From the NCBI GenBank assembly GCA_005116965.1, contig SWDG01000001.1, positions 102,705 to 166,704 of the forward strand: a stretch of DNA of 64,000 nt, given 5' to 3'. Positions within the stretch are counted from its first letter, which is position 1, and every line of letters starts with the position of its first letter. Source of the stretch: Nitrospira sp. Lineage in GTDB: Bacteria > Nitrospirota > Nitrospiria > Nitrospirales > Nitrospiraceae. Below the pieces are notes generated by a model. That model was not told where the DNA came from, did no database searches, and saw only the letters and a list, made by a program, of their open reading frames with translations. The position numbers were made by a program, and so were the translations under genes. Shown here one piece after another: positions 1 through 64,000 of this stretch.

Positions 1-1
1 G

Positions 2-766
2 ACCATGGGGAGAGCGATGCGTTCTGATCTTCCTCAACGGATTGCCGTGTTGCTGCCTGACACGGCGGTCAGAACGACAGTTCTGCATCTTGAGCAGCTT
101 CCTGTCAGGCGGGAGGAACGCGAGGCGCTGATCCGCTGGCGGCTTGGTCAAGAACAACTGTTCCCGCTGAGCGGGGCGAAGGTATTGTCTCAAGTCTTTC
201 ATGATCGATCGCGGGGGAAAGGATTAGCCCATACTGTGCTGACGGTGGCGGTCCAGGAATCGGTGCTGAAGCAGTATGAGTCTCTGTGTGAATCTGTCGG
301 GTTGATTCCCCAAGAGGTGGGAATCACGAGCCTACGGATCTTTGATCTATGGAGAAGGGTATCGAGTGGCTCTCATTGGCGAAGCCGAAACTGTCTGTGG
401 GTCAACGTATCGGATCGAGCTCTGACGACCATGATTTATCAGCAAGGGCGATTGTTGTCGTACCGATGCAAGCTTCTGGGGGCCGAGGTGACTGAAGAGT
501 CGAGGAAGACAGACATGCTGAACAAGACGCTTGAGGAATGCTGCGTCTCGTTGGAGATCTGTCAACAACAACATCCTTCAGCGGTCGTTACGGAAGCCGT
601 GATTTGTGCGGATGGGGACATTGCGGCCTTTCAGAAATTGATTGAGACCGAGCTCCACCTGTCCGTTGAACAGCTAGGTTGGGAATCGGTCGAGGTTCTT
701 GGTCGAATGGCCATGGGGAGCGATCGAGGGATGACATCGTTGGCCGCAATGGCTGGGGTGCTCTAG
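2..766 (+). CDS. PilM-like pilus/secretion assembly protein, 5' end cut by window
   Basis: First gene of a pilus-type assembly operon. The visible 253 residues begin with a stretch resembling PilM/GspL-type actin-fold proteins (alternating strands, then an EALIRWRLGQ helix), and the following genes have PilN-, PilO- and PilP-like character. PilM family proteins are usually longer and begin with an earlier actin-like subdomain that is not seen here. The frame is open to the window edge, so the ATG at 5 is probably internal and the true start lies outside. The protein would sit on the cytoplasmic face and link the pilus or secretion ATPase to the inner-membrane PilN/PilO complex. One base separates its stop from the next start. 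Family assignment rests on context and fold-like pattern, not on a unique motif. Confidence 0.6.
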   Translation, partial: TMGRAMRSDLPQRIAVLLPDTAVRTTVLHLEQLPVRREEREALIRWRLGQEQLFPLSGAKVLSQVFHDRSRGKGLAHTVLTVAVQESVLKQYESLCESVGLIPQEVGITSLRIFDLWRRVSSGSHWRSRNCLWVNVSDRALTTMIYQQGRLLSYRCKLLGAEVTEESRKTDMLNKTLEECCVSLEICQQQHPSAVVTEAVICADGDIAAFQKLIETELHLSVEQLGWESVEVLGRMAMGSDRGMTSLAAMAGVL

Positions 767-767
767 C

Positions 768-1397
768 ATGGCGATCACGAGTTCCCTCGTCGAGAGGTTC
801 TTCGAACCACTCAAGTTAAGGCTCTTGCGCTGCGGCGCCGATGATCAGTTCCAGATAAACCTGAGCCGCCGTTATCGACCGGCGGTTGTTCCGCTTCGAT
901 GGCTCCTGATCTGCAGCTGCGTCCTATTTGTGTTCGGGATCTGTTGGAACCTCGGGCATGTGATCCTCACATATCAAGAATCGTTAACCATCCAGGCAGA
1001 ACTGGATCGAGTGCGGCAACAGGATCTCGACTTCATGGCAGAGGCCCGGCGTGAAGGGATTGATCTGTCTGCAGAAGCGTTAAAGAGACTGCCTTCTGAG
1101 GTCGAGTTGGCGAACCAGCTGCTTGAAAAAAGAACGTTTTCGTGGACCAAGTTTCTGACTGAATTGGAGCAAACGATCCCTCCACGCCTGGCGCTCAGTA
1201 GTGTTCGTCTTGATCAAGCCGGCACGACGGTTCGACTCACGGGAACTGCGACGGCCCTCGAGGATATCACTGCCTTTACCGTCGGGCTTCAAGATCACGC
1301 GACATTTAAAGACCCGATCTTGGCGCAGCATCGTGTCGGGCAGAACGGGTTGGTGGAGTTCGATGTCACGGTACAATACCAGCGCGAAGGAACTTGA
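768..1397 (+). CDS. PilN-like fimbrial assembly membrane protein
   Basis: A 209-aa bitopic protein: a short cytoplasmic N-terminus containing an INLSRRYRP segment (PilN family members carry an INLLP-like PilM-binding motif here), one transmembrane helix at about residues 43-65, a coiled coil at about 70-110, and a ferredoxin-like periplasmic C-terminal domain. This is the usual PilN plan and length. It lies 1 base after the PilM-like gene and abuts the PilO-like gene, so the three are probably translationally coupled and form an inner-membrane alignment subcomplex of a type IV pilus or type II secretion-like machine. Which of the two systems cannot be decided from this window. Confidence 0.7.
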   Translation: MAITSSLVERFFEPLKLRLLRCGADDQFQINLSRRYRPAVVPLRWLLICSCVLFVFGICWNLGHVILTYQESLTIQAELDRVRQQDLDFMAEARREGIDLSAEALKRLPSEVELANQLLEKRTFSWTKFLTELEQTIPPRLALSSVRLDQAGTTVRLTGTATALEDITAFTVGLQDHATFKDPILAQHRVGQNGLVEFDVTVQYQREGT

Positions 1398-1973
1398 GTG
1401 ATGAAAGATCGACTGCTCTTTCTCTGGCAGCATCCCTTTGCACCCTTGTTCCCATGGGTGGGAGTCGCGCTGGGTCTTTTGTTTATGCTGTTCCTGGTCC
1501 ATGACTTCGGTGTGGCAAGTGCTCAAGCGAGCCGAGAGCGCTTGGAGAAGGAATGGGCTGCGACCCGACAGGCATTGATGTATCACCGAGAAGCAAGAAA
1601 GGCGAAACAAGACTTGAGCCGAGTCTGGGCGGTACTTCCCACCGAACGCGACTTTACTCCGCTCGCGTTGGGGATTTCAGATGAAGCGAAGCGTGACCGA
1701 GTCACCTTGCCGGGATTGTCCTATAAGACGGAGCCCACTCTCATTGCGAATACGAGCAAGGGGCTGTTACAGGGGCCGATGATTGGGCGATACGAGGATC
1801 TTCGCCGATTCATTTACGGTCTCGAGACGGCGGAAGAGTTGGTCTTTATCGAGGATCTTGAGCTGGCTCGGTCGGGAGGCTTACAGGACGCGGCGTTGAC
1901 GTTCAATATTAAGATTGCGACGTACCTTCGCGGCGATGCCGGGGAGTCTAGTTCGACGGGACCAGCGCACTAA
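1398..1973 (+). CDS. PilO-like assembly membrane protein
   Basis: A 191-aa protein with one transmembrane helix at about residues 18-37, a coiled-coil stretch at about 42-75, and a C-terminal domain with the segment GPMIGRYEDLRRFIYGLE, typical of the PilO ferredoxin-like domain. In the family, PilO heterodimerises with PilN in the periplasm. A GTG at 1398 immediately after the previous stop and an ATG at 1401 are both possible starts; AAGGA lies 6 bases before the GTG. Two bases separate it from the next gene. The PilO assignment follows from domain order and operon position. Confidence 0.65.
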   Translation: MMKDRLLFLWQHPFAPLFPWVGVALGLLFMLFLVHDFGVASAQASRERLEKEWAATRQALMYHREARKAKQDLSRVWAVLPTERDFTPLALGISDEAKRDRVTLPGLSYKTEPTLIANTSKGLLQGPMIGRYEDLRRFIYGLETAEELVFIEDLELARSGGLQDAALTFNIKIATYLRGDAGESSSTGPAH

Positions 1974-1975
1974 CC

Positions 1976-2575
1976 ATGGATGCGAAAAAGAAGACGATTC
2001 TTGCCGTTTCGCTTCTCCTTCTGTGGGCAGGACTGGCGGTATGGCAATGGCGGCTACTGCAGGAGCCAGTTCGCGTTCCGCTCACGAATATCGCGGGTCA
2101 CCCCTCCGTAGGGCAACGTGCGGCAACAGGGGGAACAGGCTTGCATGTAAACCTCCATCTGTTTACGTCAACGAGTCTTCAACGTCAGGCGACTTTCACA
2201 GCGCCTCGCAACATTTTCTCCATACCCCGTCCCGATGGCACGTTTGCCACCGGGAATGACCCAGTTTCCGTAAATCAGCCTGGTTCGTCTTTAGCTGAGA
2301 CCTCGACAGAGCAAGAAGAAAAGTCGGAATTAGAGCAGTATCGATATCTGGGCTTTCTACGTGTGGGTGAGGTGCGCCGTGAAAATAAGAATATTGCCGT
2401 ACTCAAGAAAGACGATGAGGTGCTGATGCTGAAGGTCGGTGATCGTGTCGACGACCACCTGATCCTTAAGGCGATCAACTCTGAAAGCGTGACGATCCGA
2501 GATACCGGTACCCATGTGGATCAAACAGTGTCGCTGTCGGAAAAATCGTCGGACCAATCAACAGACCAGGAGTGA
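1976..2575 (+). CDS. PilP/GspC-like bitopic protein
   Basis: A 199-aa protein with an N-terminal transmembrane helix (about residues 8-25), a Ser/Thr-rich linker to about 115, and a small beta-rich C-terminal domain (about 120-185; YLGFLRVGEV, then VLKVGDRVDDHLILKAI) resembling the HR domain of PilP and GspC. Those proteins connect the inner-membrane platform to the outer-membrane secretin. Position directly after the PilO-like gene supports this role. Unlike typical PilP, no lipobox is visible, so the protein is probably anchored by its N-terminal helix, as in GspC. Function is inferred from architecture and context. Confidence 0.5.
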   Translation: MDAKKKTILAVSLLLLWAGLAVWQWRLLQEPVRVPLTNIAGHPSVGQRAATGGTGLHVNLHLFTSTSLQRQATFTAPRNIFSIPRPDGTFATGNDPVSVNQPGSSLAETSTEQEEKSELEQYRYLGFLRVGEVRRENKNIAVLKKDDEVLMLKVGDRVDDHLILKAINSESVTIRDTGTHVDQTVSLSEKSSDQSTDQE

Positions 2576-2581
2576 TGGTGA

Positions 2582-3202
2582 ATGAAGAGGCTCTTGGCAT
2601 CGTTGAGGCGGCAAGAAACAGGGTTCTCGTACCTCATGGTAATGATTGCAATTACTCTTATGGGACTTGCCATGACGGTGGCCGCTCGGCAGTGGAAGAC
2701 GATGGTGCAACGAGAGCTCGAGACGGATTTGCTGGCCAAGGGAATAGAAATTCAAACGGCTCTCGCACTGTATTCGGCCAGTACAAAGGCGGGAAGAGTC
2801 TTACCTGGTGAAGTGTATCCGCAAACGCTCGCCGAACTCACGAGGCCGCCCAAACCATTTCTCAGGAAGGTTTACCTTGATCCGGTGGGACGCGGTGAGT
2901 GGGAATTACTAAGGGCCCCCGCGGGAGGCATCATGGGAGTCCGAAGCAAGAGCCGACAGAAGCCGATCAAACAGGGGAATTTCCCACTCGCAGTGCGCCA
3001 TTTTGAGGGAAAGCAGACCCACTACGATTGGGTATTTCAATATCCGAATCCGTCTATGGTGGCGGTGGCTGGGCCTGTTGCTAGGCCGTCTACGGCTCCG
3101 GCACAGCCAGCCATCCGTGAACAGCCGATCGTTCCAGAGGAACCGAGTTCACCAGATGAATCGAGGATCCAGGAAGAGGTGGATGTTCAGGCAACGCAAT
3201 GA
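2582..3202 (+). CDS. Prepilin-like (minor pseudopilin) protein
   Basis: A 206-aa protein with a class III signal: basic leader, then ETG/FSYLMVMIAITLMGLAMTVAAR. The Gly-Phe prepilin peptidase site is followed by a hydrophobic helix. The usual Glu at +5 of the mature protein is replaced by Met, a feature also known in some minor pseudopilins (GspK type). The globular part contains a GEYP-like segment (LPGEVYPQTLAELTRPP) and RKVYLDPVGRGEWELL, as in GspG/pseudopilin proteins, and ends in a Pro/Glu-rich tail (about 160-206). It is the last gene of the pilus/secretion operon, 6 bases after the PilP-like gene. Probably part of a pseudopilus; substrate unknown. Confidence 0.65.
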   Translation: MKRLLASLRRQETGFSYLMVMIAITLMGLAMTVAARQWKTMVQRELETDLLAKGIEIQTALALYSASTKAGRVLPGEVYPQTLAELTRPPKPFLRKVYLDPVGRGEWELLRAPAGGIMGVRSKSRQKPIKQGNFPLAVRHFEGKQTHYDWVFQYPNPSMVAVAGPVARPSTAPAQPAIREQPIVPEEPSSPDESRIQEEVDVQATQ

Positions 3203-3281
3203 GCATGATTGGCTTCCCTCTCTCGGTTCTTCAGACCTTGCCACTGATAAGGATCCCACTCACCACGTATGATGGAGACTC

Positions 3282-4661
3282 TTGACCCGTCTCTTACTCA
3301 CACGGTATTGTCAGCAGTCACTCCGAGTGGTTGGATCATTGGTGGGAAGCGTGGAAGCTGTCGACAAAAGCGCCTTAGATCAGAACATCGACGAGTCTAA
3401 GCCATTGCCTGTTTTGGAGTATGTCTTGGAGCTGGTCTCCAAAGCCAAACAGGCGGCGAGGAGATTAGCGTCTCTACCGACTGCCACCAAAGATCAAGCA
3501 CTCTTCGCCATGGCGGATGCACTTGAGGCAAAGTCGGACGAACTTCTTATCGCGAATGAACAAGATTTGAAGGCGTTTGGAATGACGCCCGTAAAGAAGG
3601 CGATGGCAGATCGCTTGAGATTGACCGAGAAGCGGATCGGGGAGATGGCTGCCGGTATTCGTGAAGTGGCGAAGTTGCCCGATCCTGTAGGAATGATGTC
3701 CGGTATGTGGACGAGGCCCAACGGGATGCAGGTCGGGCGGGTACGTGTGCCCCTTGGAGTGATCGGGATCATTTATGAGTCGCGTCCCAATGTGACGGCG
3801 GATTCGGCCGCCCTTTGCCTTAAATCAGGCAACGTCTGTGTATTGCGAGGCGGCAGTGAGGCCATTCGGTCCAATACGGCGATTGCCGCTATTCTGTCTG
3901 AGGCATCGGAAAGGGCAGGTGTTCCAGCCGGCGCGATCACATTCGTCGATCGTGCAGATCGTGAGGTGGTGCCGGTGTTGCTCAAGCAAGATCGGTTCAT
4001 TGACTTGATCATTCCGCGTGGCGGGGAATCGTTGATGAAACTCATCGCGGAACATTCGACGATTCCGGTCGTGAAGCATGATGCAGGTGTGTGCCATATC
4101 TATGTCGATGCCGACGCGGATTCGGTGATGGCGGAGGCCATTTGCGTCAACGCCAAAGCGCAGCGGCCGTCCACATGCAACGCTATGGAAACCCTGCTGG
4201 TCCACCAGTCGTCCGCGCGGACTCTGTTGCCCAAGCTTGCCCGAAGTCTCGGCGCGGCGAATGTCGAGATTCGCGGTTGTCCGAAGACCTGCGAGTTGAT
4301 TCCCGAGGCCAAGCCCGCCAGCAAGCAGGATTACGGCAAAGAGTTTCTTGACCTGATTCTTGCCGTGAAAATCGTGAAGAACATGGATGATGCGATGGCA
4401 CACATCGCAGAGTATGGATCGCAGCACACGGAAGCGATTGTGACCTCGGATTACGGACACGCGATGCGCTTTCTTAAAGAAGTCGATGCCAGTGCTGTCC
4501 TGGTGAATGCCTCCACCAGGCTCAATGACGGGTATCAGTTCGGCTTAGGCGCTGAAATCGGAATTAGTACCTCGCGCATTCATGCGCGGGGTCCTATGGG
4601 GCTGGAAGAGTTAACCTGCTCGAAATTCATTGTCTTGGGGAGCGGCCAACTCCGCGAGTGA
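3282..4661 (+). CDS. proA: Gamma-glutamyl phosphate reductase
   Basis: NADPH-dependent reduction of gamma-glutamyl phosphate to glutamate-5-semialdehyde, second step of proline synthesis in the cytoplasm. Family segments are clear: GVIGIIYESRPNVTADSAALCLKSGN, DLIIPRGGESLM, the catalytic-Cys region AKAQRPSTCNAMET and LGAEIGISTSRIHARGPMGLEELT near the end. The longest frame starts at a TTG with GGAG 5 bases upstream and gives 459 aa; ProA is usually near 420, so the first 40 or so residues may not be translated, and a downstream GTG or TTG in the VGSVEAVDKS to VLEYVLEL region may be the real start. Its partner proB is far away in the obgE operon. The next gene starts immediately after its stop. 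Confidence 0.95.
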   Translation: MTRLLLTRYCQQSLRVVGSLVGSVEAVDKSALDQNIDESKPLPVLEYVLELVSKAKQAARRLASLPTATKDQALFAMADALEAKSDELLIANEQDLKAFGMTPVKKAMADRLRLTEKRIGEMAAGIREVAKLPDPVGMMSGMWTRPNGMQVGRVRVPLGVIGIIYESRPNVTADSAALCLKSGNVCVLRGGSEAIRSNTAIAAILSEASERAGVPAGAITFVDRADREVVPVLLKQDRFIDLIIPRGGESLMKLIAEHSTIPVVKHDAGVCHIYVDADADSVMAEAICVNAKAQRPSTCNAMETLLVHQSSARTLLPKLARSLGAANVEIRGCPKTCELIPEAKPASKQDYGKEFLDLILAVKIVKNMDDAMAHIAEYGSQHTEAIVTSDYGHAMRFLKEVDASAVLVNASTRLNDGYQFGLGAEIGISTSRIHARGPMGLEELTCSKFIVLGSGQLRE

Positions 4662-6452
4662 ATGCCCTCGGACGCCATTGCATTTGCCCTGAACACGCCC
4701 GGCCATCTCCGGTTTCCTTCCACACGTACACTCGCTGAGTCCTTTGAAAAGATCGACGGACACGTTCAAACTCTTCCGAATGGGCACCTCGTTTTTTATC
4801 AGCCTGATGGACGACGCTTCCTCGAAACAGATCCGGTAGGCCATCCCTTGCATGAGTGCGAATGGGAGTCAACCGGTACCGGGACCGTCTTGCTGCGGCG
4901 GGCGCGAGTTCGACTGGATTGGGGACGATGGGTTGGGATTAAGCCTGGTGGGCTGGTGAATGAAACCAGGCTGAATCTTGCCTCGAGGCCCAATTGGCAG
5001 CGGATCACACCGGATGATCTTCGTGCCCTGGCTGCAGCGGCGTTACGAGTCCCAACCGAGGAAGTACGATGGTTTTATCGCGATGAGGATCTTGCGATTG
5101 ATTCCACAGGCATGGCGACGATTCGCCAGCGAAAAGATGCTCTGTATATTTTAGATGGTGGAGGATTTGAAACGGTGCGCTTCATGGCCTGCATGGGGGC
5201 CATGCATTGGGAGCAGATTGACTTTCTCCCGGTGGTTGAACTGTTCAAATCGTTGTTGCCTGGGACGGGCTCTGCCGTGTTCGAGCTGATTCGTGGGCTC
5301 TACGACGATCAGAATGAGGGACGCTCTGCTCCAACGGTCTTACGGTATCGCGGGATTCCGACTTATCCATCCGAGGCAGCCTTTCGCTTGTTCAGCGGAT
5401 GTTTTACACCTCAGCCTGTAGGTGCTGTGGATCCGTTTCCAGCGTTCATGAATCCTGAAAAATCTCATCGTGTTGAATGGCTGCCGGCCCAGCATCCTCC
5501 CGTTCGGTATCTTGAGGGAAACCGGGGGCTGTGTGTAACCGTGAAAAACTGGATTATTCAAAAGGCCACCCTTGCTGAAGATCCGGTGGGTCTTCCCTAC
5601 GTCAGTTCGATCGGGCGCCGTGTGCTTCCGCTGGATCGCAGCCTCCGTGTCGAAGGGCGTTCGTTGATTCTAAAAGATCGTGAAATGGAATTAACCTTGC
5701 CATTGGATCCTGATCTCCCAGTCAAGACATCGCCGCCCAATGAATGTCCGGTCAGTCCGGTCGATTGGCGAACGGTATTCGCGCAAGGAGTTCTGAAGAT
5801 TTCCCCTGCCGAAGCTTTTGAGGCGGTGCCCCTATTTCCAGAAGACGACCAGGAGATCGGCGAACTCGCTGCCCAGTCTTTCGTGGCGGACTATCTCGAC
5901 GATCTTGGCGAGCAGGATCGCGAGATTGGAAGGTTGCGATCGCAAGCAGAGCGTGTGCTCATTGCCAACGGGGATGCGGTCATTGCCACGTGCGTCCTCT
6001 TTGACCGGCCACGTGACTATACCGTGCATGTTCGCTACGTTGCCTATGCGCAGCGTCAGGCCCAGCAGCTCTGGACCCAGTGCGCCGAAGTGCACCGATG
6101 GGATTGGCTACAACGAATTCGAATGGAAGCCGCTGATACGTGTGAAGCGACTCTGGAAAGCCACAAACTGTATGACCTGATTTATCAGTGGTTACCCTAT
6201 GACTCGTTTGATTCGTTAATAACCATGAGGACGGCTGTGACGAGACTGAGTCACATGTTACGGCGGGGTGGTGGGGCTTTTGTCGTCGGCCCGGTTCACC
6301 TAGGGGAGCTGCTGACGCACGAACCATCGCGGTTGCTGGTACATTGGGAAGCATCAGTTGCATCACTCCCAACGTTCCTCATGCATAAAACGATTCTGCC
6401 CAAGGCCAGAGTGCAAATAGGACTTACGTTGTTCCATGTCAGGCGGCTCTAG
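4662..6452 (+). CDS. Uncharacterised 596-aa protein downstream of proA
   Basis: Not recognised. The ATG follows the proA stop with no gap, so the pair is probably cotranscribed. The protein has no signal peptide or membrane helix. It seems to have two parts: residues 1-370, rich in aromatic residues with many short strands, and a C-terminal part (about 470-596) whose segment DLIYQWLPYDSFDSL ... MLRRGGGAFVVGPVHLGELL recalls the late motifs of class I SAM-dependent methyltransferases. A glycine-rich motif I is not evident, so this similarity is weak. It could be a remnant or diverged methyltransferase fused to an unknown domain. Confidence 0.75.
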   Translation: MPSDAIAFALNTPGHLRFPSTRTLAESFEKIDGHVQTLPNGHLVFYQPDGRRFLETDPVGHPLHECEWESTGTGTVLLRRARVRLDWGRWVGIKPGGLVNETRLNLASRPNWQRITPDDLRALAAAALRVPTEEVRWFYRDEDLAIDSTGMATIRQRKDALYILDGGGFETVRFMACMGAMHWEQIDFLPVVELFKSLLPGTGSAVFELIRGLYDDQNEGRSAPTVLRYRGIPTYPSEAAFRLFSGCFTPQPVGAVDPFPAFMNPEKSHRVEWLPAQHPPVRYLEGNRGLCVTVKNWIIQKATLAEDPVGLPYVSSIGRRVLPLDRSLRVEGRSLILKDREMELTLPLDPDLPVKTSPPNECPVSPVDWRTVFAQGVLKISPAEAFEAVPLFPEDDQEIGELAAQSFVADYLDDLGEQDREIGRLRSQAERVLIANGDAVIATCVLFDRPRDYTVHVRYVAYAQRQAQQLWTQCAEVHRWDWLQRIRMEAADTCEATLESHKLYDLIYQWLPYDSFDSLITMRTAVTRLSHMLRRGGGAFVVGPVHLGELLTHEPSRLLVHWEASVASLPTFLMHKTILPKARVQIGLTLFHVRRL

Positions 6453-6500
6453 CCTTGCCTGGAGAGGGAGTCTTTTATTGAGCTGGTGCTCCACAGTGTA

Positions 6501-6527
6501 AGAACTGGCTTGTCTCCGACAAGTTCT
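6501..6527. repeat. Interrupted inverted repeat upstream of a small gene
   Basis: CTTGTC (6509-6514) and GACAAG (6518-6523) form a perfect 6-bp stem with a 3-base loop, with AGAA/TTCT extending it outside a short bulge. It lies in the 168-bp space between the 596-aa gene and the 58-aa gene. A TAGAAT (6529-6534), -10-like, follows directly, so the hairpin may overlap a promoter or end the upstream transcript. No T-run follows, so it is not a clear terminator. Confidence 0.35.
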
Positions 6528-6620
6528 GTAGAATTTGCGATCTGATGTCTGTGCGTCACATCGCTCATGTCGATGTTCTGGTCGGAGTGAATCCGAGGAA
6601 ATTAATCGGGGAGGAATATT

Positions 6621-6797
6621 ATGCCAAGCGTGTTGGATCGAGTCATCGAGAAAGAATTGAGAAGAGAATTGAAAGATGCGTTAATCAGGTTTGAAAAACA
6701 ATTGCGACAAGGCGGTGTCACAGAGGAAAACGTCAAGAATAGAATGCGTGGGGCAAAGCAGTTTGTCGCCTTCCTGTATGGTCGATATCTCGGATAG
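6621..6797 (+). CDS. Small basic protein, 58 aa, unknown
   Basis: Start ATG at 6621 preceded by a strong Shine-Dalgarno GGGGAGGAA (8 bases or fewer from the start), stop TAG at 6795-6797. The product begins MPSVLDRVIEKELRRELKDA and is charged, helical and lacks cysteines or a membrane segment; the middle and C-terminal part (GGVTEENVKNRMRGAKQFVAFLYGR) looks like an ordinary folded helical protein rather than chance translation. Too short for automatic calling at usual cut-offs, but the ribosome binding site and amino-acid composition support it. No family recognised. Confidence 0.6.
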   Translation: MPSVLDRVIEKELRRELKDALIRFEKQLRQGGVTEENVKNRMRGAKQFVAFLYGRYLG

Positions 6798-6946
6798 CAG
6801 CTGTATTCGCCTGTCGAACTGGTAGGTGTGTGGAAAATGGGTGAAGATAGGCTGGGCGGAATTCCCTTCTTAATGAGCATGCAGCCAGCCCATCATTCTG
6901 AACGGCACATTTGTGCCATCGCTTGCCAACTTCTCCATGGGGCTGA

Positions 6947-7513
6947 TCAATCTCTCGATGCGTGCTTCACGGTCCGTTGAGCTGCCCGCACATATCGTAG
7001 CCCGCGAACGATCAAGAACCCCGCAGTGGTTGGGAGCCAGATCCATTCCACCTCGCTGGCAAGCACGTGAAAAGCATGCTCGCTAAAAAATGTGCTGATG
7101 CCGATCGGAGACACGGCAACCGGTCGAAAGGTGAAAAAGTATCGGCTTGTATCGAATGGGGAGAAGAACGCCACCCCGAGTCCACCGTCGGTCAGTGCAT
7201 CGAGCAGACCATGTGATGCGGTGCAGAGGAAAAGATAGAAAAACAGGCGCACCTGTGCTGCTGTCGATTTCTGTTGGTGCCAGATACTCGTGAGAAGGGC
7301 ACTTAGGAGGCTGGCGAAGAAGAGTGAATGGGTCATGCCTCGATGACCCCACAGATCACCGTATTGAATCCCGAAGGAAAAGCCGATGACGTCAAGATCC
7401 GGGACAATCGAACAGGCCATGCCGAGGAACAAGACCGGCCAGGTGAAGACGGGATGTCGGGGGGCCTTACCGAGTGCGAGAGCGACGAATGCGTGAGAGA
7501 ATGCCGAGGCCAT
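6947..7513 (-). CDS. YdjM/DUF457-type membrane-bound metal-dependent hydrolase
   Basis: A 188-aa inner-membrane protein with the family pattern: N-terminal SHAFVALALG, the SIVPDLDVIGF segment, WGHRGMTHSLFFA with a conserved His pair, and SHGLLDALTDGGLGVAFFSPF followed by RYFF. Four to five hydrophobic helices. The conserved His and Asp residues are thought to bind metal; the substrate of the family is not settled. It lies 29 bases downstream of trmL on the same strand and probably shares its transcript. Confidence 0.8.
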   Translation of the reverse strand: MASAFSHAFVALALGKAPRHPVFTWPVLFLGMACSIVPDLDVIGFSFGIQYGDLWGHRGMTHSLFFASLLSALLTSIWHQQKSTAAQVRLFFYLFLCTASHGLLDALTDGGLGVAFFSPFDTSRYFFTFRPVAVSPIGISTFFSEHAFHVLASEVEWIWLPTTAGFLIVRGLRYVRAAQRTVKHASRD

Positions 7514-7542
7514 GCAGCTGCCTTTTTCGAAACGAACGAACG

Positions 7543-8007
7543 TCAGAGCCCGTACTCAAAACCAATCTGCCGCCAGGCTTCGTACACCACGACCGCAACG
7601 GCGTTTGAGAGATTGAGGCTGCGGCTCTCTGGGCGCATCGGCACACGGATGCGTCGTTCCTCTGAAAACGATTCAAGGAGTGTGGAGGGGAGCCCGCGTG
7701 TCTCCGGGCCGAACAGAAACACGTTGTCTTTGGTGTACTCGATCTGGTCATAGCGCCTGGTTCCCCTTGTGGAGACAGCGAATAGGCGGTGATCTTTGAA
7801 GTACTCCGCACAATCGGCCCAGTCGTCGTAGGTGGTGATCATGGCGAACTCATGATAGTCCAAACCAGCCCGCACGAGTTGTTTATCATCCATGGAAAAG
7901 CCAAGCGGTTTCACCAGGTGAAGCCGGACGCCGGTATTGGCGCAGAGGCGGATAATATTGCCGGTATTCGGGGGGATTTCCGGTTGGTAGAGGATGACGT
8001 CGAACAT
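7543..8007 (-). CDS. trmL: tRNA (cytidine/uridine-34-2'-O)-methyltransferase, TrmL
   Basis: SPOUT-class SAM-dependent methyltransferase that modifies the ribose of wobble position 34 in tRNA-Leu isoacceptors. At 154 aa it has the normal length. Motifs visible: N-terminal LYQPEIPPNTGNIIRLCANT, LVKPLGF, the knot region LFGPETRGLP, and the C-terminal RIRVPMRPESRSLNLSNAVAVVVYEAWRQ, all typical of TrmL. It acts in the cytoplasm as a homodimer. The minus-strand order galE, trmL, hydrolase suggests a loose cluster, with 172 bases separating it from galE. Confidence 0.93.
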   Translation of the reverse strand: MFDVILYQPEIPPNTGNIIRLCANTGVRLHLVKPLGFSMDDKQLVRAGLDYHEFAMITTYDDWADCAEYFKDHRLFAVSTRGTRRYDQIEYTKDNVFLFGPETRGLPSTLLESFSEERRIRVPMRPESRSLNLSNAVAVVVYEAWRQIGFEYGL

Positions 8008-8179
8008 CTGAAGGGCAGTGTATCATGACAGCCGCGCGTGGCACGATGACCGTGTGGTGCGGCTGAGCACCATAGGTATGCCTTAATTGCAGATTGCCGA
8101 AAAACTCATTGTGACGTCTGTAGTCGTTGCAGACATCGAGGTTTCAGACAACGCCGAACAGCCCTTTGTGCGCATCCTC

Positions 8180-9214
8180 TTAGGTTGCTTGGCGGGGAGG
8201 ATTGTATCCGTGTGGATTGAGGTTCTGCCATCGCCAAGTGTCGGCGCACATGTCGGCGAGGCTTCGCTCAGTCCGCCAGCCGAGAAGGGCGGCTGCCTTA
8301 CTGGGATCGGCGTAACAGGCTGCAACGTCGCCGGGCCGACGAGGCGCAACTTTGTACGTCACTCGTTTGCCGCTGGCTTGCTCGAAGGCTCGCACCATCT
8401 CCAGCACGCTGTAGCCGGTCCCGGTTCCTAGATTGACCGTGAGGCATTCCGCCTGGTGCGTGGATCGTCCAAGTGCATCTAAGGCTTTGAGATGTCCTTT
8501 CGCCAGATCCACGACATGGATGTAGTCGCGCACACCGGTGCCATCCGGTGTTGTGTAGTCATCCCCGAACACGTTCAGATGCGGGCGGAGGCCGACTGCC
8601 ACCTGCGCCACGAAGGGCATGAGGTTGTTCGGCGTGCCCTGCGGATCTTCGCCGATCAATCCGCTCGCATGCGCCCCGACCGGGTTGAAGTAGCGGAGAA
8701 TACCGATTTGCCATGAAGTATCGCTTCGCTGCAGATCCCGCAGCATCTGTTCCACCGACAGTTTCGTGTGTCCGTAGGGATTGGTGGCGGAGAGGGAATG
8801 ATCTTCTGTCAACGGAAGCCGTTGCGGATCGCCGTATACCGTAGCGGAGGAACTGAATACCAGCGTCTTGACTCCACAGATTCCCATTGCCTTCAATAAA
8901 CGCAAAGAACCGACGATATTGTTGTCATAGTAGGCAAGGGGGTTCTGCACTGATTCCCCGACCGCTTTCAGGCCGGCAAAGTGAATCACCGATTGCGCGC
9001 CGCTCTCTCGCAGCGCCGCGACCAGTGCCGCTCGGTCGCGGATGTCGCCGCGGATGACGCGGAGCCGTTTCCCCGTAATGCGGTGCACACGCTCAAGCGA
9101 TTCGGGATGGCTGTTGCAGAAATTATCGAAGACGGTAATCTCGTGTCCCGCCTGGAGCAGCTCGACACAGGTGTGAGAACCAATATATCCGGCACCACCG
9201 GTGACCAGAATCAC
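8180..9214 (-). CDS. galE: UDP-glucose 4-epimerase
   Basis: Interconverts UDP-glucose and UDP-galactose (extended short-chain dehydrogenase fold, bound NAD+), supplying galactose units for lipopolysaccharide or exopolysaccharide. Residues show GGAGYIGSHT at the N-terminus (NAD binding), SSSATVYGDP, the catalytic YGHTK (YxxxK), LRYFNPVGAHASGLIGEDP, and the GTGVRDYIHVVDLAKGH motif typical of GalE. 344 aa is the usual length. No other sugar gene is adjacent. Confidence 0.95.
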   Translation of the reverse strand: MILVTGGAGYIGSHTCVELLQAGHEITVFDNFCNSHPESLERVHRITGKRLRVIRGDIRDRAALVAALRESGAQSVIHFAGLKAVGESVQNPLAYYDNNIVGSLRLLKAMGICGVKTLVFSSSATVYGDPQRLPLTEDHSLSATNPYGHTKLSVEQMLRDLQRSDTSWQIGILRYFNPVGAHASGLIGEDPQGTPNNLMPFVAQVAVGLRPHLNVFGDDYTTPDGTGVRDYIHVVDLAKGHLKALDALGRSTHQAECLTVNLGTGTGYSVLEMVRAFEQASGKRVTYKVAPRRPGDVAACYADPSKAAALLGWRTERSLADMCADTWRWQNLNPHGYNPPRQAT

Positions 9215-9411
9215 GCGTTATCTCCAGTAGAACTCTCTTTGAGGGGTTTTGTCTAAAGCCAGAGTAGCGGGATCATGAGGGCAGGTCAAGAAAGGGAATG
9301 AAATAGCTCAAGTGATTGGTGTGAGGCCATCTTGCCGGAGCCCTGCCTGATATATTACTCCTGCTTCTTGGTATAGTTGATTCCACGCGCAGTGAGGTTC
9401 AAAACGGAAAC

Positions 9412-11157
9412 ATGATTGCGCCATCTGATAGGCAAGACGCTGTCGATCGACTACGACCCCTTGCTGGCGTAGTCCTTCTGATGTTCGTGCTCACGCTGGT
9501 TCTGATGGCCAGTCTCTGTGCCGCTGCAGATGATGAGGCAAGGCCGCTGGCAGATGAAGTAGTTGAGCATGCCAAAGCCGTATGGGACCGTGGGGCGGTC
9601 ACGACGGCGCTGGAGATTCTTGATCAGGGTCTGGGCGTTCATCCGGAAGCGGTCATTCTCCACAAAGTACGTGGCGACATCCTTTCGACGTTTCGCAATC
9701 CTCAAGAGGCTGTTCAAGTCTATGACCGAGTGCTTGCCGAGCAGCCCGCTGCGCTGGATGTCCGCTGGGCGAAGTGGGGGCTGCTGGTCCGGTGGGGGCA
9801 GGAAGAGGTAGCGATTGCAGAGCTGCACAACATCGCGCGGAGTGATGCGAAGAATCCTCTCATCCACTGGCGACTGGCGCAAGAACTCCGAAAGCTCGAT
9901 CGGTTGGAGGAATCGCTGGAATCGTACAAGCAGGCGGTCCAGCTTATGCCGGATCTACTCAGCTGGCGACTGGCACTTGCTCGTGCGCGCTTTGACGTAC
10001 TGGATTATCAAGGGGCGGATGCTGACCTCCACCACGTACTCCAGCATGTGGTACCTGGGTCTCCGCTGGAGCTCCCGGCCAAAAACCAACTTGCGCAGCT
10101 CTATGAGTCGATGGACCGGGGACGGCGATTCACGCCGGTATTGACGCCGACTGCCACCGCAACTCAACTCAAAGAATGGGCGGCTCTTCGATCGGAGGCC
10201 TGGAAACTCTTTGAAGCCGGTCGCTTTCAGGAGGGAGAACCGATCTATCGCAAGCTGCTGGCGCTCAATCCCAGCGATCCTATCGCGACGCATCAGTTGG
10301 GGCTGACGCTCATGCAGTTGGGGCAGTGCAAGGAAGCGCTCGCTGTGTTTGGGAACTTGTCGAATCTGAATCCCAGCGAGGAGGATTTCGCGGATACGAC
10401 CTATCGGATGGGTCAGTGTTATGTGGAGTTAGAGCGGTGGGAAGAGGCGTTTGTTCACTTTCAGATCCTCTATGACGCGGCTGTCGAATTTGAACAAGCC
10501 AATAAGGATGTTCCTTTTCCAGCCGGTATCCGTGTCCTGGCAAAAGAGAAGATTGCTCGTTGGCTGGACAAGGTACGGCCCCATGTTCCTGAACTGGTGA
10601 AGCTGAAGGAGGAAGAGGCGAAAGCGGAGAAGCAGTCAGTCAACTCTACATCCGCACCGTCGGAGGACGCGCTGTATGCGAAGGCTGTTGAAAGGCTGAA
10701 GCCACAGAAGACGTTGGATACCGGGGCGGCGATTGCAGGGCGGGATGCGGATTTCAGCTGGTTTCGCTTCGTCATTCCGGCAACCAAAATCGTGCGGGAC
10801 GATTCTCCAACTGGCGCCCACGAGTTTATCCCGCTGTACCCGGGCGATACATTTCCCACCACACAACCAGAAATCTACGTGGTCTTTAAGTTGGTGTCCG
10901 ATTCGTTTGATGCCGTGCCGCTGACTGCACGATGTGGGCTGGAAACATCTGACATGGCTGAAGATCCACTGACGACAGTCCAAGATCGGGTCATGACAAC
11001 GACGAACGATCGATCAGGGTATTTCCTGTTGACCCCTCCGAAATCCAGCTGGACACCTGGATACTACCGTTGTGGCCTCTTTGCCGGAGAACAGACCTCT
11101 GCCTATTCCTATGTCGATGAAGTCCGGTTCCGGGTCATCGAACCCAACCGGCCTTGA
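9412..11157 (+). CDS. TPR-repeat protein with N-terminal membrane anchor
   Basis: A 581-aa protein with a signal peptide or anchor at about residues 17-38 (GVVLLMFVLTLVLMASLCAAAD; the C/AAAD end could be a signal peptidase site). Tetratricopeptide repeats fill about 45-330 (for example EAVQVYDRVLAEQPAALDVRWAKW, RLEESLESYKQAVQLMPD, CKEALAVFGNLSNLNPSEED). A linker (about 395-430) leads to a C-terminal beta-rich domain (about 440-575) that looks like an Ig-like or carbohydrate-type fold; it has no recognised name. Probably a periplasmic scaffold. It stands alone between galE (divergent) and a small membrane gene. Confidence 0.8.
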   Translation: MIAPSDRQDAVDRLRPLAGVVLLMFVLTLVLMASLCAAADDEARPLADEVVEHAKAVWDRGAVTTALEILDQGLGVHPEAVILHKVRGDILSTFRNPQEAVQVYDRVLAEQPAALDVRWAKWGLLVRWGQEEVAIAELHNIARSDAKNPLIHWRLAQELRKLDRLEESLESYKQAVQLMPDLLSWRLALARARFDVLDYQGADADLHHVLQHVVPGSPLELPAKNQLAQLYESMDRGRRFTPVLTPTATATQLKEWAALRSEAWKLFEAGRFQEGEPIYRKLLALNPSDPIATHQLGLTLMQLGQCKEALAVFGNLSNLNPSEEDFADTTYRMGQCYVELERWEEAFVHFQILYDAAVEFEQANKDVPFPAGIRVLAKEKIARWLDKVRPHVPELVKLKEEEAKAEKQSVNSTSAPSEDALYAKAVERLKPQKTLDTGAAIAGRDADFSWFRFVIPATKIVRDDSPTGAHEFIPLYPGDTFPTTQPEIYVVFKLVSDSFDAVPLTARCGLETSDMAEDPLTTVQDRVMTTTNDRSGYFLLTPPKSSWTPGYYRCGLFAGEQTSAYSYVDEVRFRVIEPNRP

Positions 11158-11375
11158 TGACTCGTTCGGCTTCGCCTCGTGAGAAGACAGGTGGATCTGT
11201 GCGATCAGATGCGTATCAACCACTCTGCCGGATTCTGACGAGCCTCCATTAGACAGTCAATTCTCCCTTTAGTCGCTAAGTTGAGTGCGTCGACATTCCA
11301 TCCTGAAGGGCCATACGTATCTGGATCTACTAGGTGCAATTGGACTCTCTGTCTGCAAGTATGTAGACTGAGGAA
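11158..11375. other. Intergenic stretch with no recognised element
   Basis: About 220 bases between the TPR gene and the small membrane gene. No convincing promoter, terminator or small gene was seen. Confidence 0.4.
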
Positions 11376-11606
11376 ATGGCACCTCTCAAGACCTCCTCGA
11401 CAGATAATTGGTGGCTAAGGGGTGTTATCGCGCGATCGGTTGGCATCATCGCTATTGCCCTCGGGTTCGTTATCGGCATGTACGGGCTCGATCATCCTGC
11501 CTCACATTGGCTGCAGACCGCACTGGGGTTACTCGTGACCGGGATGGTGGCCCAAGGCTATGCGCTCTACTGCTCGATCAAACGGATGCAGCAACTGAAT
11601 TCTTGA
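11376..11606 (+). CDS. Small membrane protein with two transmembrane helices
   Basis: A 76-aa protein: a hydrophilic N-terminus, helix 1 at about 16-36 (VIARSVGIIAIALGFVIGMYGL), a short polar loop and helix 2 at about 45-66. It resembles small inner-membrane proteins of the DUF2892/YgaP-tail type in layout, but no family is claimed. The start codon lies about 20 bases after a weak -10-like sequence; the ribosome binding site is poor (GAGGAA, 5 bases upstream). Confidence 0.55.
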   Translation: MAPLKTSSTDNWWLRGVIARSVGIIAIALGFVIGMYGLDHPASHWLQTALGLLVTGMVAQGYALYCSIKRMQQLNS

Positions 11607-11706
11607 TCAGGCTTCCCTCAGCTCGGACGACCAGCCTCGCTACCAACAGCATCAGCCCTAACTGACCAGCTTGTGATTGATGTTGGTAGAAAAGACGCTC
11701 GACTCC

Positions 11707-11811
11707 CTACATCTTGGCGGTTTCCCGAGCCGCTTTGGCAGCTTGGTGGAGTGCGCACCCGACAGCCTCTGAAAAGGCTTTCGTCTCTTTGCTCCTTGTT
11801 ACTTTTTTCAT
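11707..11811 (-). CDS. Possible 34-aa basic peptide downstream of bioB
   Basis: Minus-strand reading frame ATG (11811) to TAG (11707). The peptide starts MKKVTRSKETKAFSEAVG and continues with the Ala-rich CALHQAAKAARETAKM, predicted to form an amphipathic helix. It lies 31 bases after bioB on the same strand with a weak GGAAC before the start. Codon use and composition look protein-like, but the frame is very short. It might be a genuine small gene of the bioB transcript or chance. Confidence 0.35.
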   Translation of the reverse strand: MKKVTRSKETKAFSEAVGCALHQAAKAARETAKM

Positions 11812-11842
11812 GGACGTTCCGGTCGGTCGTCCACGGTCACGA

Positions 11843-12835
11843 TCAGCCGGCGACTGGTTGCTGATAATCCACTTCGATGGTGAAGCCCAAGTCTTTGATC
11901 ATGCCCCAGACTTCGGGAGCTGGTGCGCCTGGAGTCGTGAGGTACCCGTTCACAAAGACGGAGTCGGCTGGGTAGAGGGCAAGGGGTTGTAAGCTTCGCA
12001 GATTATGTTCCCGTCCGCCGGCGATGCGAATTTCGGTACGAGGGTGGAGGAACCGGAAGAGGCACAGTACTTTTAAGCAGCGTTGTGGGGTGAGGTTGTC
12101 AGCCTGTTCCAACGGGGTGCCGGAGACCGGGGTGAGCATGTTCAAGGGAATGGAGTCCGGCTTCACATCACGCAGTGCCATCGCCAGCTCGATCACATCC
12201 TCATTCTTCTCACCCATACCCACGATCCCACCGGAGCAAATTTCCAAGCCCGCTGCACGCGCGTTTTTGATCGTCGCCAGTCGGTCTTGGAAGGTGTGGG
12301 TCGTGCAGATCGAGGCATGGAAGGCTTCGCTGGTGTTCAGGTTGTGATTGACCCGATCGACACCGGCGGCTTTCAGACGCTTGGCTTGAGATTCACTCAT
12401 CAGCCCGAGTGAGCAGCAAATTTGGATCGGAACTTCTTGTTTGATTGAGCGGACCGCTCCGGCAATTTCGTCGATTTCCCGATCCAATGGGCTGCGCCCA
12501 CTGATGACGATGCAATAGCGCTGGGCTTTGGAGGCGGCTGCTTGTCGAGCGCCTTCCATCATCTGCTTTTGCGGGAGTAGGTTGTACCGCTCAATCGGCG
12601 CCGTCGAGATGGACGACTGCGAACAGTAGTGGCAGTCTTCTAGGCAGGCTCCGCTCTTGGCATTCTGAAGCATTTGGAGCCGGACGGTACGGCCAAAGTA
12701 TTTGGATCGGACTTGAAAGGCTGCGTGCAAGAGCGCAAGCAGCTCATCATCCGGCGTATTCAAGACGGAGCGGCACTCGTCTCTCGTCAGAGGGTTGTCA
12801 CTGAGAGCTTTGTCAGCCAAGGTCGAATAGTTCAT
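11843..12835 (-). CDS. bioB: Biotin synthase
   Basis: Radical-SAM enzyme inserting sulfur into dethiobiotin, last step of biotin synthesis. The CxxxCxxC cluster motif is present (GACLEDCHYCSQS, about residues 60-70 from the chosen start) with downstream NHNLNTSEAFHASICTTHTFQDR and the GGIVGMGE segment of BioB. The frame is open to an ATG at 12913, but an ATG at 12835 has GAGG five bases upstream and gives 330 aa, the normal BioB length, so 12835 is chosen. Other bio genes are not in the window. It follows lapB by 118 bases and ends the long rplU-led cluster. Confidence 0.93.
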   Translation of the reverse strand: MNYSTLADKALSDNPLTRDECRSVLNTPDDELLALLHAAFQVRSKYFGRTVRLQMLQNAKSGACLEDCHYCSQSSISTAPIERYNLLPQKQMMEGARQAAASKAQRYCIVISGRSPLDREIDEIAGAVRSIKQEVPIQICCSLGLMSESQAKRLKAAGVDRVNHNLNTSEAFHASICTTHTFQDRLATIKNARAAGLEICSGGIVGMGEKNEDVIELAMALRDVKPDSIPLNMLTPVSGTPLEQADNLTPQRCLKVLCLFRFLHPRTEIRIAGGREHNLRSLQPLALYPADSVFVNGYLTTPGAPAPEVWGMIKDLGFTIEVDYQQPVAG

Positions 12836-12953
12836 GGGGTCCTCAAAAAGTGGCGATGTGGTGATACTCTGTCGTGCTGCCGATATCTTGAAGCGAAGAG
12901 AGAGGTTGCACAATGCGACCAGGTCACATGATCAGCAGACGCTGGCGGGAAAC

Positions 12954-14354
12954 CTACACGGTTTCAAACGGAGAAGCAATGCCTTGGTAGGGAACGGAGG
13001 GCACAGAGGAGGGCTCTCCGGCGGAGCTGGCAGCGGTTTGGCCGGCTTCGAGCCAGGGGAGGGCGGTGAGGGTATTCCACTTGGCGCAGCGGCGGCAGCG
13101 GCCCGACCATTCGAGGGATTCCTGCTGACATTGGGTGCAGATATAGGGGACCACCACGCGCTTCTTGAAGCTGAGCGCTTTCTTTAATTCCACAATGGCC
13201 TCTTCGAAATGTTGCTTCCGCAAGTACAGATTGGCCATGATCTTGTGATAGTCCAAGAGGTGGTCCTGTGGCCCTTCGATTGTCGACAGCTGATCGAACG
13301 CTTCATCCACCATTTCCAGCCGATAGTAGAGCTTGCCTAAATAGAATTGGAGGACTGGATTCTGTGGATCTTGCTGCAAGGCCTCCTGATAGACCCGAAT
13401 GATTTCGCTGGGCTCGCCTTGATCCAAAAACAGCTCTTCCAGTCGGTGGAGGATGATCACGCTGCGGGTCCGCGAGTAGACTTTTTTCAAGATTTCGACG
13501 GCATCCTTCGTTTTGCCTTCATGGATCAGAATTTCGCCGATTCCGATATAGGCAGGCAGGAAACTCCGATCTTTCTTAATCGCTCCCCTGAAATAGCGCC
13601 GGGCTTTATCGGGATGCCCACGTTCAAGCAGTTGCCGTCCGACTTCATACATGCATCCGACGAGCAGGGCGGTTTCGGCTTGTTGCTCAGGGGCGGGAAG
13701 ATTGGCTTTGAGTAAACGATGTTGGATCTCAAGCGCGTCGCTCCACCGCTCCATACGGATATTGAGATTCCGTTTCCGGATGAGCGCGGTCAGGTTGTCG
13801 GGTTCGATCTTGAGGATTTGCTGAAGCGCCTGAAGCGCCTCCTCGTAACGTTTGGCGTCCTCCAGATCCTTGCCCAATTCCAACAACACCTCGATGTTTC
13901 GATCGTCCACTCGTTGCGCATGTTGATGGAGTCGGATCGCTTCAGGGAAGTTCCGTTCTGATCGATAGATATTTCCAAGCCACAGGAGTGAATCGACTCG
14001 ATTGGGGTCGATCGCCAGGGCCTTCTCCAAGAGTGTGATGGCGTCCACGGTGCGTTTTGACATGAACGCATGGGTTCCGTCTCGGTGGAGGGTGTCGACC
14101 TTCTCTTTTCGACGCACCAGGCGGTTGCTTCGCCAATTCAGGATTAAGTGCGTCGTTTGCTGGAGCCCCACGACGAAGGTCGCAATCACGGCTCCACATG
14201 CCATGGAGATCAAGACAAGCGTGACAGGGCTGAGTTCGAACTCCGCGCCAGGAGCGGTATGAATGAGGATCGTTCCTGGATTCAGTTCGCGGAAATAGCT
14301 GTAGATGAATACGCCGGCGCTGATGAGGAAAATAGTAATCAGCAGCTTGAACAT
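12954..14354 (-). CDS. lapB: LapB-like TPR protein with fused LapA-like membrane domain
   Basis: A 466-aa protein. Residues 1-85 carry two transmembrane helices ending in a basic cluster (NWRSNRLVRRKEK), the layout of LapA (DUF1049). Residues 90-390 are TPR repeats (for example RTVDAITLLEKALAIDPNRVDSLLWLGNIYR). Near the C-terminus lies a rubredoxin-like metal site, YICTQCQQESLEWSGRCRRCAKWNTL (two CxxC pairs, about 405-428), the LapB hallmark. In Escherichia coli LapB brings LpxC to FtsH to control lipopolysaccharide synthesis; that role is inferred here. Family LapB has one membrane helix, so the two-helix N-terminus suggests a natural LapA-LapB fusion. A Pro/Ser-rich tail follows the metal site. 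Three bases separate it from rsfS. Confidence 0.8.
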   Translation of the reverse strand: MFKLLITIFLISAGVFIYSYFRELNPGTILIHTAPGAEFELSPVTLVLISMACGAVIATFVVGLQQTTHLILNWRSNRLVRRKEKVDTLHRDGTHAFMSKRTVDAITLLEKALAIDPNRVDSLLWLGNIYRSERNFPEAIRLHQHAQRVDDRNIEVLLELGKDLEDAKRYEEALQALQQILKIEPDNLTALIRKRNLNIRMERWSDALEIQHRLLKANLPAPEQQAETALLVGCMYEVGRQLLERGHPDKARRYFRGAIKKDRSFLPAYIGIGEILIHEGKTKDAVEILKKVYSRTRSVIILHRLEELFLDQGEPSEIIRVYQEALQQDPQNPVLQFYLGKLYYRLEMVDEAFDQLSTIEGPQDHLLDYHKIMANLYLRKQHFEEAIVELKKALSFKKRVVVPYICTQCQQESLEWSGRCRRCAKWNTLTALPWLEAGQTAASSAGEPSSVPSVPYQGIASPFETV

Positions 14355-14357
14355 GGC

Positions 14358-14777
14358 CTAGACCATCTTCTGTGAAGTCGCCTTCTGGGTCATCCGCCCC
14401 TGTGCGGCGGCTATCAGAGCCGACGCTTCGCCCGGAACGGGAATCTGCTGTGCATCGCTCCATAGACGCTCAAGGGCATAATGCGAGCGCGTGTCTTGTC
14501 TGAATACATGGGCGACGACATCGCCAAAATCGATCAAGACCCACTGGCCCGATGTGGTACCCTCAAGACTTAGTGGCCGTTCACCCACGCGTGCGAGGAC
14601 ATCAGCGACGGAGTCAGCGATCGCACGTGTTTGCCGGTCGGATTCAGCCGACCCAATGACTAAATAATCAGCGAGTGACGTCAGCGGGGCGACATGGAGG
14701 ACTTGGACATCAAGGGCCTTCTTGTCGAGCATGGCCCTGGCTACAGCGAGGGCGGTGGCCTTAGATGCGCGTGTGAT
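14358..14777 (-). CDS. rsfS: Ribosome silencing factor RsfS, probable AUC start
   Basis: Binds ribosomal protein L14 and blocks subunit joining when nutrients are scarce. Family residues: ALDVQVLHVAPLTSLADYLVIGSAESDRQTRAIADSV and GQWVLIDFGDVVAHVF. The first ATG (14732) truncates the conserved N-terminal helix: in-frame codons upstream encode TRASKATALAVARAMLDKK, which matches the RsfS N-terminus. No ATG, GTG or TTG exists in that extension. A perfect AGGAGG (14789-14784) stands 6 bases before an ATC (14777-14775) in frame, so ATC is taken as the start, giving 139 aa. The start would overlap the nadD stop. If AUC is not used, the protein starts at 14732 with 124 aa. Confidence 0.85.
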   Translation of the reverse strand: MTRASKATALAVARAMLDKKALDVQVLHVAPLTSLADYLVIGSAESDRQTRAIADSVADVLARVGERPLSLEGTTSGQWVLIDFGDVVAHVFRQDTRSHYALERLWSDAQQIPVPGEASALIAAAQGRMTQKATSQKMV

Positions 14778-15531
14778 TGCTCTCCTCCTGATAAAGACTA
14801 TGGCGAAGTATATAAGATTGTACCAGGGGGGGCAACATATTTACCACGGGGAGTTTGTTCCGAACTCTCCGTCTAATCTCTGAGGCCGAGGTGGGACAGG
14901 GTGGAAAGGCAAGGCAGGTGACTCCTGGATCAGAGGGGCTGGCGATGTCTAGTCTGTTGAGGGCACCGGTGTCTAGCCCTGTCAGTCCATCAGGATCGAG
15001 GGTGGGGAGCAGGGACATTCCAGCCAATGCCTGAAAAGATTGCCCCGGTCTGGGAACGACCACGACATGACAGATCCGTAAGAGCTCTGCTGGCTCTCTC
15101 CATGTCGGGAAGTCTAGAAACGCGTCGAGCCCAATAATGAAGAACAGCTCCGTGGATGGGCCATAGTGATGGTGTAACGCCCGGATAGTATCGATCGAGT
15201 AGGACTTTCCTGTTCGCTGCATTTCGATGTCCGAGACTGTGAACGGCGGGTTGTCAGCAATCGCAAGCCGGACCATTTCAAGCCGGACATTCGCCGGAGC
15301 CAGTGAGCCGTCCTGCTTATGGGGCGGATCGCCGGTCGGAATGAAGAGGACCTGGGAGAGCTGCATGCGCTCATGGACGTGCTGAGCAATGATCAGGTGA
15401 CCATTATGAATAGGATTGAAGCTTCCACCGAGCAGGCCCACTTTGAGGGGGATGTCTTTGGTGCTCGCCTCGCTGAGCGGGCGATGCGGGCTGAGTGCTG
15501 GGTGCCGAAGATCGGGGCTCAAAGAATTCAT
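14761..15531 (-). CDS. nadD: Nicotinate-nucleotide adenylyltransferase
   Basis: Transfers AMP from ATP to nicotinate mononucleotide in NAD synthesis. Motifs: LLGGSFNPIHNGHLIIAQ (nucleotide binding, HxGH variant), FIPTGDPPHK, FFIIGLDAFLDFPTWREP, and SASEIRRRVRNK (ISSTxIR-like) near the end. At 256 aa it is longer than the usual 200-220 because of about 28 extra N-terminal residues and an insertion at about 178-205; the start may be downstream. nadD next to rsfS and obgE is a common bacterial arrangement. Nine bases separate it from proB. Confidence 0.93.
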   Translation of the reverse strand: MNSLSPDLRHPALSPHRPLSEASTKDIPLKVGLLGGSFNPIHNGHLIIAQHVHERMQLSQVLFIPTGDPPHKQDGSLAPANVRLEMVRLAIADNPPFTVSDIEMQRTGKSYSIDTIRALHHHYGPSTELFFIIGLDAFLDFPTWREPAELLRICHVVVVPRPGQSFQALAGMSLLPTLDPDGLTGLDTGALNRLDIASPSDPGVTCLAFPPCPTSASEIRRRVRNKLPVVNMLPPLVQSYILRHSLYQEESNHTRI

Positions 15532-15540
15532 GACTCAGCA

Positions 15541-16662
15541 CTAGAGGATGACTAGGTTGTCTCGGTGAATAACTTCCTCATACTCTTGAGGTCCAAACTG
15601 TGCCTGAATGTCCGTGGTCTTGAGACCTTTCATCTGACCTAATAAGTCGGACGACACGTTTACCAGGCCTTTTGCGAATTCTTTTCCGTCCGTATCGAGG
15701 CAGCTGACCGGATCGCCGGCTTCAAATGATCCCGTCACCTGGAGGATCCCGGATGCCAGGAGGCTTTTGCCTCGCTTGGTCAAGGCATCTACCGCCCCCT
15801 GGTCGAGATGGATCTGGCCGTGAGGGCGCAGCGTAAAGGCGATCCAATGTTTACGACTGGTCAGCCGACGCTCCCGGGCGAGAAAGAGACTGCCACCGGG
15901 TCCTCCGCTAAGGACCGTTGGGAGGAGTCCGGCCCGTTCGCCATTGAGCACTAATGTCGGAATTCCGTACTCACCGACCTTCTTGGCGGCTCGAAGCTTC
16001 GTTGCCATTCCGCCGGTCCCTTCAAAGGTGCTGGATACTCCTGCCAGGCGCTCGATATCTTGGGTAATCTCCATAATCAGCGGAATCAATGTGGCCGACG
16101 GGTTTTTGCGCGGATCTTCCGTATACAGTCCGTCGACGTCAGAGAGAATCACCAGCAAGTCCGCATCGGCCAGGTGAGCCACTTCGCTCGCGAGGGTGTC
16201 GTTATCACCGACCCTGATTTCATCGACCGCGACGGTGTCGTTTTCATTGATGATGGGCACGATGCCGAAACCGATGAGGGCCACGAGTGTATGGCGAGCG
16301 TTCAGAAATCGGCGGCGATCAGCGAGATCTTGGTGGGTGAGCAGAATCTGCGCCACGCAAATATCGAGACGTTCAAACGCTTTTTCATAGGCCCACATGA
16401 GCCGGCTCTGCCCCACGGCTGCGGCCGCTTGCTTGACCGGGAGGCTCTTGGGATACTCCTTCAGCTGTAACTTTCGGATACCGGAGACGATGGCACCGGA
16501 AGAGACCACCAGGATTTCCCGACCCTGGGTTCGGAGTGTCGCGATATCATCAGCCAATCGCTCAATGTGTTGGGGGCGCAGACCTTCCGCACGCGAAGCG
16601 ATCAGGCTGCTGCCGATTTTGATGACGATCCGCTTCGCTTGTCCTAGGAGCTGGTCTCGCAT
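15541..16662 (-). CDS. proB: Glutamate 5-kinase
   Basis: First enzyme of proline synthesis; phosphorylates glutamate with ATP. The amino-acid kinase domain (1-255) shows VIKIGSSLI, VSSGAIVSGIRKL, IINENDTVAVDEIRVGDNDTLASEVAHLADADLLVILSDVDGLYT and GTGGMATKLRAAK. A C-terminal PUA domain (about 275-360) is present, so this is the long ProB form. It overlaps the end of obgE by 19 bases, implying translational coupling. proA lies 11 kb away. Feedback inhibition by proline is typical of the family but cannot be read from sequence. Confidence 0.95.
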   Translation of the reverse strand: MRDQLLGQAKRIVIKIGSSLIASRAEGLRPQHIERLADDIATLRTQGREILVVSSGAIVSGIRKLQLKEYPKSLPVKQAAAAVGQSRLMWAYEKAFERLDICVAQILLTHQDLADRRRFLNARHTLVALIGFGIVPIINENDTVAVDEIRVGDNDTLASEVAHLADADLLVILSDVDGLYTEDPRKNPSATLIPLIMEITQDIERLAGVSSTFEGTGGMATKLRAAKKVGEYGIPTLVLNGERAGLLPTVLSGGPGGSLFLARERRLTSRKHWIAFTLRPHGQIHLDQGAVDALTKRGKSLLASGILQVTGSFEAGDPVSCLDTDGKEFAKGLVNVSSDLLGQMKGLKTTDIQAQFGPQEYEEVIHRDNLVIL

Positions 16663-17672
16663 GGCGTCTTTCGTACACGCACGACCTGTTTCCCGAGGTA
16701 GGTGATCAAGTCAGCAAGCCCTTGATTTGTGGCGGCGGAAATGGGCAAGCACGGATAGCCGTTGAGGCGACAATAGGTCTGTAGCTGAGCCAGCCGTTCG
16801 CTTGTGCCGATCACATCGACTTTGGTTGGCACGACGGCGAAAGGGCGTGTGGTGAGCCCTTCGTCATAGGCGGCAAGTTCCCGCCGCAAAGTCTCAAAGC
16901 TGGCCAGGGGATCATCGGGGGCCCATTCTGAGACATCGATCAAGTGGAGCAAGAACGCGGTTCGTTCGATGTGGCGGAGAAACTGTACGCCCAGGCCTTT
17001 CCCCTCGTGGGCGCCTTCAATCAGGCCGGGAATATCGGCCACGACAAAACTTCCGTCGGATCCCAACCTGACAATGCCGAGATTGGGGATCAACGTCGTA
17101 AAGGGATAGTCCGCAATCTTGGGCCGGGCCGCTGAAATGGCGGCAATGAGCGTCGATTTGCCGGCGTTGGGAAAACCCACCAGTCCGACGTCGGCGAGCA
17201 GTTTCAGCTCAAGTCGCAAGGTTTGTTCTTCGCCAGGCGTTCCGGGAGTGCACTTCGTCGGCACTCGATTGACGGAGGTCGCGAAGTTGCTGTTGCCTTT
17301 TCCGCCTCGTCCTCCGTGGGCGATGACAGCCGTTTGGCCATCTTCGATGAAATCCACGAGTGTTTCTTTCGTCTGGTCATCGGAGACAATGGTGCCAACT
17401 GGAACCGTGATAGTTAGATCTTCTCCGGAACGACCCGTGCAATTGGATGCTCCACCGTGTCGCCCGTTCTCAGCCTCATAGTGGTTGAGGTAGCGGAGGT
17501 CAAGCAGGGTCGTCAATCGATGAGAGGCCGTCATGACGATGTCGCCACCGTTGCCTCCATCTCCACCGTCTGGGCCTCCACGCGGAACAAACATCTCCCT
17601 GCGGAAACTGCAGATGCCGTTTCCGCCACGACCGGCTCGTACCGCGATGTGTGCTTCATCGACAAACATCAT
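16644..17672 (-). CDS. obgE: Obg-family GTPase
   Basis: Essential GTPase acting in 50S ribosomal subunit maturation and stress signalling. The Gly-rich Obg domain is N-terminal (MFVDEAHIAVRAGRGGNGICSF... GGPDGGDGGNGGD); the G domain has GFPNAGKSTLI (G1, about 166), DIPGLIEGAHEGKGLG (G3) and VPTKVD (G4). 342 aa; no separate C-terminal OCT domain, as in many Gram-negative members. It is the third gene of the rplU-rpmA-obgE series, 118 bases after rpmA, and its end overlaps proB. An ATGATG doublet offers two possible starts three bases apart. Confidence 0.95.
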   Translation of the reverse strand: MMFVDEAHIAVRAGRGGNGICSFRREMFVPRGGPDGGDGGNGGDIVMTASHRLTTLLDLRYLNHYEAENGRHGGASNCTGRSGEDLTITVPVGTIVSDDQTKETLVDFIEDGQTAVIAHGGRGGKGNSNFATSVNRVPTKCTPGTPGEEQTLRLELKLLADVGLVGFPNAGKSTLIAAISAARPKIADYPFTTLIPNLGIVRLGSDGSFVVADIPGLIEGAHEGKGLGVQFLRHIERTAFLLHLIDVSEWAPDDPLASFETLRRELAAYDEGLTTRPFAVVPTKVDVIGTSERLAQLQTYCRLNGYPCLPISAATNQGLADLITYLGKQVVRVRKTPCETSS

Positions 17673-17790
17673 CTGTCAACGTTCCGTAGCCTGCTCGGTC
17701 ACGACGAGTAGGAAAGTATACCCGACTCTGAGCAGAGAGGGAGAGAGAATTTAGCCAGTGTGATCGTAGCGGAAGAGGCAGGAAAGCGAA

Positions 17791-18054
17791 TCAGGACTTG
17801 GCCGGAACAGGATATACACTGACTTTTCGTCTGCCGCGTCCACCTTCGAACTTGACCACACCGCTCATGGTCGCGAATAGAGTATGGTCTCTTCCAAGGT
17901 CCACATTGAATCCAGGGAAAAATTTTGTGCCGCGCTGGCGGACGATAATGCTGCCAGCTGTTACGGTCTCACCACCATAGGCCTTGACCCCCAAATATTG
18001 AGGATTGCTGTCACGACCGTTACGTGAAGATCCGCCACCTTTGTTTGTTGCCAT
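17791..18054 (-). CDS. rpmA: 50S ribosomal protein L27
   Basis: An 87-aa bacterial L27. It begins [28 protein letters not shown], the conserved N-terminus that reaches the peptidyl-transferase centre, followed by [13 protein letters not shown]-like ribosome-binding residues ([26 protein letters not shown]). Starts directly with MATNKGGG, so no cleavable N-terminal extension of the Firmicutes type. It lies 21 bases after rplU and shares its transcript. Confidence 0.98.
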
Positions 18055-18075
18055 GGGTAAGTCCTTCTTATGTCT

Positions 18076-18390
18076 TTAGGCCGTTGCAATATCCGTAATC
18101 AACAGCTTGGTGAATCCTTGTCGGTGTCCACGGGTGCGGCGATAGCCCTTGCGGCGCTTTTTCTTAAAAACGGTAATTGATCGGGTTCGACCTTGCTGCA
18201 CGATTTCAGCCGTGACCTTGGCCCCGTTAATGAGAGGCTGTCCAAGTAGAATACCAGCGTCACCATGCACGAGACGGACCTGGCCGAGTTCTACCTCAGC
18301 CCCGACGTCTCCTGGCAGCCGTTCGACCTGAACCGTTGCCCCAGCCTCGACTCGATATTGCTTTCCACCTGTTTCAACAATCGCGTACAT
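18076..18390 (-). CDS. rplU: 50S ribosomal protein L21
   Basis: L21 of normal length (104 aa): MYAIVETGGKQYRVEAGATVQVERL at the N-terminus and RTRGHRQGFTKLLITDI at the end. A longer frame begins at 18432, but that ATG lies inside the -10 element of the promoter at 18424-18452, and GAAGGAA precedes the ATG at 18390 by five to six bases, so 18390 is used. First gene of the ribosomal/GTPase operon. Confidence 0.97.
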   Translation of the reverse strand: MYAIVETGGKQYRVEAGATVQVERLPGDVGAEVELGQVRLVHGDAGILLGQPLINGAKVTAEIVQQGRTRSITVFKKKRRKGYRRTRGHRQGFTKLLITDIATA

Positions 18391-18423
18391 AGTTATTCCT
18401 TCTCCGAGCGTGAAGAACGGTTC

Positions 18424-18452
18424 ATTTAACATGGGGATAGGAGAGGTGTCAA
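18424..18452 (-). promoter_or_regulatory. Sigma70-type promoter of the rplU operon
   Basis: On the minus strand TTGACA (18452-18447), a 17-base spacer and TTAAAT (18429-18424). The -35 is a full consensus match and the spacing is ideal. The start of transcription would be near 18417, leaving an RNA leader of roughly 27 bases before the L21 start. This position also argues against the upstream ATG as the rplU start. Confidence 0.75.
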
Positions 18453-18523
18453 GACATACCAGGAGCGACGAGCAAGTAGTTGATCACATGTGGGCCCCCC
18501 TTTAGAGGGCTAGGAGAGCGATC

Positions 18524-18955
18524 GTGCCGACACGTATGCTGAGCGCCACCATTGCGAGGGCATGTTTCCGGTATTTCCACGAGGCAAAATCGGGAGATGG
18601 TAACAAGATCATGTCTCACATCAACAAGTTTGTGATCCGTACCTATCATCGGATTCCGGTTCGCTGTGTTGTGTACTATATGGGTGGAGATTTCCTCGGG
18701 AAAGGAACGGTAATAAACCTCTGTCGTAATGGATTTCGTGTCCTGGGCGATCATCAAGTCGCTCCTGGGATGGAACTGGTCGTCCGGCTCACCCTTCCCG
18801 ATAAAGATGAGCCGGTCGAAATTCAGCGTGTCGGTGTCCGATGGGTGCGCGGCCTGTTGTTCGGTGGCAAGGTCGTGACTATGAGTCCCGAGGGAGAAGA
18901 GCGAGTCGGAACGTTTCTGAGTGCCCGCCTGCGTGCCTATTGCGCCTCCACGTAA
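18524..18955 (+). CDS. PilZ-domain protein
   Basis: PilZ domains bind cyclic di-GMP. The domain spans about residues 38-135: the YHRIPVRC segment supplies an RxxxR motif and VINLCRNGFRV corresponds to the (D/N)xSxxG motif with Cys in place of Ser. The frame begins at a GTG (18524) with AGGAG seven bases upstream; an internal ATG at 18611 gives the domain alone (114 aa) but has a poor ribosome binding site. Divergent from rplU. A role in c-di-GMP-dependent surface behaviour is inferred only. Confidence 0.75.
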   Translation: MPTRMLSATIARACFRYFHEAKSGDGNKIMSHINKFVIRTYHRIPVRCVVYYMGGDFLGKGTVINLCRNGFRVLGDHQVAPGMELVVRLTLPDKDEPVEIQRVGVRWVRGLLFGGKVVTMSPEGEERVGTFLSARLRAYCAST

Positions 18956-19095
18956 GTGCTTCCATGACTATGTGAGTGGTTCGGAGTCTATCGCCGGCCT
19001 GGTTGCTTGACCCACGTGTGACCTCACGCTATAGTCCGTCACGCCCGCCCTCGCAGGCGGAATTTAGCGCTGGTGCTCGCTGGAGATTGTCTTCA

Positions 19096-20010
19096 ATGTT
19101 GGAACCGGTTGAGAAAATCTGGATGGATGGGAAGTTTGTCGGGTGGGAGGAGGCCAATGTCCATATTCTCACCCATTCGCTGCACTATGGCCTTGCTGCG
19201 TTTGAAGGTATTCGGTGCTACAAGGGAAAATCAGGATCCGCCATCTTCCGGCTTCAGGAGCATGTCGATCGACTCTTTGATTCGGCCCATATCGGCATGA
19301 TGGCCATGCCGTATGACAAAAAGCAGATCACCGAGGCCATTATTGAAACTGTTCGTGTCAATCGTCTTGATGCCTGTTACATCCGTCCCTTGGTCTACAT
19401 TGGGTATGGGGCGATGGGCATCCATCCAGGGGAGAATCCGATTCGGGTGGGCATTGCTGCCTGGAGGTGGGGCGCCTATTTGGGGGATGATGCATTGGCC
19501 AATGGGATGCGTGCCTGCATTTCATCCTTTACGAGGCACCATGTGAATGTGTCTATGACCAAGGGGAAAATATCCGGGTACTATGTGAACTCCATTATGG
19601 CTAAACGGCAGGCGAAGACCGATGGGTATGACGAGGCGATTCTTCTTGATCCGGAAGGTTATGTTGCCGAGGGAACAGGGGAGAATGTGTTCATCGTTCG
19701 ACGGGGCGTACTCAAGACGACGCCGTTGACGTCGGTGCTTGAAGGGATTACGCGAAACTCCGTGATCCAATTGGCTCAAGAACGGAACATCGCCGTGGTG
19801 GAGGAACGATTTACGCGCGATGAAATGTATATTGCCGACGAAGTATTTGTGACGGGAACTGCTGCGGAGTTGACCCCGGTTCGAGAAATCGACAACCGGC
19901 GCATCGGAACTGGTACCCCTGGACGGATTACACGTGCCCTCCAAGACACCTTCTTTTCAATCGTGCGTGGGGAAGACCTCGCGCACGAGTCCTGGCTGAC
20001 TCCTATCTGA
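19096..20010 (+). CDS. ilvE: Branched-chain amino-acid aminotransferase
   Basis: PLP fold-type IV aminotransferase that transfers the amino group between glutamate and branched-chain 2-oxo acids. Motifs: KIWMDGKFVGWEEANVHILTHSLHYGLAAFEGIRCY, YYVNSIMAKRQAK (PLP lysine), GYVAEGTGENVFIVRRGVLKTT, TRDEMYIADEVFVTGTAAELTPVREID. The frame is open to 18976, but the ATG at 19096 with GGAG 10 bases upstream gives 304 aa, the family length. It lies alone, convergent with the secG-tpiA-pgk-gap operon. Confidence 0.94.
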   Translation: MLEPVEKIWMDGKFVGWEEANVHILTHSLHYGLAAFEGIRCYKGKSGSAIFRLQEHVDRLFDSAHIGMMAMPYDKKQITEAIIETVRVNRLDACYIRPLVYIGYGAMGIHPGENPIRVGIAAWRWGAYLGDDALANGMRACISSFTRHHVNVSMTKGKISGYYVNSIMAKRQAKTDGYDEAILLDPEGYVAEGTGENVFIVRRGVLKTTPLTSVLEGITRNSVIQLAQERNIAVVEERFTRDEMYIADEVFVTGTAAELTPVREIDNRRIGTGTPGRITRALQDTFFSIVRGEDLAHESWLTPI

Positions 20011-20102
20011 CACCTCGCAGGCCGAAAGGCATCAACCGTCAATCGAGTCGAATTGAACCGGGGCTCGCTCGATTGCCGAATGACGCCCTGACGAAGAATA
20101 GG

Positions 20103-20468
20103 TCAGTGGCCCGCAGCTGGAGTTTCCCCAGAAGGATGCGAATCCCCTGAAGGTTGAGCGGGTGAGGCAGCCGGGGAAACCGAGGGAGCTGTGGGCTCGC
20201 TCTTGGGCTGCATATCGATGACGGTCGAAGAGAAGTTTCGTTGCTTGGCTAAAATCGCCAGGCTAAGCGATGTCACCATGAACACGGCCGCCACAACGAC
20301 CGTCAGCTTGCTCAGAAAGTTTGCCGGGCCACGGCTGCCGAACACCGTCTGACTGGACCCACCAAACGAGGCCCCGATTTCCGCCCCCTTTCCCGATTGG
20401 AGAAGAATCGCCCCGATCATTAGGAAGCAGATAAAAACATGGACAATAACCAGCAACGTATACAGCAT
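20103..20468 (-). CDS. secG: Preprotein translocase subunit SecG
   Basis: Small inner-membrane subunit of the SecYEG channel. Two transmembrane helices (about 2-22 and 52-72) flank the conserved loop LLQSGKGAEIGASFGGSSQTVFGSRGPANFLSKLT. A Pro/Ser/Ala-rich C-terminal tail (about 85-121) extends past the usual 75-110 aa. It is the last gene of gap-pgk-tpiA-secG, an arrangement seen in many bacteria, six bases after tpiA. Confidence 0.95.
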   Translation of the reverse strand: MLYTLLVIVHVFICFLMIGAILLQSGKGAEIGASFGGSSQTVFGSRGPANFLSKLTVVVAAVFMVTSLSLAILAKQRNFSSTVIDMQPKSEPTAPSVSPAASPAQPSGDSHPSGETPAAGH

Positions 20469-20474
20469 GAGATC

Positions 20475-21257
20475 TCAGACTCCGATTGATCGAGCGACAG
20501 ACGCAACCGTCGCGATTGTAGCAAAGGACTCGACTTGGAGACAAGCGCCACCGATAAGTGCGCCGTCGATCTGATCCGAGGCCAGTAACGATTCTATATT
20601 GTGTGGCGTGACGCTTCCTCCATAGAGAATTCTCGTGCAGTCGGCGACCGCGGGAGAGGCTACGGCGGAGAGGGCTTGCCGAATCGTTCGGTGGGCGGCA
20701 ATGGCTTGCTCGACCGTCGCCGACTTTCCCGTACCGATGGCCCAGACCGGTTCATACGCGATGGTGATGGTAGCTAACGCCTCCGTGGCAAGACCGGACA
20801 GACCCTCGTGCACGTGCTGTGTCAGTACGTGGTCGGTCGTGCCGTTGTCTCGTTGTGCAAGTGTTTCACCGATACAGAGGATGGGGCGCAACCCGTGGTT
20901 GAGCGCCGCTCGAATTTTCTTCTGGATCAGGTCTCCCTGTTCGCCAAAGAGCGTTCGCCGCTCTGAATGCCCAACAATGACATAGCGACAACCGAGGTCC
21001 TTCAGCATCGGTGCGGAGACTTCTCCAGTGTAGGCACCGTGCTCCTCCCAGAACAGATCCTGCGCTCCAAGTTGAATCGGAGACGAGGCACCCAACGCCA
21101 GGTGGACTGATTCCAGCGCAGTAAACGGGGGGGCCACGACGAGCTCAAGGTTTGCAGGCTGAGCAGGAACACGAGCGAGCAGGTCGCGCATGAAGACGGT
21201 CGCTTCAGACGCGGTCTTGTTCATCTTCCAATTGCCGACGATCAGGATAGTACGCAC
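20475..21257 (-). CDS. tpiA: Triosephosphate isomerase
   Basis: Interconverts dihydroxyacetone phosphate and glyceraldehyde 3-phosphate. GTG start at 21257 gives 260 aa beginning RTILIVGNWKMNK; the longer open frame upstream is pgk sequence read in another frame. Active-site elements: GNWKMN, VIVGHSERR (catalytic His), AYEPVWAIGTGKSA (catalytic Glu, flexible loop), ILYGGSVTPHN and GALIGGACL. The central enzyme of a glycolysis/gluconeogenesis operon; pgk ends 40 bases upstream. Confidence 0.96.
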   Translation of the reverse strand: MRTILIVGNWKMNKTASEATVFMRDLLARVPAQPANLELVVAPPFTALESVHLALGASSPIQLGAQDLFWEEHGAYTGEVSAPMLKDLGCRYVIVGHSERRTLFGEQGDLIQKKIRAALNHGLRPILCIGETLAQRDNGTTDHVLTQHVHEGLSGLATEALATITIAYEPVWAIGTGKSATVEQAIAAHRTIRQALSAVASPAVADCTRILYGGSVTPHNIESLLASDQIDGALIGGACLQVESFATIATVASVARSIGV

Positions 21258-21297
21258 AGTGATTCTCGGATTTCTGTTACTTTCTGAGGAGTATTGA

Positions 21298-22497
21298 TTA
21301 GCTTGGACGATCAGGCAGTGCCGCGAGACCGGGAAGGATTTTGCCTTCCAGCAATTCCAGCGCCGCGCCACCTCCGGTCGAGATGAACGACATGTTCTCG
21401 GATTCGCCGGACCGATGAACGGCCAGAGCCGTCTCGCCGCCGCCGACGATGGTGAGCGCATAGGCATCAGCGATGGCATGAGCCATCGCCATGGTGCCTC
21501 TGGCGTAAGCGTCGATTTCAAATACTCCCATCGGTCCGTTCCATAGGATAGTTTTCGCGTTTTGGACCGCCTCATTGAAGAGTTTGACGGAGGCTGGCCC
21601 GATATCAAGGGCATACCATCCTTTGGGGATCTCTTGTACCGGGACTATTTTTGTTTCAGCGCCAATCTCTCGGCTGGCTGCGACAACACAATCGACGGGC
21701 AGGTAAAATTTGACTCCTCGTGAGAGCGCATGCTCTTCGATTCCTCGGGCAAAATCCAACATGTCCATTTCGCAGAGGGAATTGCCGATCTCCATGCCTT
21801 TGGCCTTTAAGAATGTAAACGCCATGCCGCCGCCGATAATGACCTTATCGACCTTCTTCCCAAGATTCTCAATGACGCCGATTTTCCCGGACACCTTGGC
21901 GCCTCCCAGAATCGCGGCAAACGGGCGCACGGGATTGGCGACAGCGCCTTCGAGATATTCAATTTCCTTCTTGAGTAGCGCACCGGCTGCCGCATCTTTA
22001 ATGTACTTTGTGATCCCAACCGTCGATGCATGGGCCCGGTGTGCTGCTCCGAATGCGTCATTGATGAAGACATCGCCCAGCGAGGCCAGGGCTTTGGCGA
22101 AGGTGTCGTCGTTTTTTTCCTCCCCGGCATGAAAACGAAGATTTTCCAGCAAGAGGACATCTCCGTCTTTCATCTTGGCGACCAGCTTCTCGACGGCCGG
22201 GCCGATACAGTCCGGAGCGAAGACCACCTCTTTCCCGAGTAGCCGTCCTAGCCGTTTTGCGATAGGGGCGAGGCTGTATTTTGGCTCAAAGGCAGCCTTC
22301 GGTCGACCGAGGTGAGAGCAAAGAATGACTTTGGCACCTTCATCGACGACGCGATTGATGGTTGGCAGGGTCGAACGTATGCGGGTGTCGTCAGTAATTT
22401 GGAGCGATTCATCGAGCGGCACGTTGAAATCGGCGCGGATGATCACGCGCTTGCCACGAAGTTGCACATCGTCCATGGTCTTCTTGTGCAAGTTCAT
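21298..22497 (-). CDS. pgk: Phosphoglycerate kinase
   Basis: Reversible phosphate transfer between 1,3-bisphosphoglycerate and ADP. 399 aa with RVIIRADFNVPLD, SHLGRPK, LENLRFHAGEEKNDD, FAAILGGAKVSGKIGVIENL, DIGPASVKLF and TIVGGGETALAV. The frame extends to 22659, but the ATG at 22497 has GGAGGA seven bases upstream and gives the family length; upstream residues do not resemble PGK. Transcribed after gap with a 91-base gap. Confidence 0.97.
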   Translation of the reverse strand: MNLHKKTMDDVQLRGKRVIIRADFNVPLDESLQITDDTRIRSTLPTINRVVDEGAKVILCSHLGRPKAAFEPKYSLAPIAKRLGRLLGKEVVFAPDCIGPAVEKLVAKMKDGDVLLLENLRFHAGEEKNDDTFAKALASLGDVFINDAFGAAHRAHASTVGITKYIKDAAAGALLKKEIEYLEGAVANPVRPFAAILGGAKVSGKIGVIENLGKKVDKVIIGGGMAFTFLKAKGMEIGNSLCEMDMLDFARGIEEHALSRGVKFYLPVDCVVAASREIGAETKIVPVQEIPKGWYALDIGPASVKLFNEAVQNAKTILWNGPMGVFEIDAYARGTMAMAHAIADAYALTIVGGGETALAVHRSGESENMSFISTGGGAALELLEGKILPGLAALPDRPS

Positions 22498-22588
22498 GGG
22501 GCGCTCCTCCTGTAGGTTTCGTGAACTGATAAATTGGTAAGAGAGATGGATTCGTGTGAAGCTCGCCCCATCATCTCTGGTGCCGCAG

Positions 22589-23696
<1,108 letters not shown>

Positions 23697-23824
23697 GGTT
23701 TGAGACGAGGACTCAGTGGAAAGGGGAGACCGATTCCGTGGGTTCCGAGCCTCGCCCATCTTGCCTGTCGATCGAGATCTTGGTTAGAGTTTGACCGTCA
23801 GTCTGGTGTAACGCCCATTTCGAC

Positions 23825-24490
23825 ATGAATACATCATTATCAGATCATGCGATGGAGGTGTTGGAGTGGGCTCGTGTCCTTGAATTCCTTGCACAGCATG
23901 CACAATCGGTAATGGGGGTGGCTCAATGCCGGTCGCTTGCCTTATCGAGCGATCTCGCAGATGCCTGCCTGCGCCAACAAGCGACGACCGAGATGGTGAG
24001 CTTGCTGGAGGGGAGTGATCCGATGCCGGCGCTCACCTTCCCCGATATTCGTGAGCAACTGATCCGATCCGGAAAGGGAGGAGCGCTTGAGGCCGTCGAG
24101 TTGCGTGACTGTGCGGTGGTGCTGGCCCTGATGGCAGAAGTAGAGCGGTACGCTGAGGCTCATCAAGGCAAACTGCAGGCTCTGGCGCAGGTCTTGGAGC
24201 CGCTGTCTGTCACAAAAACTTTGAAGGGAGTCCTGAAGGCTATTGAGGGGGCGATTCAGTCGGACGGCTCCATGAAAGATACAGCGTCGCCGGAGCTACG
24301 GCGTCTGACTCATCAGGCGCAGGGGTTAAAGCAGGAGATGCGGCAGCAGCTTGAGCAGATGCTCCACTCCAAGCGCTATGAGGATGTTCTAGATGTGTAT
24401 ATGAGACATGGAGAATTCCTGGGATCGTCCACGATGTGTCGTCCAGCGGGGCCACCGTCTTTCTGGAGCCGCGAGAGTTGGTTGAACTGA
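23825..24490 (+). pseudogene. mutS2: MutS2 N-terminal fragment, ends by frameshift
   Basis: The first 190 or so residues are the MutS2 core and start of the clamp (MEVLEWARVLEFLAQHAQSVMG ... SPELRRLTHQAQGLKQEMRQQLEQMLHSKRYEDVL). After YEDVL the reading continues only as DVYMRHGEF and then leaves the MutS2 frame, ending in an unrelated tail (SSTMCRPAGPPSFWSRESWLN). The family has here a block of the form RxGRYVLPVK...GRIPGIVHD of about 15-25 residues, most of which is missing; the remainder (IPGIVHDVSSSG) is found in the next frame. So a deletion plus frame change lies at about 24395-24420. Either a true pseudogene or an assembly error. Confidence 0.85.
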
Positions 24491-26196
24491 ACAATTCCAT
24501 CAAAGTGGCGGATTTGGAGATTGAGCGGGAGGTCCAGCGTATCTTGCGGGCGCTCACTGCTCTCGTGGCCTCAAGAGGGGGAGACATCGGCCAAGGGATA
24601 GCAGTGTTGGCTGACTGTGATGTCATTCGCGCAAAGGCCGAGATGAGTCGTCGGCTCAAGTGTCACCCAGTCGGCTTGAATGAGGATGGGCGTGTGATGC
24701 TCACGCAGGCGCGGCACCCGCTGTTGCTCATCGCGAAAGATCAGGTTGTCGCGAACGATATTCTGATGGATGAGACGGTCCGTATCCTGGTGATTTCTGG
24801 CCCGAATACGGGAGGAAAGACTGTCACACTCAAAATTGTCGGGTTGTTCGCCCTCATGGTGAGGGCCGGACTGCATCTCCCCTGTGCTCCGGAATCGGAG
24901 ATGGCACTGTTTACCGATCTCTATGCAGATATCGGTGATGCGCAGGATCTGACCCGCGATCTGTCCAGTTATTCCGCCCATATGACAAGCATGATCCGAC
25001 TCCTCTCCGAGAGCGCCGCCCAACCGATGTCGAGCGAACGTTCCACGCCACGCTCGCTGGTTCTCCTGGACGAGCCTGTGACCTCCACCGATCCGCAAGA
25101 AGGCGCGGCGTTGGCCGAGGCGCTGCTGTGCCGCTTGGCTGAGCTGAACATGAAGGTGGTGGTGACGACGCATTATGGCGCACTCAAAGAGCTGGCGCAG
25201 ACGACCTCCGGCTTTATGAATGCCAGCGTGGAGTTCAATGTGGAGCGATTGGCGCCGACCTATCGATTGTTTATCGGGATTCCTGGTGGGTCATCTGCCT
25301 TGGAGATCGCCGGTCGGCTCGGCATGGATCAAAGCATTCTGGACGATGCGCGGAGGCGGTTACATTATGAGGACCACCGGCTTGACGAATTGATGGCTGA
25401 TTTGCAGCGCAAGCAACGCCAATTAGCCGATGATGGTGAGAAGGTCCGGCGAGCCAGGCACGAAGCAGAACAGGCGGCTCGGGAGGTGCAAGCGATTCGA
25501 GCGCAACTGGAAGAGGTCGAGCAAGAGGCTCAACGGGGTCTTAAGAAGAAACTGGGCGAACAGTTTCAGCGGGCACGGGCAGAGGTTCAGGCCACTGTTG
25601 ATTCCTTGAAGCGTGAGCAGAAACTCATCAAGGCGAAGGAAACGAAACAGCGGTTGCATGAGTTGGAGACGAAAACCAGGCAGGAGCTTACGTCGGCCAG
25701 CACGCCGATTCCGCTTGAACAGCTGGATGTCGGGGATAGCGTGGAGATCGCGGGTTTAGGGATGACCGGAAGCTTATTGGAAACGCCACAAGGGAAAAAA
25801 CGAGTCCGCGTTAAAGTCGGGGAGGGTGAAATTTTGGCCAGCGTGTCAAACCTTGTTGGCATCCCGCGCGAGCCGCGTCCTGTGACAGCCCAACCAGTCT
25901 CATCTGTTCCAGATTATCGTCGAGTCTCGACAAACAATGGACTGGGGCTGGATGAACAGACCGTGGTGGATGTGCGGGGCCAAGCTGCGGATGAGGCACT
26001 CGATCAGGTTGTGGCGGCCTTGGATCGGGCGACTTTAAATGGGGCGCCGTTCCTCCGCATCATTCACGGCCATGGCACTGGCCGGCTCAAGGCGGTCTTG
26101 CGGGAATATCTCAAGGAGTCGCCGTATGTAGCCGAGTTTCGCCCTGGTGACAAGGCTGAGGGTGGAGATGGGGTGACGGTGGTAAAATTGCGGTGA
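24436..26196 (+). CDS. mutS2: MutS2 C-terminal part (ATPase and Smr domains)
   Basis: Contains the MutS-type ATPase: GPNTGGKTVTLKIVGLFALM (Walker A), DLSSYSAHMTSMIRLL, and LVLLDEPVTSTDPQEGAAL (Walker B/signature; MutS2 normally reads DELGAGTDP here, so L-G-A-G is replaced). A coiled-coil region (about 310-420) and a C-terminal Smr endonuclease domain (VVDVRGQAADEALDQV ... IIHGHGTGRLKAVLREYL ... EGGDGVTVV) follow. MutS2 suppresses homologous recombination or rescues collided ribosomes. Alone, the fragment keeps ATPase and nuclease domains but lacks the N-terminal core; whether it is made from an internal start (ATG 24436, no clear ribosome site) is unknown. Confidence 0.85.
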   Translation: MSSSGATVFLEPRELVELNNSIKVADLEIEREVQRILRALTALVASRGGDIGQGIAVLADCDVIRAKAEMSRRLKCHPVGLNEDGRVMLTQARHPLLLIAKDQVVANDILMDETVRILVISGPNTGGKTVTLKIVGLFALMVRAGLHLPCAPESEMALFTDLYADIGDAQDLTRDLSSYSAHMTSMIRLLSESAAQPMSSERSTPRSLVLLDEPVTSTDPQEGAALAEALLCRLAELNMKVVVTTHYGALKELAQTTSGFMNASVEFNVERLAPTYRLFIGIPGGSSALEIAGRLGMDQSILDDARRRLHYEDHRLDELMADLQRKQRQLADDGEKVRRARHEAEQAAREVQAIRAQLEEVEQEAQRGLKKKLGEQFQRARAEVQATVDSLKREQKLIKAKETKQRLHELETKTRQELTSASTPIPLEQLDVGDSVEIAGLGMTGSLLETPQGKKRVRVKVGEGEILASVSNLVGIPREPRPVTAQPVSSVPDYRRVSTNNGLGLDEQTVVDVRGQAADEALDQVVAALDRATLNGAPFLRIIHGHGTGRLKAVLREYLKESPYVAEFRPGDKAEGGDGVTVVKLR

Positions 26197-26286
26197 AGCT
26201 CTGAGACTTGTATTCCGTCGCAAAATCACCCTGACCTTCATGGTCTTTAGCCATCATCATGTGCCGTACGTGATTTTCACTCGCCT

Positions 26287-26324
26287 GAATCTTTTTAGAT
26301 TCACCGCAGTATCTGAATGGATAC
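26287..26324. promoter_or_regulatory. Tandem palindromic upstream activator sites (set A)
   Basis: Two palindromes with the pattern GnATC-N6-GATnC: GAATC-TTTTTA-GATTC at 26287-26302 and GTATC-TGAATG-GATAC at 26309-26324, exactly 22 bp apart start to start (two helical turns). They lie about 117 bp before a sigma54 -24/-12 element that faces the multicopper oxidase gene. The same arrangement occurs at 40398-40435 and 31489-31526, so these are probably binding sites of one bacterial enhancer-binding protein. Confidence 0.7.
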
Positions 26325-26441
26325 TATGCAGCTTCTCAACACGGCAGTGCACCAGTGTCCTGCCACCTTTTGTATCTCATCATATTTGAATATCTGACGA
26401 CCATTGCTCCGTCTCCTCTGGTGCGGCCATGCAGCTCGACG

Positions 26442-26457
26442 TGGCACCTGGCTTGCA
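26442..26457 (+). promoter_or_regulatory. Sigma54 promoter upstream of multicopper oxidase
   Basis: TGGCAC (26442-26447), five bases, TTGCA (26453-26457): every conserved position of the TGGCAC-N5-TTGCW consensus is present with correct GG-N10-GC spacing. Transcription would begin near 26469, giving a long (about 390 base) leader before the oxidase gene. Upstream activator palindromes lie at 26287-26324. Confidence 0.7.
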
Positions 26458-26686
26458 CCATCGCTACGTACGTATCTACCGAAGGTGGGTCATACGGGCC
26501 TATGCGATACTTCTTGCGACAGACAAGTGGGAGGTATACAAAGGCGGGCCGAAAGATTTTGCAAGACATCCATATTCAGGTGGCGCACGTAACAACTCAT
26601 AAGCACTACCCAGTCATATTCAGGAGTACTGATTTGAAAGATAGTTCAAAGGCATTCAGCCATTTATCTGATGTGAAGGGGGGCAC

Positions 26687-26743
26687 ATGAATGGACAGCG
26701 TGATATCTGGTTCGGAGAGTGGTTCTGGAATGAAGACGATTGA
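26687..26743 (+). CDS. Possible Trp/Phe-rich 18-aa leader peptide
   Basis: ATG at 26687 preceded by a purine-rich AAGGGGGG three bases upstream; the peptide is MNGQRDIWFGEWFWNEDD, TGA stop at 26741-26743. It lies inside the predicted leader of the oxidase mRNA. Three Trp and two Phe in seven residues is unusual. A weak 5-bp hairpin (TCCTC 26785-26789, GAGGA 26796-26800) followed by a T-rich stretch stands between it and the oxidase gene, so an attenuation-like device is conceivable. Chance occurrence cannot be excluded. Confidence 0.3.
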   Translation: MNGQRDIWFGEWFWNEDD

Positions 26744-26860
26744 GTAAGTTTCTCAGAAGTTTCCCAATGGTAGGGTCAAACCGTTCCTCGATGTTGAGGA
26801 TTTGTAATTTTGATGAATCGCTTGTCGAATGAATAGGATATTGGTTTGCGAGGAGGTGTT

Positions 26861-29800
26861 ATGAGATCAGCAGGACAGTATTGGAGTGTGGTGAGCATCG
26901 CAGGTTGTCTGGTTGCCACCGTTGGCTGTTCCGGATTCCACTCCGTAAATCAGCCGCCTCCTCCCCCTAAATGCAATCGCATGATTCAGGCTGAGGTCGT
27001 GGCGCTAGATCAAGCGATTGTCCTGAACCGGTATGGGGCGTTCAATCCCTCTGGCATGTTATTCGCCCTCAAGCAGGATGTTGTGTTGTCCGACGGTACC
27101 CCCCTCAACGACTCCAATCTTAAAGATGCTCCCGGCAAAGTCAAATTACGAGATGACAAGCGCCCTCGGCCCCTCGTGTTACGTGCCAACGAAGGCGATT
27201 GCCTGGAGGTCCGTTTCCACAACCTCCTGATGCCAGCGGTTTCAGACGAACGTACGCGTGGCCCCGAGCAGTACGACGGCAAAGTACCTGGCCACATGGA
27301 AGATCCGAGCGGTGTGGTGTATCCCACTAAGAAAGGCGAGACCGGAAGAGAGCTCGTCACTGCCACCGCGATCAGTAACGATTGGCCGCATACACGGGTG
27401 GCCTCGTTTCACGTCAATGGCTTGGAATATGTCTCTGTATCCAGGGAAGAATGTCCCGTCTCTACCCTGGAACGTCAGTGGGTCTGTGGAATGGATGGAG
27501 ACAATGTCGGCTTAAACCGAGGCCTCGTCAATACCGGTGGAGATCCCGCTATTGATTTGATACGCCCTCAACTTGAGCAGCAAGGCACGCTTGTGAAGCC
27601 AGGGCAAAGTGCGATGTATCGCTATCGCGCATTTCGCGAGGGGACGTACTTTGCCTATTCCGCAGGAGCCACGGTCGGGGGTGAGGGGGATGGCGGCCAA
27701 TTGGGCATGGGCTTATTCGGCGCAGTGAACGTTCAGCCCAAAGGGTCAAAATGGTATCGGTCTCAGATAACCCATCGCGATCTCCAAGAAGTGACCGTCC
27801 TGCAGCCTGGAGAAGCTGGTCGACATCCCTACCGCGTGATTGACTATGAAAAACGCTACGCCTCCGGGCCATTTATGAACCGCCCCATTCTCGCCATGTT
27901 GGATGGGAACGAAATCGTTCATTCAGACCTGAATGCCGTTGTCGTCTTCGACAATCGGCGTCCAGACGGCTCACAGACGGACGGCAACGATACAACGTCA
28001 GCTGAGAAGAGGTGTCGTGATTATGTGGATGGAAATTCTTGCGGGCTTTCTTACCGCGAGTTCACGGTAATCATGCACGATGAAGTGAAAGCCGTGCAGG
28101 CGTTCCCAGAACTCGAAGACGAAAGCAATCCATTGCACTATGTGAAAGATGGGATGGGCATCAATTACGGCGTCGGTGGCATGGGTGCGATGGTCATGGC
28201 TCGCAACCGCAAGGTTGGGCCGGTCAAAGACTGTCCGGAATGTCGAGCAGAAGAATTTTTCTTGAGTTCCTGGGCCAACGGGGACCCGGCATTGATTCTG
28301 AAATGGGACAAGACTCCACACTCGCAGCCGATTGGTGCACTCTATCCGGACGATCCATCGAATGTGCATCACTCCTACCTCAACGATCCTGTTCGGTTTC
28401 GGAATATTCATGCCGGCCCAAAGGAAACGCATGTGTTTCATTTGCACGCCCACCAATGGGTCATGGACCCGAGCGACCCCGGCTCCACCTATCTCGACTC
28501 TCAGACCATTTCGCCGGGCGCCACATTCAGCTATGAAATCGAGTTTGGCGGCTCCGGGAATAAAAATCGCTCTCCGGGTGACTCCATTTTTCACTGCCAC
28601 CTCTATCCGCATTTTGCCCAAGGCATGTGGGAGTTGTGGCGCGTGCACGACGCATTTGAAGATGGCACGCCTAGTCTCTTCAATCCAAAAACCCACGAAC
28701 GCGGGCGCAACTATCCAGATGCGGAAGTGAAAGACGGCATCGAAACCCCAGCGATTGTGCCATTGCCAGGGATAGCATTGGCTCCGATGCCGACGGAAGA
28801 CTTTCGCGGCTACCCGTTCTACGTGGCCGGAGAAGCGGGACATCGTCCACCGCAGCCGCCGCACGATATGGATAAAGATGCGGTGCATGGCTATATCGAT
28901 GGCGGCCTTCCGCGACATGTATTGGCAAATGGGGCAAACACGACAAAGCCTGCGCGCACCAACTCACAGGCCATTAACCAAGATGTGGTGGAGGAAGCGC
29001 TCCATAAAGGCGGCCTCGTGGCACGGCTCAATGCCGCGAAAGTCTATAAACAGAACCCCAACGCACTCCTGGCCTTGGCCGAGCAATGGGAGTCCTTAGG
29101 CGCGTTAGACCGCCTTGATCCGAACGGTGAGCCCAACGAGCGAAAGGCTATTGAGTTTCATGCAGGCGAGTTAATCGCTCCTGGCTTTAAGAAAGTGAGC
29201 ACCTCAAAGCCTCCACATTCGAACCCTCCAGAGAACTGGGAACAGGAGGCCAAAGGATACGTCACCGATTGGGCGACCCCAAAAGGCGAAGCAGAGCGTT
29301 CGGACCAAGCTGTCTTTTTTGTCAATGGTCGGGCACCAGCTGCTGGTGCGCCCTTCGCTGACCCCTGTCCTGCACGCGCACCACAGCGAACCTATAAGGT
29401 GGGCGTACTCCAGACCGAACTCACCGTGAATCGCCATGGGTGGTTTGACCCGCAGGCACGCATTCTCGCGCTTGAGCAAGACATTCAAGACATCATCGAT
29501 CCAGACACGCGGACCCACTTGCCCGAGCCGCTGTTCTTCCGCGCCAATTCTGGCGACTGTATTACCTTCAAGCACTCGAACTTTCTGCCGAATGCGATGG
29601 GGCTCGATGACTTCCAGATTTACACGCCGACCGATACGGTCGGGCAACACATCCATCTCGTCAAGTTCGACGTGACCTCATCCGACGGGTCCGGTAATGG
29701 CTGGAACTATGAAGACGGGACGTTCTCGCCCGAAGAAGTCCGCGAGCGCATCATTGCGTACAATCGGGCGCAGAAAGAGGCGGGGAAGTCCGCGAGTGAG

Positions 29801-31330
29801 TTCTTAGCATTCAAAACACATCCACTCTTCCAAGAAAGCTGTCGTGCAGGCGACAAAAACTGCGCAGAATTGAAAGGAAAAGAAAAGAAGTTGGGCAAAG
29901 GTGATTGTCCGGAATGGTCCACGAGCGAGATAGAGATGGAGAAGCGTGTGCCTAAACTGACTTGGGTCAACGCAGCAGAAAAAGCCGTAATTGATACCCA
30001 GCTCACGAAACTGAAGAAAGACCTGAAGCACATCAACGAAGAGCACCCGTTCTGTGCCGCACAACGGACCGTGCAGCGATGGTATGCCGATCCGATTCTC
30101 GACCCCAAGACGGGGAAAGACTACACCTTGCGCACCGTGTTCACGCACGACCACTTTGGTCCGAGTACGCACCAGCAGCATGGGCTGTACGCAGCCCTCG
30201 TAGTGGAGCCCGCGAACTCGGTATGGCTGCCGCTGGAGAGAAATACACTGACTGCGGAAGAGAAAACGGATTCGAATAAGGTTATTGGTGGAGCAGATAT
30301 CTTCACTGAGCCTCGAAACCCACTGAAGTTGCGAGACGATGGCGGACCGACTGCTACCCGCGCCAATATCATTGCGCCAAAGTGCATCGGCCAAAAAGAC
30401 TCCAATCCTCTCATGCCTGAACAGGCGAGGAAGGATTGTACTGAGGACAAGGAGTTAACCCACGATACGAAGCGCGAGTTCGCAGTAGCATTTGCCGACT
30501 TCGCCATTCTCTACAATACGGCGCTTGAGCCGATCAATCCAGAGGAGCGAGATCTTTCGGCCTTGCGGTTTGGTCATCGCCAGGTGGCGATCAATCTTCC
30601 TAAGCCACTGGCGATTTCTTCAGAAGACCCAGGAACGCAGTTGATTAACTATCGGAATGAGCCGATCCCGCTGCGGATCGCTGATCACACCCCCACTCCA
30701 GAACTCGGTGGATTCGACTACAAACAAACGCCCTGCGCACTTGGTGACTTACGTTGTACAGGAGACATGGCCAATGTCTTCAGCACTCTTGCGCATGCCA
30801 AGCGCGACCACAACCTACTGACGAAGAACTATGGAGCGGTTGTGTCACCCACTACGCGAGAGATTCTGAGGGATGTGCAGTTAGAGCCGAAGCTTGATGA
30901 GGCTCTCAAAAAAATCGAGCACTGGCGTCTGGATTTCAATTGCGCCTTGTACCCGGCAAACGAACAGCCTTCAACTTGTAAAGATAAGCACATCAAAAAC
31001 GAAGAGCCCTGGCGTGTCATGGGGGATCCGGCGACACCGATCCTGCCGGTATACGAAGGTGATCCAGTTCAGATTCGGTTGATCCAAGGTGCGCAGGAAG
31101 CGCAGCACGTCTTCACGATGAATGGCGTGAAGTGGTTAAGGGAGCCGGGGGTGAAGAACTCTGGATACATCAATGCACAACCCCTGGGCATTTCTGAGCA
31201 CTTTGAGTTTGATATCCGAGTGAATCCATTGGGTGCCAGTCAAACAGACTATTTGTACTTCGGTTCGTCTATTAAACATTCTATTATCGGGAGGTGGCTG
31301 ATGAGGTATCGAACTGTTGTGAACACGTAA
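26861..31330 (+). CDS. Giant periplasmic multicopper oxidase
   Basis: About 1489 aa. AGGAGG four bases before ATG 26861 fixes the start. An N-terminal signal (about residues 8-23, ending ATVGCSG) suggests a lipoprotein with Cys 23, or a cleaved signal. Cupredoxin-like domains run throughout. Copper motifs: HVFHLHAHQW (HxxHxH, about 522-530) and HCHLYPHFAQGMW (HCHxxxHxxxxM type 1 site, about 577-588), then HIH at about 929 and HDHFGPSTHQQHGLY at about 1095-1110. All residues for type 1 and for a trinuclear centre seem present, but the order is permuted. Multicopper oxidases couple four one-electron oxidations to O2 reduction. The substrate (metal ion or organic) is unknown. Expression from the sigma54 promoter at 26442 is predicted; the gene converges on the cytochrome operon. 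Confidence 0.9.
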   Translation: MRSAGQYWSVVSIAGCLVATVGCSGFHSVNQPPPPPKCNRMIQAEVVALDQAIVLNRYGAFNPSGMLFALKQDVVLSDGTPLNDSNLKDAPGKVKLRDDKRPRPLVLRANEGDCLEVRFHNLLMPAVSDERTRGPEQYDGKVPGHMEDPSGVVYPTKKGETGRELVTATAISNDWPHTRVASFHVNGLEYVSVSREECPVSTLERQWVCGMDGDNVGLNRGLVNTGGDPAIDLIRPQLEQQGTLVKPGQSAMYRYRAFREGTYFAYSAGATVGGEGDGGQLGMGLFGAVNVQPKGSKWYRSQITHRDLQEVTVLQPGEAGRHPYRVIDYEKRYASGPFMNRPILAMLDGNEIVHSDLNAVVVFDNRRPDGSQTDGNDTTSAEKRCRDYVDGNSCGLSYREFTVIMHDEVKAVQAFPELEDESNPLHYVKDGMGINYGVGGMGAMVMARNRKVGPVKDCPECRAEEFFLSSWANGDPALILKWDKTPHSQPIGALYPDDPSNVHHSYLNDPVRFRNIHAGPKETHVFHLHAHQWVMDPSDPGSTYLDSQTISPGATFSYEIEFGGSGNKNRSPGDSIFHCHLYPHFAQGMWELWRVHDAFEDGTPSLFNPKTHERGRNYPDAEVKDGIETPAIVPLPGIALAPMPTEDFRGYPFYVAGEAGHRPPQPPHDMDKDAVHGYIDGGLPRHVLANGANTTKPARTNSQAINQDVVEEALHKGGLVARLNAAKVYKQNPNALLALAEQWESLGALDRLDPNGEPNERKAIEFHAGELIAPGFKKVSTSKPPHSNPPENWEQEAKGYVTDWATPKGEAERSDQAVFFVNGRAPAAGAPFADPCPARAPQRTYKVGVLQTELTVNRHGWFDPQARILALEQDIQDIIDPDTRTHLPEPLFFRANSGDCITFKHSNFLPNAMGLDDFQIYTPTDTVGQHIHLVKFDVTSSDGSGNGWNYEDGTFSPEEVRERIIAYNRAQKEAGKSASEFLAFKTHPLFQESCRAGDKNCAELKGKEKKLGKGDCPEWSTSEIEMEKRVPKLTWVNAAEKAVIDTQLTKLKKDLKHINEEHPFCAAQRTVQRWYADPILDPKTGKDYTLRTVFTHDHFGPSTHQQHGLYAALVVEPANSVWLPLERNTLTAEEKTDSNKVIGGADIFTEPRNPLKLRDDGGPTATRANIIAPKCIGQKDSNPLMPEQARKDCTEDKELTHDTKREFAVAFADFAILYNTALEPINPEERDLSALRFGHRQVAINLPKPLAISSEDPGTQLINYRNEPIPLRIADHTPTPELGGFDYKQTPCALGDLRCTGDMANVFSTLAHAKRDHNLLTKNYGAVVSPTTREILRDVQLEPKLDEALKKIEHWRLDFNCALYPANEQPSTCKDKHIKNEEPWRVMGDPATPILPVYEGDPVQIRLIQGAQEAQHVFTMNGVKWLREPGVKNSGYINAQPLGISEHFEFDIRVNPLGASQTDYLYFGSSIKHSIIGRWLMRYRTVVNT

Positions 31331-31377
31331 TTCTCGTAACGTAGGTATTTATTTCACTAGTCGTGATCAGCATAAGT

Positions 31378-31393
31378 AGCAATACACATGCCT
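31378..31393 (-). promoter_or_regulatory. Sigma54-like element antisense to oxidase 3' end
   Basis: Minus strand AGGCAT, five bases, TTGCT: nine of eleven consensus positions, with the invariant GG and GC correctly spaced. It would transcribe leftward into the 3' end of the multicopper oxidase gene as antisense RNA. Associated by position with activator set C, 95 bp away. Weaker than the other two sites. Confidence 0.3.
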
Positions 31394-31488
31394 TCAGTAT
31401 CGCCTGTAGCAAGATGAAACAGCCGCTTAAATAATAAAGGCTTATGCGGGGTGACTGTTGTCCTGTTGCAATGAAAATGCAGGAGCCT

Positions 31489-31526
31489 GTATCGAAATAG
31501 ATCCTACGTTGTATCGAATCAGATAC
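31489..31526. promoter_or_regulatory. Tandem palindromic activator sites (set C)
   Basis: GTATC-GAAATA-GATCC at 31489-31504 and GTATC-GAATCA-GATAC at 31511-31526: again a pair of GnATC-N6-GATnC-like sites with 22-bp spacing. The second is a perfect arm match, the first has one mismatch. It sits in the convergent space, where no promoter for a protein gene is expected, so it may serve an antisense or small RNA promoter or be a relic. Confidence 0.55.
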
Positions 31527-31692
31527 GTTCGGTATTCGATCATGCGTCTGATCTGCAGTGGAAATATGTTGAGAGTTGAGTCAGATGGTGGGCGGGTTGG
31601 ACGACCGCCTACGTGCAAGTGATGGTAAAGCGCACGCTCTCTGCTTCAGCGTGGCTGTCAGTGCGTAGGTTTTCCGTGCTTGGTTTGTGGAG

Positions 31693-33189
31693 TTACAGCA
31701 TTTTTAGATACTCCATCAAGGCATCTTTGTCTTTATCAGGCAGCTCAGTGCCAAACGTGTGGCCCTGGTTGCTGCTGGCGCGCTGACTGACATCAAACTT
31801 AGTTCCGATTCGCTCGACATCCTCACGTAACTGCTCCCGTTCACGGTCATCCGTGAGCCCGATTGTATCGGCCTCTTGTTTCGTCGTCACGAAACCCACT
31901 TTGATCGGGTTATAAACGGTATACCCACGGAAGAAGCTCATGGGTCGTTTCTCGACCGGCTCCAATAAATCGCGCAGAGTCGGCACGGCTCCGTGGTGCA
32001 GATAGGGCGCTCGGAGCCAGATGCCGTCGAGGAAGGACGCGACATAGCCGATCAGTGGTTCCTCGACGAGCCCTTTGCGTTCAAGCCCAAACTCGCGGAC
32101 AACCTTGTTCGCTTTGATCGCGGCTTCTTTGCTCCACGTATCAAGCCGTCCTCGGTCGGTTCCAACTTCGGCGATCGGCACTCGGGTTCCCGTTCGTTCA
32201 CTGGCATGACAGGAGGCACAGGCCTGATCGAAGACTAATTTGCCCGCCGTTGCTTTGGCCTGGTCAATGGGAAACGGATACTTAGGAGGCGGGTACTTCC
32301 CGAGATAGTCCTCAAACCAATCAATATGCCCAAGAAATTCCGTCTTGCTCTTGGGGCGCGCGCCAACTAACCCCAGGGCCGAATCCATAATGACCGACCT
32401 AGCGTCGTGGCTGTCACCGGCAAGATTCATGAAGTGGCCCTTCTCCGGTCTGTACTTCTGCAGATTCCAGATCGAAGGCATATCGGTAGGGCCGGTGCTA
32501 TTGTCCATCGGTTCTTCGATCATAAAGTACTTTGTCAGGTTCATCGCATCGTCACGGCCGCGCCCCCATTCTGGGAAGTCCTTGCGATAGATCCAGGCGA
32601 ACTGCTGCTCGCGCTCGATCAGTCGCTTTTTCGTGATGGGAATCAGCAGGTACCTATAGATCAACTTGTCGATCCAGCTCAGATCCGCGACGAGTCGAAT
32701 TTCACCCATCAAGACGTCTGAATTGAAGCGCGGGTCCTTAGCGACGTCGACAAGCAGACGAAAGAATGTCTCTAAATTAAGAGTGTGATTGGGGCCGGCG
32801 ATGACGAACGTGGGCTTGTCGCTTGGCTTTGCTCGCCAACTGGCGACATGGCAGGAAGAACAGGTGTTTCCGATACGCGCAAACCCAATGACGCGCTTGG
32901 TGAAGCCGATCGGGATCTCTTGGCCCTCTTCCCACTGAATGCCGAGCGAGGTGTAGCCGCCTGGCCCTGGGAACTTATCCCCAAAGACCCGCGGGATCAC
33001 GTACCAGATCCAATAGGGGAGACCTACCTCATGTTCGGCGCCGATCGATCCGTACTTGAACCGCATGTCCGGGTCCTTCGTGATCCATTCAGGAATACCT
33101 TCATCGCGGAAGAACTTGTACCATCCGACGTAGGCACCAACTAGACCAAGGATGACCAACAGCAGGAGAATGATCTTCAGCTTTCTCAT
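31693..33189 (-). CDS. Membrane-anchored di-heme cytochrome c, peroxidase/RoxA-like
   Basis: 498 aa. ATG 33189 with AGGAG 10 bases upstream gives an N-terminal anchor (MRKLKIILLLLVILGLVGAYVGWY); the frame extends upstream to 33420 without support. Haem motifs: CSSCH (about 109) and CASCH (about 325). The C-terminal LDGIWLRAPYLHHGAVPTLRDLLEP ... FFRGY is characteristic of di-heme cytochrome c peroxidase/RoxA-like proteins, which include rubber oxygenases. It shares about the whole plan with the next gene upstream and is the last of the five-gene operon, 19 bases after it. Located in the periplasm, tethered to the inner membrane. Electron donor and substrate unknown. Confidence 0.88.
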   Translation of the reverse strand: MRKLKIILLLLVILGLVGAYVGWYKFFRDEGIPEWITKDPDMRFKYGSIGAEHEVGLPYWIWYVIPRVFGDKFPGPGGYTSLGIQWEEGQEIPIGFTKRVIGFARIGNTCSSCHVASWRAKPSDKPTFVIAGPNHTLNLETFFRLLVDVAKDPRFNSDVLMGEIRLVADLSWIDKLIYRYLLIPITKKRLIEREQQFAWIYRKDFPEWGRGRDDAMNLTKYFMIEEPMDNSTGPTDMPSIWNLQKYRPEKGHFMNLAGDSHDARSVIMDSALGLVGARPKSKTEFLGHIDWFEDYLGKYPPPKYPFPIDQAKATAGKLVFDQACASCHASERTGTRVPIAEVGTDRGRLDTWSKEAAIKANKVVREFGLERKGLVEEPLIGYVASFLDGIWLRAPYLHHGAVPTLRDLLEPVEKRPMSFFRGYTVYNPIKVGFVTTKQEADTIGLTDDREREQLREDVERIGTKFDVSQRASSNQGHTFGTELPDKDKDALMEYLKML

Positions 33190-33208
33190 CGTGACCACAC
33201 TCCTTTCC

Positions 33209-34750
33209 TTAGAACGTCTTGAGGTATTCAACGAGAGCGGCTTTATCTGCGTCAGAAAGCTCGGTCCCGTACCGAGCCCCTTCATGTCCATCGCGGCCGT
33301 TGCCCGGAAGCGAATGTCCCGTGTCATCGGCTGTGTCGAACAGGAAAAACTGCTGGCCTTGTTCTTCACGTACCGTCGAGACGAACCCCACGCGCTGTTG
33401 ATCGTACACATCGTATCCACGATAAAATTGCGTGGGCCGCTTACTCCGAGGCTCCAAGAGATCTCTCAACGTGGGGACTGATCCGTTGTGGAGATAGGGC
33501 GCCCGCAGCCAAATGCCGTCCAGCGGTAGGTTGGTATAGCCGTTGGTTTTTCGGAAATGAGAAAACCGTTCGTCGGGATTCTCGCTGCCTGCGTAGAGGA
33601 GATTTTGATTCACAGCCAGATCGTAGGTGTACGAGTCCAATCGGGAGGGATCGGTTTTGATGTCTGCGATCGGCACCACCTTGCCCACGGTCTCGCCGGT
33701 AAAGTTCCTCCCACTGACACCGTGACAGCCCGCACAGTATGTACGGTAAATCAGCGCGCCTTTCGCCGCGATTGGCTGATTGATGGGGAAGGGATAGGGC
33801 GGTGGCTCGCGGGTCAGCAGCCAGTCCTCCACTCGTTTCATCGCCGTGCGATCGAGCGTGGGTGGTGTGGCTCCGGTGCCGAACGCCGCGCTCCGATTGC
33901 GCTCCTCGACAGCGGTGTTGTTGCCGTCCCAGTGGAGTTGCATGCCGATCCTTGGTTTCTGCAGCCAGATGGAGGGAAAGTCGACGACGCCGACCTGTTC
34001 TCGAAGCGGAATGTTGTCCATCCGGAAGTTCAACAGCGCCTTGGCAAAGGCAAAGGTATCGACTCGACCAGGTCCCCACTCACGGGTCGGGCCGTTGTCG
34101 AGCATGAAGGAGAGTCGTTGATCTAACATGACCAGTCTTGCCCGCATGAGATGGACGGCGACAGGGTAGACGATGAATTGATCAAAGAGACTCAAGCCAC
34201 CGCCCAGCTCTTGGATCGTGGGCACGATAAGATCCGGCGAAAAAGCCGCGCTCTTGGCGCAGTCAAACAGAAAGCGTTCGAACCCCATAAGATTCAACCG
34301 ATGGGCGGGCATGCCGGTATAGAGCCGAGGTTCGCTCGTCGGCGTCTCACGCACCGTACTCGCATGGCAACTCGCACAATTCAGAAAAACACGGTCGAGT
34401 CCCATATGTCGCCGCATCGACATGCCGACGGGCAAGGGCTTTTCCCCTTCGTACAGGAATCCCAGCGCTTGATATTCCTGTCCAGGATACCGTTGCCCCT
34501 CTGGTAGGTGGGCGGCACAGACGCGAGGCAGTGCCTTCCAGATCCAGTAGGGAAATCCCGCTTCGCGCTCGCCACCCAGCGATCCGTACTTAAAGTGGTC
34601 TTCATCGTCGGCATAGCGAACCGGCTCATCCACCAGAAACCGGGCTGCGAGTAAGCTGGCAATGGTCATGAAGAGAAACAGAGTGGTGAGGCAGAGCACC
34701 TTCCACCAGTTACAACGTGTGTTGTGCCCGTTGATCATGGTGTCACCCAT
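33209..34750 (-). CDS. Membrane-anchored di-heme cytochrome c, paralogue
   Basis: 513 aa. Membrane anchor at about residues 15-38; haem motifs CASCH (about 129) and CAGCH (about 345). Shared with its downstream neighbour: FKYGSLGGEREAGFPYWIWKALPRV after the anchor, GPGRVDTFAF, and GIWLRAPYLHNGSVPTLRDLLEP ... RGYDVYDQQRVGFVS. The two are therefore tandem paralogues. Starts at ATG 34750 or 34738; neither has a perfect ribosome site. Probably part of one extracytoplasmic electron-transfer or oxygenase complex with the other operon products. Confidence 0.88.
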   Translation of the reverse strand: MGDTMINGHNTRCNWWKVLCLTTLFLFMTIASLLAARFLVDEPVRYADDEDHFKYGSLGGEREAGFPYWIWKALPRVCAAHLPEGQRYPGQEYQALGFLYEGEKPLPVGMSMRRHMGLDRVFLNCASCHASTVRETPTSEPRLYTGMPAHRLNLMGFERFLFDCAKSAAFSPDLIVPTIQELGGGLSLFDQFIVYPVAVHLMRARLVMLDQRLSFMLDNGPTREWGPGRVDTFAFAKALLNFRMDNIPLREQVGVVDFPSIWLQKPRIGMQLHWDGNNTAVEERNRSAAFGTGATPPTLDRTAMKRVEDWLLTREPPPYPFPINQPIAAKGALIYRTYCAGCHGVSGRNFTGETVGKVVPIADIKTDPSRLDSYTYDLAVNQNLLYAGSENPDERFSHFRKTNGYTNLPLDGIWLRAPYLHNGSVPTLRDLLEPRSKRPTQFYRGYDVYDQQRVGFVSTVREEQGQQFFLFDTADDTGHSLPGNGRDGHEGARYGTELSDADKAALVEYLKTF

Positions 34751-34774
34751 CTCGTGGTAGTGTTGGCCTTCGAC

Positions 34775-36715
34775 CTATCCATGCTGTGCTCCCATCGCTG
34801 CTGTCGGCTCATGACTCGGTGCCAGGCAAGCCGGTAAGGTGTCGTAGTCCTGCTGCAGTAAGTGTTCTGGGCGGAACGCTGCGCCCCGCTTTTGTTGAAT
34901 TGCCGCTACGGCTTCTTTACGAAGCGCTTGCAAATCAGAATGACGTTTCCACTCGTCCAGACTGATTCGGTGATGGAGCAGGTGCATAGCCGGCGGCATC
35001 GGCGCCTCAAGCTGCTCGTGGCTTGAAACGTCCCACATACGTAAGCGCACGAAAATGCGATCGGCACATTGCGCCAAATTGGCTTTGACTTCAGCGGGAG
35101 GTCCATGGAGAAAGTTCGGGGGAAAGCTCTCTGCTCCATGGTGGCAAGTCCCGCAATACTGATGGAACGTCCTGTATTCACCGGTCGGCGACGCTTCGTG
35201 TGCGGCATCTGTTGAGTGATGGGAGGCAGCCTCGTCGTCCACTGGCGGTGGGATGCCGCGATCGTCAAGACAGCAGCGTGACACGACCGGAGCTCCCAAC
35301 TGCTGATCGAGCGCAGCTAAGACCGTCACACGGCGGAACGGCTGGTTCGCGAACACATCGGTCCGTCCCAGCACGGTGTTGTGTGCTAACGCATTCACAG
35401 CTTGTTGGAGCCGATTTGGTTGTCGATGGATCAGCTGTTCCAGCCGGGTGAGATCTGTCTTCGTGAAAAACTGTACAAACGTAGCCAAGACTCGCTCAAG
35501 CGTCTGCGGAGTATCCGGGATGGCCCAGATCTCAAACGGCTCGCGAGGCTGGGTCGGTTCGTAGGGGCCGCGGAATATGGATCGTGGTTCTCGTCCCTCA
35601 AGCGCGGTCGCTTGTACTTCACTGAGCCCTGGAAATTCACTCACCGCGACATATCGAAAGGGATTACGATTGGGAATATCCGGATTGGGAATGGCCAATC
35701 CTTGTGGCCAGCGTGTGCGCCAGGTTGCAAGAAAGGACGGTGATTTCTCGTCCGTTGTGCGCCAATCCGGTGTCGCTCTCTTCGACAGTCCATATTGAAG
35801 GACCCACGTGAGCAGTTCGGCACGACAGGTCATGGCCTGTACCGGATGGTGTGTCTGTTCACATCCCTCTCGCCAGAGTAACTGGGCCAGCGATATGTCA
35901 TTGGCTCGATCGGTGGCCTCATCGAAGGCCTGCAAGGTTCCAGTCCCTTGTTGAATGGGGAAGCCGTGGTACTGACGGCGTTGGTGAGCCAGCAAGGCGG
36001 CGATTTTAGGATTGACGTTCGTTTCGTCCCACATGGGACGGGCAAAGATGGGGCTCTGATTTTGATGGCAGGCCATACAGAGGGCACGATTGGCGTATCG
36101 AACCGTTGGTGTTCCACCGGCCCGATAGTCGCTCACAATCTGAAACTCAAACCGGCCGGCTGCTTCGTTATAACTGACGACTTCTAAGACTCCGGTTTTT
36201 TCATGGTAGCCGATGAACAGTCGGTCTTTGAGCTGCATGCCGGATAGGCCTAAGTTCGGAGTGATTTCGGTATCGACGGCAAACACCGCCCTCGGATAGG
36301 TAAAGTACGCGCCATTGCTGGCTCGCCGCTGCAGGGAACGGTTGACAGGAATCAACAATCGCTTCAGGACGGGCGCGGTATCTTTTGGGTGGAGCTGAGA
36401 TTCAAGTTGTGCCACGAACGCAGAAAATGGAAACGGGATGTCATAAATATTTTTCCCGTTCACTTCTTTCGTAATCAGGAAGTCAAACAGAGACCGCCCG
36501 ACCGGCGGGAGGTTTGGGCCTGGTTTAGTCGGATCGATGACCCACGGAGGTGTCGTGGAGGCGGCAGGCGCCGGGGGAGAGGATTGGGTATACGAAGCAG
36601 AAGCGTTGACGTCAGATGTCTCTCTATTCTGTTGATCGCATCCTGAAACCAATACCGTCATCATGACCAGGCATCCCAATTGTGTCGCGCACCGTTTCGC
36701 CACTGTCCGTTGCAT
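34775..36715 (-). CDS. Di-heme cytochrome c lipoprotein
   Basis: 646 aa. A lipoprotein signal (CLVMMTVLVSGCDQQ; lipobox VSGC, Cys 26) is followed by a Ser/Pro/Ala linker. Haem motifs CMACH (about 212) and CGTCH (about 527). Segments between them (FQIVSDYRAGGTPTVRYANRALCMACHQNQSPIFARPMWDETNVNPKIA) resemble no family I can name. The C-terminal haem domain contains PMPPAMHLLHHRISLDEWKR, a possible axial-ligand Met region. It differs from the RoxA-like pair and may be the outer-membrane-anchored component. Spaced 24 bases from both neighbours. Confidence 0.82.
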   Translation of the reverse strand: MQRTVAKRCATQLGCLVMMTVLVSGCDQQNRETSDVNASASYTQSSPPAPAASTTPPWVIDPTKPGPNLPPVGRSLFDFLITKEVNGKNIYDIPFPFSAFVAQLESQLHPKDTAPVLKRLLIPVNRSLQRRASNGAYFTYPRAVFAVDTEITPNLGLSGMQLKDRLFIGYHEKTGVLEVVSYNEAAGRFEFQIVSDYRAGGTPTVRYANRALCMACHQNQSPIFARPMWDETNVNPKIAALLAHQRRQYHGFPIQQGTGTLQAFDEATDRANDISLAQLLWREGCEQTHHPVQAMTCRAELLTWVLQYGLSKRATPDWRTTDEKSPSFLATWRTRWPQGLAIPNPDIPNRNPFRYVAVSEFPGLSEVQATALEGREPRSIFRGPYEPTQPREPFEIWAIPDTPQTLERVLATFVQFFTKTDLTRLEQLIHRQPNRLQQAVNALAHNTVLGRTDVFANQPFRRVTVLAALDQQLGAPVVSRCCLDDRGIPPPVDDEAASHHSTDAAHEASPTGEYRTFHQYCGTCHHGAESFPPNFLHGPPAEVKANLAQCADRIFVRLRMWDVSSHEQLEAPMPPAMHLLHHRISLDEWKRHSDLQALRKEAVAAIQQKRGAAFRPEHLLQQDYDTLPACLAPSHEPTAAMGAQHG

Positions 36716-36739
36716 CGTGTAGCCGACTCATACCTGCAT

Positions 36740-37660
36740 TCAATGGGTGTCCGTTAACCGAGCCTGTTGGTTGTCGGACTTGTTGGTCTTGGCAGTCAGA
36801 CGCTGATTGCCCACCCAGCAGTCCTCTGTCACCGAGCCAGAACTGGTAAATGCCGGAGATTCCTTCTCCGCCACAGCCTTGTTGTAGAGCGTGAAGTTCA
36901 AGGCAAAGACTTTCTTGATATAGGCTCGTCCCAGATAGAATCCCGGGCGGACCATCCGGATTTCGTCGCGTATGTCCAACCCTTCCCGCCCGGCTAATAC
37001 GTCCGGCATCTCGCGGTAGCCTGGCAGGTCGTCGGTAAACGCGTAGTCGATAATGACCGATTCTCGACGCCCATCCAGCAGACTCTGGCCGCAATAGAGT
37101 TTGGCGGGGAACAGTAACCAGGCATCTTTCCCGTCGACGTCGATCTTTTGGATCTTTTCCACGTTGGGACCGACGATCGGTTTCAGGATCAACAGATCCT
37201 GGATGCGATTCCGGAGGACGCCTTCGTGGCGATAGAAGACCTTCCCTTTCCAGATGAATTCTCCGATGTGTTCAAGCGTGGCGGCCTTGCGATCGACGAT
37301 GAAGCCTTTGATGCCTCCTCCGACGATCTCGGCCAGACGGGCCCGTTCGCTCGATCCCTTGGGGAAAAACATCTGCCCGTCGTAGGCTCCATCCGGAATC
37401 GGGCCGGCCGTCAGGCGGGCATAGATTTGATCCACCTGTTCCTGTGTCGCGCCCTTGAGATTCTCCGGTGTGATCTTCGCCAGATCGGCTGGTGTGAGTG
37501 GTAACTCGTGTTCCAGCCGGGCAAGGTCCATCTTGTCGGAATAGTATTCGCCGCTTTGAGCATAGGGGATTTGCGGGGGATCCGGGTTACCCGGACAGCC
37601 AAGGAGCACCGTTTGGCTCATGGCTAATCCTACCGACATCAACCATCGTGCGCGTTTCAT
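36740..37660 (-). CDS. Haem-free lipoprotein of the cytochrome operon
   Basis: 306 aa from ATG 37660, which has AGAGGTGAT about eight bases upstream; the frame's earlier Met residues overlap the preceding gene. Signal MKRARWLMSVGLAMSQTVLLGCPGNPDPP with lipobox LLGC. No haem motif. Central segment DGAYDGQMFFPKGSSERARLAEIVGG and DLLILKPIVGPNV suggest an all-beta or mixed domain; three cysteines, one near the C-terminus (EDCWVGNQ). Not recognised. Being the only non-haem member of the operon it may be a scaffold or substrate-binding lipoprotein. Confidence 0.78.
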   Translation of the reverse strand: MKRARWLMSVGLAMSQTVLLGCPGNPDPPQIPYAQSGEYYSDKMDLARLEHELPLTPADLAKITPENLKGATQEQVDQIYARLTAGPIPDGAYDGQMFFPKGSSERARLAEIVGGGIKGFIVDRKAATLEHIGEFIWKGKVFYRHEGVLRNRIQDLLILKPIVGPNVEKIQKIDVDGKDAWLLFPAKLYCGQSLLDGRRESVIIDYAFTDDLPGYREMPDVLAGREGLDIRDEIRMVRPGFYLGRAYIKKVFALNFTLYNKAVAEKESPAFTSSGSVTEDCWVGNQRLTAKTNKSDNQQARLTDTH

Positions 37661-37688
37661 CGTGATCACCTCTTTCCGGTTCATGACA

Positions 37689-40127
37689 TCAGAGCGTCGC
37701 AAGAAATGCGGTCAGCGCATCCTTGTCTTTGTCCGAGAGATCCTCGCCGAACCTATGTCCATTATTTTCAATGACCGCCAGACTGTTGCTGTAGACTTCC
37801 CGCAGTTCCGCTCCGGCTTCGAGGATCGATCCTGGCTTTGCCAGCAACTCCGTGCCCTTGTCTTGAATGGTCTTGGCAATCTGTTCGCCCTTCTCCGCCC
37901 CATACCGGCCGACATATTTGGCTTTCAGCTTGTCGACGTCGACTCGTGCCATGACGAGATCTCCCACCAGCTCCTTGTGACGGAAGTTCCCGATACGGGC
38001 AGCCGGCGTGCCGACTGGAAAGCGAATGGCGGTGTCGATAAACCGTTCAATCTTGCCGTCCCCCAGCTTTGGAAACAGGCGAATGGTCACCTCCGAGTTG
38101 AATCCGGTCACCTTTGGAATTCGTTGAGCAGGATTCAGCAACTCTTTCATCGACGCTTTGTAGAGCTGGAACCGGCCCTCTACACTAGGATCGAAGAGCC
38201 AACAGGTCGGAGGACTCGTTAACGGCTTTCCATCCTTGTCCACATAAGACGAATGGTAGTGCTCGTCGACAGGCCCGCCGCAGACTTCGGGACCGACGGC
38301 GTTGTTGTGCATGAAGGGGGCGTAGGCCCAGAGACTGAGCAAGGAGATGTTCCGGTAATAACCCCGTCCACCGTCCGAAGGCTCTTTGAGCTGCGGGTCA
38401 CCAGGCTTTGCCCGCAATGTTTCGGAGCCGTATTCTTCCCAGACGCGCCCCTGCATGTGATTCGAGTGGAGGGAACGTGAACGGTTTGTCCCGATCTCGC
38501 TGACGGGGACGAGCTTGTCGTTACCGAGCCAATCGATGCGAACGCCCTTGTCCTTCGGGTCCGTGGAAACTGTTCGGAAATCCTTCTTCTCGAACGGCGC
38601 ATTTTGGCTGGAATGGCATGAGGCACACTTGCTCGCAAACACGGCACGGCCCTGTTCGACTGCGCCCTTTCCAAATTCCTTATTGAGTTGTTCGACGAGG
38701 GCGGTGTTGTTCTTCAAGCCGCGGGCTTGGTAGAGGTCGGCTGGGGCTCCGGTAAACAAGAACTGACGGATTTCGTCCAAGCGGTCTTCAATTGCGCGGA
38801 ACTGGGGGCAGTCGCGGCGAACTTGCCCGATGTCAAACGGTGTCTGGCCGAATCCGCGCATGGTGGGATCTAGCTGTCGCATGTCTGTGAGGTGATTGAC
38901 CCAGCCTTCCTCGGAGCAGCTTCCGATGTTGAAGTAGACGCGCTGAATCGCTTCGAGGGCACCAATGCTGTCTTCTCCACCTTTTAGAATGTGGTGAACG
39001 AACTCCTTCTTACGGCCCCGTTCCCAACACTTGCCGTCTTTACCCGGCTCACACCAACAGGTTCGTTCATTTCCACCAGCCGGGCACTGGTTGGTCTTGC
39101 GCCATTTGATGATGTCTTCTTCAAAGGTCGGACGACGGGCCAGATTGATGAGGGCGTTCATCGTGCCGGAGTTATTGACCTGATCGTTTGGAATCGCCGA
39201 GGTATCGACGGCACCAGGGCGCGAATGCCCATAGATCTGGTACTCAATGGTGTTTGCAGCCATGCCTGACCCTAAGATCTGCGCGAAACGGCCGTACTGA
39301 TTGCCGACTGTTCCTGAGAGGTTCTCCCATTTCGGGTGGATCGGATCTTTGGGAGGATGAATGGGATCGAACGCAATATGGCACGCACCGCAGGACATGC
39401 CGATGCGATAGGGAGGTTCAATCGAGCCGTCGATCAGATGACTCTTGGCCGGCGCTTCACGGTCTTTGCGCGGCGTCACCTTGGCGGTATAGCCGTCCCA
39501 TGAATCGAGCTGTCCGCCGTTGATTTTGAGCCATTTCACCTTATCGAACTTCGGATTGGGGAATTTTCGAAGCCCCAGCGCGCCGGTTGAGGTTCCGAAT
39601 TCAAGATCGCAGGTTGACTGTCGCACATCGTTTGGCCCGTGTGGATCCTCCTTCGCGAGTGGGACGTCTTTCAGATCACAGGCAGGATCGCGATAACCGG
39701 TCTTTCCGACATGCTTGAGCAATTCGTCGTCACCCGGACAATAATCGAACCCATAGGTCTCGTCATAACTTTTCGCCGGACAGGTGGGATCTCCCGGCTT
39801 ACAGCAATCCGGATCGTTGATGAGCCCCCATCGATAGAAGCGGTCATTGCGTGAGTCGCTGCGCAAGACCCGATACCAATCGATCATGACACCGAGCCGC
39901 TGCTGATAGACGTAGGTGAAGAACCGGGCGTTGCCGGCCGTGGCGTTGAACCAAATCTCTGCTCCAACCCGTTCGGCATCCGTCAGATTCTTGCTATAGT
40001 GAAATGATGCAGCGCTGGCAGTGGTGCTCCCAGCGGTAGCTATTTCAACGTGGAGCCCTAGCGAGCCGGCAAACACAACCAGGCCAAGTATAAGCGTGAT
40101 CACGGTGTGTGTCCGTCGTATGACCAT
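37689..40127 (-). CDS. Large di-heme cytochrome c, peroxidase/RoxA-like
   Basis: 812 aa, first gene of the operon. Signal peptide at about 1-32 (TVITLILGLVVFAGSLGLHVEIATA). Haem motifs CGACH (about 250) and CASCH (about 506). Cys-rich inserts (DCCKPGDPTCPAK, CWCEPGKDGKCWERG) may form disulfides. Typical of the di-heme peroxidase-like group: GTMNALINLARRPTFEEDI, SEIGTNRSRSLHSNHM, GYYRNISLLSLWAYAPFMHNNAVGPE; the segment resembles FRPxxLPxLW..APFLHN motifs of RoxA relatives. Larger than usual because of N-terminal and C-terminal additions. Probably soluble in the periplasm or secreted. A sigma54 promoter and activator palindromes lie upstream. Confidence 0.88.
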   Translation of the reverse strand: MVIRRTHTVITLILGLVVFAGSLGLHVEIATAGSTTASAASFHYSKNLTDAERVGAEIWFNATAGNARFFTYVYQQRLGVMIDWYRVLRSDSRNDRFYRWGLINDPDCCKPGDPTCPAKSYDETYGFDYCPGDDELLKHVGKTGYRDPACDLKDVPLAKEDPHGPNDVRQSTCDLEFGTSTGALGLRKFPNPKFDKVKWLKINGGQLDSWDGYTAKVTPRKDREAPAKSHLIDGSIEPPYRIGMSCGACHIAFDPIHPPKDPIHPKWENLSGTVGNQYGRFAQILGSGMAANTIEYQIYGHSRPGAVDTSAIPNDQVNNSGTMNALINLARRPTFEEDIIKWRKTNQCPAGGNERTCWCEPGKDGKCWERGRKKEFVHHILKGGEDSIGALEAIQRVYFNIGSCSEEGWVNHLTDMRQLDPTMRGFGQTPFDIGQVRRDCPQFRAIEDRLDEIRQFLFTGAPADLYQARGLKNNTALVEQLNKEFGKGAVEQGRAVFASKCASCHSSQNAPFEKKDFRTVSTDPKDKGVRIDWLGNDKLVPVSEIGTNRSRSLHSNHMQGRVWEEYGSETLRAKPGDPQLKEPSDGGRGYYRNISLLSLWAYAPFMHNNAVGPEVCGGPVDEHYHSSYVDKDGKPLTSPPTCWLFDPSVEGRFQLYKASMKELLNPAQRIPKVTGFNSEVTIRLFPKLGDGKIERFIDTAIRFPVGTPAARIGNFRHKELVGDLVMARVDVDKLKAKYVGRYGAEKGEQIAKTIQDKGTELLAKPGSILEAGAELREVYSNSLAVIENNGHRFGEDLSDKDKDALTAFLATL

Positions 40128-40308
40128 ATCTTCCTCCTGTTCGTACGAATCCCCGCTCTAATGGAGTCCGTCGCCCGCATGTGCATGAGAGGATTTCTCA
40201 TGTGCAGCAAGCTTGTTGTGAGCAGCACGAGACGATTCTGAACTGGTCGTTCTGGTTGCTCGCTGAATCTCTAGGCGAGATTCAGTAGGACTCAGCAAGA
40301 AGGAATAG

Positions 40309-40324
40309 AGCAAGCACCTTGCCA
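40309..40324 (-). promoter_or_regulatory. Sigma54 promoter of the cytochrome operon
   Basis: Minus strand TGGCAA (40324-40319), GGTGC, TTGCT (40313-40309): one mismatch to TGGCAC-N5-TTGCW, with the invariant GG and GC present. About 180 bases before the first cytochrome gene; transcription from about 40297. Activator set B lies 73 bases upstream. Confidence 0.65.
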
Positions 40325-40397
40325 AGTGGCGAGGTGAAGCTGACTGACACATTTGTTTGGATTTGCACAAGAATCCCAATAATCATCGTGGGTTGTT

Positions 40398-40435
40398 GTA
40401 TCTGATCAGATACTGACGTGGATCAGAAAAGATAC
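40398..40435. promoter_or_regulatory. Tandem palindromic activator sites (set B)
   Basis: GTATC-TGATCA-GATAC (40398-40413), a perfect 16-bp palindrome, and GGATC-AGAAAA-GATAC (40420-40435), 22 bp apart. On the minus strand they are upstream of the sigma54 element at 40309-40324 at a distance usual for NtrC-type activators. Same pattern and spacing as sets A and C. Confidence 0.7.
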
Positions 40436-40658
40436 AGGTAGGGAAGCTCTGATTAATTCAAAGCTTCAGACAAGCATTCACCATCAGCAAGATTGTCAGT
40501 GTTTTGTGCGCTGGTGCGGAGGGGCCTGTGCTGCCCGATAACCGAACATCTCCTACGGTGATTGATGGGTGAAGAGACAATCCTGAGTATGTTCTAAACT
40601 GGCTAGTGCCTTTCGTAGCTCACGAATCTGCAAGTGATTGATCTAGAGGGCTTGTTCC

Positions 40659-40688
40659 TTGACAGGGGAAAAGCATTCTTGCTAGCTT
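40659..40688 (+). promoter_or_regulatory. Possible sigma70 promoter of glyQS
   Basis: TTGACA (40659-40664), 18-base spacer, TAGCTT (40683-40688) with a TG two bases before it (extended -10 character). It stands about 58 bases before the glyQ start. The -10 is weak. Confidence 0.4.
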
Positions 40689-40746
40689 GGCACGTTATCT
40701 CTGATGTAAACATCAAGTCGTCTCTCCCGACTAGGTTGTAGGCTCT

Positions 40747-41640
40747 GTGACGTTCCAAGAACTTATTCTGACCCTCCATCGCTTCTGGGCCGATCATGGC
40801 TGTGTGATTCATCAACCCTATGATATGGAAATGGGCGCGGGGACCTTTCATCCGGCCACGTTTCTGCGCTCACTCGGACCGGAGCCATGGCGGGCGGCCT
40901 ATGTGCAGCCATGCCGACGGCCGACGGATGGCCGCTATGGGGAAAACCCCAACCGTCTTCAGCATTATTATCAGTACCAAGTCGTGCTGAAGCCTTCACC
41001 GGATAATATTCAAGAGCTGTATCTAGAAAGTCTGGCTCGGCTGGGGATCAATCCCAAGGAGCATGACATTCGCTTCATCCAAGACGATTGGGAGTCCCCG
41101 ACGCTAGGGGCGTGGGGACTTGGATGGGAAGTGAGACTGGATGGGATGGAGATCACCCAGTTTACGTACTTTCAGGAGATCGGCGGGATTGAACTCAGCC
41201 CGATCACAGGCGAAATCACCTACGGGACGGAACGCATCGCGATGTATCTGCAGGGAGTAGACAACGTCTTTGATCTTGCTTGGACTGACGAGGTGTCGTA
41301 TCGAGACATTCATCACGAGACCGAGGTGCAGGGGTCGCGCTACAATTTCGAGGAAGCAGACGTCACGATGCTCATGCAGGGCTTCCAGGCGAACGAAACG
41401 GAATGTAAGCGATTGCTCGCGCAGACCGACAGGCGTTTAACGCTGCCGGCCTATGACTTCTGCATCAAATCATCCCATCTGTTCAACCTCCTCGATGCCC
41501 GTGGGGCGATCAGTGTGGCGGAACGAACGGGGTACATCGCGCGGGTGCGGGCACTGGCCAGGCAATGTGCCGAGCGCTATCGCGACGAGCGAGCCGCGAT
41601 GGGGCATCCACTGATGAAGACGCAGGTCGCACATCGATGA
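40747..41640 (+). CDS. glyQ: Glycyl-tRNA synthetase alpha subunit
   Basis: Catalytic subunit of the bacterial heterotetrameric glycyl-tRNA synthetase (class II). GTG start at 40747 gives 297 aa with the N-terminal [65 protein letters not shown] (motif 2 region), [13 protein letters not shown] and [23 protein letters not shown]. No good ribosome binding site is visible before the GTG. Overlaps glyS by four bases. Confidence 0.97.
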
Positions 41641-43814
41641 AGCGCCCGCTCGTGAAAAAGAAATCCCGTCAACACAAAACTCGTAGCCCCAAACCTACCG
41701 CCGAGCTGTTATTCGAAATCGGCATGGAGGAGCTGCCGTTTGAATTTGTCGCGCCGGCCCTGACCGCTCTTCGAGAATCAGCCACCCGCCTCTTTCAGGA
41801 TGCCCGGTTGTCGTGCGGGTCCATCACGACCTATGGGACGCCTCGGCGGCTTGTCGTGATCGTGGACGAGTTGCTTGCGCACCAAACTGCGGTGGTCAAG
41901 GAAACGATGGGGCCATCGAAAATGGTGGCATTCGACCAGGCCGGCCAACCTACAAAAGCGGCGATGGGATTTGCAGCCGGACAAGGTGTAACGGTCGAAG
42001 GTCTGGAGATACGGAGCACGCCGAAGGGCGAGTATCTGTTCGCGGTCAAGCGCGATGCCGGTTGCAAGACCGTAGCCCTTCTTCCGGAATTGCTGCCTCA
42101 ACTTTTCGAAATGCTGTCTTTTCCGAAGGCCATGAAGTGGAACGACACAGGCGTACGTTTCGCCAGGCCAGTACGATGGATCGTGGCACTATTCGGGGGC
42201 AAGGTCGTGCCGGTACAGATCGCCGGGATCCATGCCGGGAATCGGACGTCCGGTCATCGCGTGATGGGTGGCAAAAAGCCCATCACCGTGAGGGATTTCA
42301 AGACCTACAGCAAGAGTCTTGAAAAGCTGGGGGTGATGCTTGATCACGAACGCCGCCGAGCGGCGATTCAGCAACAAATCGACCGGCTCTGTGTCAAGGC
42401 GAGTGTTGGATTGAATGCGGATGATGCGTTGCTCGATCAAGCGGTATACACCACGGAGTGGCCTTGTGCCGTTCTTGGCAGCTTTAAACCGGAGTACTTG
42501 GCGGTTCCTTCGGAAATTCTCATTACGTCGATGAAAGAGCACCAGGGGTTTTTCTCGGTCAGGGATAAGAAGTCCGGCAAACTGGCGCCGCATTTTATTG
42601 CGATTGCCAACAATGAATCCAAAAACATGGCGCTCATTCGAAGGGGGAACGAGCGGGTACTGGCGGCGCGGTTAGCGGATGCGAAGTTCTTTTTCGACGA
42701 AGACCGGAAAATGACGCTGGAAGAACGAGGGCGGAAACTTACGGGTGTCACCTTTCACCACAAGCTCGGCACGATGGCGCAGAAGCAGGAGCGGGTCAAG
42801 AACCTGGCGGAAGCGCTTGCGGCCCATCTATCCCCAGAGGATGAAGAACTCCGTCAGACCTGCATCCGTGCGGCATCGCTCGCAAAAGCCGATCTTCTGA
42901 CCGGGATTGTGGGTGAGTTCCCAGAGCTGCAGGGTGTGATGGGGGGCGAGTATGCGAAGTATGACGGCGAATCGGAGGCCGTGAGCCAGGCGGTTCGAGA
43001 ACAGTATCTTCCACGCGCGATTGAAGGGGAGTTGCCCAAAACGGTGGCGGGGCAAGTCCTGTCTTTGGCCGACCGCCTCGATACCATTGCTGCGTTTTTC
43101 CATGTCGGCATGGTGCCGACTGGCTCGGAAGATCCGTTTGCGTTGCGGCGGCATGCGACCGCGATGGTGCGGATCCTCCTTGAAGGGAAACTTCGAGTCA
43201 ATCTGGGGACATACATCAATCAGGCCATGAACCGTGTATCGGACGACGGGTTTAAGAGCGTGTCCGGGTTTGAGCGGGAAGGTCTCCGGCAAATCACGGA
43301 GTTTGTTTTTGAGCGAGTTCGGCACTATGTCCGGATCGTGATGGGTCTGCGCGACGACGTCATCGACTCGGTGTTGAAGTCAGCTTATGATACGTCGGTG
43401 GATCTTGGCGATCTTGTGCAGAAGATGAAGGCCCTTGAGGCCGTGACGAGAAAGCCGGAGTTCGATCCGTTGATCGTCGGTTTCAAGCGGGCGCATCGGT
43501 TGGTGGAAAAAGAGCAGTGGGAACGCCAGCCGGTCGACGTAACGAAGTTTCAGCATCCAGCAGAATCGGCGCTTCACCAGGCAGTCGACGAAGAAGGAGC
43601 GAAGATGGGGTTCGCCCTGTCGATGGGTGACTATCACGAGGCATTGAATTCCTTGGTAGGGCTGAGGTCGAGCATCGATGCATTTTTCGAAGCTGTGATG
43701 GTCAACGCAGACGATCAGGCGATCCGCGGCAATCGGCTGACATTGCTCAAAGAGGTTGATGAGTTGTTCATGTCGTTCGCCGACTTTTCCCAGGTTGTGG
43801 TACAAGGGCGATAG
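41637..43814 (+). CDS. glyS: Glycyl-tRNA synthetase beta subunit
   Basis: tRNA-recognising beta subunit, 725 aa from ATG 41637 in an ATGA overlap with glyQ; the frame is open further upstream inside glyQ but the overlap start is preferred. A basic N-terminal extension ([19 protein letters not shown]) precedes [17 protein letters not shown], the conserved start. Further family segments: [56 protein letters not shown]-like [50 protein letters not shown], and a C-terminal anticodon-binding DALR-type helix bundle. Confidence 0.97.
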
Positions 43815-43874
43815 GTCGAATCGGGGGTCTTTTTTAACAGCCTGGTAGCGAGGATCTGAAAAACCGGAGTAGTC

Positions 43875-44366
43875 ATGGATCAGCCGATGACGGACGAGTG
43901 CCGTCGGGCGGACAAGATCCGACGATTTTCTCTTGCCGTCTCGCTGGCCCTGATGGTGCTCTGCAATGCCATTCTTCTCGGCGGGTTCGCGCTCAGCGGC
44001 ATTAATCTGGACGACTTGGTGAAGACCCCAGATTTCTTCAAGGCGAAGCAGGACGTGTGTCTTCGAATCACGTGGCAATCATTGCCTGGAGCGAATGAAC
44101 CCGTTCGACTTTGTTCGGAATGGCTGAATCTCTCCGACCCGAGTGGAACGACCCATTATCTTCAGCCCGACACGAAGCTCAAGAAGGGGCTTGACGGCCA
44201 ATACTACGTCGATCAAGGTATTCAAGCTGACTACCGGTTATTGATGCTGATGCTGTTTGTCGCCGCTGTTATCATCGGTGGCGTATGGGCGAAGTGGTTC
44301 TTGGTGAACCGCTATCGGCTCCGTCTGGAATCAACCGACGGCCGTCGTGCATCGCCTGCTCATTGA
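43875..44366 (+). CDS. Bitopic/two-helix membrane protein, unknown
   Basis: 163 aa with transmembrane helices at about 20-42 and 119-138. The loop between them contains two cysteines (VCLRITWQ, RLCSEWLNL) and would lie in the periplasm. No family recognised. It sits between glyS and ppdK, 60 bases after glyS and 29 bases before ppdK. Confidence 0.65.
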   Translation: MDQPMTDECRRADKIRRFSLAVSLALMVLCNAILLGGFALSGINLDDLVKTPDFFKAKQDVCLRITWQSLPGANEPVRLCSEWLNLSDPSGTTHYLQPDTKLKKGLDGQYYVDQGIQADYRLLMLMLFVAAVIIGGVWAKWFLVNRYRLRLESTDGRRASPAH

Positions 44367-44395
44367 TACGCATTCTTCCGAGAAGGAGAAGTCAC

Positions 44396-47230
44396 GTGGC
44401 AAAAAAATACGTCTACTATTTCGGCGATGGCAAGGCCGAGGGTACCTCGAACATGAAGGAGCTGCTGGGGGGGAAGGGCGCAGGATTGGCCGAGATGACT
44501 AATTTGGGGATCTCAGTCCCACCCGGGTTTACGATTTCGACAGAAGCCTGCATCGAATATTACAAAATCGGCAAGAAGTATCCACCTGGCATGTGGGACG
44601 CCACCTTGCAGGCGCTCAAACGTGTCGAGCGCTCAATGGGAATGGGGTTTGGGACTCCTGAACGGCCACTGCTGGTTTCTGTCCGATCCGGAGCTCGTGC
44701 CTCGATGCCAGGCATGATGGACACGGTCCTGAACGTCGGTCTCACCACGAAGACCGTCGAAGGGTTAGCAGTCAAGACCAGAAATGACCGGTTCGCTCAG
44801 GATAGCTATCGACGATTTGTGGCGATGTTCGGCAGTATCGTGATGGGTGTGCCACGCGAACACTTCGAAGCGATTCTGAATCTGAAGAAAGAAGAAATGG
44901 GCGTGAAGCACGAGACGCAACTTGATGCGCGCGCGCTGCGCGATCTCGTGGAGCGGTTCAAATCGTTGGTCAAGGAAGAAACGGGCAATGCCTTCCCTGA
45001 TGATCCGAACGCGCAGTTGAAGCTGGCGATCGACGCGGTATTTTTGTCCTGGAATGGCGCGCGTGCGATCACCTATCGCCGGCTGAACGGTATCCCGGAT
45101 CACTGGGGGACGGCGATCAACGTTGTGGCCATGGTGTTCGGGAACATGGGAGACACCAGCGGCACCGGAGTGGCGTTCACGCGCGACCCCAATACGGGTG
45201 AGCGGAAGTTTTTCGGCGAGTGTTTGATGAACGCGCAAGGCGAGGACGTGGTCGCCGGCATTCGGACGCCGCTGCCGGTCACGGAGTTGGGTCGGACCGT
45301 GCCTCCCGCCTATAAAGAGCTCGAACACACCTACAAACGATTGGAAAAACATTATCGCGACATGCTCGACCTGGAATTCACGATCCAGGAGGGCACGCTC
45401 TATATGTTGCAGACGCGTGTCGGGAAACGCACCGGCATTTCTGCCGTGCGCATTGCCGTTGAGATGGTCAATGAAGGCTTGATCACCAAGCGCGAGGCGG
45501 TGCAGCGGGTTGGTCCTGATCAGCTCGCGCAGTATCTCTATCCGATCTTCGATACCCAATCTGAAGCGGGTTCAACCCCATTGGGCAAGGGATTACCGGC
45601 CGGACCTGGAGCGGCGGCTGGAAAGATCGCTCTGACGCCGGATCGTGCCGTTGAGATGAAGGCGACGGGGCAGCGGGTGGTGCTGGTTCGTGACGAAACC
45701 AGCCCCGACGATATTCATGGCATGAACGCCGCGTCTGGGTTTGTAACGGCGCGCGGCGGCATGACGTCCCATGCGGCGGTAGTGGCGCGACAGATGGGCA
45801 AAGTGTGCGTGGCCGGGTGCGAAGCGGTTGAAGTCATCGATGCCCAATCGGTGCGGATTGGGTCGAAAGTGTTCCGGGAAGGCGACTATCTCTCCGTGAA
45901 CGGGTCGACCGGTAACGTGTATGACGGCGACATTCCTGTCATGGAATCCGAAATTATTCAGGTGGTGCAGGGGAAGCTGGATGCAAAGAAGTCGCAAAAA
46001 TATCAGCTCTTCTCGACCATTCTCTCATGGGCGGACAGTGTGCGAACGATGAAGGTGCGCGCGAATGCCGATGTGCCGGACCAGGCCAAGATTGCCCGAG
46101 GGTTTGGCGCCGAAGGCATCGGGCTCTGCCGAACGGAACATATGTTCTTTGCCGAAGACCGTATTCCGATCATGCAGAAGATGATTCTGGCCAGGACGAA
46201 AGAGGATCGGGAAAAATACCTGGAGCAGTTGTTGCCGCTGCAGAAGCAGGACTTCATCGGGCTGTATCGTGAGATGGAGGGGTTTCCGGTCACCATTCGC
46301 CTGCTCGATCCACCGTTGCATGAGTTTTTGCCGAAGCGTGAAGAGTTGATGGTGGAGATCGCTCAGCTTGAGTTGACCGGCGAGGACGGCGCCAAGCTGG
46401 AAGAGCAGCGTCGTTTGCTTGCGCGGGTTGAAGAGTTGCACGAATTCAATCCGATGCTGGGGTTGCGCGGGTGCCGACTGGGCATTACGATGCCCGAGAT
46501 CACGCGGATGCAGGCGCGCGCCATTATCGAGGCGGCCTGCGAGTTGGCGAAGGAAGGCAAGAAGATCGTTCCGGAGATCATGATTCCGCTGGTGGGCATG
46601 GTGGCGGAAATGAAGTCGCAGAAGGATCTCATCCGCGAAGTCGCGCAAGAGACCATGAAGCGCTACAACGTGAAACTCTCGTATCTTGTCGGGACGATGA
46701 TCGAATTGCCGCGCGCTGCCGTGACCGCCGAGCGGATTGCTGAAGAGGCCGAGTTCTTCTCGTTCGGGACGAACGATCTGACTCAGACGACCTTCGGATT
46801 TTCCCGCGATGACGCCGCGAAGTTCATCGACCACTATCGAACGGTGAAGATCATGGACGCAGATCCGTTCGCCACGCTTGACCGGGAAGGTGTGGGGTCG
46901 TTGATGAAGACGGCCATCACCGGCGGGCGTACCTCACGACCGGGGATCAAGCTCGGCATCTGCGGCGAACACGGCGGCGATCCACGGTCCGTCGAGTTTT
47001 GCCATCAGCTCGGGTTGGACTATGTGAGTTGTTCGCCCTACCGTGTGGCTATTGCGCGGCTGGCGGCGGCACAGGCGGCGATTACTGAAGCAGATGCCAG
47101 ACCACCAGCAGCACCCAAGAAAGCCGCGACGGCGCGTGTCAAGACGGTGAAATCCGTGAAGGTATCTAAGTCTGTGAAGCGGACCAAGCCGGCGCCCAAG
47201 AGGCCTTCAGGCAGCCGCAAGAAACGGTGA
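44396..47230 (+). CDS. ppdK: Pyruvate, phosphate dikinase
   Basis: Reversible interconversion of pyruvate, ATP and phosphate with phosphoenolpyruvate, AMP and pyrophosphate; in autotrophs a gluconeogenic entry. GTG at 44396 with AAGGAG seven bases upstream gives 944 aa. N-terminal ATP-grasp: KYVYYFGDGKAEGTSNMKELLGGKGAGLAEMTNLG; phosphohistidine domain: GGMTSHAAVVARQMGKVCVAGC (catalytic His); C-terminal PEP-binding barrel ending LGICGEHGGDPRSVEFCHQLGLDYVSCSPYRVAIARLAAAQAAI. A Lys/Ala/Pro-rich tail (about 905-944) resembling histone-like tails is an unusual extension. Overlaps ribD by four bases (GTGA). Confidence 0.97.
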   Translation: MAKKYVYYFGDGKAEGTSNMKELLGGKGAGLAEMTNLGISVPPGFTISTEACIEYYKIGKKYPPGMWDATLQALKRVERSMGMGFGTPERPLLVSVRSGARASMPGMMDTVLNVGLTTKTVEGLAVKTRNDRFAQDSYRRFVAMFGSIVMGVPREHFEAILNLKKEEMGVKHETQLDARALRDLVERFKSLVKEETGNAFPDDPNAQLKLAIDAVFLSWNGARAITYRRLNGIPDHWGTAINVVAMVFGNMGDTSGTGVAFTRDPNTGERKFFGECLMNAQGEDVVAGIRTPLPVTELGRTVPPAYKELEHTYKRLEKHYRDMLDLEFTIQEGTLYMLQTRVGKRTGISAVRIAVEMVNEGLITKREAVQRVGPDQLAQYLYPIFDTQSEAGSTPLGKGLPAGPGAAAGKIALTPDRAVEMKATGQRVVLVRDETSPDDIHGMNAASGFVTARGGMTSHAAVVARQMGKVCVAGCEAVEVIDAQSVRIGSKVFREGDYLSVNGSTGNVYDGDIPVMESEIIQVVQGKLDAKKSQKYQLFSTILSWADSVRTMKVRANADVPDQAKIARGFGAEGIGLCRTEHMFFAEDRIPIMQKMILARTKEDREKYLEQLLPLQKQDFIGLYREMEGFPVTIRLLDPPLHEFLPKREELMVEIAQLELTGEDGAKLEEQRRLLARVEELHEFNPMLGLRGCRLGITMPEITRMQARAIIEAACELAKEGKKIVPEIMIPLVGMVAEMKSQKDLIREVAQETMKRYNVKLSYLVGTMIELPRAAVTAERIAEEAEFFSFGTNDLTQTTFGFSRDDAAKFIDHYRTVKIMDADPFATLDREGVGSLMKTAITGGRTSRPGIKLGICGEHGGDPRSVEFCHQLGLDYVSCSPYRVAIARLAAAQAAITEADARPPAAPKKAATARVKTVKSVKVSKSVKRTKPAPKRPSGSRKKR

Positions 47231-48345
47231 CAGACCGCACACGAGACCTCCATTATATGACCCTGGCGCTTTGTCTTGCGGCGAAGGGCCAGGGAACGAC
47301 AAGCCCGAATCCGATGGTTGGAGCCGTCGTGGTTCGTCAAGGCAGAATCATCGGGCAGGGGTTTCACCTCCGACCCGGAACTCCTCACGCAGAAATTCTC
47401 GCACTCCGGCAGGCAGGAGACCGCGCCCGAGGGGCGACGCTCTACATCACGCTTGAGCCATGCTGTCATCTCAAGAAGCGGACTCCGCCTTGTGTCCCGG
47501 AAATCCTCCGCTCTCGCATCCGTCGTGTGGTGATTGCGATGCAAGATCCGAATCCATCCGTAAAGGGAAAAGGAGCTGCGGCGCTTCGGCGGGCTGGACT
47601 CTCGGTCACGGTTGGAGTGGCCCGTTCTGAGGCGGAAGAACTGAATAAGTCGTATTGTCATTGGATGAAAACAGGCCGGCCCTATGTGACACTCAAGGCG
47701 GGAATGACGCTGGATGGACAGCTCGCTACCGCCTCCGGTGAATCTCAATGGATTACCGGAGAGTCGTCCAGGAGAGAAGTCCATCAACTGCGCGGTCATG
47801 TAGACGCCGTTCTGATTGGATTCGGAACAGTTCTGGCTGACAATCCCTCGTTGACCGCGAGAACTGGGCCTCGATTTGAACAGCTCACGCCACGGCAACC
47901 GCTTCGCATTGTCGTGGACAGTCGCCTGCGTACTCCGTTCAAGGCAGAGGTTCTGGCGCAACAGGACAAGGCCAAGACGATCATTGTCACAACGGCTGCA
48001 GCTCCGGCAACTCGACGATCGGCCCTGCAAAAGAAAGGCATAGAAATTCTGACGTTGCCCGCTCTGCAGGGCCGTGTTTCATTGTCCGCTCTGCTCAGGG
48101 AGCTTGGTCGGCGCGGTATTATGTCCCTCCTCGTGGAGGGGGGTAGCGAGGTCAATGCAGCGATGCTGAAGGCCAAGCTGGTTCATCACGTTCGCCTCTA
48201 TATGGCGCCACTACTGCTTGGCGGGCAAAATGCCAAGGGGGTGATCGGGGGAACGAGTCCAGCACGGCTTGCCGGTGCGATCAAGTTGCGGCATGTGGTG
48301 ACACGGTCTATCGGCAATGATGTTGTGGTGGAAGGAGATCTGTGA
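47227..48345 (+). CDS. ribD: Bifunctional riboflavin biosynthesis deaminase/reductase
   Basis: Deaminates and then reduces the pyrimidine intermediate of riboflavin synthesis. Deaminase domain (1-145) shows TSPNPMVGAVVV, TPHAEILAL (catalytic HAE) and EPCCHLKKRTPPCVPEIL (zinc cysteines). Reductase domain (about 150-372): RPYVTLKAGMTLDGQLATASGESQWITG, DNPSLTAR, LLVEGGSEVNAAML. GTG start within the ppdK stop (GTGA). Together with ribE five genes on it makes a split riboflavin cluster; ribB/ribA and ribH are not in the window. No FMN riboswitch is seen upstream. Confidence 0.95.
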   Translation: MTDRTRDLHYMTLALCLAAKGQGTTSPNPMVGAVVVRQGRIIGQGFHLRPGTPHAEILALRQAGDRARGATLYITLEPCCHLKKRTPPCVPEILRSRIRRVVIAMQDPNPSVKGKGAAALRRAGLSVTVGVARSEAEELNKSYCHWMKTGRPYVTLKAGMTLDGQLATASGESQWITGESSRREVHQLRGHVDAVLIGFGTVLADNPSLTARTGPRFEQLTPRQPLRIVVDSRLRTPFKAEVLAQQDKAKTIIVTTAAAPATRRSALQKKGIEILTLPALQGRVSLSALLRELGRRGIMSLLVEGGSEVNAAMLKAKLVHHVRLYMAPLLLGGQNAKGVIGGTSPARLAGAIKLRHVVTRSIGNDVVVEGDL

Positions 48346-49631
48346 TCCTCTGGCTATCGAGTATCATCCTGTCTGTGCTCTTGACAGGCAGTATCGATCT
48401 CGGCTTTGCAGAATCATCGGTTCAACCGAGCGAGAGTCTTGATTCACTCGTCTATCGATTTCTCGATACAGGTGAGGCGAACGAAGCTGAACGTCTCTTG
48501 CCGGCTATTCTGGCTGATGACAAGGCTTCAGTCGAAGTGGTTTCTCAGATCATAGGGGGGGATGGAGCGTACCTGCGTCAACCCGTCGAGATTCTTCCTC
48601 GTGAACAGATCATCGTTCGAGGGCGGGCCTACCCGCTGTCGTTGTCTATCCCTGCATCGTATGAGACTTCGAAGAGCTATGCCCTCATTGTGTGTCTGCA
48701 TGGATACGGCTTTACTGGTGCAGAGTATTTGGAGCGGTGGCGAGCGAGGTTGGGCGAGGGCTATCTATTGGCCTGTCCGACCTATCCGTCGGGTGCCTGG
48801 TTTACCAGGCATGCGGAAGAGTTGGTATTGGAAACGATCCGGGAGGTCCGACGGCAGTACCATATCGATCCGAATCGGATCTTTCTCACAGGCATGTCGA
48901 ACGGAGGGATCGGAGCGTGGCTGATCGGGATGCATCATGCGCCACTGTTTGCCGGCCTTGCACCAATGGCCAGCGGATTGGACGATGTGTTACTGCCGTT
49001 CTTGGGGAATCTTCGCAATACGCCTGTGTATATCATCCATGGAGCGAAGGATCAGGTGATGCCTGTGAGGCTGAGCCGGTCGATCGTCCAAGAGTTGGAG
49101 ACACTCGGCTATCCGCATGTGTACCACGAACATGAGCGTGAGCATCCCATCGCAGGAGGTCACTATTTCCCGAAAGAAGAGCTGCCCGATCTGATCGCCT
49201 GGTTCAATAGCCAGCGCCGCGAGCCATTGCCGACACAACTGACCGTCGTGCGCGATGCCAGCCACTTTCAATCGTTCACCTGGATTCGGATCGACTCGAC
49301 TGACCCAATTGCAGCATTCTCGCAGGACTTGGTCGACAAGCGAGATGAACGAATTAAGCGTCGGGAATATGCCAAGGTAGACGCATCGATCGTAGGAACT
49401 AATCGGATTGAGGTAACTGCTGATCGGGTCCAACGGTATAGCCTGTTCTTGAACTCGCAGCTCATCGACTTCTCCAAGCCGCTCACGGTGGTCACAAATG
49501 GGCGTCTCTCATTCAGTGGCATTGTGTCGCCGTCGGTTGAAACGTTGTTACGGCAGGCCAGGCTACGACAGGATCCCCAACAGCTTTTTCCTGTCCATCT
49601 CACCATAGCCGTTGAAAAGCTCACCCCATGA
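48342..49631 (+). CDS. Secreted alpha/beta-hydrolase (PHB depolymerase/esterase-like)
   Basis: 429 aa. A signal peptide at about 1-22 (SSIILSVLLTGSIDLGFA) suggests export. The hydrolase domain (about 95-285) shows ALIVCLHGYGFTGAEYL (oxyanion region), TGMSNGGIGAW (nucleophile elbow GxSxG: G-M-S-N-G), and HGAKDQVMP (catalytic Asp) with a later His (HPIAGGHYFP). This is the polyhydroxybutyrate depolymerase/feruloyl esterase-like layout. A C-terminal beta domain (about 300-429) is unnamed. GTGA overlap with ribD and ATGA with the next gene put it in the same operon. Substrate not predicted. Confidence 0.75.
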   Translation: MILWLSSIILSVLLTGSIDLGFAESSVQPSESLDSLVYRFLDTGEANEAERLLPAILADDKASVEVVSQIIGGDGAYLRQPVEILPREQIIVRGRAYPLSLSIPASYETSKSYALIVCLHGYGFTGAEYLERWRARLGEGYLLACPTYPSGAWFTRHAEELVLETIREVRRQYHIDPNRIFLTGMSNGGIGAWLIGMHHAPLFAGLAPMASGLDDVLLPFLGNLRNTPVYIIHGAKDQVMPVRLSRSIVQELETLGYPHVYHEHEREHPIAGGHYFPKEELPDLIAWFNSQRREPLPTQLTVVRDASHFQSFTWIRIDSTDPIAAFSQDLVDKRDERIKRREYAKVDASIVGTNRIEVTADRVQRYSLFLNSQLIDFSKPLTVVTNGRLSFSGIVSPSVETLLRQARLRQDPQQLFPVHLTIAVEKLTP

Positions 49632-50443
49632 GCTCCGCTTGGCCGGTCAAACAACGACACCTAATTGGAATAGTCATCGCTGGACTCGGAGTGGGACTGT
49701 TCCTCTCTCCTGAGCAGGGGAGGACCGAATCGTGCTCCTTATTGCATGATCATGCTGGGCTGACATTTCCTGTTGAACGAGTGGATCCGGCCTGGACCTG
49801 CAAGCTGCAACCCATCGTTCAGGGCCATACGACGGAGAGCAAAATAGGGCCTATTCGAGCCGCCTTATCTGAATCGATGTATCACCATCTCCTGGATCAT
49901 CCTCCACTTACCGCTGCGTTGATCCGGCGACTCAATCTCGGCCGGTACCAGTCGGAGGCACGAGGCCCCGACCGATTCTGGGGCGATGACGGCGATGGGA
50001 CGAAAGGGATTGTTGAGCTGGTGTACGAAGATCCCGCGTCCCGTATCTACTTTCTTGAGGGAACTCATGAAAGCCGGTTGCTTCCTCATGTGACGGGAAA
50101 AGCGGTCGTCTTTCTCAGGATCAGTGTGATGCGAGATGCGAGCGGCAATGAAGCGACGGACAGTACGTTGGTTGCCTACACCAAATTGGATAATTGGTTT
50201 CTCGCTGGGGTGGTGTCTCTTCTCCATCCACTTGTCGACAAGATTGTCACAAGCAGATTGCAAAGGGGAGTAGAGACCGTCAATCGATTGGGTGTTGCGA
50301 TGAGGCAAGACCCTCAGCGGGTGTTATCTGAAGCAGCGAAGCCACCGTCGTTACCTGAAGCGCAGGTGGCCTTCCTGAAAAATGCGCTGAGCACTGCCCC
50401 AGACACTGACAAGGCGCTTCCACACCATAGATCCTTCCCATGA
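49628..50443 (+). CDS. Exported protein of unknown function
   Basis: 271 aa with an N-terminal hydrophobic segment (about 12-30, IGIVIAGLGVGLFLS), likely a signal peptide or anchor. The mature part holds PERFWGDDGDGTKGIVELVYEDPASRIYFLEGTHESRLLPHVTGKAVVFLRIS, then a hydrophobic stretch at about 195-215 (LDNWFLAGVVSLLHPLVDKIV). No family recognised; it has some likeness to lipid-binding/START-like proteins (a single predicted beta cup with TKLDNWF), but this is a guess. ATGA overlaps at both ends couple it to the esterase and MFS genes. Confidence 0.65.
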   Translation: MSSAWPVKQRHLIGIVIAGLGVGLFLSPEQGRTESCSLLHDHAGLTFPVERVDPAWTCKLQPIVQGHTTESKIGPIRAALSESMYHHLLDHPPLTAALIRRLNLGRYQSEARGPDRFWGDDGDGTKGIVELVYEDPASRIYFLEGTHESRLLPHVTGKAVVFLRISVMRDASGNEATDSTLVAYTKLDNWFLAGVVSLLHPLVDKIVTSRLQRGVETVNRLGVAMRQDPQRVLSEAAKPPSLPEAQVAFLKNALSTAPDTDKALPHHRSFP

Positions 50444-51609
50444 GGACATCTCGCAGTTTTGGGCTGATCTGTACGGTCGGCATCTTTTGCTTCATTAGCT
50501 ACAACATGGTGCGGATGCCCGCGCTCTCCTTGTTCGCCGAATCGCTCGGCGCGAGCCCGGAACGGATCGGTCTGATCGTGTCCGTTTCGACGTTAACGGG
50601 CGTCTTGCTGAAGCTGCCTTCAGGCGCCCTCTCCGATATCTATGGAAGGCGCTTCTTGCTGCGGATCGGCGTGGTGGCGTTCGGACTGCCGCCGTTTCTC
50701 TATCCCTTCATTACGGATTTGGACGCGCTGACGGTGTTGCGGTTTCTGCACGGGTTGGCGACGGCCATCTTCGCACCAAGCGCCCTCGCTACCGTAGCGG
50801 AGCTCTATCGGGAACGGCGTGGCGCGGCGCTCGGGACCTATACGGCCTGCACGCAGTCCGGCTCTCTTCTGGGCCCCTTTCTCGGCGGGTACCTCATCCA
50901 TGCGGCAGGGTTCTCCACGGCGTTTGTCACGGCTGGCATCTTTGGCTGCATCGGCATGGTGTTGTTCTATAGCCTTCATCTCGACGTCGCAGTACCGCAG
51001 AGGAAGGAACAGGGGACGGTGGTGGTGCTGTCCGAAATGTGGAAGGGGTTTGCCGCTGTCGCCAAAAATAACAAAGTCCTGATCACCAGCATGACCGACG
51101 CCGCCAAGATGATTGCGAATGGAGCCTTGATGGCGTTTTTGCCGCTGTACGGAGTCTCAGCGGGATTGAACCCTGGTGAAGTCGGTCTGTTGTTTTCTGT
51201 CCAAGCCGGCACGTCGTTCTTTGCCAAGCCGATTATGGGACGGATTTCAGATCAAGTCGGTCGCCAGCCGCTGATTATGCTTGGCCTACTTATTTGCGCC
51301 GGGACCTTTGTCTGTATCCCATACGTGTCGATGTTCCCGTTCTTACTGATGCTATCGGCTGGTTTTGGCTTTGGTGAAGCCGTAGTCTCATCGTCCTCTT
51401 CAGCTCTTGTGGCGGACAGTTCCGAGTTTAAGAGGCTGGGGGCTGGTATGGGCATGCAAGGGACAATCATGGATATCGGGCATGCAAGCGGACCGCTGTT
51501 GGCTGGGTTGCTGATCGCGCGCATGAGTTATGGGGGCGCCTTCATGGTCATTGCCGGTATGCAGCTTGCCGCAGCTGTTGTGTTCTGGTTGGCCATGAGG
51601 AAGAATTAG
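50440..51609 (+). CDS. Major facilitator superfamily transporter
   Basis: 389 aa, about 12 transmembrane helices. The loop between helices 2 and 3 carries the MFS signature (GALSDIYGRRFLLRIG), and helix 4/5 shows GAALGTYTACTQSGSLLGPFLGGYLI, an antiporter-like motif. The second half repeats the pattern (PIMGRISDQVGRQPLIMLG). Likely a drug/metabolite exporter of the DHA1 type; substrate not predicted. Last gene of the ppdK-ribD-esterase-hypothetical-MFS chain, 97 bases before ribE. Confidence 0.88.
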   Translation: MRTSRSFGLICTVGIFCFISYNMVRMPALSLFAESLGASPERIGLIVSVSTLTGVLLKLPSGALSDIYGRRFLLRIGVVAFGLPPFLYPFITDLDALTVLRFLHGLATAIFAPSALATVAELYRERRGAALGTYTACTQSGSLLGPFLGGYLIHAAGFSTAFVTAGIFGCIGMVLFYSLHLDVAVPQRKEQGTVVVLSEMWKGFAAVAKNNKVLITSMTDAAKMIANGALMAFLPLYGVSAGLNPGEVGLLFSVQAGTSFFAKPIMGRISDQVGRQPLIMLGLLICAGTFVCIPYVSMFPFLLMLSAGFGFGEAVVSSSSSALVADSSEFKRLGAGMGMQGTIMDIGHASGPLLAGLLIARMSYGGAFMVIAGMQLAAAVVFWLAMRKN

Positions 51610-51706
51610 GACGAAGTCGCTATAATGGGACAGCGAAAACTTTTTCGGTCGTTGGAGTCATTGACCTGCGGTTCATGACCGGCGGCCATCATCCGAGGGC
51701 TTTTGT

Positions 51707-52363
51707 ATGTTCTCTGGCATCGTCGAAGAAATGGGCGCCGTGACTGTTCTGAGAAAATCACTTGCGGGAGCCAGACTCACGATTCTGGCCTCGACCGTGA
51801 TGGACGACCTAAAGATTGGTGACAGTGTGAGCGTGAACGGTATCTGTCTCACGGTCGTCTCGAGAAGCGAACGCGACTTTTCCGTAGAGGTCTCGCCTGA
51901 AACACTCTCGGTGTCGACGCTCGGAGGTTTCGCCGTGGGAATGCCGGTCAATCTGGAAAGGGCAATGAAGCTCAACGAACGCATCGGCGGGCATCTGGTG
52001 GCCGGCCATGTGGATGGCGTGGGTGTCATTCGCAGCCGGCAGCAGGACAGCAATGCCATCGTGTTCACCATCGGAGCGCCTCCGGAGATTCTGCGCTATT
52101 GTGTCGCAAAGGGCTCCATTACCGTCGATGGCATCAGTCTCACGATCAATGCGGTGACGGAGCATGGATTCAGCGTCGCCATCATTCCGCACACAGCGAA
52201 GGTGACGATACTTGGCCTCAAGCAGGTGAATGATCCCGTCAATCTTGAGTCGGATCTCATCGGCAAGTACGTCGAGCGTCTGCTCCAAGAACGTGGCCAG
52301 GTCGCGCCCAAGCCGACTCCCGTCATCGACAAAGACTATCTCCTGAAGCGGGGATTGATTTAA
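51707..52363 (+). CDS. ribE: Riboflavin synthase alpha chain
   Basis: Dismutates 6,7-dimethyl-8-ribityllumazine to riboflavin, last step of riboflavin synthesis. Two lumazine-binding repeats: MFSGIVEEMGAVTVL ... VSVNGICLTVVSR ... NLERAMKLNERIGGHLVAGHVDGVGVI and KGSITVDGISLTINAVTEHGFSVAIIPHTAKVTIL ... VNLESDLIGKYVERLL. 218 aa, normal. Its 3' end has two diverged copies downstream (52695-52865 and 56637-56768), so the gene probably marks an insertion hotspot. The 97-base leader has no FMN riboswitch signature. Confidence 0.95.
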   Translation: MFSGIVEEMGAVTVLRKSLAGARLTILASTVMDDLKIGDSVSVNGICLTVVSRSERDFSVEVSPETLSVSTLGGFAVGMPVNLERAMKLNERIGGHLVAGHVDGVGVIRSRQQDSNAIVFTIGAPPEILRYCVAKGSITVDGISLTINAVTEHGFSVAIIPHTAKVTILGLKQVNDPVNLESDLIGKYVERLLQERGQVAPKPTPVIDKDYLLKRGLI

Positions 52364-52387
52364 TCGCTGCGACTGGTGAGGTGCAAT

Positions 52388-52690
52388 ATGGCGCGCAAAC
52401 GTTTGCTGGAGTCGATACATCCGGGTGAAATTTTGTTCGAAGAGTTCATGAAGCCGATGGACATCAGCATCAATCGGCTTGCCCGCGATATCCATGTGTC
52501 GCCAGGCAGGATTAGCGCGATCGTCAATGGAAAGCGCGCCATCACAGCCGATACGGCGCTTCGGCTCAGCCGGTATTTGGGAACGTCGTCGGATCTCTGG
52601 ATCGGACTCCAGGGGGAGTTTGACCTGAGAGTGGCCAAGCGTACGATTGGGCCAGAAATCGAGAGACATATCCAGCAGTATGTTGCGTGA
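52388..52690 (+). CDS. higA: HigA-like XRE-family antitoxin, no toxin partner
   Basis: 100 aa from ATG 52388 with GAGGTG four bases upstream (a GTG at 52376 is the alternative). It is the HigA/VapI type: ESIHPGEILFEEFMKPMDISINRLARDIHVSPGRISAIVNGKRAITADTALRLSRYLGTSSDLWIGLQGEFDL, with the helix-turn-helix at about 35-60. HigA normally follows a higB toxin; here the preceding gene is ribE and no toxin is seen. It fills the interval between ribE and the first ribE 3' remnant. Confidence 0.85.
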   Translation: MARKRLLESIHPGEILFEEFMKPMDISINRLARDIHVSPGRISAIVNGKRAITADTALRLSRYLGTSSDLWIGLQGEFDLRVAKRTIGPEIERHIQQYVA

Positions 52691-52694
52691 GGGG

Positions 52695-52865
52695 ACATGT
52701 CCAAAAGTGACGACGTTGGGTCTCAGACCGGTCTAGGATACGGTCAGTCTTGAATCTCATCTCACTGGCAGGTGCATCGAGCGTCTGCTTCAAGGACGTG
52801 GCCAACTTCCAAAACCCACCATCAGTATCGATACAGACTACCTTCAGAAATGCGGGCTGATCTGA
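52695..52865 (+). pseudogene. Diverged remnant of the ribE 3' end (copy 2)
   Basis: In one frame the DNA reads KVTTLGLRPV, stop, DTVSLESHLTGRCIERLLQGRG, QLPKPTISIDTDYLQKCGLI, stop. This aligns with ribE residues from KVTILGLKQVNDPVNLES to its stop, with one internal stop (TAG 52734-52736). The homology starts just after the higA stop. After its stop it shares GTAGCGGGTAG with copy 3 but not with ribE itself. Confidence 0.85.
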
Positions 52866-53032
52866 TTTGTAGCGGGTAGCCTCAGCTACCAATGCTTGGC
52901 CCAACTGCAGAATGCTGCCTCGCTTGTAGCAGAGTGAATCCTTCTTCGGTTACTGCATAATCGCCTCTTTCAAAAACGAAATGGGTTGCAAGAGTTCTAG
53001 CTAAGCATAAAATTTCTGAGTTTGTAGGGTGG

Positions 53033-53065
53033 TGAGAAATATGGTTTACTGTCCCATATTTCTCA
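53033..53065. repeat. Perfect 12-bp inverted repeat, 9-base loop
   Basis: TGAGAAATATGG (53033-53044) and CCATATTTCTCA (53054-53065) separated by TTTACTGTC. It is upstream of the promoter at 53178-53207. Could be an operator, a transcript-ending hairpin or a mobile-element end; no T-run follows. Confidence 0.55.
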
Positions 53066-53177
53066 TGGATCTTATGAGGGATAGGAGTGCTTATATCGTT
53101 GAGCCCCTTTGGATGAGAGTGTCTGAAATGGAATGCTGCAGACATATATGGCACGTTGAGCCGGATGTAGGGACCCG

Positions 53178-53207
53178 TTGACAATCCGAAGAATCGTACA
53201 GTAGATT
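53178..53207 (+). promoter_or_regulatory. Sigma70-type promoter of the two-gene unit
   Basis: TTGACA (53178-53183), 18-base spacer, TAGATT (53202-53207). It would give a leader of about 115 bases before the GTG at 53328. Confidence 0.5.
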
Positions 53208-53327
53208 TCAGTAAAGTTATGTATCAGTATTGTAAGTTTAATGAATAGTTAGGTGCAGTTATGATGATGTTACCGTGACCTATCCCGGAAGATCCGATAC
53301 AGCCTGGGTGCGATTCCGAGGAGCGCC

Positions 53328-54110
53328 GTGAGTTCCATTTTTTTACGAGTATGGCAGATTCTTCAGTCTAAGGAGATGCAGGCACACGTCGCATTTTCTC
53401 TCCTCGCAAGCTTGGCCGGGTTCCTGCTCGGCAAGTTTGAAAATCTCATACTTCAGCCAGATGCCGATCGTGTTACTTTGCGAGTTGGGCTTCTGGTGAC
53501 AATCACCGCTGTCATTGTCCTGGGTCACGCAGTTTACATTTGGCACCAGATGAACAAGGTTTTTCGCCTCGAGTATGGGCTGGATCTTGGTCAATTTGAG
53601 CTGAATACGGAGGGAGCGCAGACCGTTCGAGTCTTGAATACATTTGTTCCAGATCCAGAGTCTGTTGCGGAGATTCTGGTGAAGGCTGCATCGAATAACG
53701 CAAAGGTGTGCCTTCTTCTGCTTGGGCCTAAGACCAGGGAGGCTCGGCTCCGCGCGAACTCGCTCAGAGAAGCGGATGATGATATTTCAACGAAGATCTT
53801 TGCAACACTTGAAGCAGTTGAGAAGAGCCTCAATCGCATTCAAGGGAACAAGCCATACGTACAGGTGCGGTTGTGCAAGGTTTGGGTTCCTTTTTCATTA
53901 TATGCGACTGAGAATGTTGCACATGTAGGATATTTTCTTGTTGGGGAGCTGGCTGTCCGAGGTCCGCAGCTTGTCGTGAAGAAATATCATCCACAATTCT
54001 CTACGTTTGAACGTCAGTTCCAAGCCCTGTGGGATCACAGGGATACTTCAGCTGATCTTCCCATGTTGGATCGAGAGGGATGGCGGCGAAAGGTCAGAGA
54101 CCATTGCTAG
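53328..54110 (+). CDS. Membrane protein of an uncharacterised two-gene unit
   Basis: 260 aa from GTG 53328. Two transmembrane helices at about 20-37 and 52-71 are followed by a soluble cytoplasmic domain. That domain alternates strands and helices: FVPDPESVAEILVKAASNNAKVCLLLLGP, VRLCKVWVPFSLYATENVAHVGYFLVGELAVRGPQLVVKKYHPQFSTFERQFQALWDHR. The end (a basic loop, then F..QF..LW) resembles the C-terminus of phospholipase D-like or related predicted effector domains, but no HKD motif is present. Not recognised. Six bases separate it from its partner. Lower GC than neighbours suggests transfer. Confidence 0.7.
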   Translation: MSSIFLRVWQILQSKEMQAHVAFSLLASLAGFLLGKFENLILQPDADRVTLRVGLLVTITAVIVLGHAVYIWHQMNKVFRLEYGLDLGQFELNTEGAQTVRVLNTFVPDPESVAEILVKAASNNAKVCLLLLGPKTREARLRANSLREADDDISTKIFATLEAVEKSLNRIQGNKPYVQVRLCKVWVPFSLYATENVAHVGYFLVGELAVRGPQLVVKKYHPQFSTFERQFQALWDHRDTSADLPMLDREGWRRKVRDHC

Positions 54111-54116
54111 GAGAGG

Positions 54117-54911
54117 ATGATGATGTCACTGGTCAATATCGATGCGGCAGAACATGATGCCGAGACCAAGTTGCTTACTACGCTGCGAGCGCTCAACATT
54201 GCGCGACTCTCACGCGCTGATTTTCATCGTATTCTGCTCCAACGCAAGGAGATTTCCTATGAGTTCACAGGAATTTATGACGCCATTTTGTCCCTGCTGA
54301 CGAAACGTGCTCATTCGGGCGTTCAGGCCATACGAAGAATCATCCGTGAAGAGTATCTGGATACCTCAGCTCTGCCGATGGGCGACATGCCATCTCATCG
54401 AGAAGATCTGAAATCCGACTTGATATCTCTTGGAATTAGTGAGCAGGAATTCACCCAATCCGATGCTACCGCATCTACATTGACCTCAATGCTTACTCTA
54501 AGAGAGGCGATTAAGCAACTCAAGCGTTCGGCATTCCCGGACATTTCACTGCTCGCATTTCTGAGGTTTTGGGGAGAGGTTCTCACGGCAGTTGAGTATC
54601 GGCACTTTTGGCACTCAAGGATTGAGTCTGAACTTGTAGGGCGCCCGTCTATTTTTTATTGGTCCCATATTGTACACGATGAGCGCAAGGTGAAGCTTTC
54701 TGAAGCAGGTTCTGACACAAAGAATAACACCCATTCGGATGAACTCGCGGCAGCATTGGTGGAGTTGTTTCCGTCGCGTGGCGAGGAACGCACAGAAGCA
54801 CTACACTGCGTCGAGTACGCAATACGGATAGCAGTCAAGCACAAGGTTGACTTCTATTCTCAGTTTCGACCAATGGACTCACCTCCTCGCATTGCAAGAG
54901 GTATGGTCTAA
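54117..54911 (+). CDS. Possible haem-oxygenase-like fold protein, partner of membrane protein
   Basis: 264 aa, soluble, helical, no signal. The segment IIREEYLD ... PSHREDLKSDLISLGIS has the EE...H...LGI spacing of iron-containing redox enzymes of the haem-oxygenase-like superfamily (as in some DUF3865/TenA-like proteins); a later EYRHFWHSRIESE and HCVEYAIRIAVKHKVDFYSQF could provide more ligands. This is a pattern-level guess. Preceded by AGGAGAGG close to an ATGATGATG start cluster. Cotranscribed with the 260-aa membrane protein. Confidence 0.7.
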   Translation: MMMSLVNIDAAEHDAETKLLTTLRALNIARLSRADFHRILLQRKEISYEFTGIYDAILSLLTKRAHSGVQAIRRIIREEYLDTSALPMGDMPSHREDLKSDLISLGISEQEFTQSDATASTLTSMLTLREAIKQLKRSAFPDISLLAFLRFWGEVLTAVEYRHFWHSRIESELVGRPSIFYWSHIVHDERKVKLSEAGSDTKNNTHSDELAAALVELFPSRGEERTEALHCVEYAIRIAVKHKVDFYSQFRPMDSPPRIARGMV

Positions 54912-55547
54912 AAGCTCCTCAAGCCGGATAAGGTTAGGGGCAAATATTGATTTGGTAGGGATGACAAGACCGGACTCTGAGATGCGCAATGTTGGGCGGT
55001 GATACGATCAACGTTGTAGTTGTTGGGATTCAGTTATCAGTACTTGCTTAGTTATACGTTACGCATGCAGTCAGGCTTGGTGCAGCAGTGTCTTCGTAGC
55101 TGCAGTAGAAGTGCCCTAGCAAAATTGTGGGGGGAGGGTGATACTTCAGAGTTGGGCAACCACAGGTCTTGGTGGCGCTGTTTTCTCATAATTCAGGGAT
55201 GCTCGTGCACTAGAATGCAGGATATCTGTCCGGCAATTACTTGTACCCAGGTGCTGCACCGTGGTGAAACAGCTGTTCGTACTATATTAGACGGTGTGTG
55301 CTGGCAGCGAAGGAAGAATGTTGTGCGGGTCCGAATAAGATTCTGTGCTAAGCACTCTGACAGCCTCAACTCATTGAATTAGACGTAGTTACTGTACGTT
55401 ACTCACGAAGATCTGTGTGGTGTTAGAGGGACAGAAGTTGGCAAATCTGGCTCCTCATCCGGATCGACCTAAACAAAGGCGGGCATCCAATGATGTCCGA
55501 CGACTGGCTATCTTTTTACCTAGGATAATATTGAGAGGAAAATCAGG
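54912..55547. other. Intergenic region without recognised gene
   Basis: A 636-base AT-rich stretch. A 120-codon plus-strand frame (55020-55382) has nine cysteines and no ribosome site and looks like noise. Just before the PEP-CTERM-like gene lie TAGGATAATATT and a GAGAGGAAAATC ribosome site. Nothing else was found. Confidence 0.45.
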
Positions 55548-56156
55548 ATGAAAAATTTAAACGTTTCAAATTTGTTCATGGCATGTGTCGTTCTATTGGC
55601 AGCGCCATACGGTGTATATGCCAGTACGATTATAGAAGGGACAGACTTTCCTGGCGTCTCGAGTTTTGACACTTCTGCTGCTTCCGTTGGAGTGTTAGAC
55701 TTAGGTCCAAACACAATCTCTGGATCGCTATCTGGAACTTGCACTAATGAAAGTGGTGGTTGCAATAGCTTGCCAGGTGACACGCAGGATAGTTTCTTAG
55801 TTGAGATCGGACAGGGGTTCCAGCTAGGGGGGATATTTGTAACGACATCTAACGTTACGGGGCCCACTGGTTTTAGCGCAAGCTTTGCTGGTAGCAACCC
55901 GTCATCTAACCTCATATTCGAACCGTTTCTTGCACTTGGGTCCACAACTTCAAATCTGGCTGTTTCGGCGTTGGACCCTGGTGTCTATAGTCTTTCAGTT
56001 TTTGGACAGAGTGCATCAGAACCGGGAGCATTTTCGTTAGATTACTCAATTGGGTTAAATGTCTCGCCAGTGCCAATTCCGGCGGCGGTTTTGTTGTATG
56101 GCTCTGGGTTAGCAGGACTTCTAGCTTTCAAGCGTTATATAGGAGAAAGATCCTAG
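55548..56156 (+). CDS. Exported protein with PEP-CTERM/VPLPA-type sorting signal
   Basis: 202 aa. An N-terminal signal peptide (NLFMACVVLLAAPYGVYAS, cleavage near 26) is followed by a Ser/Gly/Thr-rich beta domain with four cysteines or fewer (two in GTCTNESGGCNS). The C-terminus carries the tripartite sorting signal of exosortase substrates: VSPVPIPAAVLLYGSGLAGLLAFKRYIGERS, with a P-rich motif, a membrane helix and basic residues. Such proteins are cut by an exosortase (EpsH/XrtA type) and join the extracellular matrix. No exosortase is in the window. GAGAGGAAAATC provides the ribosome site. A strong terminator follows at 56173. Confidence 0.82.
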   Translation: MKNLNVSNLFMACVVLLAAPYGVYASTIIEGTDFPGVSSFDTSAASVGVLDLGPNTISGSLSGTCTNESGGCNSLPGDTQDSFLVEIGQGFQLGGIFVTTSNVTGPTGFSASFAGSNPSSNLIFEPFLALGSTTSNLAVSALDPGVYSLSVFGQSASEPGAFSLDYSIGLNVSPVPIPAAVLLYGSGLAGLLAFKRYIGERS

Positions 56157-56172
56157 CTTTTTGCTCAGACAG

Positions 56173-56199
56173 GAGCGGGCCCTATCGCGCCCGCTCTTT
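56173..56199 (+). terminator. Intrinsic terminator after the PEP-CTERM-like gene
   Basis: GAGCGGGC (56173-56180), loop CCTATCGC, GCCCGCTC (56189-56196), TTT. Eight perfect GC-rich pairs; short U-tail. It lies 17 bases after the stop. Confidence 0.8.
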
Positions 56200-56387
56200 A
56201 GTGTTGTATTAGACGGCGACGACCGAAGGCTTCAGAGGGGCCGATCTTGAATTGTGCGTGGCGCAAGAAAGTGCCTTCTACCTTACCACTTGATGCGGAT
56301 GACCGTGCAGGATGCATGATGCCTTGGATCGGCAAGAATCGGTAGGGCAAGGAGGGAGTGATTGTGTCAATTCGACCTGGAAATAGT

Positions 56388-56421
56388 TGTCCTATCGGTT
56401 CTGGTCTTTTAACCGCTTGAG
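56388..56421 (-). pseudogene. Remnant of a relE-type toxin 3' end
   Basis: On the minus strand the bases read as LKRLKDQNR and a stop, matching LKRLRHRDR and stop of the intact toxin at 57991-58302. About 29 of 36 bases agree, including a few bases past the stop. No further toxin sequence is adjacent, so this is a stub left by a rearrangement. Confidence 0.55.
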
Positions 56422-56636
56422 AAAAAAACATAGGGGCGGATCTTGTATCGTGTATGACGAGACAATGAGGTGCGATCTGCTCTCACTGCCCCAGCTCACA
56501 CATGATTGCCAGCCGGTATTCTCTTCTCTGCGCCGCACCTTTGGGCGTGATTCTCGATGTGACTCCTCGGCTACAGTATGACTTGGAAGTTAAGGGGTCG
56601 GATACTGTTGTATGGACAGAGGCTGGTGGATGCCCT

Positions 56637-56768
56637 GTCAACCTTGAGTCCAACCTCATCGGTAAGTACGCCGAGCGATTGCTTCAAGGGCGTGGCCAGT
56701 TTTCAAGACTTACTGTCAGCATCGATACGGACTATCTGCAACAAGCGGGGATTGATCTGAAAAAGTAG
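56637..56768 (+). pseudogene. Diverged remnant of the ribE 3' end (copy 3)
   Basis: Reads VNLESNLIGKYAERLLQGRG, QFSRLTVSIDTDYLQQAGIDLKK, stop, matching the last 40 or so residues of ribE. The upstream part of the same open frame (56502-56636) is unrelated. It is nearer to copy 2 (LLQGRGQ, SIDTDYLQ) than to intact ribE and shares the GTAGCGGGTAG flank after the stop. Confidence 0.85.
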
Positions 56769-56842
56769 TAGCGGGTAGGGGTGATCGTAGGATTCCGATT
56801 ACGGCCTTGATCTTTGCGGTTTCTCAGGCTACCCTTCAGCCT

Positions 56843-57070
56843 ATGGATTGGAAGAATCTTCTTACTATCGATCCTGAGAAGCGTGGTGGAAAGCCCTGCA
56901 TCCGTGGCCTTCGCATGACGGTGTACGATGTGCTGGAGTATCTGGCCTCAGGAATGAGCGAAGCGGACATTCTCAAAGATTTTCCCGATCTCACGCGCGA
57001 AGACATCCGCGCCTGTCTTGCGTTTGCGGCTGATCGGGAGCGGAGACTGGTGTCGATTCCCCCGTCGTGA
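56843..57070 (+). CDS. DUF433-type antitoxin
   Basis: 75 aa from ATG 56843 (an upstream ATG at 56807 adds 12 residues). It is the DUF433 pattern: ITIDPEKRGGKPCIRGLRMTVYDVLEYLASGMSEADILKDFPDLTREDIRACLAFAADRE. DUF433 proteins pair with DUF5615 PIN-like toxins and form a helix-turn-helix-like fold. It overlaps the toxin start by four bases (GTGA). Confidence 0.88.
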   Translation: MDWKNLLTIDPEKRGGKPCIRGLRMTVYDVLEYLASGMSEADILKDFPDLTREDIRACLAFAADRERRLVSIPPS

Positions 57071-57400
57071 AACTGCTCTTCGACCAGAATCTCTCCTATC
57101 GTCTCGTTCAATCCCTACAGGAGGAATATCCTGACTCCAGCCATGTTCGCGAGGTGGGGTTGCAGGAGGCGTCTGATGCAGTTGTCTGGCAATATGCTGC
57201 GCAGCAGGGCTTTGCCATCGTCACCAAGGACGCTGATTTCCATCAGCGCAGTTTTACTCTTTGGGTACCCACCTAAAGTGATTTGGGTTCGTGTTGGCAA
57301 TGCTCCAACTGACGCGATCGAAGCCTTGCTTCGCCGCCGTGCTGGGGATGTGGTTGCCTTTGCGTCAGATCACGAGAGTGCGTTTCTGATCCTCGACTAG
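57067..57400 (+). pseudogene. DUF5615 PIN-like toxin with frameshift
   Basis: GTG start at 57067. MKLLFDQNLSYRLVQSL ... SSHVREVGLQEASDAVVWQYAAQQGFAIVTKDADFHQRSFT is a typical DUF5615 N-terminus with its acidic metal-binding residues (FDQNLS, KDADF). At about 57255-57262 the frame breaks: frame 1 ends at TAA 57274, whereas the family continuation GYPPKVIWVRVGNAPTDAIEALLRR ... FASDHESAFLILD is in the next frame to 57400. One extra base explains it. The toxin is probably inactive, or the base is an assembly error. Confidence 0.85.
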
Positions 57401-57513
57401 CTAAGGAGTGGGATTGGATCTTGATCCATGCGTAGCCCATGGAGAGTTGCAGGGGCAGCCTGCTACATCGTGAACAGTGGTGAAGGTATAATCGTCCAAG
57501 GCAAGAGTGAGGT

Positions 57514-57708
57514 ATGGCTTTCATTCAAGTTTCTGCCAGATTGAATCCAGTGCAACTTCGGCGAGCCCAAAAAGCACTTGGAGCCAAGACCACGCGCGAA
57601 ACGCTGCAGCGTGCCTTGGATTTGGTCACGGGAAAGGCCGTGCATGATCGAATTTTTCTGTGCTACAGCGGTGTTGGCAAACCTGATGCGTTCAGCGAAG
57701 ACTACTAA
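57514..57708 (+). CDS. VapB-like orphan antitoxin, 64 aa
   Basis: Begins MAFIQVSARLNPVQLRRAQKALGAKTTRETLQRALDLVTGKAVHDRIFL; the beta strand followed by two helices (TRETLQRALDLV) is the ribbon-helix-helix pattern of VapB antitoxins. No PIN toxin follows; the 280 bases to the next gene (minus) hold nothing recognisable. GAGG is close to the start. Confidence 0.55.
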   Translation: MAFIQVSARLNPVQLRRAQKALGAKTTRETLQRALDLVTGKAVHDRIFLCYSGVGKPDAFSEDY

Positions 57709-57990
57709 GTTCGCGTTGCTTGATATCAATGCCCACATTGAGAATTTCCTATTACTCAGTGGTCAGTAAATTAGACAACGCAAACAACCCTGCAACCCGC
57801 ATGGATGCTGTGTGTACTGTTGTTCAAATTGCTGACTTCTGAGTAGACGTGCATCACGCTCACCCGCAGCGTTCTCCTCCACACGACGCGGCTGCTAATG
57901 GTTGATGCAAAGATGCTGTGGATATGCCTGAGTCCGTACGGCAATGACGGAAAGACCGTGACGCGTCATTAAGACGCGGAGACAATTCTC

Positions 57991-58302
57991 CTATCGGTCC
58001 CGGTGCCTTAACCGCTTGAGGGCTTCCTGATAGACCGCGAGATCTTCTCGTCTCCCGATGGCGACGACTTCGACCAGGATTTCTTGGTCGATGATCCGGT
58101 ACACAATCCGGATCGATTTCTTCGCTGCGTAGAGTTTGTAGTAGCCGGTGAGGTCGAGTCCTGCCCGATTGCCAAGGTGCTCGCCGAGCCGTGGGGAAGT
58201 CTCGAGTTTTTTGAGCTGCTTCGCAACCGGTTCTTTCAGCGATCCGTCAAGATGTCGGAAGTCCTCGGCGGCTGCGATAGTCAGGACGACGCTATAACGC
58301 AA
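57991..58302 (-). CDS. RelE/ParE-type toxin
   Basis: 103 aa. RelE-like fold: MRYSVVLTIAAAEDFRHLDGSLKEPVAKQLKKLETSPRLGEHLGNRAGLDLTGYYKLYAAKKSIRIVYRIIDQEILVEVVAIGRREDLAVY. The KSIRIVYRI and IGRREDL segments are typical of ribosome-dependent mRNA interferases or ParE. The start overlaps the antitoxin end by 11 bases. Its 3' end has a stub copy at 56388. Confidence 0.87.
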   Translation of the reverse strand: MRYSVVLTIAAAEDFRHLDGSLKEPVAKQLKKLETSPRLGEHLGNRAGLDLTGYYKLYAAKKSIRIVYRIIDQEILVEVVAIGRREDLAVYQEALKRLRHRDR

Positions 58303-58585
58303 GACGTTGTTCCTTCAGCAACGCCTCCAGTGGGACGGGTTTCTTCCCTTTCTTGCGTGCCCGCTGTGTGACAAGGCGGTGGATCTCCATGTGTTCCAAG
58401 AGATCGAGCGCCTCAGCCATCTTTTCATAGTCATCCACCGGCACGATCACTGCTTCCACTTGATTGTTTTTGAGGACGACCACCCGCCGTCGATGCTGGG
58501 CCTTCAGATCGGTCAATACTTTCCCAAAGGACCTCGCTACACGAGATGCGCTGAGGATTTCTTCTTTCTTGTAGGCCACGGCCAT
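58292..58585 (-). CDS. Phd/YefM-type antitoxin
   Basis: 97 aa. ILSASRVARSFGKVLTDLKAQHRRRVVVLKNNQVEAVIVPVDDYEKMAEALDLLEH is the Phd/YefM N-terminal DNA-binding domain; a basic tail (RARKKGKKPVPLEALLKEQRL) would contact the toxin. It precedes the RelE-like toxin on the minus strand, so the module is complete; such antitoxins repress their own operon. Confidence 0.88.
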   Translation of the reverse strand: MAVAYKKEEILSASRVARSFGKVLTDLKAQHRRRVVVLKNNQVEAVIVPVDDYEKMAEALDLLEHMEIHRLVTQRARKKGKKPVPLEALLKEQRLAL

Positions 58586-58735
58586 GGGTTACCTCAGGGT
58601 TTGAGTGATGCATGGAATATAACGCACAATTATGCGCAACAGCAAGGTTAAGAACCCGAATAGGACAAGGAATTTAAACAGGCAGCCAAGTTTTCTTTGG
58701 GCATCCCGAGGGCCGATGCGACAGCCAAGTTTCTC

Positions 58736-58969
58736 TTACGGCTGATTCTGAGCGGATGATCGATAGGTGTAGTAGAGGATGATACCGGCGAAGATTGAGA
58801 CAAGAATTCCAAATCCCATCTGTGCACCGAAGCTCACTGGGCCCACGTAGATCTTATAGAGCTGCAACAACACCACGGGCAGGCCCACTGCCAGGGCCAG
58901 CACGATCAAGTGCCGTCGCAAATAGATCGGCTCCCCTGGTTTTCGACCGCCCCTTCCCAATCCTGTCAC
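58736..58969 (-). CDS. Small membrane protein coupled to acs
   Basis: 77 aa with two transmembrane helices (about 22-42 and 49-69). The ATGA overlap with the acs stop shows translational coupling. The layout (basic N-terminus, HLIVLALAVGLPVVLLQLYKIYVG, FGILVSIFAGIILYYTYRS) is like small subunits found beside acetate-related genes, but no family name is claimed. Confidence 0.7.
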   Translation of the reverse strand: MTGLGRGGRKPGEPIYLRRHLIVLALAVGLPVVLLQLYKIYVGPVSFGAQMGFGILVSIFAGIILYYTYRSSAQNQP

Positions 58970-60855
58970 TCCTCGATAGTTGAAATATCCCCTGGGTCTT
59001 GCCCAAGTTCTTTCGCTTTGAGCACGCGGCGCATGATTTTTCCGGAGCGAGTTTTCGGCAATGACGACACGATGTCAATTTCCGATGGCACGCCGATCTT
59101 GCCCAATTCTTTCAAGACCTGATCCTTGATCGATTTGATCAGTTCCGGGCTCTCCTGCTCCCCCTGTTTCAAGATGATGAAAGCCTTGATGGATTCCCCA
59201 ACCGTTTTGTGCGGCTTGCCGATGACGGCGGCTTCCGCAACGGCGGGGTGACTGACCAAGGCGCTTTCCACTTCAGCCGTACCGAGCCGATTGCCCGCGA
59301 CTTTAATCACGTCATCGGCACGGCCCATGAACCACATATAGCCGTCGGCATCTTTATGACAGACATCACCGGCGGTATAGCAATTGGGGATCGTGTTCCA
59401 GTAGGTCTTATACCGCTCAGGATCCTTGTAAATGGTGCGCATCATGGAAGGCCAAGGCTTCTTGATGACTGCAAACCCCCCGGCGTTAGCAGGGAGACTG
59501 TTGCCCTCGCGATCGACGACATCGGCTTCAATGCCGAGAAAGGGACGCGTGGCCGAGCCGGGTTTCAGCGGCACGGTGGGAAGCGGGGTAATCAAGATCG
59601 ATCCCGTTTCCGTCTGCCACCAGGTGTCCATGATGGGTTTGTCTCCGCCCGTGACGCGGTGATACCATTCCCAGGCTTCTGGATTGATCGGTTCTCCGAC
59701 GCTCCCGAGAATACGGAGCGTCGAGAGATCGAATTTTTTCGGCCAGTCTTCGCCGTAGCGCATCAGCAGGCGGATGGCAGTCGGAGTGGTATAGAAGATG
59801 GAGACCCCGTACCGTTCGATCAGATCCCACCAGCGGCCGGGATTCGGATAGTCAGGCTTCCCCTCCGCAGTCAGAATCGTTGCGCCATTGAGCAACGGTC
59901 CATACACGATGTAGCTGTGGCCTGTGACCCAGCCAGGATCAGCGACGCAGAAATAGACGTCATCATCTTTCAGGTCGAACACATACTTCGTCGTCGTATA
60001 GGTGCCGACCATGTACCCTCCATGGACATGGACGACTCCCTTGGGTTTTCCGGTTGTCCCGGATGTGTAGAGGATATACAGTGGGGCTTCGGCATCCAGT
60101 TGCTCTGCTTCACAAGCCGGTCGCTCCTGTTCAATCCACTCTTTCCAGTCAATCTCCTTTGGGGCAGAAAGGGCTGGACCCTCGACCTCACGGCGTACGA
60201 CCACGACATGGTCGATCGTCGGGCAGGTTTTGACGGCCTCGTCCACGACCGGTTTCAATGGGATAATCTTGCCTCGGTCGAACCCGACATCAGCGGTGAT
60301 TACCAGCTTGGCTTCTGCATCATTGATACGGTTGGCGAGGGCGGGGGCGCTGAACCCTGAATAGACGACGCTGTGGATCAGGCCGATTCTGGCGCAGGCC
60401 AGCATGGCGATGACTTGTTCGGGGATCTTGGGCAAATAGATGGTGACACGATCGCCTTGCTGGAGGCCAAGCTTCTTGAGGGCATTGGCGCAGCGGTTCA
60501 CTTGTCGGTAAAGTTCGGCATAGGTGAAGATGCGTTCCTGATCGTTTTCTCCCACCCAGATCAGGGCCACTTTGTTCTTGCGCCAGGTCTTCATGTGGCG
60601 GTCCAAACAGTTGTAGGCGATGTTGCATCGCGCGCCGACAAACCATTTCGCCCATGGATAGTTCCACTCCAGGACCTTGCCCCAAGGAGAAAACCATTCC
60701 AGCTCCTTGGCTTCACGGTTCCAAAACGCTTCAGGATCGGCGATGGATTTCTTGTACTCGCTTTCGTAGTCTTTGATATAGGCGTCGGCTATCGTCTTGG
60801 CGGTCGGCTGGTACGTCCGACTTTCCTTCAGCAGGGTCTCAATCTTTTCGCTCAT
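58966..60855 (-). CDS. acs: Acetyl-CoA synthetase (AMP-forming)
   Basis: Makes acetyl-CoA from acetate, ATP and CoA. 629 aa, normal length. Motifs: NIAYNCLDRHM, ILYTSGTTGKPKGVVHVHGGY (adenylate binding), DTWWQTETGSILITPLP, GDVCHKDADGYMWFMGRADDVIKVAGNRLGTAEVESAL, and PKTRSGKIMRR whose Lys is the usual acetylation site. Acs is common in Nitrospira, where it may allow acetate use; that is inferred. The next gene downstream is the coupled 77-aa membrane protein. Confidence 0.96.
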   Translation of the reverse strand: MSEKIETLLKESRTYQPTAKTIADAYIKDYESEYKKSIADPEAFWNREAKELEWFSPWGKVLEWNYPWAKWFVGARCNIAYNCLDRHMKTWRKNKVALIWVGENDQERIFTYAELYRQVNRCANALKKLGLQQGDRVTIYLPKIPEQVIAMLACARIGLIHSVVYSGFSAPALANRINDAEAKLVITADVGFDRGKIIPLKPVVDEAVKTCPTIDHVVVVRREVEGPALSAPKEIDWKEWIEQERPACEAEQLDAEAPLYILYTSGTTGKPKGVVHVHGGYMVGTYTTTKYVFDLKDDDVYFCVADPGWVTGHSYIVYGPLLNGATILTAEGKPDYPNPGRWWDLIERYGVSIFYTTPTAIRLLMRYGEDWPKKFDLSTLRILGSVGEPINPEAWEWYHRVTGGDKPIMDTWWQTETGSILITPLPTVPLKPGSATRPFLGIEADVVDREGNSLPANAGGFAVIKKPWPSMMRTIYKDPERYKTYWNTIPNCYTAGDVCHKDADGYMWFMGRADDVIKVAGNRLGTAEVESALVSHPAVAEAAVIGKPHKTVGESIKAFIILKQGEQESPELIKSIKDQVLKELGKIGVPSEIDIVSSLPKTRSGKIMRRVLKAKELGQDPGDISTIEE

Positions 60856-61026
60856 GGCGGTCGCGTCTCCTTATCTCTGCACAGTCCATCGTCGACGCGT
60901 AATTATGGAGAAAGTCGGGGACGCCTGCAACCATACAGTTGTTCTGAGACCATCTTGTCGTAGCGCTGCGGGTTCTTCTGGATTCCGTTTCTTGACACCT
61001 GTCTAGGCCGGAGATAGGCTGACTCG

Positions 61027-62421
61027 ATGGCCAGCGAACGGCATTTTAAGAAGAACCTGTGGCATGGGCTCTTGAGACTGCTCTTACTGGGCGCTCATGT
61101 GTTCGGGCTCTTCTCGGTTGTCGCCCTGTCGACTGCCGAGGCTCAATCGGGAAAGCCTGAAAGCCTGTACTACAAGTCCTGGGCGATCATTATTGGGATC
61201 GAAAACTATGTCGTGGCTCCTCCCATCCTCGGAGCGATCAGTGATGCCAAGAAGGTGGCCGAGGCGTTTCGGCGGTTAGGGTTCGACGAGGTGGTCGAGT
61301 TCTACGACAAGGATGCCAGCTCGCGACGTCTGCACCAGTTGTTCAACGACATGTTGCCGAGAAAAGTTGGGCGCATGGATCGGCTGGTTGTGTTCTTTGC
61401 GGGCCATGCCGGGTCTATGCAGGATCCTGATGGGTACGATCGAGGGTATCTCGTGCCGTTTGATGCGCCGGTCAACAACGCCACGAAGTCGATCACGGTT
61501 GAGCACTTAAAAGAATTTACGAGGCGGTCGGCTTCCAAACACACGCTCCTCATTCTCGATGCACCGGTATTCGGGTGGGAGACCACTGCGCCATCGGGAC
61601 TGTCATTGGAAGGGCGTTTGGCTCCAGAATCGGATACGGATCGGCGTGCAGTCCAAATCATCAGCGCGGCAGGTAAAGGAGAGACCGCTGTTCGGACTGA
61701 GAAAAGCAGTCGTTTTGTTGAGACACTATTGATCGGACTGTCTGGTGCTGCCGATCTGGACGCAAACGGCTGGCTCATGGCTTCCGAGTTGGGGACCTAT
61801 TTGGTGCGACAGGTTGAGGCGGTCTCCAATGGTACACAACGTCCATCCAATCTACGCATCGATGGTGATGGAGACACGGCGTTGGTAGAAGGACGGAGGT
61901 CGGCGTTTACGCTTGGTACCGGTCCTCGGACTCCCTCTGAGCGGCAACAGGAGGCGAAGGCTCACTACGAGCGAGCCTTCGCGCTGTTGCAGGAAGGGGA
62001 ATCAGGAGAAGAAGCCTTAGAACGACTGGATCGCGCGATCGGTTATGATCCGACCTTCGGCAATGCGTACGTGCTGAAGAGTTATGTTCGATTGGCAGTG
62101 GTGCCGAATCTCGACGAGGCCCTGGCGACCGGCCTCCTTGCAGTGAAGTATGCGCCGGGGAATCCCGATTCGTTTTATACGCTGGGATTGATTCACGAAA
62201 AACGCGGAGAGTTTGCGGAAGCTGAAGCGGCTCTTCGACAAGCCTTGCTCGTGAACAACACCTATCAGGATGTCTACTTTGCGTTGGGGGTACTATATGC
62301 CGATCATCTCAATGATCAGGCGAAGTCGGTGGAGGCCTTTCGCCGGTACTTGGAACTGGGTGGCACCCATGCTCGCGCCCGAGCCACTGTCAATCAAGCC
62401 GATCGTATTTCCACACCATAA
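61027..62421 (+). CDS. Caspase-like TPR protein with lost catalytic cysteine
   Basis: 464 aa. Signal peptide (about 11-39, ending in AEA/QSG). A caspase p20-like domain at about 48-255: WAIIIGIENY, AISDAKKVAEAFRRLGF, RLVVFFAGHAGSMQDPDGYDRGYLVPFDA (catalytic His in GHAG) and HTLLILDAPVFGWET where the catalytic Cys normally in LDACxSG is Pro (DAP). So it has lost the nucleophile. TPR repeats fill about 300-460 (AEAEAALRQALLVNNTYQDVYFALGVLY). Exported, perhaps a scaffold or regulatory pseudo-protease. Converges on a second caspase-like gene. Confidence 0.85.
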   Translation: MASERHFKKNLWHGLLRLLLLGAHVFGLFSVVALSTAEAQSGKPESLYYKSWAIIIGIENYVVAPPILGAISDAKKVAEAFRRLGFDEVVEFYDKDASSRRLHQLFNDMLPRKVGRMDRLVVFFAGHAGSMQDPDGYDRGYLVPFDAPVNNATKSITVEHLKEFTRRSASKHTLLILDAPVFGWETTAPSGLSLEGRLAPESDTDRRAVQIISAAGKGETAVRTEKSSRFVETLLIGLSGAADLDANGWLMASELGTYLVRQVEAVSNGTQRPSNLRIDGDGDTALVEGRRSAFTLGTGPRTPSERQQEAKAHYERAFALLQEGESGEEALERLDRAIGYDPTFGNAYVLKSYVRLAVVPNLDEALATGLLAVKYAPGNPDSFYTLGLIHEKRGEFAEAEAALRQALLVNNTYQDVYFALGVLYADHLNDQAKSVEAFRRYLELGGTHARARATVNQADRISTP

Positions 62422-62509
62422 ATATGCTGCGAAAAGACTCGCTAACTCATAAGGGCAGCGTGCAGCGCTATTGAGCTACTTGTCAGCGAACCGTCTGGGA
62501 TTGCGCGGA

Positions 62510-63736
62510 TTAGGGCGTTTCGGAAGAGGTGAGCGAAGGAAGCGCGGTTAGGGCGAGTGAGGCGGCTGGATCGTCCGGTTTGAGTGGGGGAAATAGCAGG
62601 GGCCGTTGCTCTTGATTGAACTGTGACTTTGCCGCCCAGGCGACTTTCTGACGCACGTAGCCGGCGAGTTCTCCGAATGTGACTGTTCCGTTGCGGACCC
62701 CCCACTGTGGTACGGCGGGCTTGGCGTGGCTTTGGGGGGAGCCGGGTGACGAGACCGTCGAAGATGAACAGGATCTGTTTGGTCTTGAGTTTGGCGAGGG
62801 CCGACTCTATGTTTTTGAGCAGGTAGAGGTGCCCTGTTGCGGTACGGTCGTTGTGGGGGACCAAGAGAATGTCGCCGGATGGCGCGACCATGGCCTGGCC
62901 TGAACGGAACAATAGACGATCACAACCGCTTGCTCGGCTGTATGCAATGGCGGCCAGTTGGACAGCACTTCGTCGAGATCCGCTCGGCCTGCCTTGAAAT
63001 CCTGGAGCAATGGGATATTCGAGGGCGGCACGCCGCCGAGGGACTGGAAATAATTGGCTACCATGTCCGCATCTCTCGATGCATAGGGCCGGGAGGTGAT
63101 GTGCGTATCGCGATAGACACTGGATCCTGTGGAGACTACGTAGTTCTGGGGTTGGTGAAAATCCGAGACTGGAGCAGGGATCTGGTCCATGTTGTCGGCT
63201 CCGGTGCGAACCGGCTGAATGATGAACAGCAGCGCCTGAGTCCGTGCAGCGGCTCCCCCCGATTCGGTGACGGACACACGGATCTCGACCTGTTGCGGTT
63301 GAAGGCTTGAGGGCAAGGTTGCCGCGAACTCCAGCGACTTGGTTTCTCCTGGTTGTAGCGGAGGAATCGTCAGCGTCGTCGACGGGAATTGTTCGATAAC
63401 CGATGGTGTGCCGGTGAGGGAGGCCGAGGCATTCTGGATCAGGCTTGAGCCGGTATTGACAACATCCACGTGCACCCGAATCTGTTCGCCGCTCTCCAGA
63501 AACAAATTGCCGTTCTCGTCGAGCAGCAGGGCTTTGAAACGAAGTTTCGACAGCGACGCAGAGGTGGCCTTGGAAGGAGATGACTCGATGGTGACTGTAG
63601 AGGGCAGTGCTTCTCCCTTGGGAGGAACTCCCGGGTGCCAGGCGCATCCGGGGGTCAGCAGGACGGTAGATCCGGCGAGGATCAGATATGCGGCGGAGAA
63701 TGATCGGAGTGAAGGTGTCTTACTGTAAGGGGTCAC
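62510..63736 (-). pseudogene. Caspase-like lipoprotein, two frameshifts, no catalytic dyad
   Basis: The product can be followed through three frames. Part 1 (63736 to about 62900): GTG start, signal SLRSFSAAYLILAGSTVLLTPGC (lipobox), a CARDB-like beta domain (about 60-175), then YVVSTGSSVYRDTHITSRPYASRDADMVANYFQSLG. Part 2 (frame change near 62890-62905): SGQAMVAPSGDILLVPHNDRTATGHLYLL ... LFIFDGLVTRL; the caspase His position is Gln (SGQA) and the Cys position Leu (DGL). Part 3 (after a C6 tract near 62738): VRNGTVTFGELAGYVRQKVAWAA to a stop at 62510-62512. Dead as a protease even if the frames were repaired. Confidence 0.75.
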
Positions 63737-63866
63737 GACTGAACCTGTTGCGACAGTTTCACGCCACCGTACTGGACATATAGGGCGAAAGCAACTGGCT
63801 ATCCAGGGGGCAGCTTGGCGTATAGACTGGGATGGGCTCATGGTGCTCACACCCGAAGCGTCGTGG

Positions 63867-64000
63867 GATGCTCAAAAAGGCAGCCCAGCAAGGCCGCAGT
63901 GAGCGAAGAGGCGAGGATGTGTATGCCAAGCTTCGCTTGAACCGCTCGCTTCGATCACATGCGAACGGATAGGCAGCTTGCCCTCGCCTTTTTTAGTACG
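63867..64000. repeat. Intergenic repeat-like element of Nitrospira type
   Basis: The string GATGCTCAAAAAGGCAGCCC and following AGCAAGGCCGCAGTGAGCGA closely resembles an element I recall as abundant between genes of Nitrospira. GGCGAGG (63910-63916) pairs with CCTCGCC (63982-63988) followed by six T, so it can form a long hairpin ending in a T-run, possibly acting as a terminator. It runs to the window edge. Confidence 0.5.

Follow-up and report, generated by a model that had tools for sequence, protein, structure and literature searches.

Paired palindromes upstream of sigma54-type promoters in Nitrospira: a putative lineage-wide enhancer code for mostly exported enzymes

The window analyzed here, a stretch of 64,000 nucleotides of Nitrospira sp. 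(contig SWDG01000001.1), carries a gene for an MnxG-like multicopper oxidase and, facing the other way, an operon for exported cytochromes (Table 1). A sequence-only reading had described three pairs of GNATC-N6-GATNC palindromes in this region, each spaced 22 bp start to start, and all six 16-mers were confirmed. Single palindromes number seven in the window against 2.1 expected, a count reached by none of 100 shuffles, and the three pairs account for six of the seven. Across the 3.73 Mb of the genome the exact pair pattern has only three matches, each inside the window, with no match to the reversed control and about 0.001 expected per genome (arithmetic on 16 fixed bases), in agreement with the earlier view that the arrangement is not expected by chance.

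Table 1. Coordinates of the palindrome pairs, promoter elements and genes in the window, and of the two candidate activator genes elsewhere in the genome.
Feature	Position	Strand	Remarks
Enhancer pair A (putative)	26287..26324	no strand	GAATC-N6-GATTC + GTATC-N6-GATAC, 22 bp start to start; 16-mers at 26287 GAATCTTTTTAGATTC and 26309 GTATCTGAATGGATAC
sigma54 -24/-12 element	26442-26457	+	TGGCACCTGGCTTGCA, TGGCAC-N5-TTGCA; no mismatch to the consensus; lies 117 bp downstream of pair A
MnxG-like multicopper oxidase lipoprotein	26861..31330	+	1489 aa; four copper-ligand regions all kept
Rearrangement junction (putative)	31270..31330	no strand	oxidase ORF, then M48-gene leader fragment, then inverted promoter-B region
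sigma54-like element	31378-31393	-	AGGCATGTGTATTGCT, AGGCAT-N5-TTGCT; 95 bp from pair B, faces minus strand
Enhancer pair B (putative)	31489..31526	no strand	GTATC-N6-GATCC + GTATC-N6-GATAC, 22 bp; 16-mers at 31489 GTATCGAAATAGATCC and 31511 GTATCGAATCAGATAC
RoxA-like diheme cytochrome c	31693..33189	-	last gene of operon
RoxA-like diheme cytochrome c	33209..34750	-
Exported protein with CxxCH motifs	34775..36715	-	no family match
Putative lipoprotein	36740..37702	-	no family match; the TTG start listed was assigned mechanically
Multi-CxxCH exported cytochrome	37689..40127	-	di-heme peroxidase/RoxA-like C-terminus; first gene of operon
sigma54 element	40309-40324	-	TGGCAAGGTGCTTGCT, TGGCAA-N5-TTGCT; 73 bp from pair C, faces cytochrome operon
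Enhancer pair C (putative)	40398..40435	no strand	GTATC-N6-GATAC + GGATC-N6-GATAC, 22 bp; 16-mers at 40398 GTATCTGATCAGATAC and 40420 GGATCAGAAAAGATAC
L056, conserved NtrC-family protein	C12:685332-686669		own genome; degenerate receiver
L053, response-regulator type activator	C5:46780-48225		adjoins histidine kinase

The sigma54 elements previously placed beside pairs A and C, facing the oxidase and the cytochrome operon, are both real. The middle pair, which had been left unexplained, also has a sigma54-like element, so that the pair-to-element offsets for A, B and C are 117, 95 and 73 bp, and the window's elements have 0, 1 and 1 mismatch to TGGCAY-N5-TTGCW. The same reading had proposed one sigma54 regulon within 14 kb. 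The putative regulon extends beyond the window: when one or two mismatches or a 21-bp spacing are allowed, at least eight further candidate pairs appear elsewhere in the genome, each with an outward sigma54-like element.

Exact-pattern searches with a reversed control for each genome found the pair in 48 of 79 genomes of the genus and, in a survey of the phylum, in 56 of 296 Nitrospirota genomes, all of them in the window's order; every reversed control gave zero. The occurrences are not random within genomes, as just 2 of the 142 sites fall within ORFs of at least 150 aa, even though ORFs of that length make up 77% of the sequence. Conservation at orthologous genes was likewise borne out: seven other genomes keep the pair upstream of their cytochrome operon, and it also stands upstream of related oxidase genes in loci L106 and L129, as well as in L012, where the spacing is 21 bp. 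A variable-gap search (0-30) returned gaps of 4-7 only, and pair spacings of 20-23 bp only, both among the matches listed.

The relation of the pairs to sigma54 promoters is directed. Accepting -24/-12 elements with at most two mismatches at 40-176 bp, we found an outward-facing element at 137 of 158 pairs in the genus and an inward-facing one at 5 of 158, with 5% of random intergenic points having such an element; with at most one mismatch allowed, the counts are 67 outward and 0 inward. Offsets between site and promoter fall mostly at 60-140 bp and are periodic, with a best period of 11.4 bp (R 0.52, equaled in 0 of 5000 jitter trials). This directed association, together with the helical phasing, makes a strong case for enhancer-binding-protein sites, as the earlier reading had held, and we put the probability that the pairs are sigma54 enhancers for an NtrC-family activator at roughly 0.88. 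The genome has 22 Sigma54_activat matches (about 20 sigma54 activators), none on the window's contig, and encodes NtrC-family AAA+ activators with an HTH_8 domain; given so many activators, rpoN is presumably present as well.

We propose that each pair would act as the upstream activating sequence (UAS) of an NtrC-family sigma54 activator, with one activator dimer on each palindrome of the pair, so that two dimers would lie on the same face of the DNA at a distance of two helical turns. The dimers would then assemble into an active ATPase ring, loop out the 73-117 bp between pair and promoter, and open the sigma54-RNA polymerase that waits at the -24/-12 element. That a protein binds, loops the DNA and activates transcription is what we infer from the arrangement of the sites; in the window, pair A would serve the oxidase promoter, pair C the cytochrome operon promoter, and pair B a promoter with a lost operon. 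Based on the restriction of the pairs to one order, their outward sigma54 elements, their 20-23 bp spacing (among the matches listed) and their helical phasing, they look like a lineage-wide sigma54 enhancer code that places dispersed genes, mostly for exported enzymes, under shared control.

Palindromes in pairs are a typical feature of repressor operators too, as would suit a repressor or nucleoid protein that binds the pairs independently of sigma54 and leaves the -24/-12 matches coincidental. We regard this as very improbable, since the elements face outward far more often than inward, exceed their frequency at random intergenic points, and are in helical phase with the pairs. Three copies within 14 kb might instead recall chance or a mobile repeat, such as a REP-like element or an insertion-sequence end. 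This we have rejected as hardly credible, because the reversed controls are empty, the phylum survey and the directed sigma54 association speak against it, the spacer sequences differ, and the pairs keep a fixed relation to sigma54 elements and are conserved at orthologous loci.

Which activator reads these enhancers is a more evenly divided question, and here the earlier claim of one regulator fared only in part: the shared architecture holds, but a single regulator was an extrapolation, and the architecture seems to be used by two or more paralogous activators that differ in half-site preference. For the GTATC-rich pairs of the window the most likely candidate, at about even odds, is L056. 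Its AAA+ domain is clear (PF00158, 230 bits), its GAFTGA loop is the variant GAFTDA in 38 of 38 homologues, and its helix-turn-helix (TRNTLRYR) is invariant in the same 38. The receiver falls below the level of a phosphorylatable domain (Response_reg 23.5 bits, cut-off 30.2), and position 52, the usual phospho-Asp position, is Glu in 30 of 38 homologues and Asp in 8. The earlier reading had suggested looking for a co-occurring sigma54 activator gene. Within the window's family, every one of the 51 genomes with sites has L056, and exact pairs are absent from the five in which no L056 match was detectable. L056 is found as well in 24 of the 240 genomes that lack an exact pair and was not detectable in four site-bearing genomes of a sister family. 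In eight loci the L056 gene lies within 600 bp of a pair.

It is also conceivable, if rather unlikely, that within the same architecture L053 activates the window's pairs under its neighboring histidine kinase. In about 20 genomes the L053 gene is followed by a pair 80-300 bp downstream, and of the genomes in the genus, 44 of the 48 with sites encode L053 (at least 60% identity), compared with 3 of 31 without sites. This co-occurrence first led us to favor L053 as sole regulator, a view we dropped because it is missing from each of the 16 genomes with sites that were sampled in genus g2 and because the sites adjoining it avoid GTATC. Half-site position 2 is T in 20 of 32 half-sites adjoining L056 and in 6 of 100 adjoining L053, although these sites belong mostly to two orthologous groups, so that the counts are less independent than they look and p values for the comparison overstate independence. 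The window's pairs, with half-site codes AATT, TGTT and TTGT, differ from the L053-adjacent sites, and GTATC-flanked pairs persist in 35 of 38 cases for genomes without L053, one of them beside an oxidase gene in G034. We propose that L053 probably serves the subclass of pairs flanked by GAATC/GCATC. It scored below the PEP-CTERM regulator PrsR model (TIGR02915, 396 bits versus 502.6), and that assignment was rejected. Another of the roughly 18 remaining sigma54 activators might read the enhancer, given the genome's about 20 activator domains and a case for L056 that consists of the indirect evidence of adjacency and co-occurrence. We think this somewhat improbable, since L053 and L056 are the families found repeatedly right beside pairs among the genes of the fetched site loci.

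More tentatively, two paralogous activators may share one architecture across the order, paired palindromes two turns apart, with one base of the half-site, GTATC as against GAATC/GCATC, deciding which promoter goes to which activator. One would be a phosphorylatable response regulator and the other would combine a receiver fixed in a phosphomimetic state with a GAFTDA loop; jointly they would switch on mostly exported oxidases, cytochromes and hydrolases.

Tandem dyad sites, tens to 150 bp upstream of -24/-12, are shared with the NtrC-type UAS of sigma54 promoters (NtrC, NorR, ZraR, FlrA and others), whereas the half-site code G(T/A)ATC-N6-GAT(A/T)C with fixed 20-23 bp pairing (among the matches listed) is found here only in one Nitrospirota order. 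In the literature searched we found no description of this code and pairing, nor of a Nitrospira sigma54 regulon. In Pseudomonas, mnxG and mcoA are controlled by MnxS1/MnxS2-MnxR (PMC11409713, PMC11930936) and an rpoN mutation in strain MS-1 abolishes Mn oxidation (PMC11409713), a likeness in that an MnxG-type multicopper oxidase is under sigma54 and an NtrC-family activator, here by prediction. IHF sites are predicted at the mnxG/mcoA promoters (PMC11930936), but none convincing was found between enhancer and promoter here; the proteobacterial oxidase homologues L005-L011 have no upstream pair, and the window oxidase is by its sequence only a distant MnxG relative (NF041487, 687.5 bits against a curated cut-off of 3100). 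In Vibrio fischeri, LuxO and SypG share one sigma54 promoter and D53E of SypG is phosphomimetic (PMC10162802); these are likewise two paralogous activators acting via similar tandem UAS, and D53E resembles the Glu of L056. LuxO and SypG act on one promoter, whereas two half-site subclasses here appear to divide promoters between two candidates. The sigma54 regulome of Desulfovibrio vulgaris likewise comprises many activators in one genome, for which dyad motifs are predicted; one activator has GAFTDA, and such GAFTGA variants are counted as functional (PMC4641369); unlike the present code, a GTATC/GATAC motif is absent from the main text of that paper.

In soils, water works and sewage, Nitrospira are the main nitrite oxidizers and the comammox bacteria; their genetic manipulation is difficult, and little is mapped of how their genes are regulated. 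With a promoter code that can be read as pair, spacing and sigma54 element, a regulon could be cataloged in dozens of genomes from nothing but their sequences. Such a code would place an MnxG-like oxidase and RoxA-like cytochromes under one control with several proteases and further exported enzymes, which bears on the open question of whether and when Nitrospira oxidize manganese; Nitrospira MAGs from sand filters are reported to encode MnxG (PMC12070406).

The oxidase locus of this strain itself appears to have been rearranged. An 18-aa ORF at 26687, despite a strong ribosome-binding site, is probably not a gene, since no scanned locus, including the closest oxidase relatives, has a similar peptide. 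The window oxidase is about 550 aa shorter than the 77% identical relative L004 (1489 versus 2050 aa), and the last residues of its ORF derive from the M48 leader, whose fragment at 31270-31313 matches L102:5247-5290. It is probably truncated C-terminally at the same junction, so it is doubtful whether pair A controls an oxidase that works in this strain. In L101 and L102 the sigma54-like element of pair B precedes an M48 peptidase operon that is absent in the window, and the predicted promoter of pair B is orphaned here, its usual target lost.

All six palindromes claimed in the sequence-only reading are present in the window, as are the -24/-12 elements (TGGCAY-N5-TTGCW) that it placed 117 bp from pair A, toward the oxidase gene, and 73 bp from pair C, toward the cytochrome operon. 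The middle pair, which it had left unassigned, has an element 95 bp away that faces the minus strand. These distances descend in 22-bp steps, the same two turns that lie between the palindromes of a pair. Along the window, mutS2 is followed by pair A, the oxidase gene, pair B, the cytochrome operon, pair C and glyQS, and the nearest named relatives of the oxidase are in Nitrospira genomes. An 18-codon ORF with a strong ribosome-binding site lies between promoter and oxidase, and no similar peptide was matched in the other loci scanned.

Paired palindromes, promoters and associated loci (window positions unless prefixed by a contig, C, of the same genome or a compared locus, L)
Feature	Location	Remarks
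Pair A	26287..26324	TGGCACCTGGCTTGCA, perfect sigma54 element
18-codon ORF	26687-26743	MNGQRDIWFGEWFWNEDD
MnxG-like oxidase	26861..31330 (+)	
Junction	31250-31330	
Block shared with genome G016	31312-31567; L102:4992-5247	256 bp around pair B
Pair B	31489..31526	AGGCATGTGTATTGCT, sigma54 element
Cytochrome operon	31693..40127 (-)	five genes, RoxA-like members
Pair C	40398..40435	TGGCAAGGTGCTTGCT, sigma54 element
Candidate pair	C1:14656 (L078)	one mismatch, outward sigma54 element; faces caspase-like gene (domain call from genus homologues)
Candidate pair	C1:188760 (L077)	one mismatch, outward sigma54 element; faces Tle1-like hydrolase gene (domain call from genus homologues)
Other candidate pairs	C5:48307, C6:701810, C6:707038, C6:569625, C6:440964, C27:453242	
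L056, NtrC-family protein	C12:685332-686669	
L053, response regulator	C5:46780-48225	
Triple palindrome arrays	L156 5008-5068; L158 5086-5146; L167	21-22 bp steps; adjoin L053
Pair downstream of L053	L076 ~9908-10700 and orthologous L053 loci	
mutS2-linked ORF	L201, L176, L085, L102, L229, L231, L232, L224, L086, L117, L090	downstream of mutS2

The exact pattern, GNATC-N6-GATNC-N6-GNATC-N6-GATNC, is not scattered randomly through the genome, which the sequence-only reading had proposed searching: its three copies in 3.73 Mb all fall inside the window, and a reversed version of it has no match in the genome. Within the genus, 48 of 79 genomes carry the pair, with up to 12 per genome, and the reversed pattern is absent from all 79. 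Across Nitrospirota the pair occurs in 56 of 296 genomes, every one in the same taxonomic order (family f1, genera g1, g2, g4, g5, g9 and g11; family f2, genera g14-g18), and in none sampled from other orders or classes. When two GTATC-N6-GATAC palindromes were allowed a free gap of 0-30 bp in 30 genomes, the matches listed had gaps of only 4-7 bp (spacing 20-23). Only 2/142 sites lie within ORFs of at least 150 aa, although such ORFs make up 77% of bases. Conservation upstream of orthologous cytochrome genes, also anticipated, is borne out in seven other genomes, where the operon's first gene retains its pair.

The pairs are directionally linked to sigma54 promoters. We fetched approximately 130 loci and scanned both flanks of each pair for -24/-12 elements 40-176 bp away (at most two mismatches, none allowed in the GC of -12 or in one G of -24). 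An outward-facing element was found at 137/158 pairs and an inward-facing one at 5/158; 5% of 812 random intergenic points had an element. With at most one mismatch the counts were 67 outward and 0 inward. In other genera the count was 21/30 outward and 1 inward. Offsets to the -24 cluster near 62, 74, 85, 95, 106, 119 and 135-141 bp; after related sites were collapsed, the best period was 11.4 bp (R 0.52), which none of 5000 jittered sets matched. The sequences show how the pairs are built, spaced, directed and phased, how far they range taxonomically and that they are conserved. We infer that an activator binds the pairs, assembles into a ring, loops the DNA and activates transcription, and likewise its identity and state and the physiological signal. 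Pairs with one or two mismatches or 21-bp spacing elsewhere in the genome also have outward sigma54-like elements and, with the window's three, suggest a regulon of about eleven candidate promoters.

First downstream genes in the genus include those for MnxG-like oxidases, RoxA-like cytochromes, peptidases (M48, subtilase, papain, neprosin and caspase types), a TPS exoprotein, a Tle1-like hydrolase domain, a TonB receptor, cytochrome P450, PKS and an outer-membrane efflux protein. Many of these products look exported, which fits the reported role of sigma54 in controlling the exterior of bacteria (PMC3162934).

The sequence-only reading had ascribed the pairs to one regulator outside the window. 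In agreement with that location, none of the genome's approximately 20 sigma54 activators is on the window's contig. Two activator families, L053 and L056, adjoin pairs, and more than one regulator may use this architecture. L053, whose gene follows those for a histidine kinase, an ABC-type binding protein and a TonB receptor, could act on the window's pairs, as could another activator. It does track sites within the genus (44/48 site-bearing versus 3/31 site-free genomes), but it is missing from 16/16 sampled site-bearing genomes of genus g2, and half-sites beside it carry T in only 6/100 cases. Beside L056 the proportion is 20/32, so this base separates the two sets. A candidate for the co-occurring activator gene that the earlier reading had suggested seeking is L056, present in 51/51 site-bearing genomes of the window's family and in 1/5 of the sister family; the five genomes of the window's family in which no match was detected all lack an exact pair (Fisher p ~0.004, by hand, uncorrected for phylogeny). 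GTATC/GATAC flanks occur at 35/38 pairs in L053-free and 61/162 in L053-bearing genomes; a GTATC-only pattern was used to gather some of the g2 set, but nearly all g2 22-bp pairs listed in the phylum survey are also GTATC-flanked. Codes TGTT (pair B) and TTGT (pair C) also occur beside L056. From co-occurrence, half-site base, flanks and codes, we favor L056 as the candidate activator of the window's pairs, with a probability of roughly one half. GAFTDA is present in 38/38 of its homologues and the recognition helix is invariant; the receiver is degenerate, with Glu for Asp in 30/38. By analogy with the phosphomimetic activator SypG(D53E) of Vibrio fischeri (PMC10162802), we speculate that a natural Glu at this position might make an activator constitutively active or leave its control to its abundance. 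In approximately 20 genomes a pair and sigma54-like element directly follow the L053 gene; the genes beyond differ or lie far off, and a small RNA is a possible product.

The pairs resemble upstream activating sequences of the known NtrC type, with every feature tested for that class found in the sequence. A parallel exists in Pseudomonas, where MnxR and sigma54 control mnxG (PMC11409713, PMC11930936); in the window, too, an oxidase gene would have sigma54-type control, but this oxidase is a distant relative, under the MnxG cut-off, and no such paired site was found at proteobacterial homologues L005-L011. The literature searched contained no description of the code, the order-level range or the possible two-activator split.

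The oxidase is probably truncated and a possible pseudogene, since its ORF has 1489 aa versus 2050 aa in a 77% identical relative (L004), with approximately 550 C-terminal residues missing at the junction; four HxH copper motifs are retained. The pair B orthologue in L101 and L102 drives an M48 metallopeptidase gene. That operon is absent from the window at pair B, and the oxidase ORF continues into an inverted M48-leader fragment and then the inverted promoter-B region. Either a genuine rearrangement or an assembly mis-join could explain the junction. The block around pair B is 100% identical to genome G016, against 92.7% for the mutS2 flank, which suggests recent exchange. In other genomes, what the pair beside mutS2 drives is a conserved ORF, approximately 55-59 codons long and preceded by a strong ribosome-binding site; in the window the oxidase takes its place.
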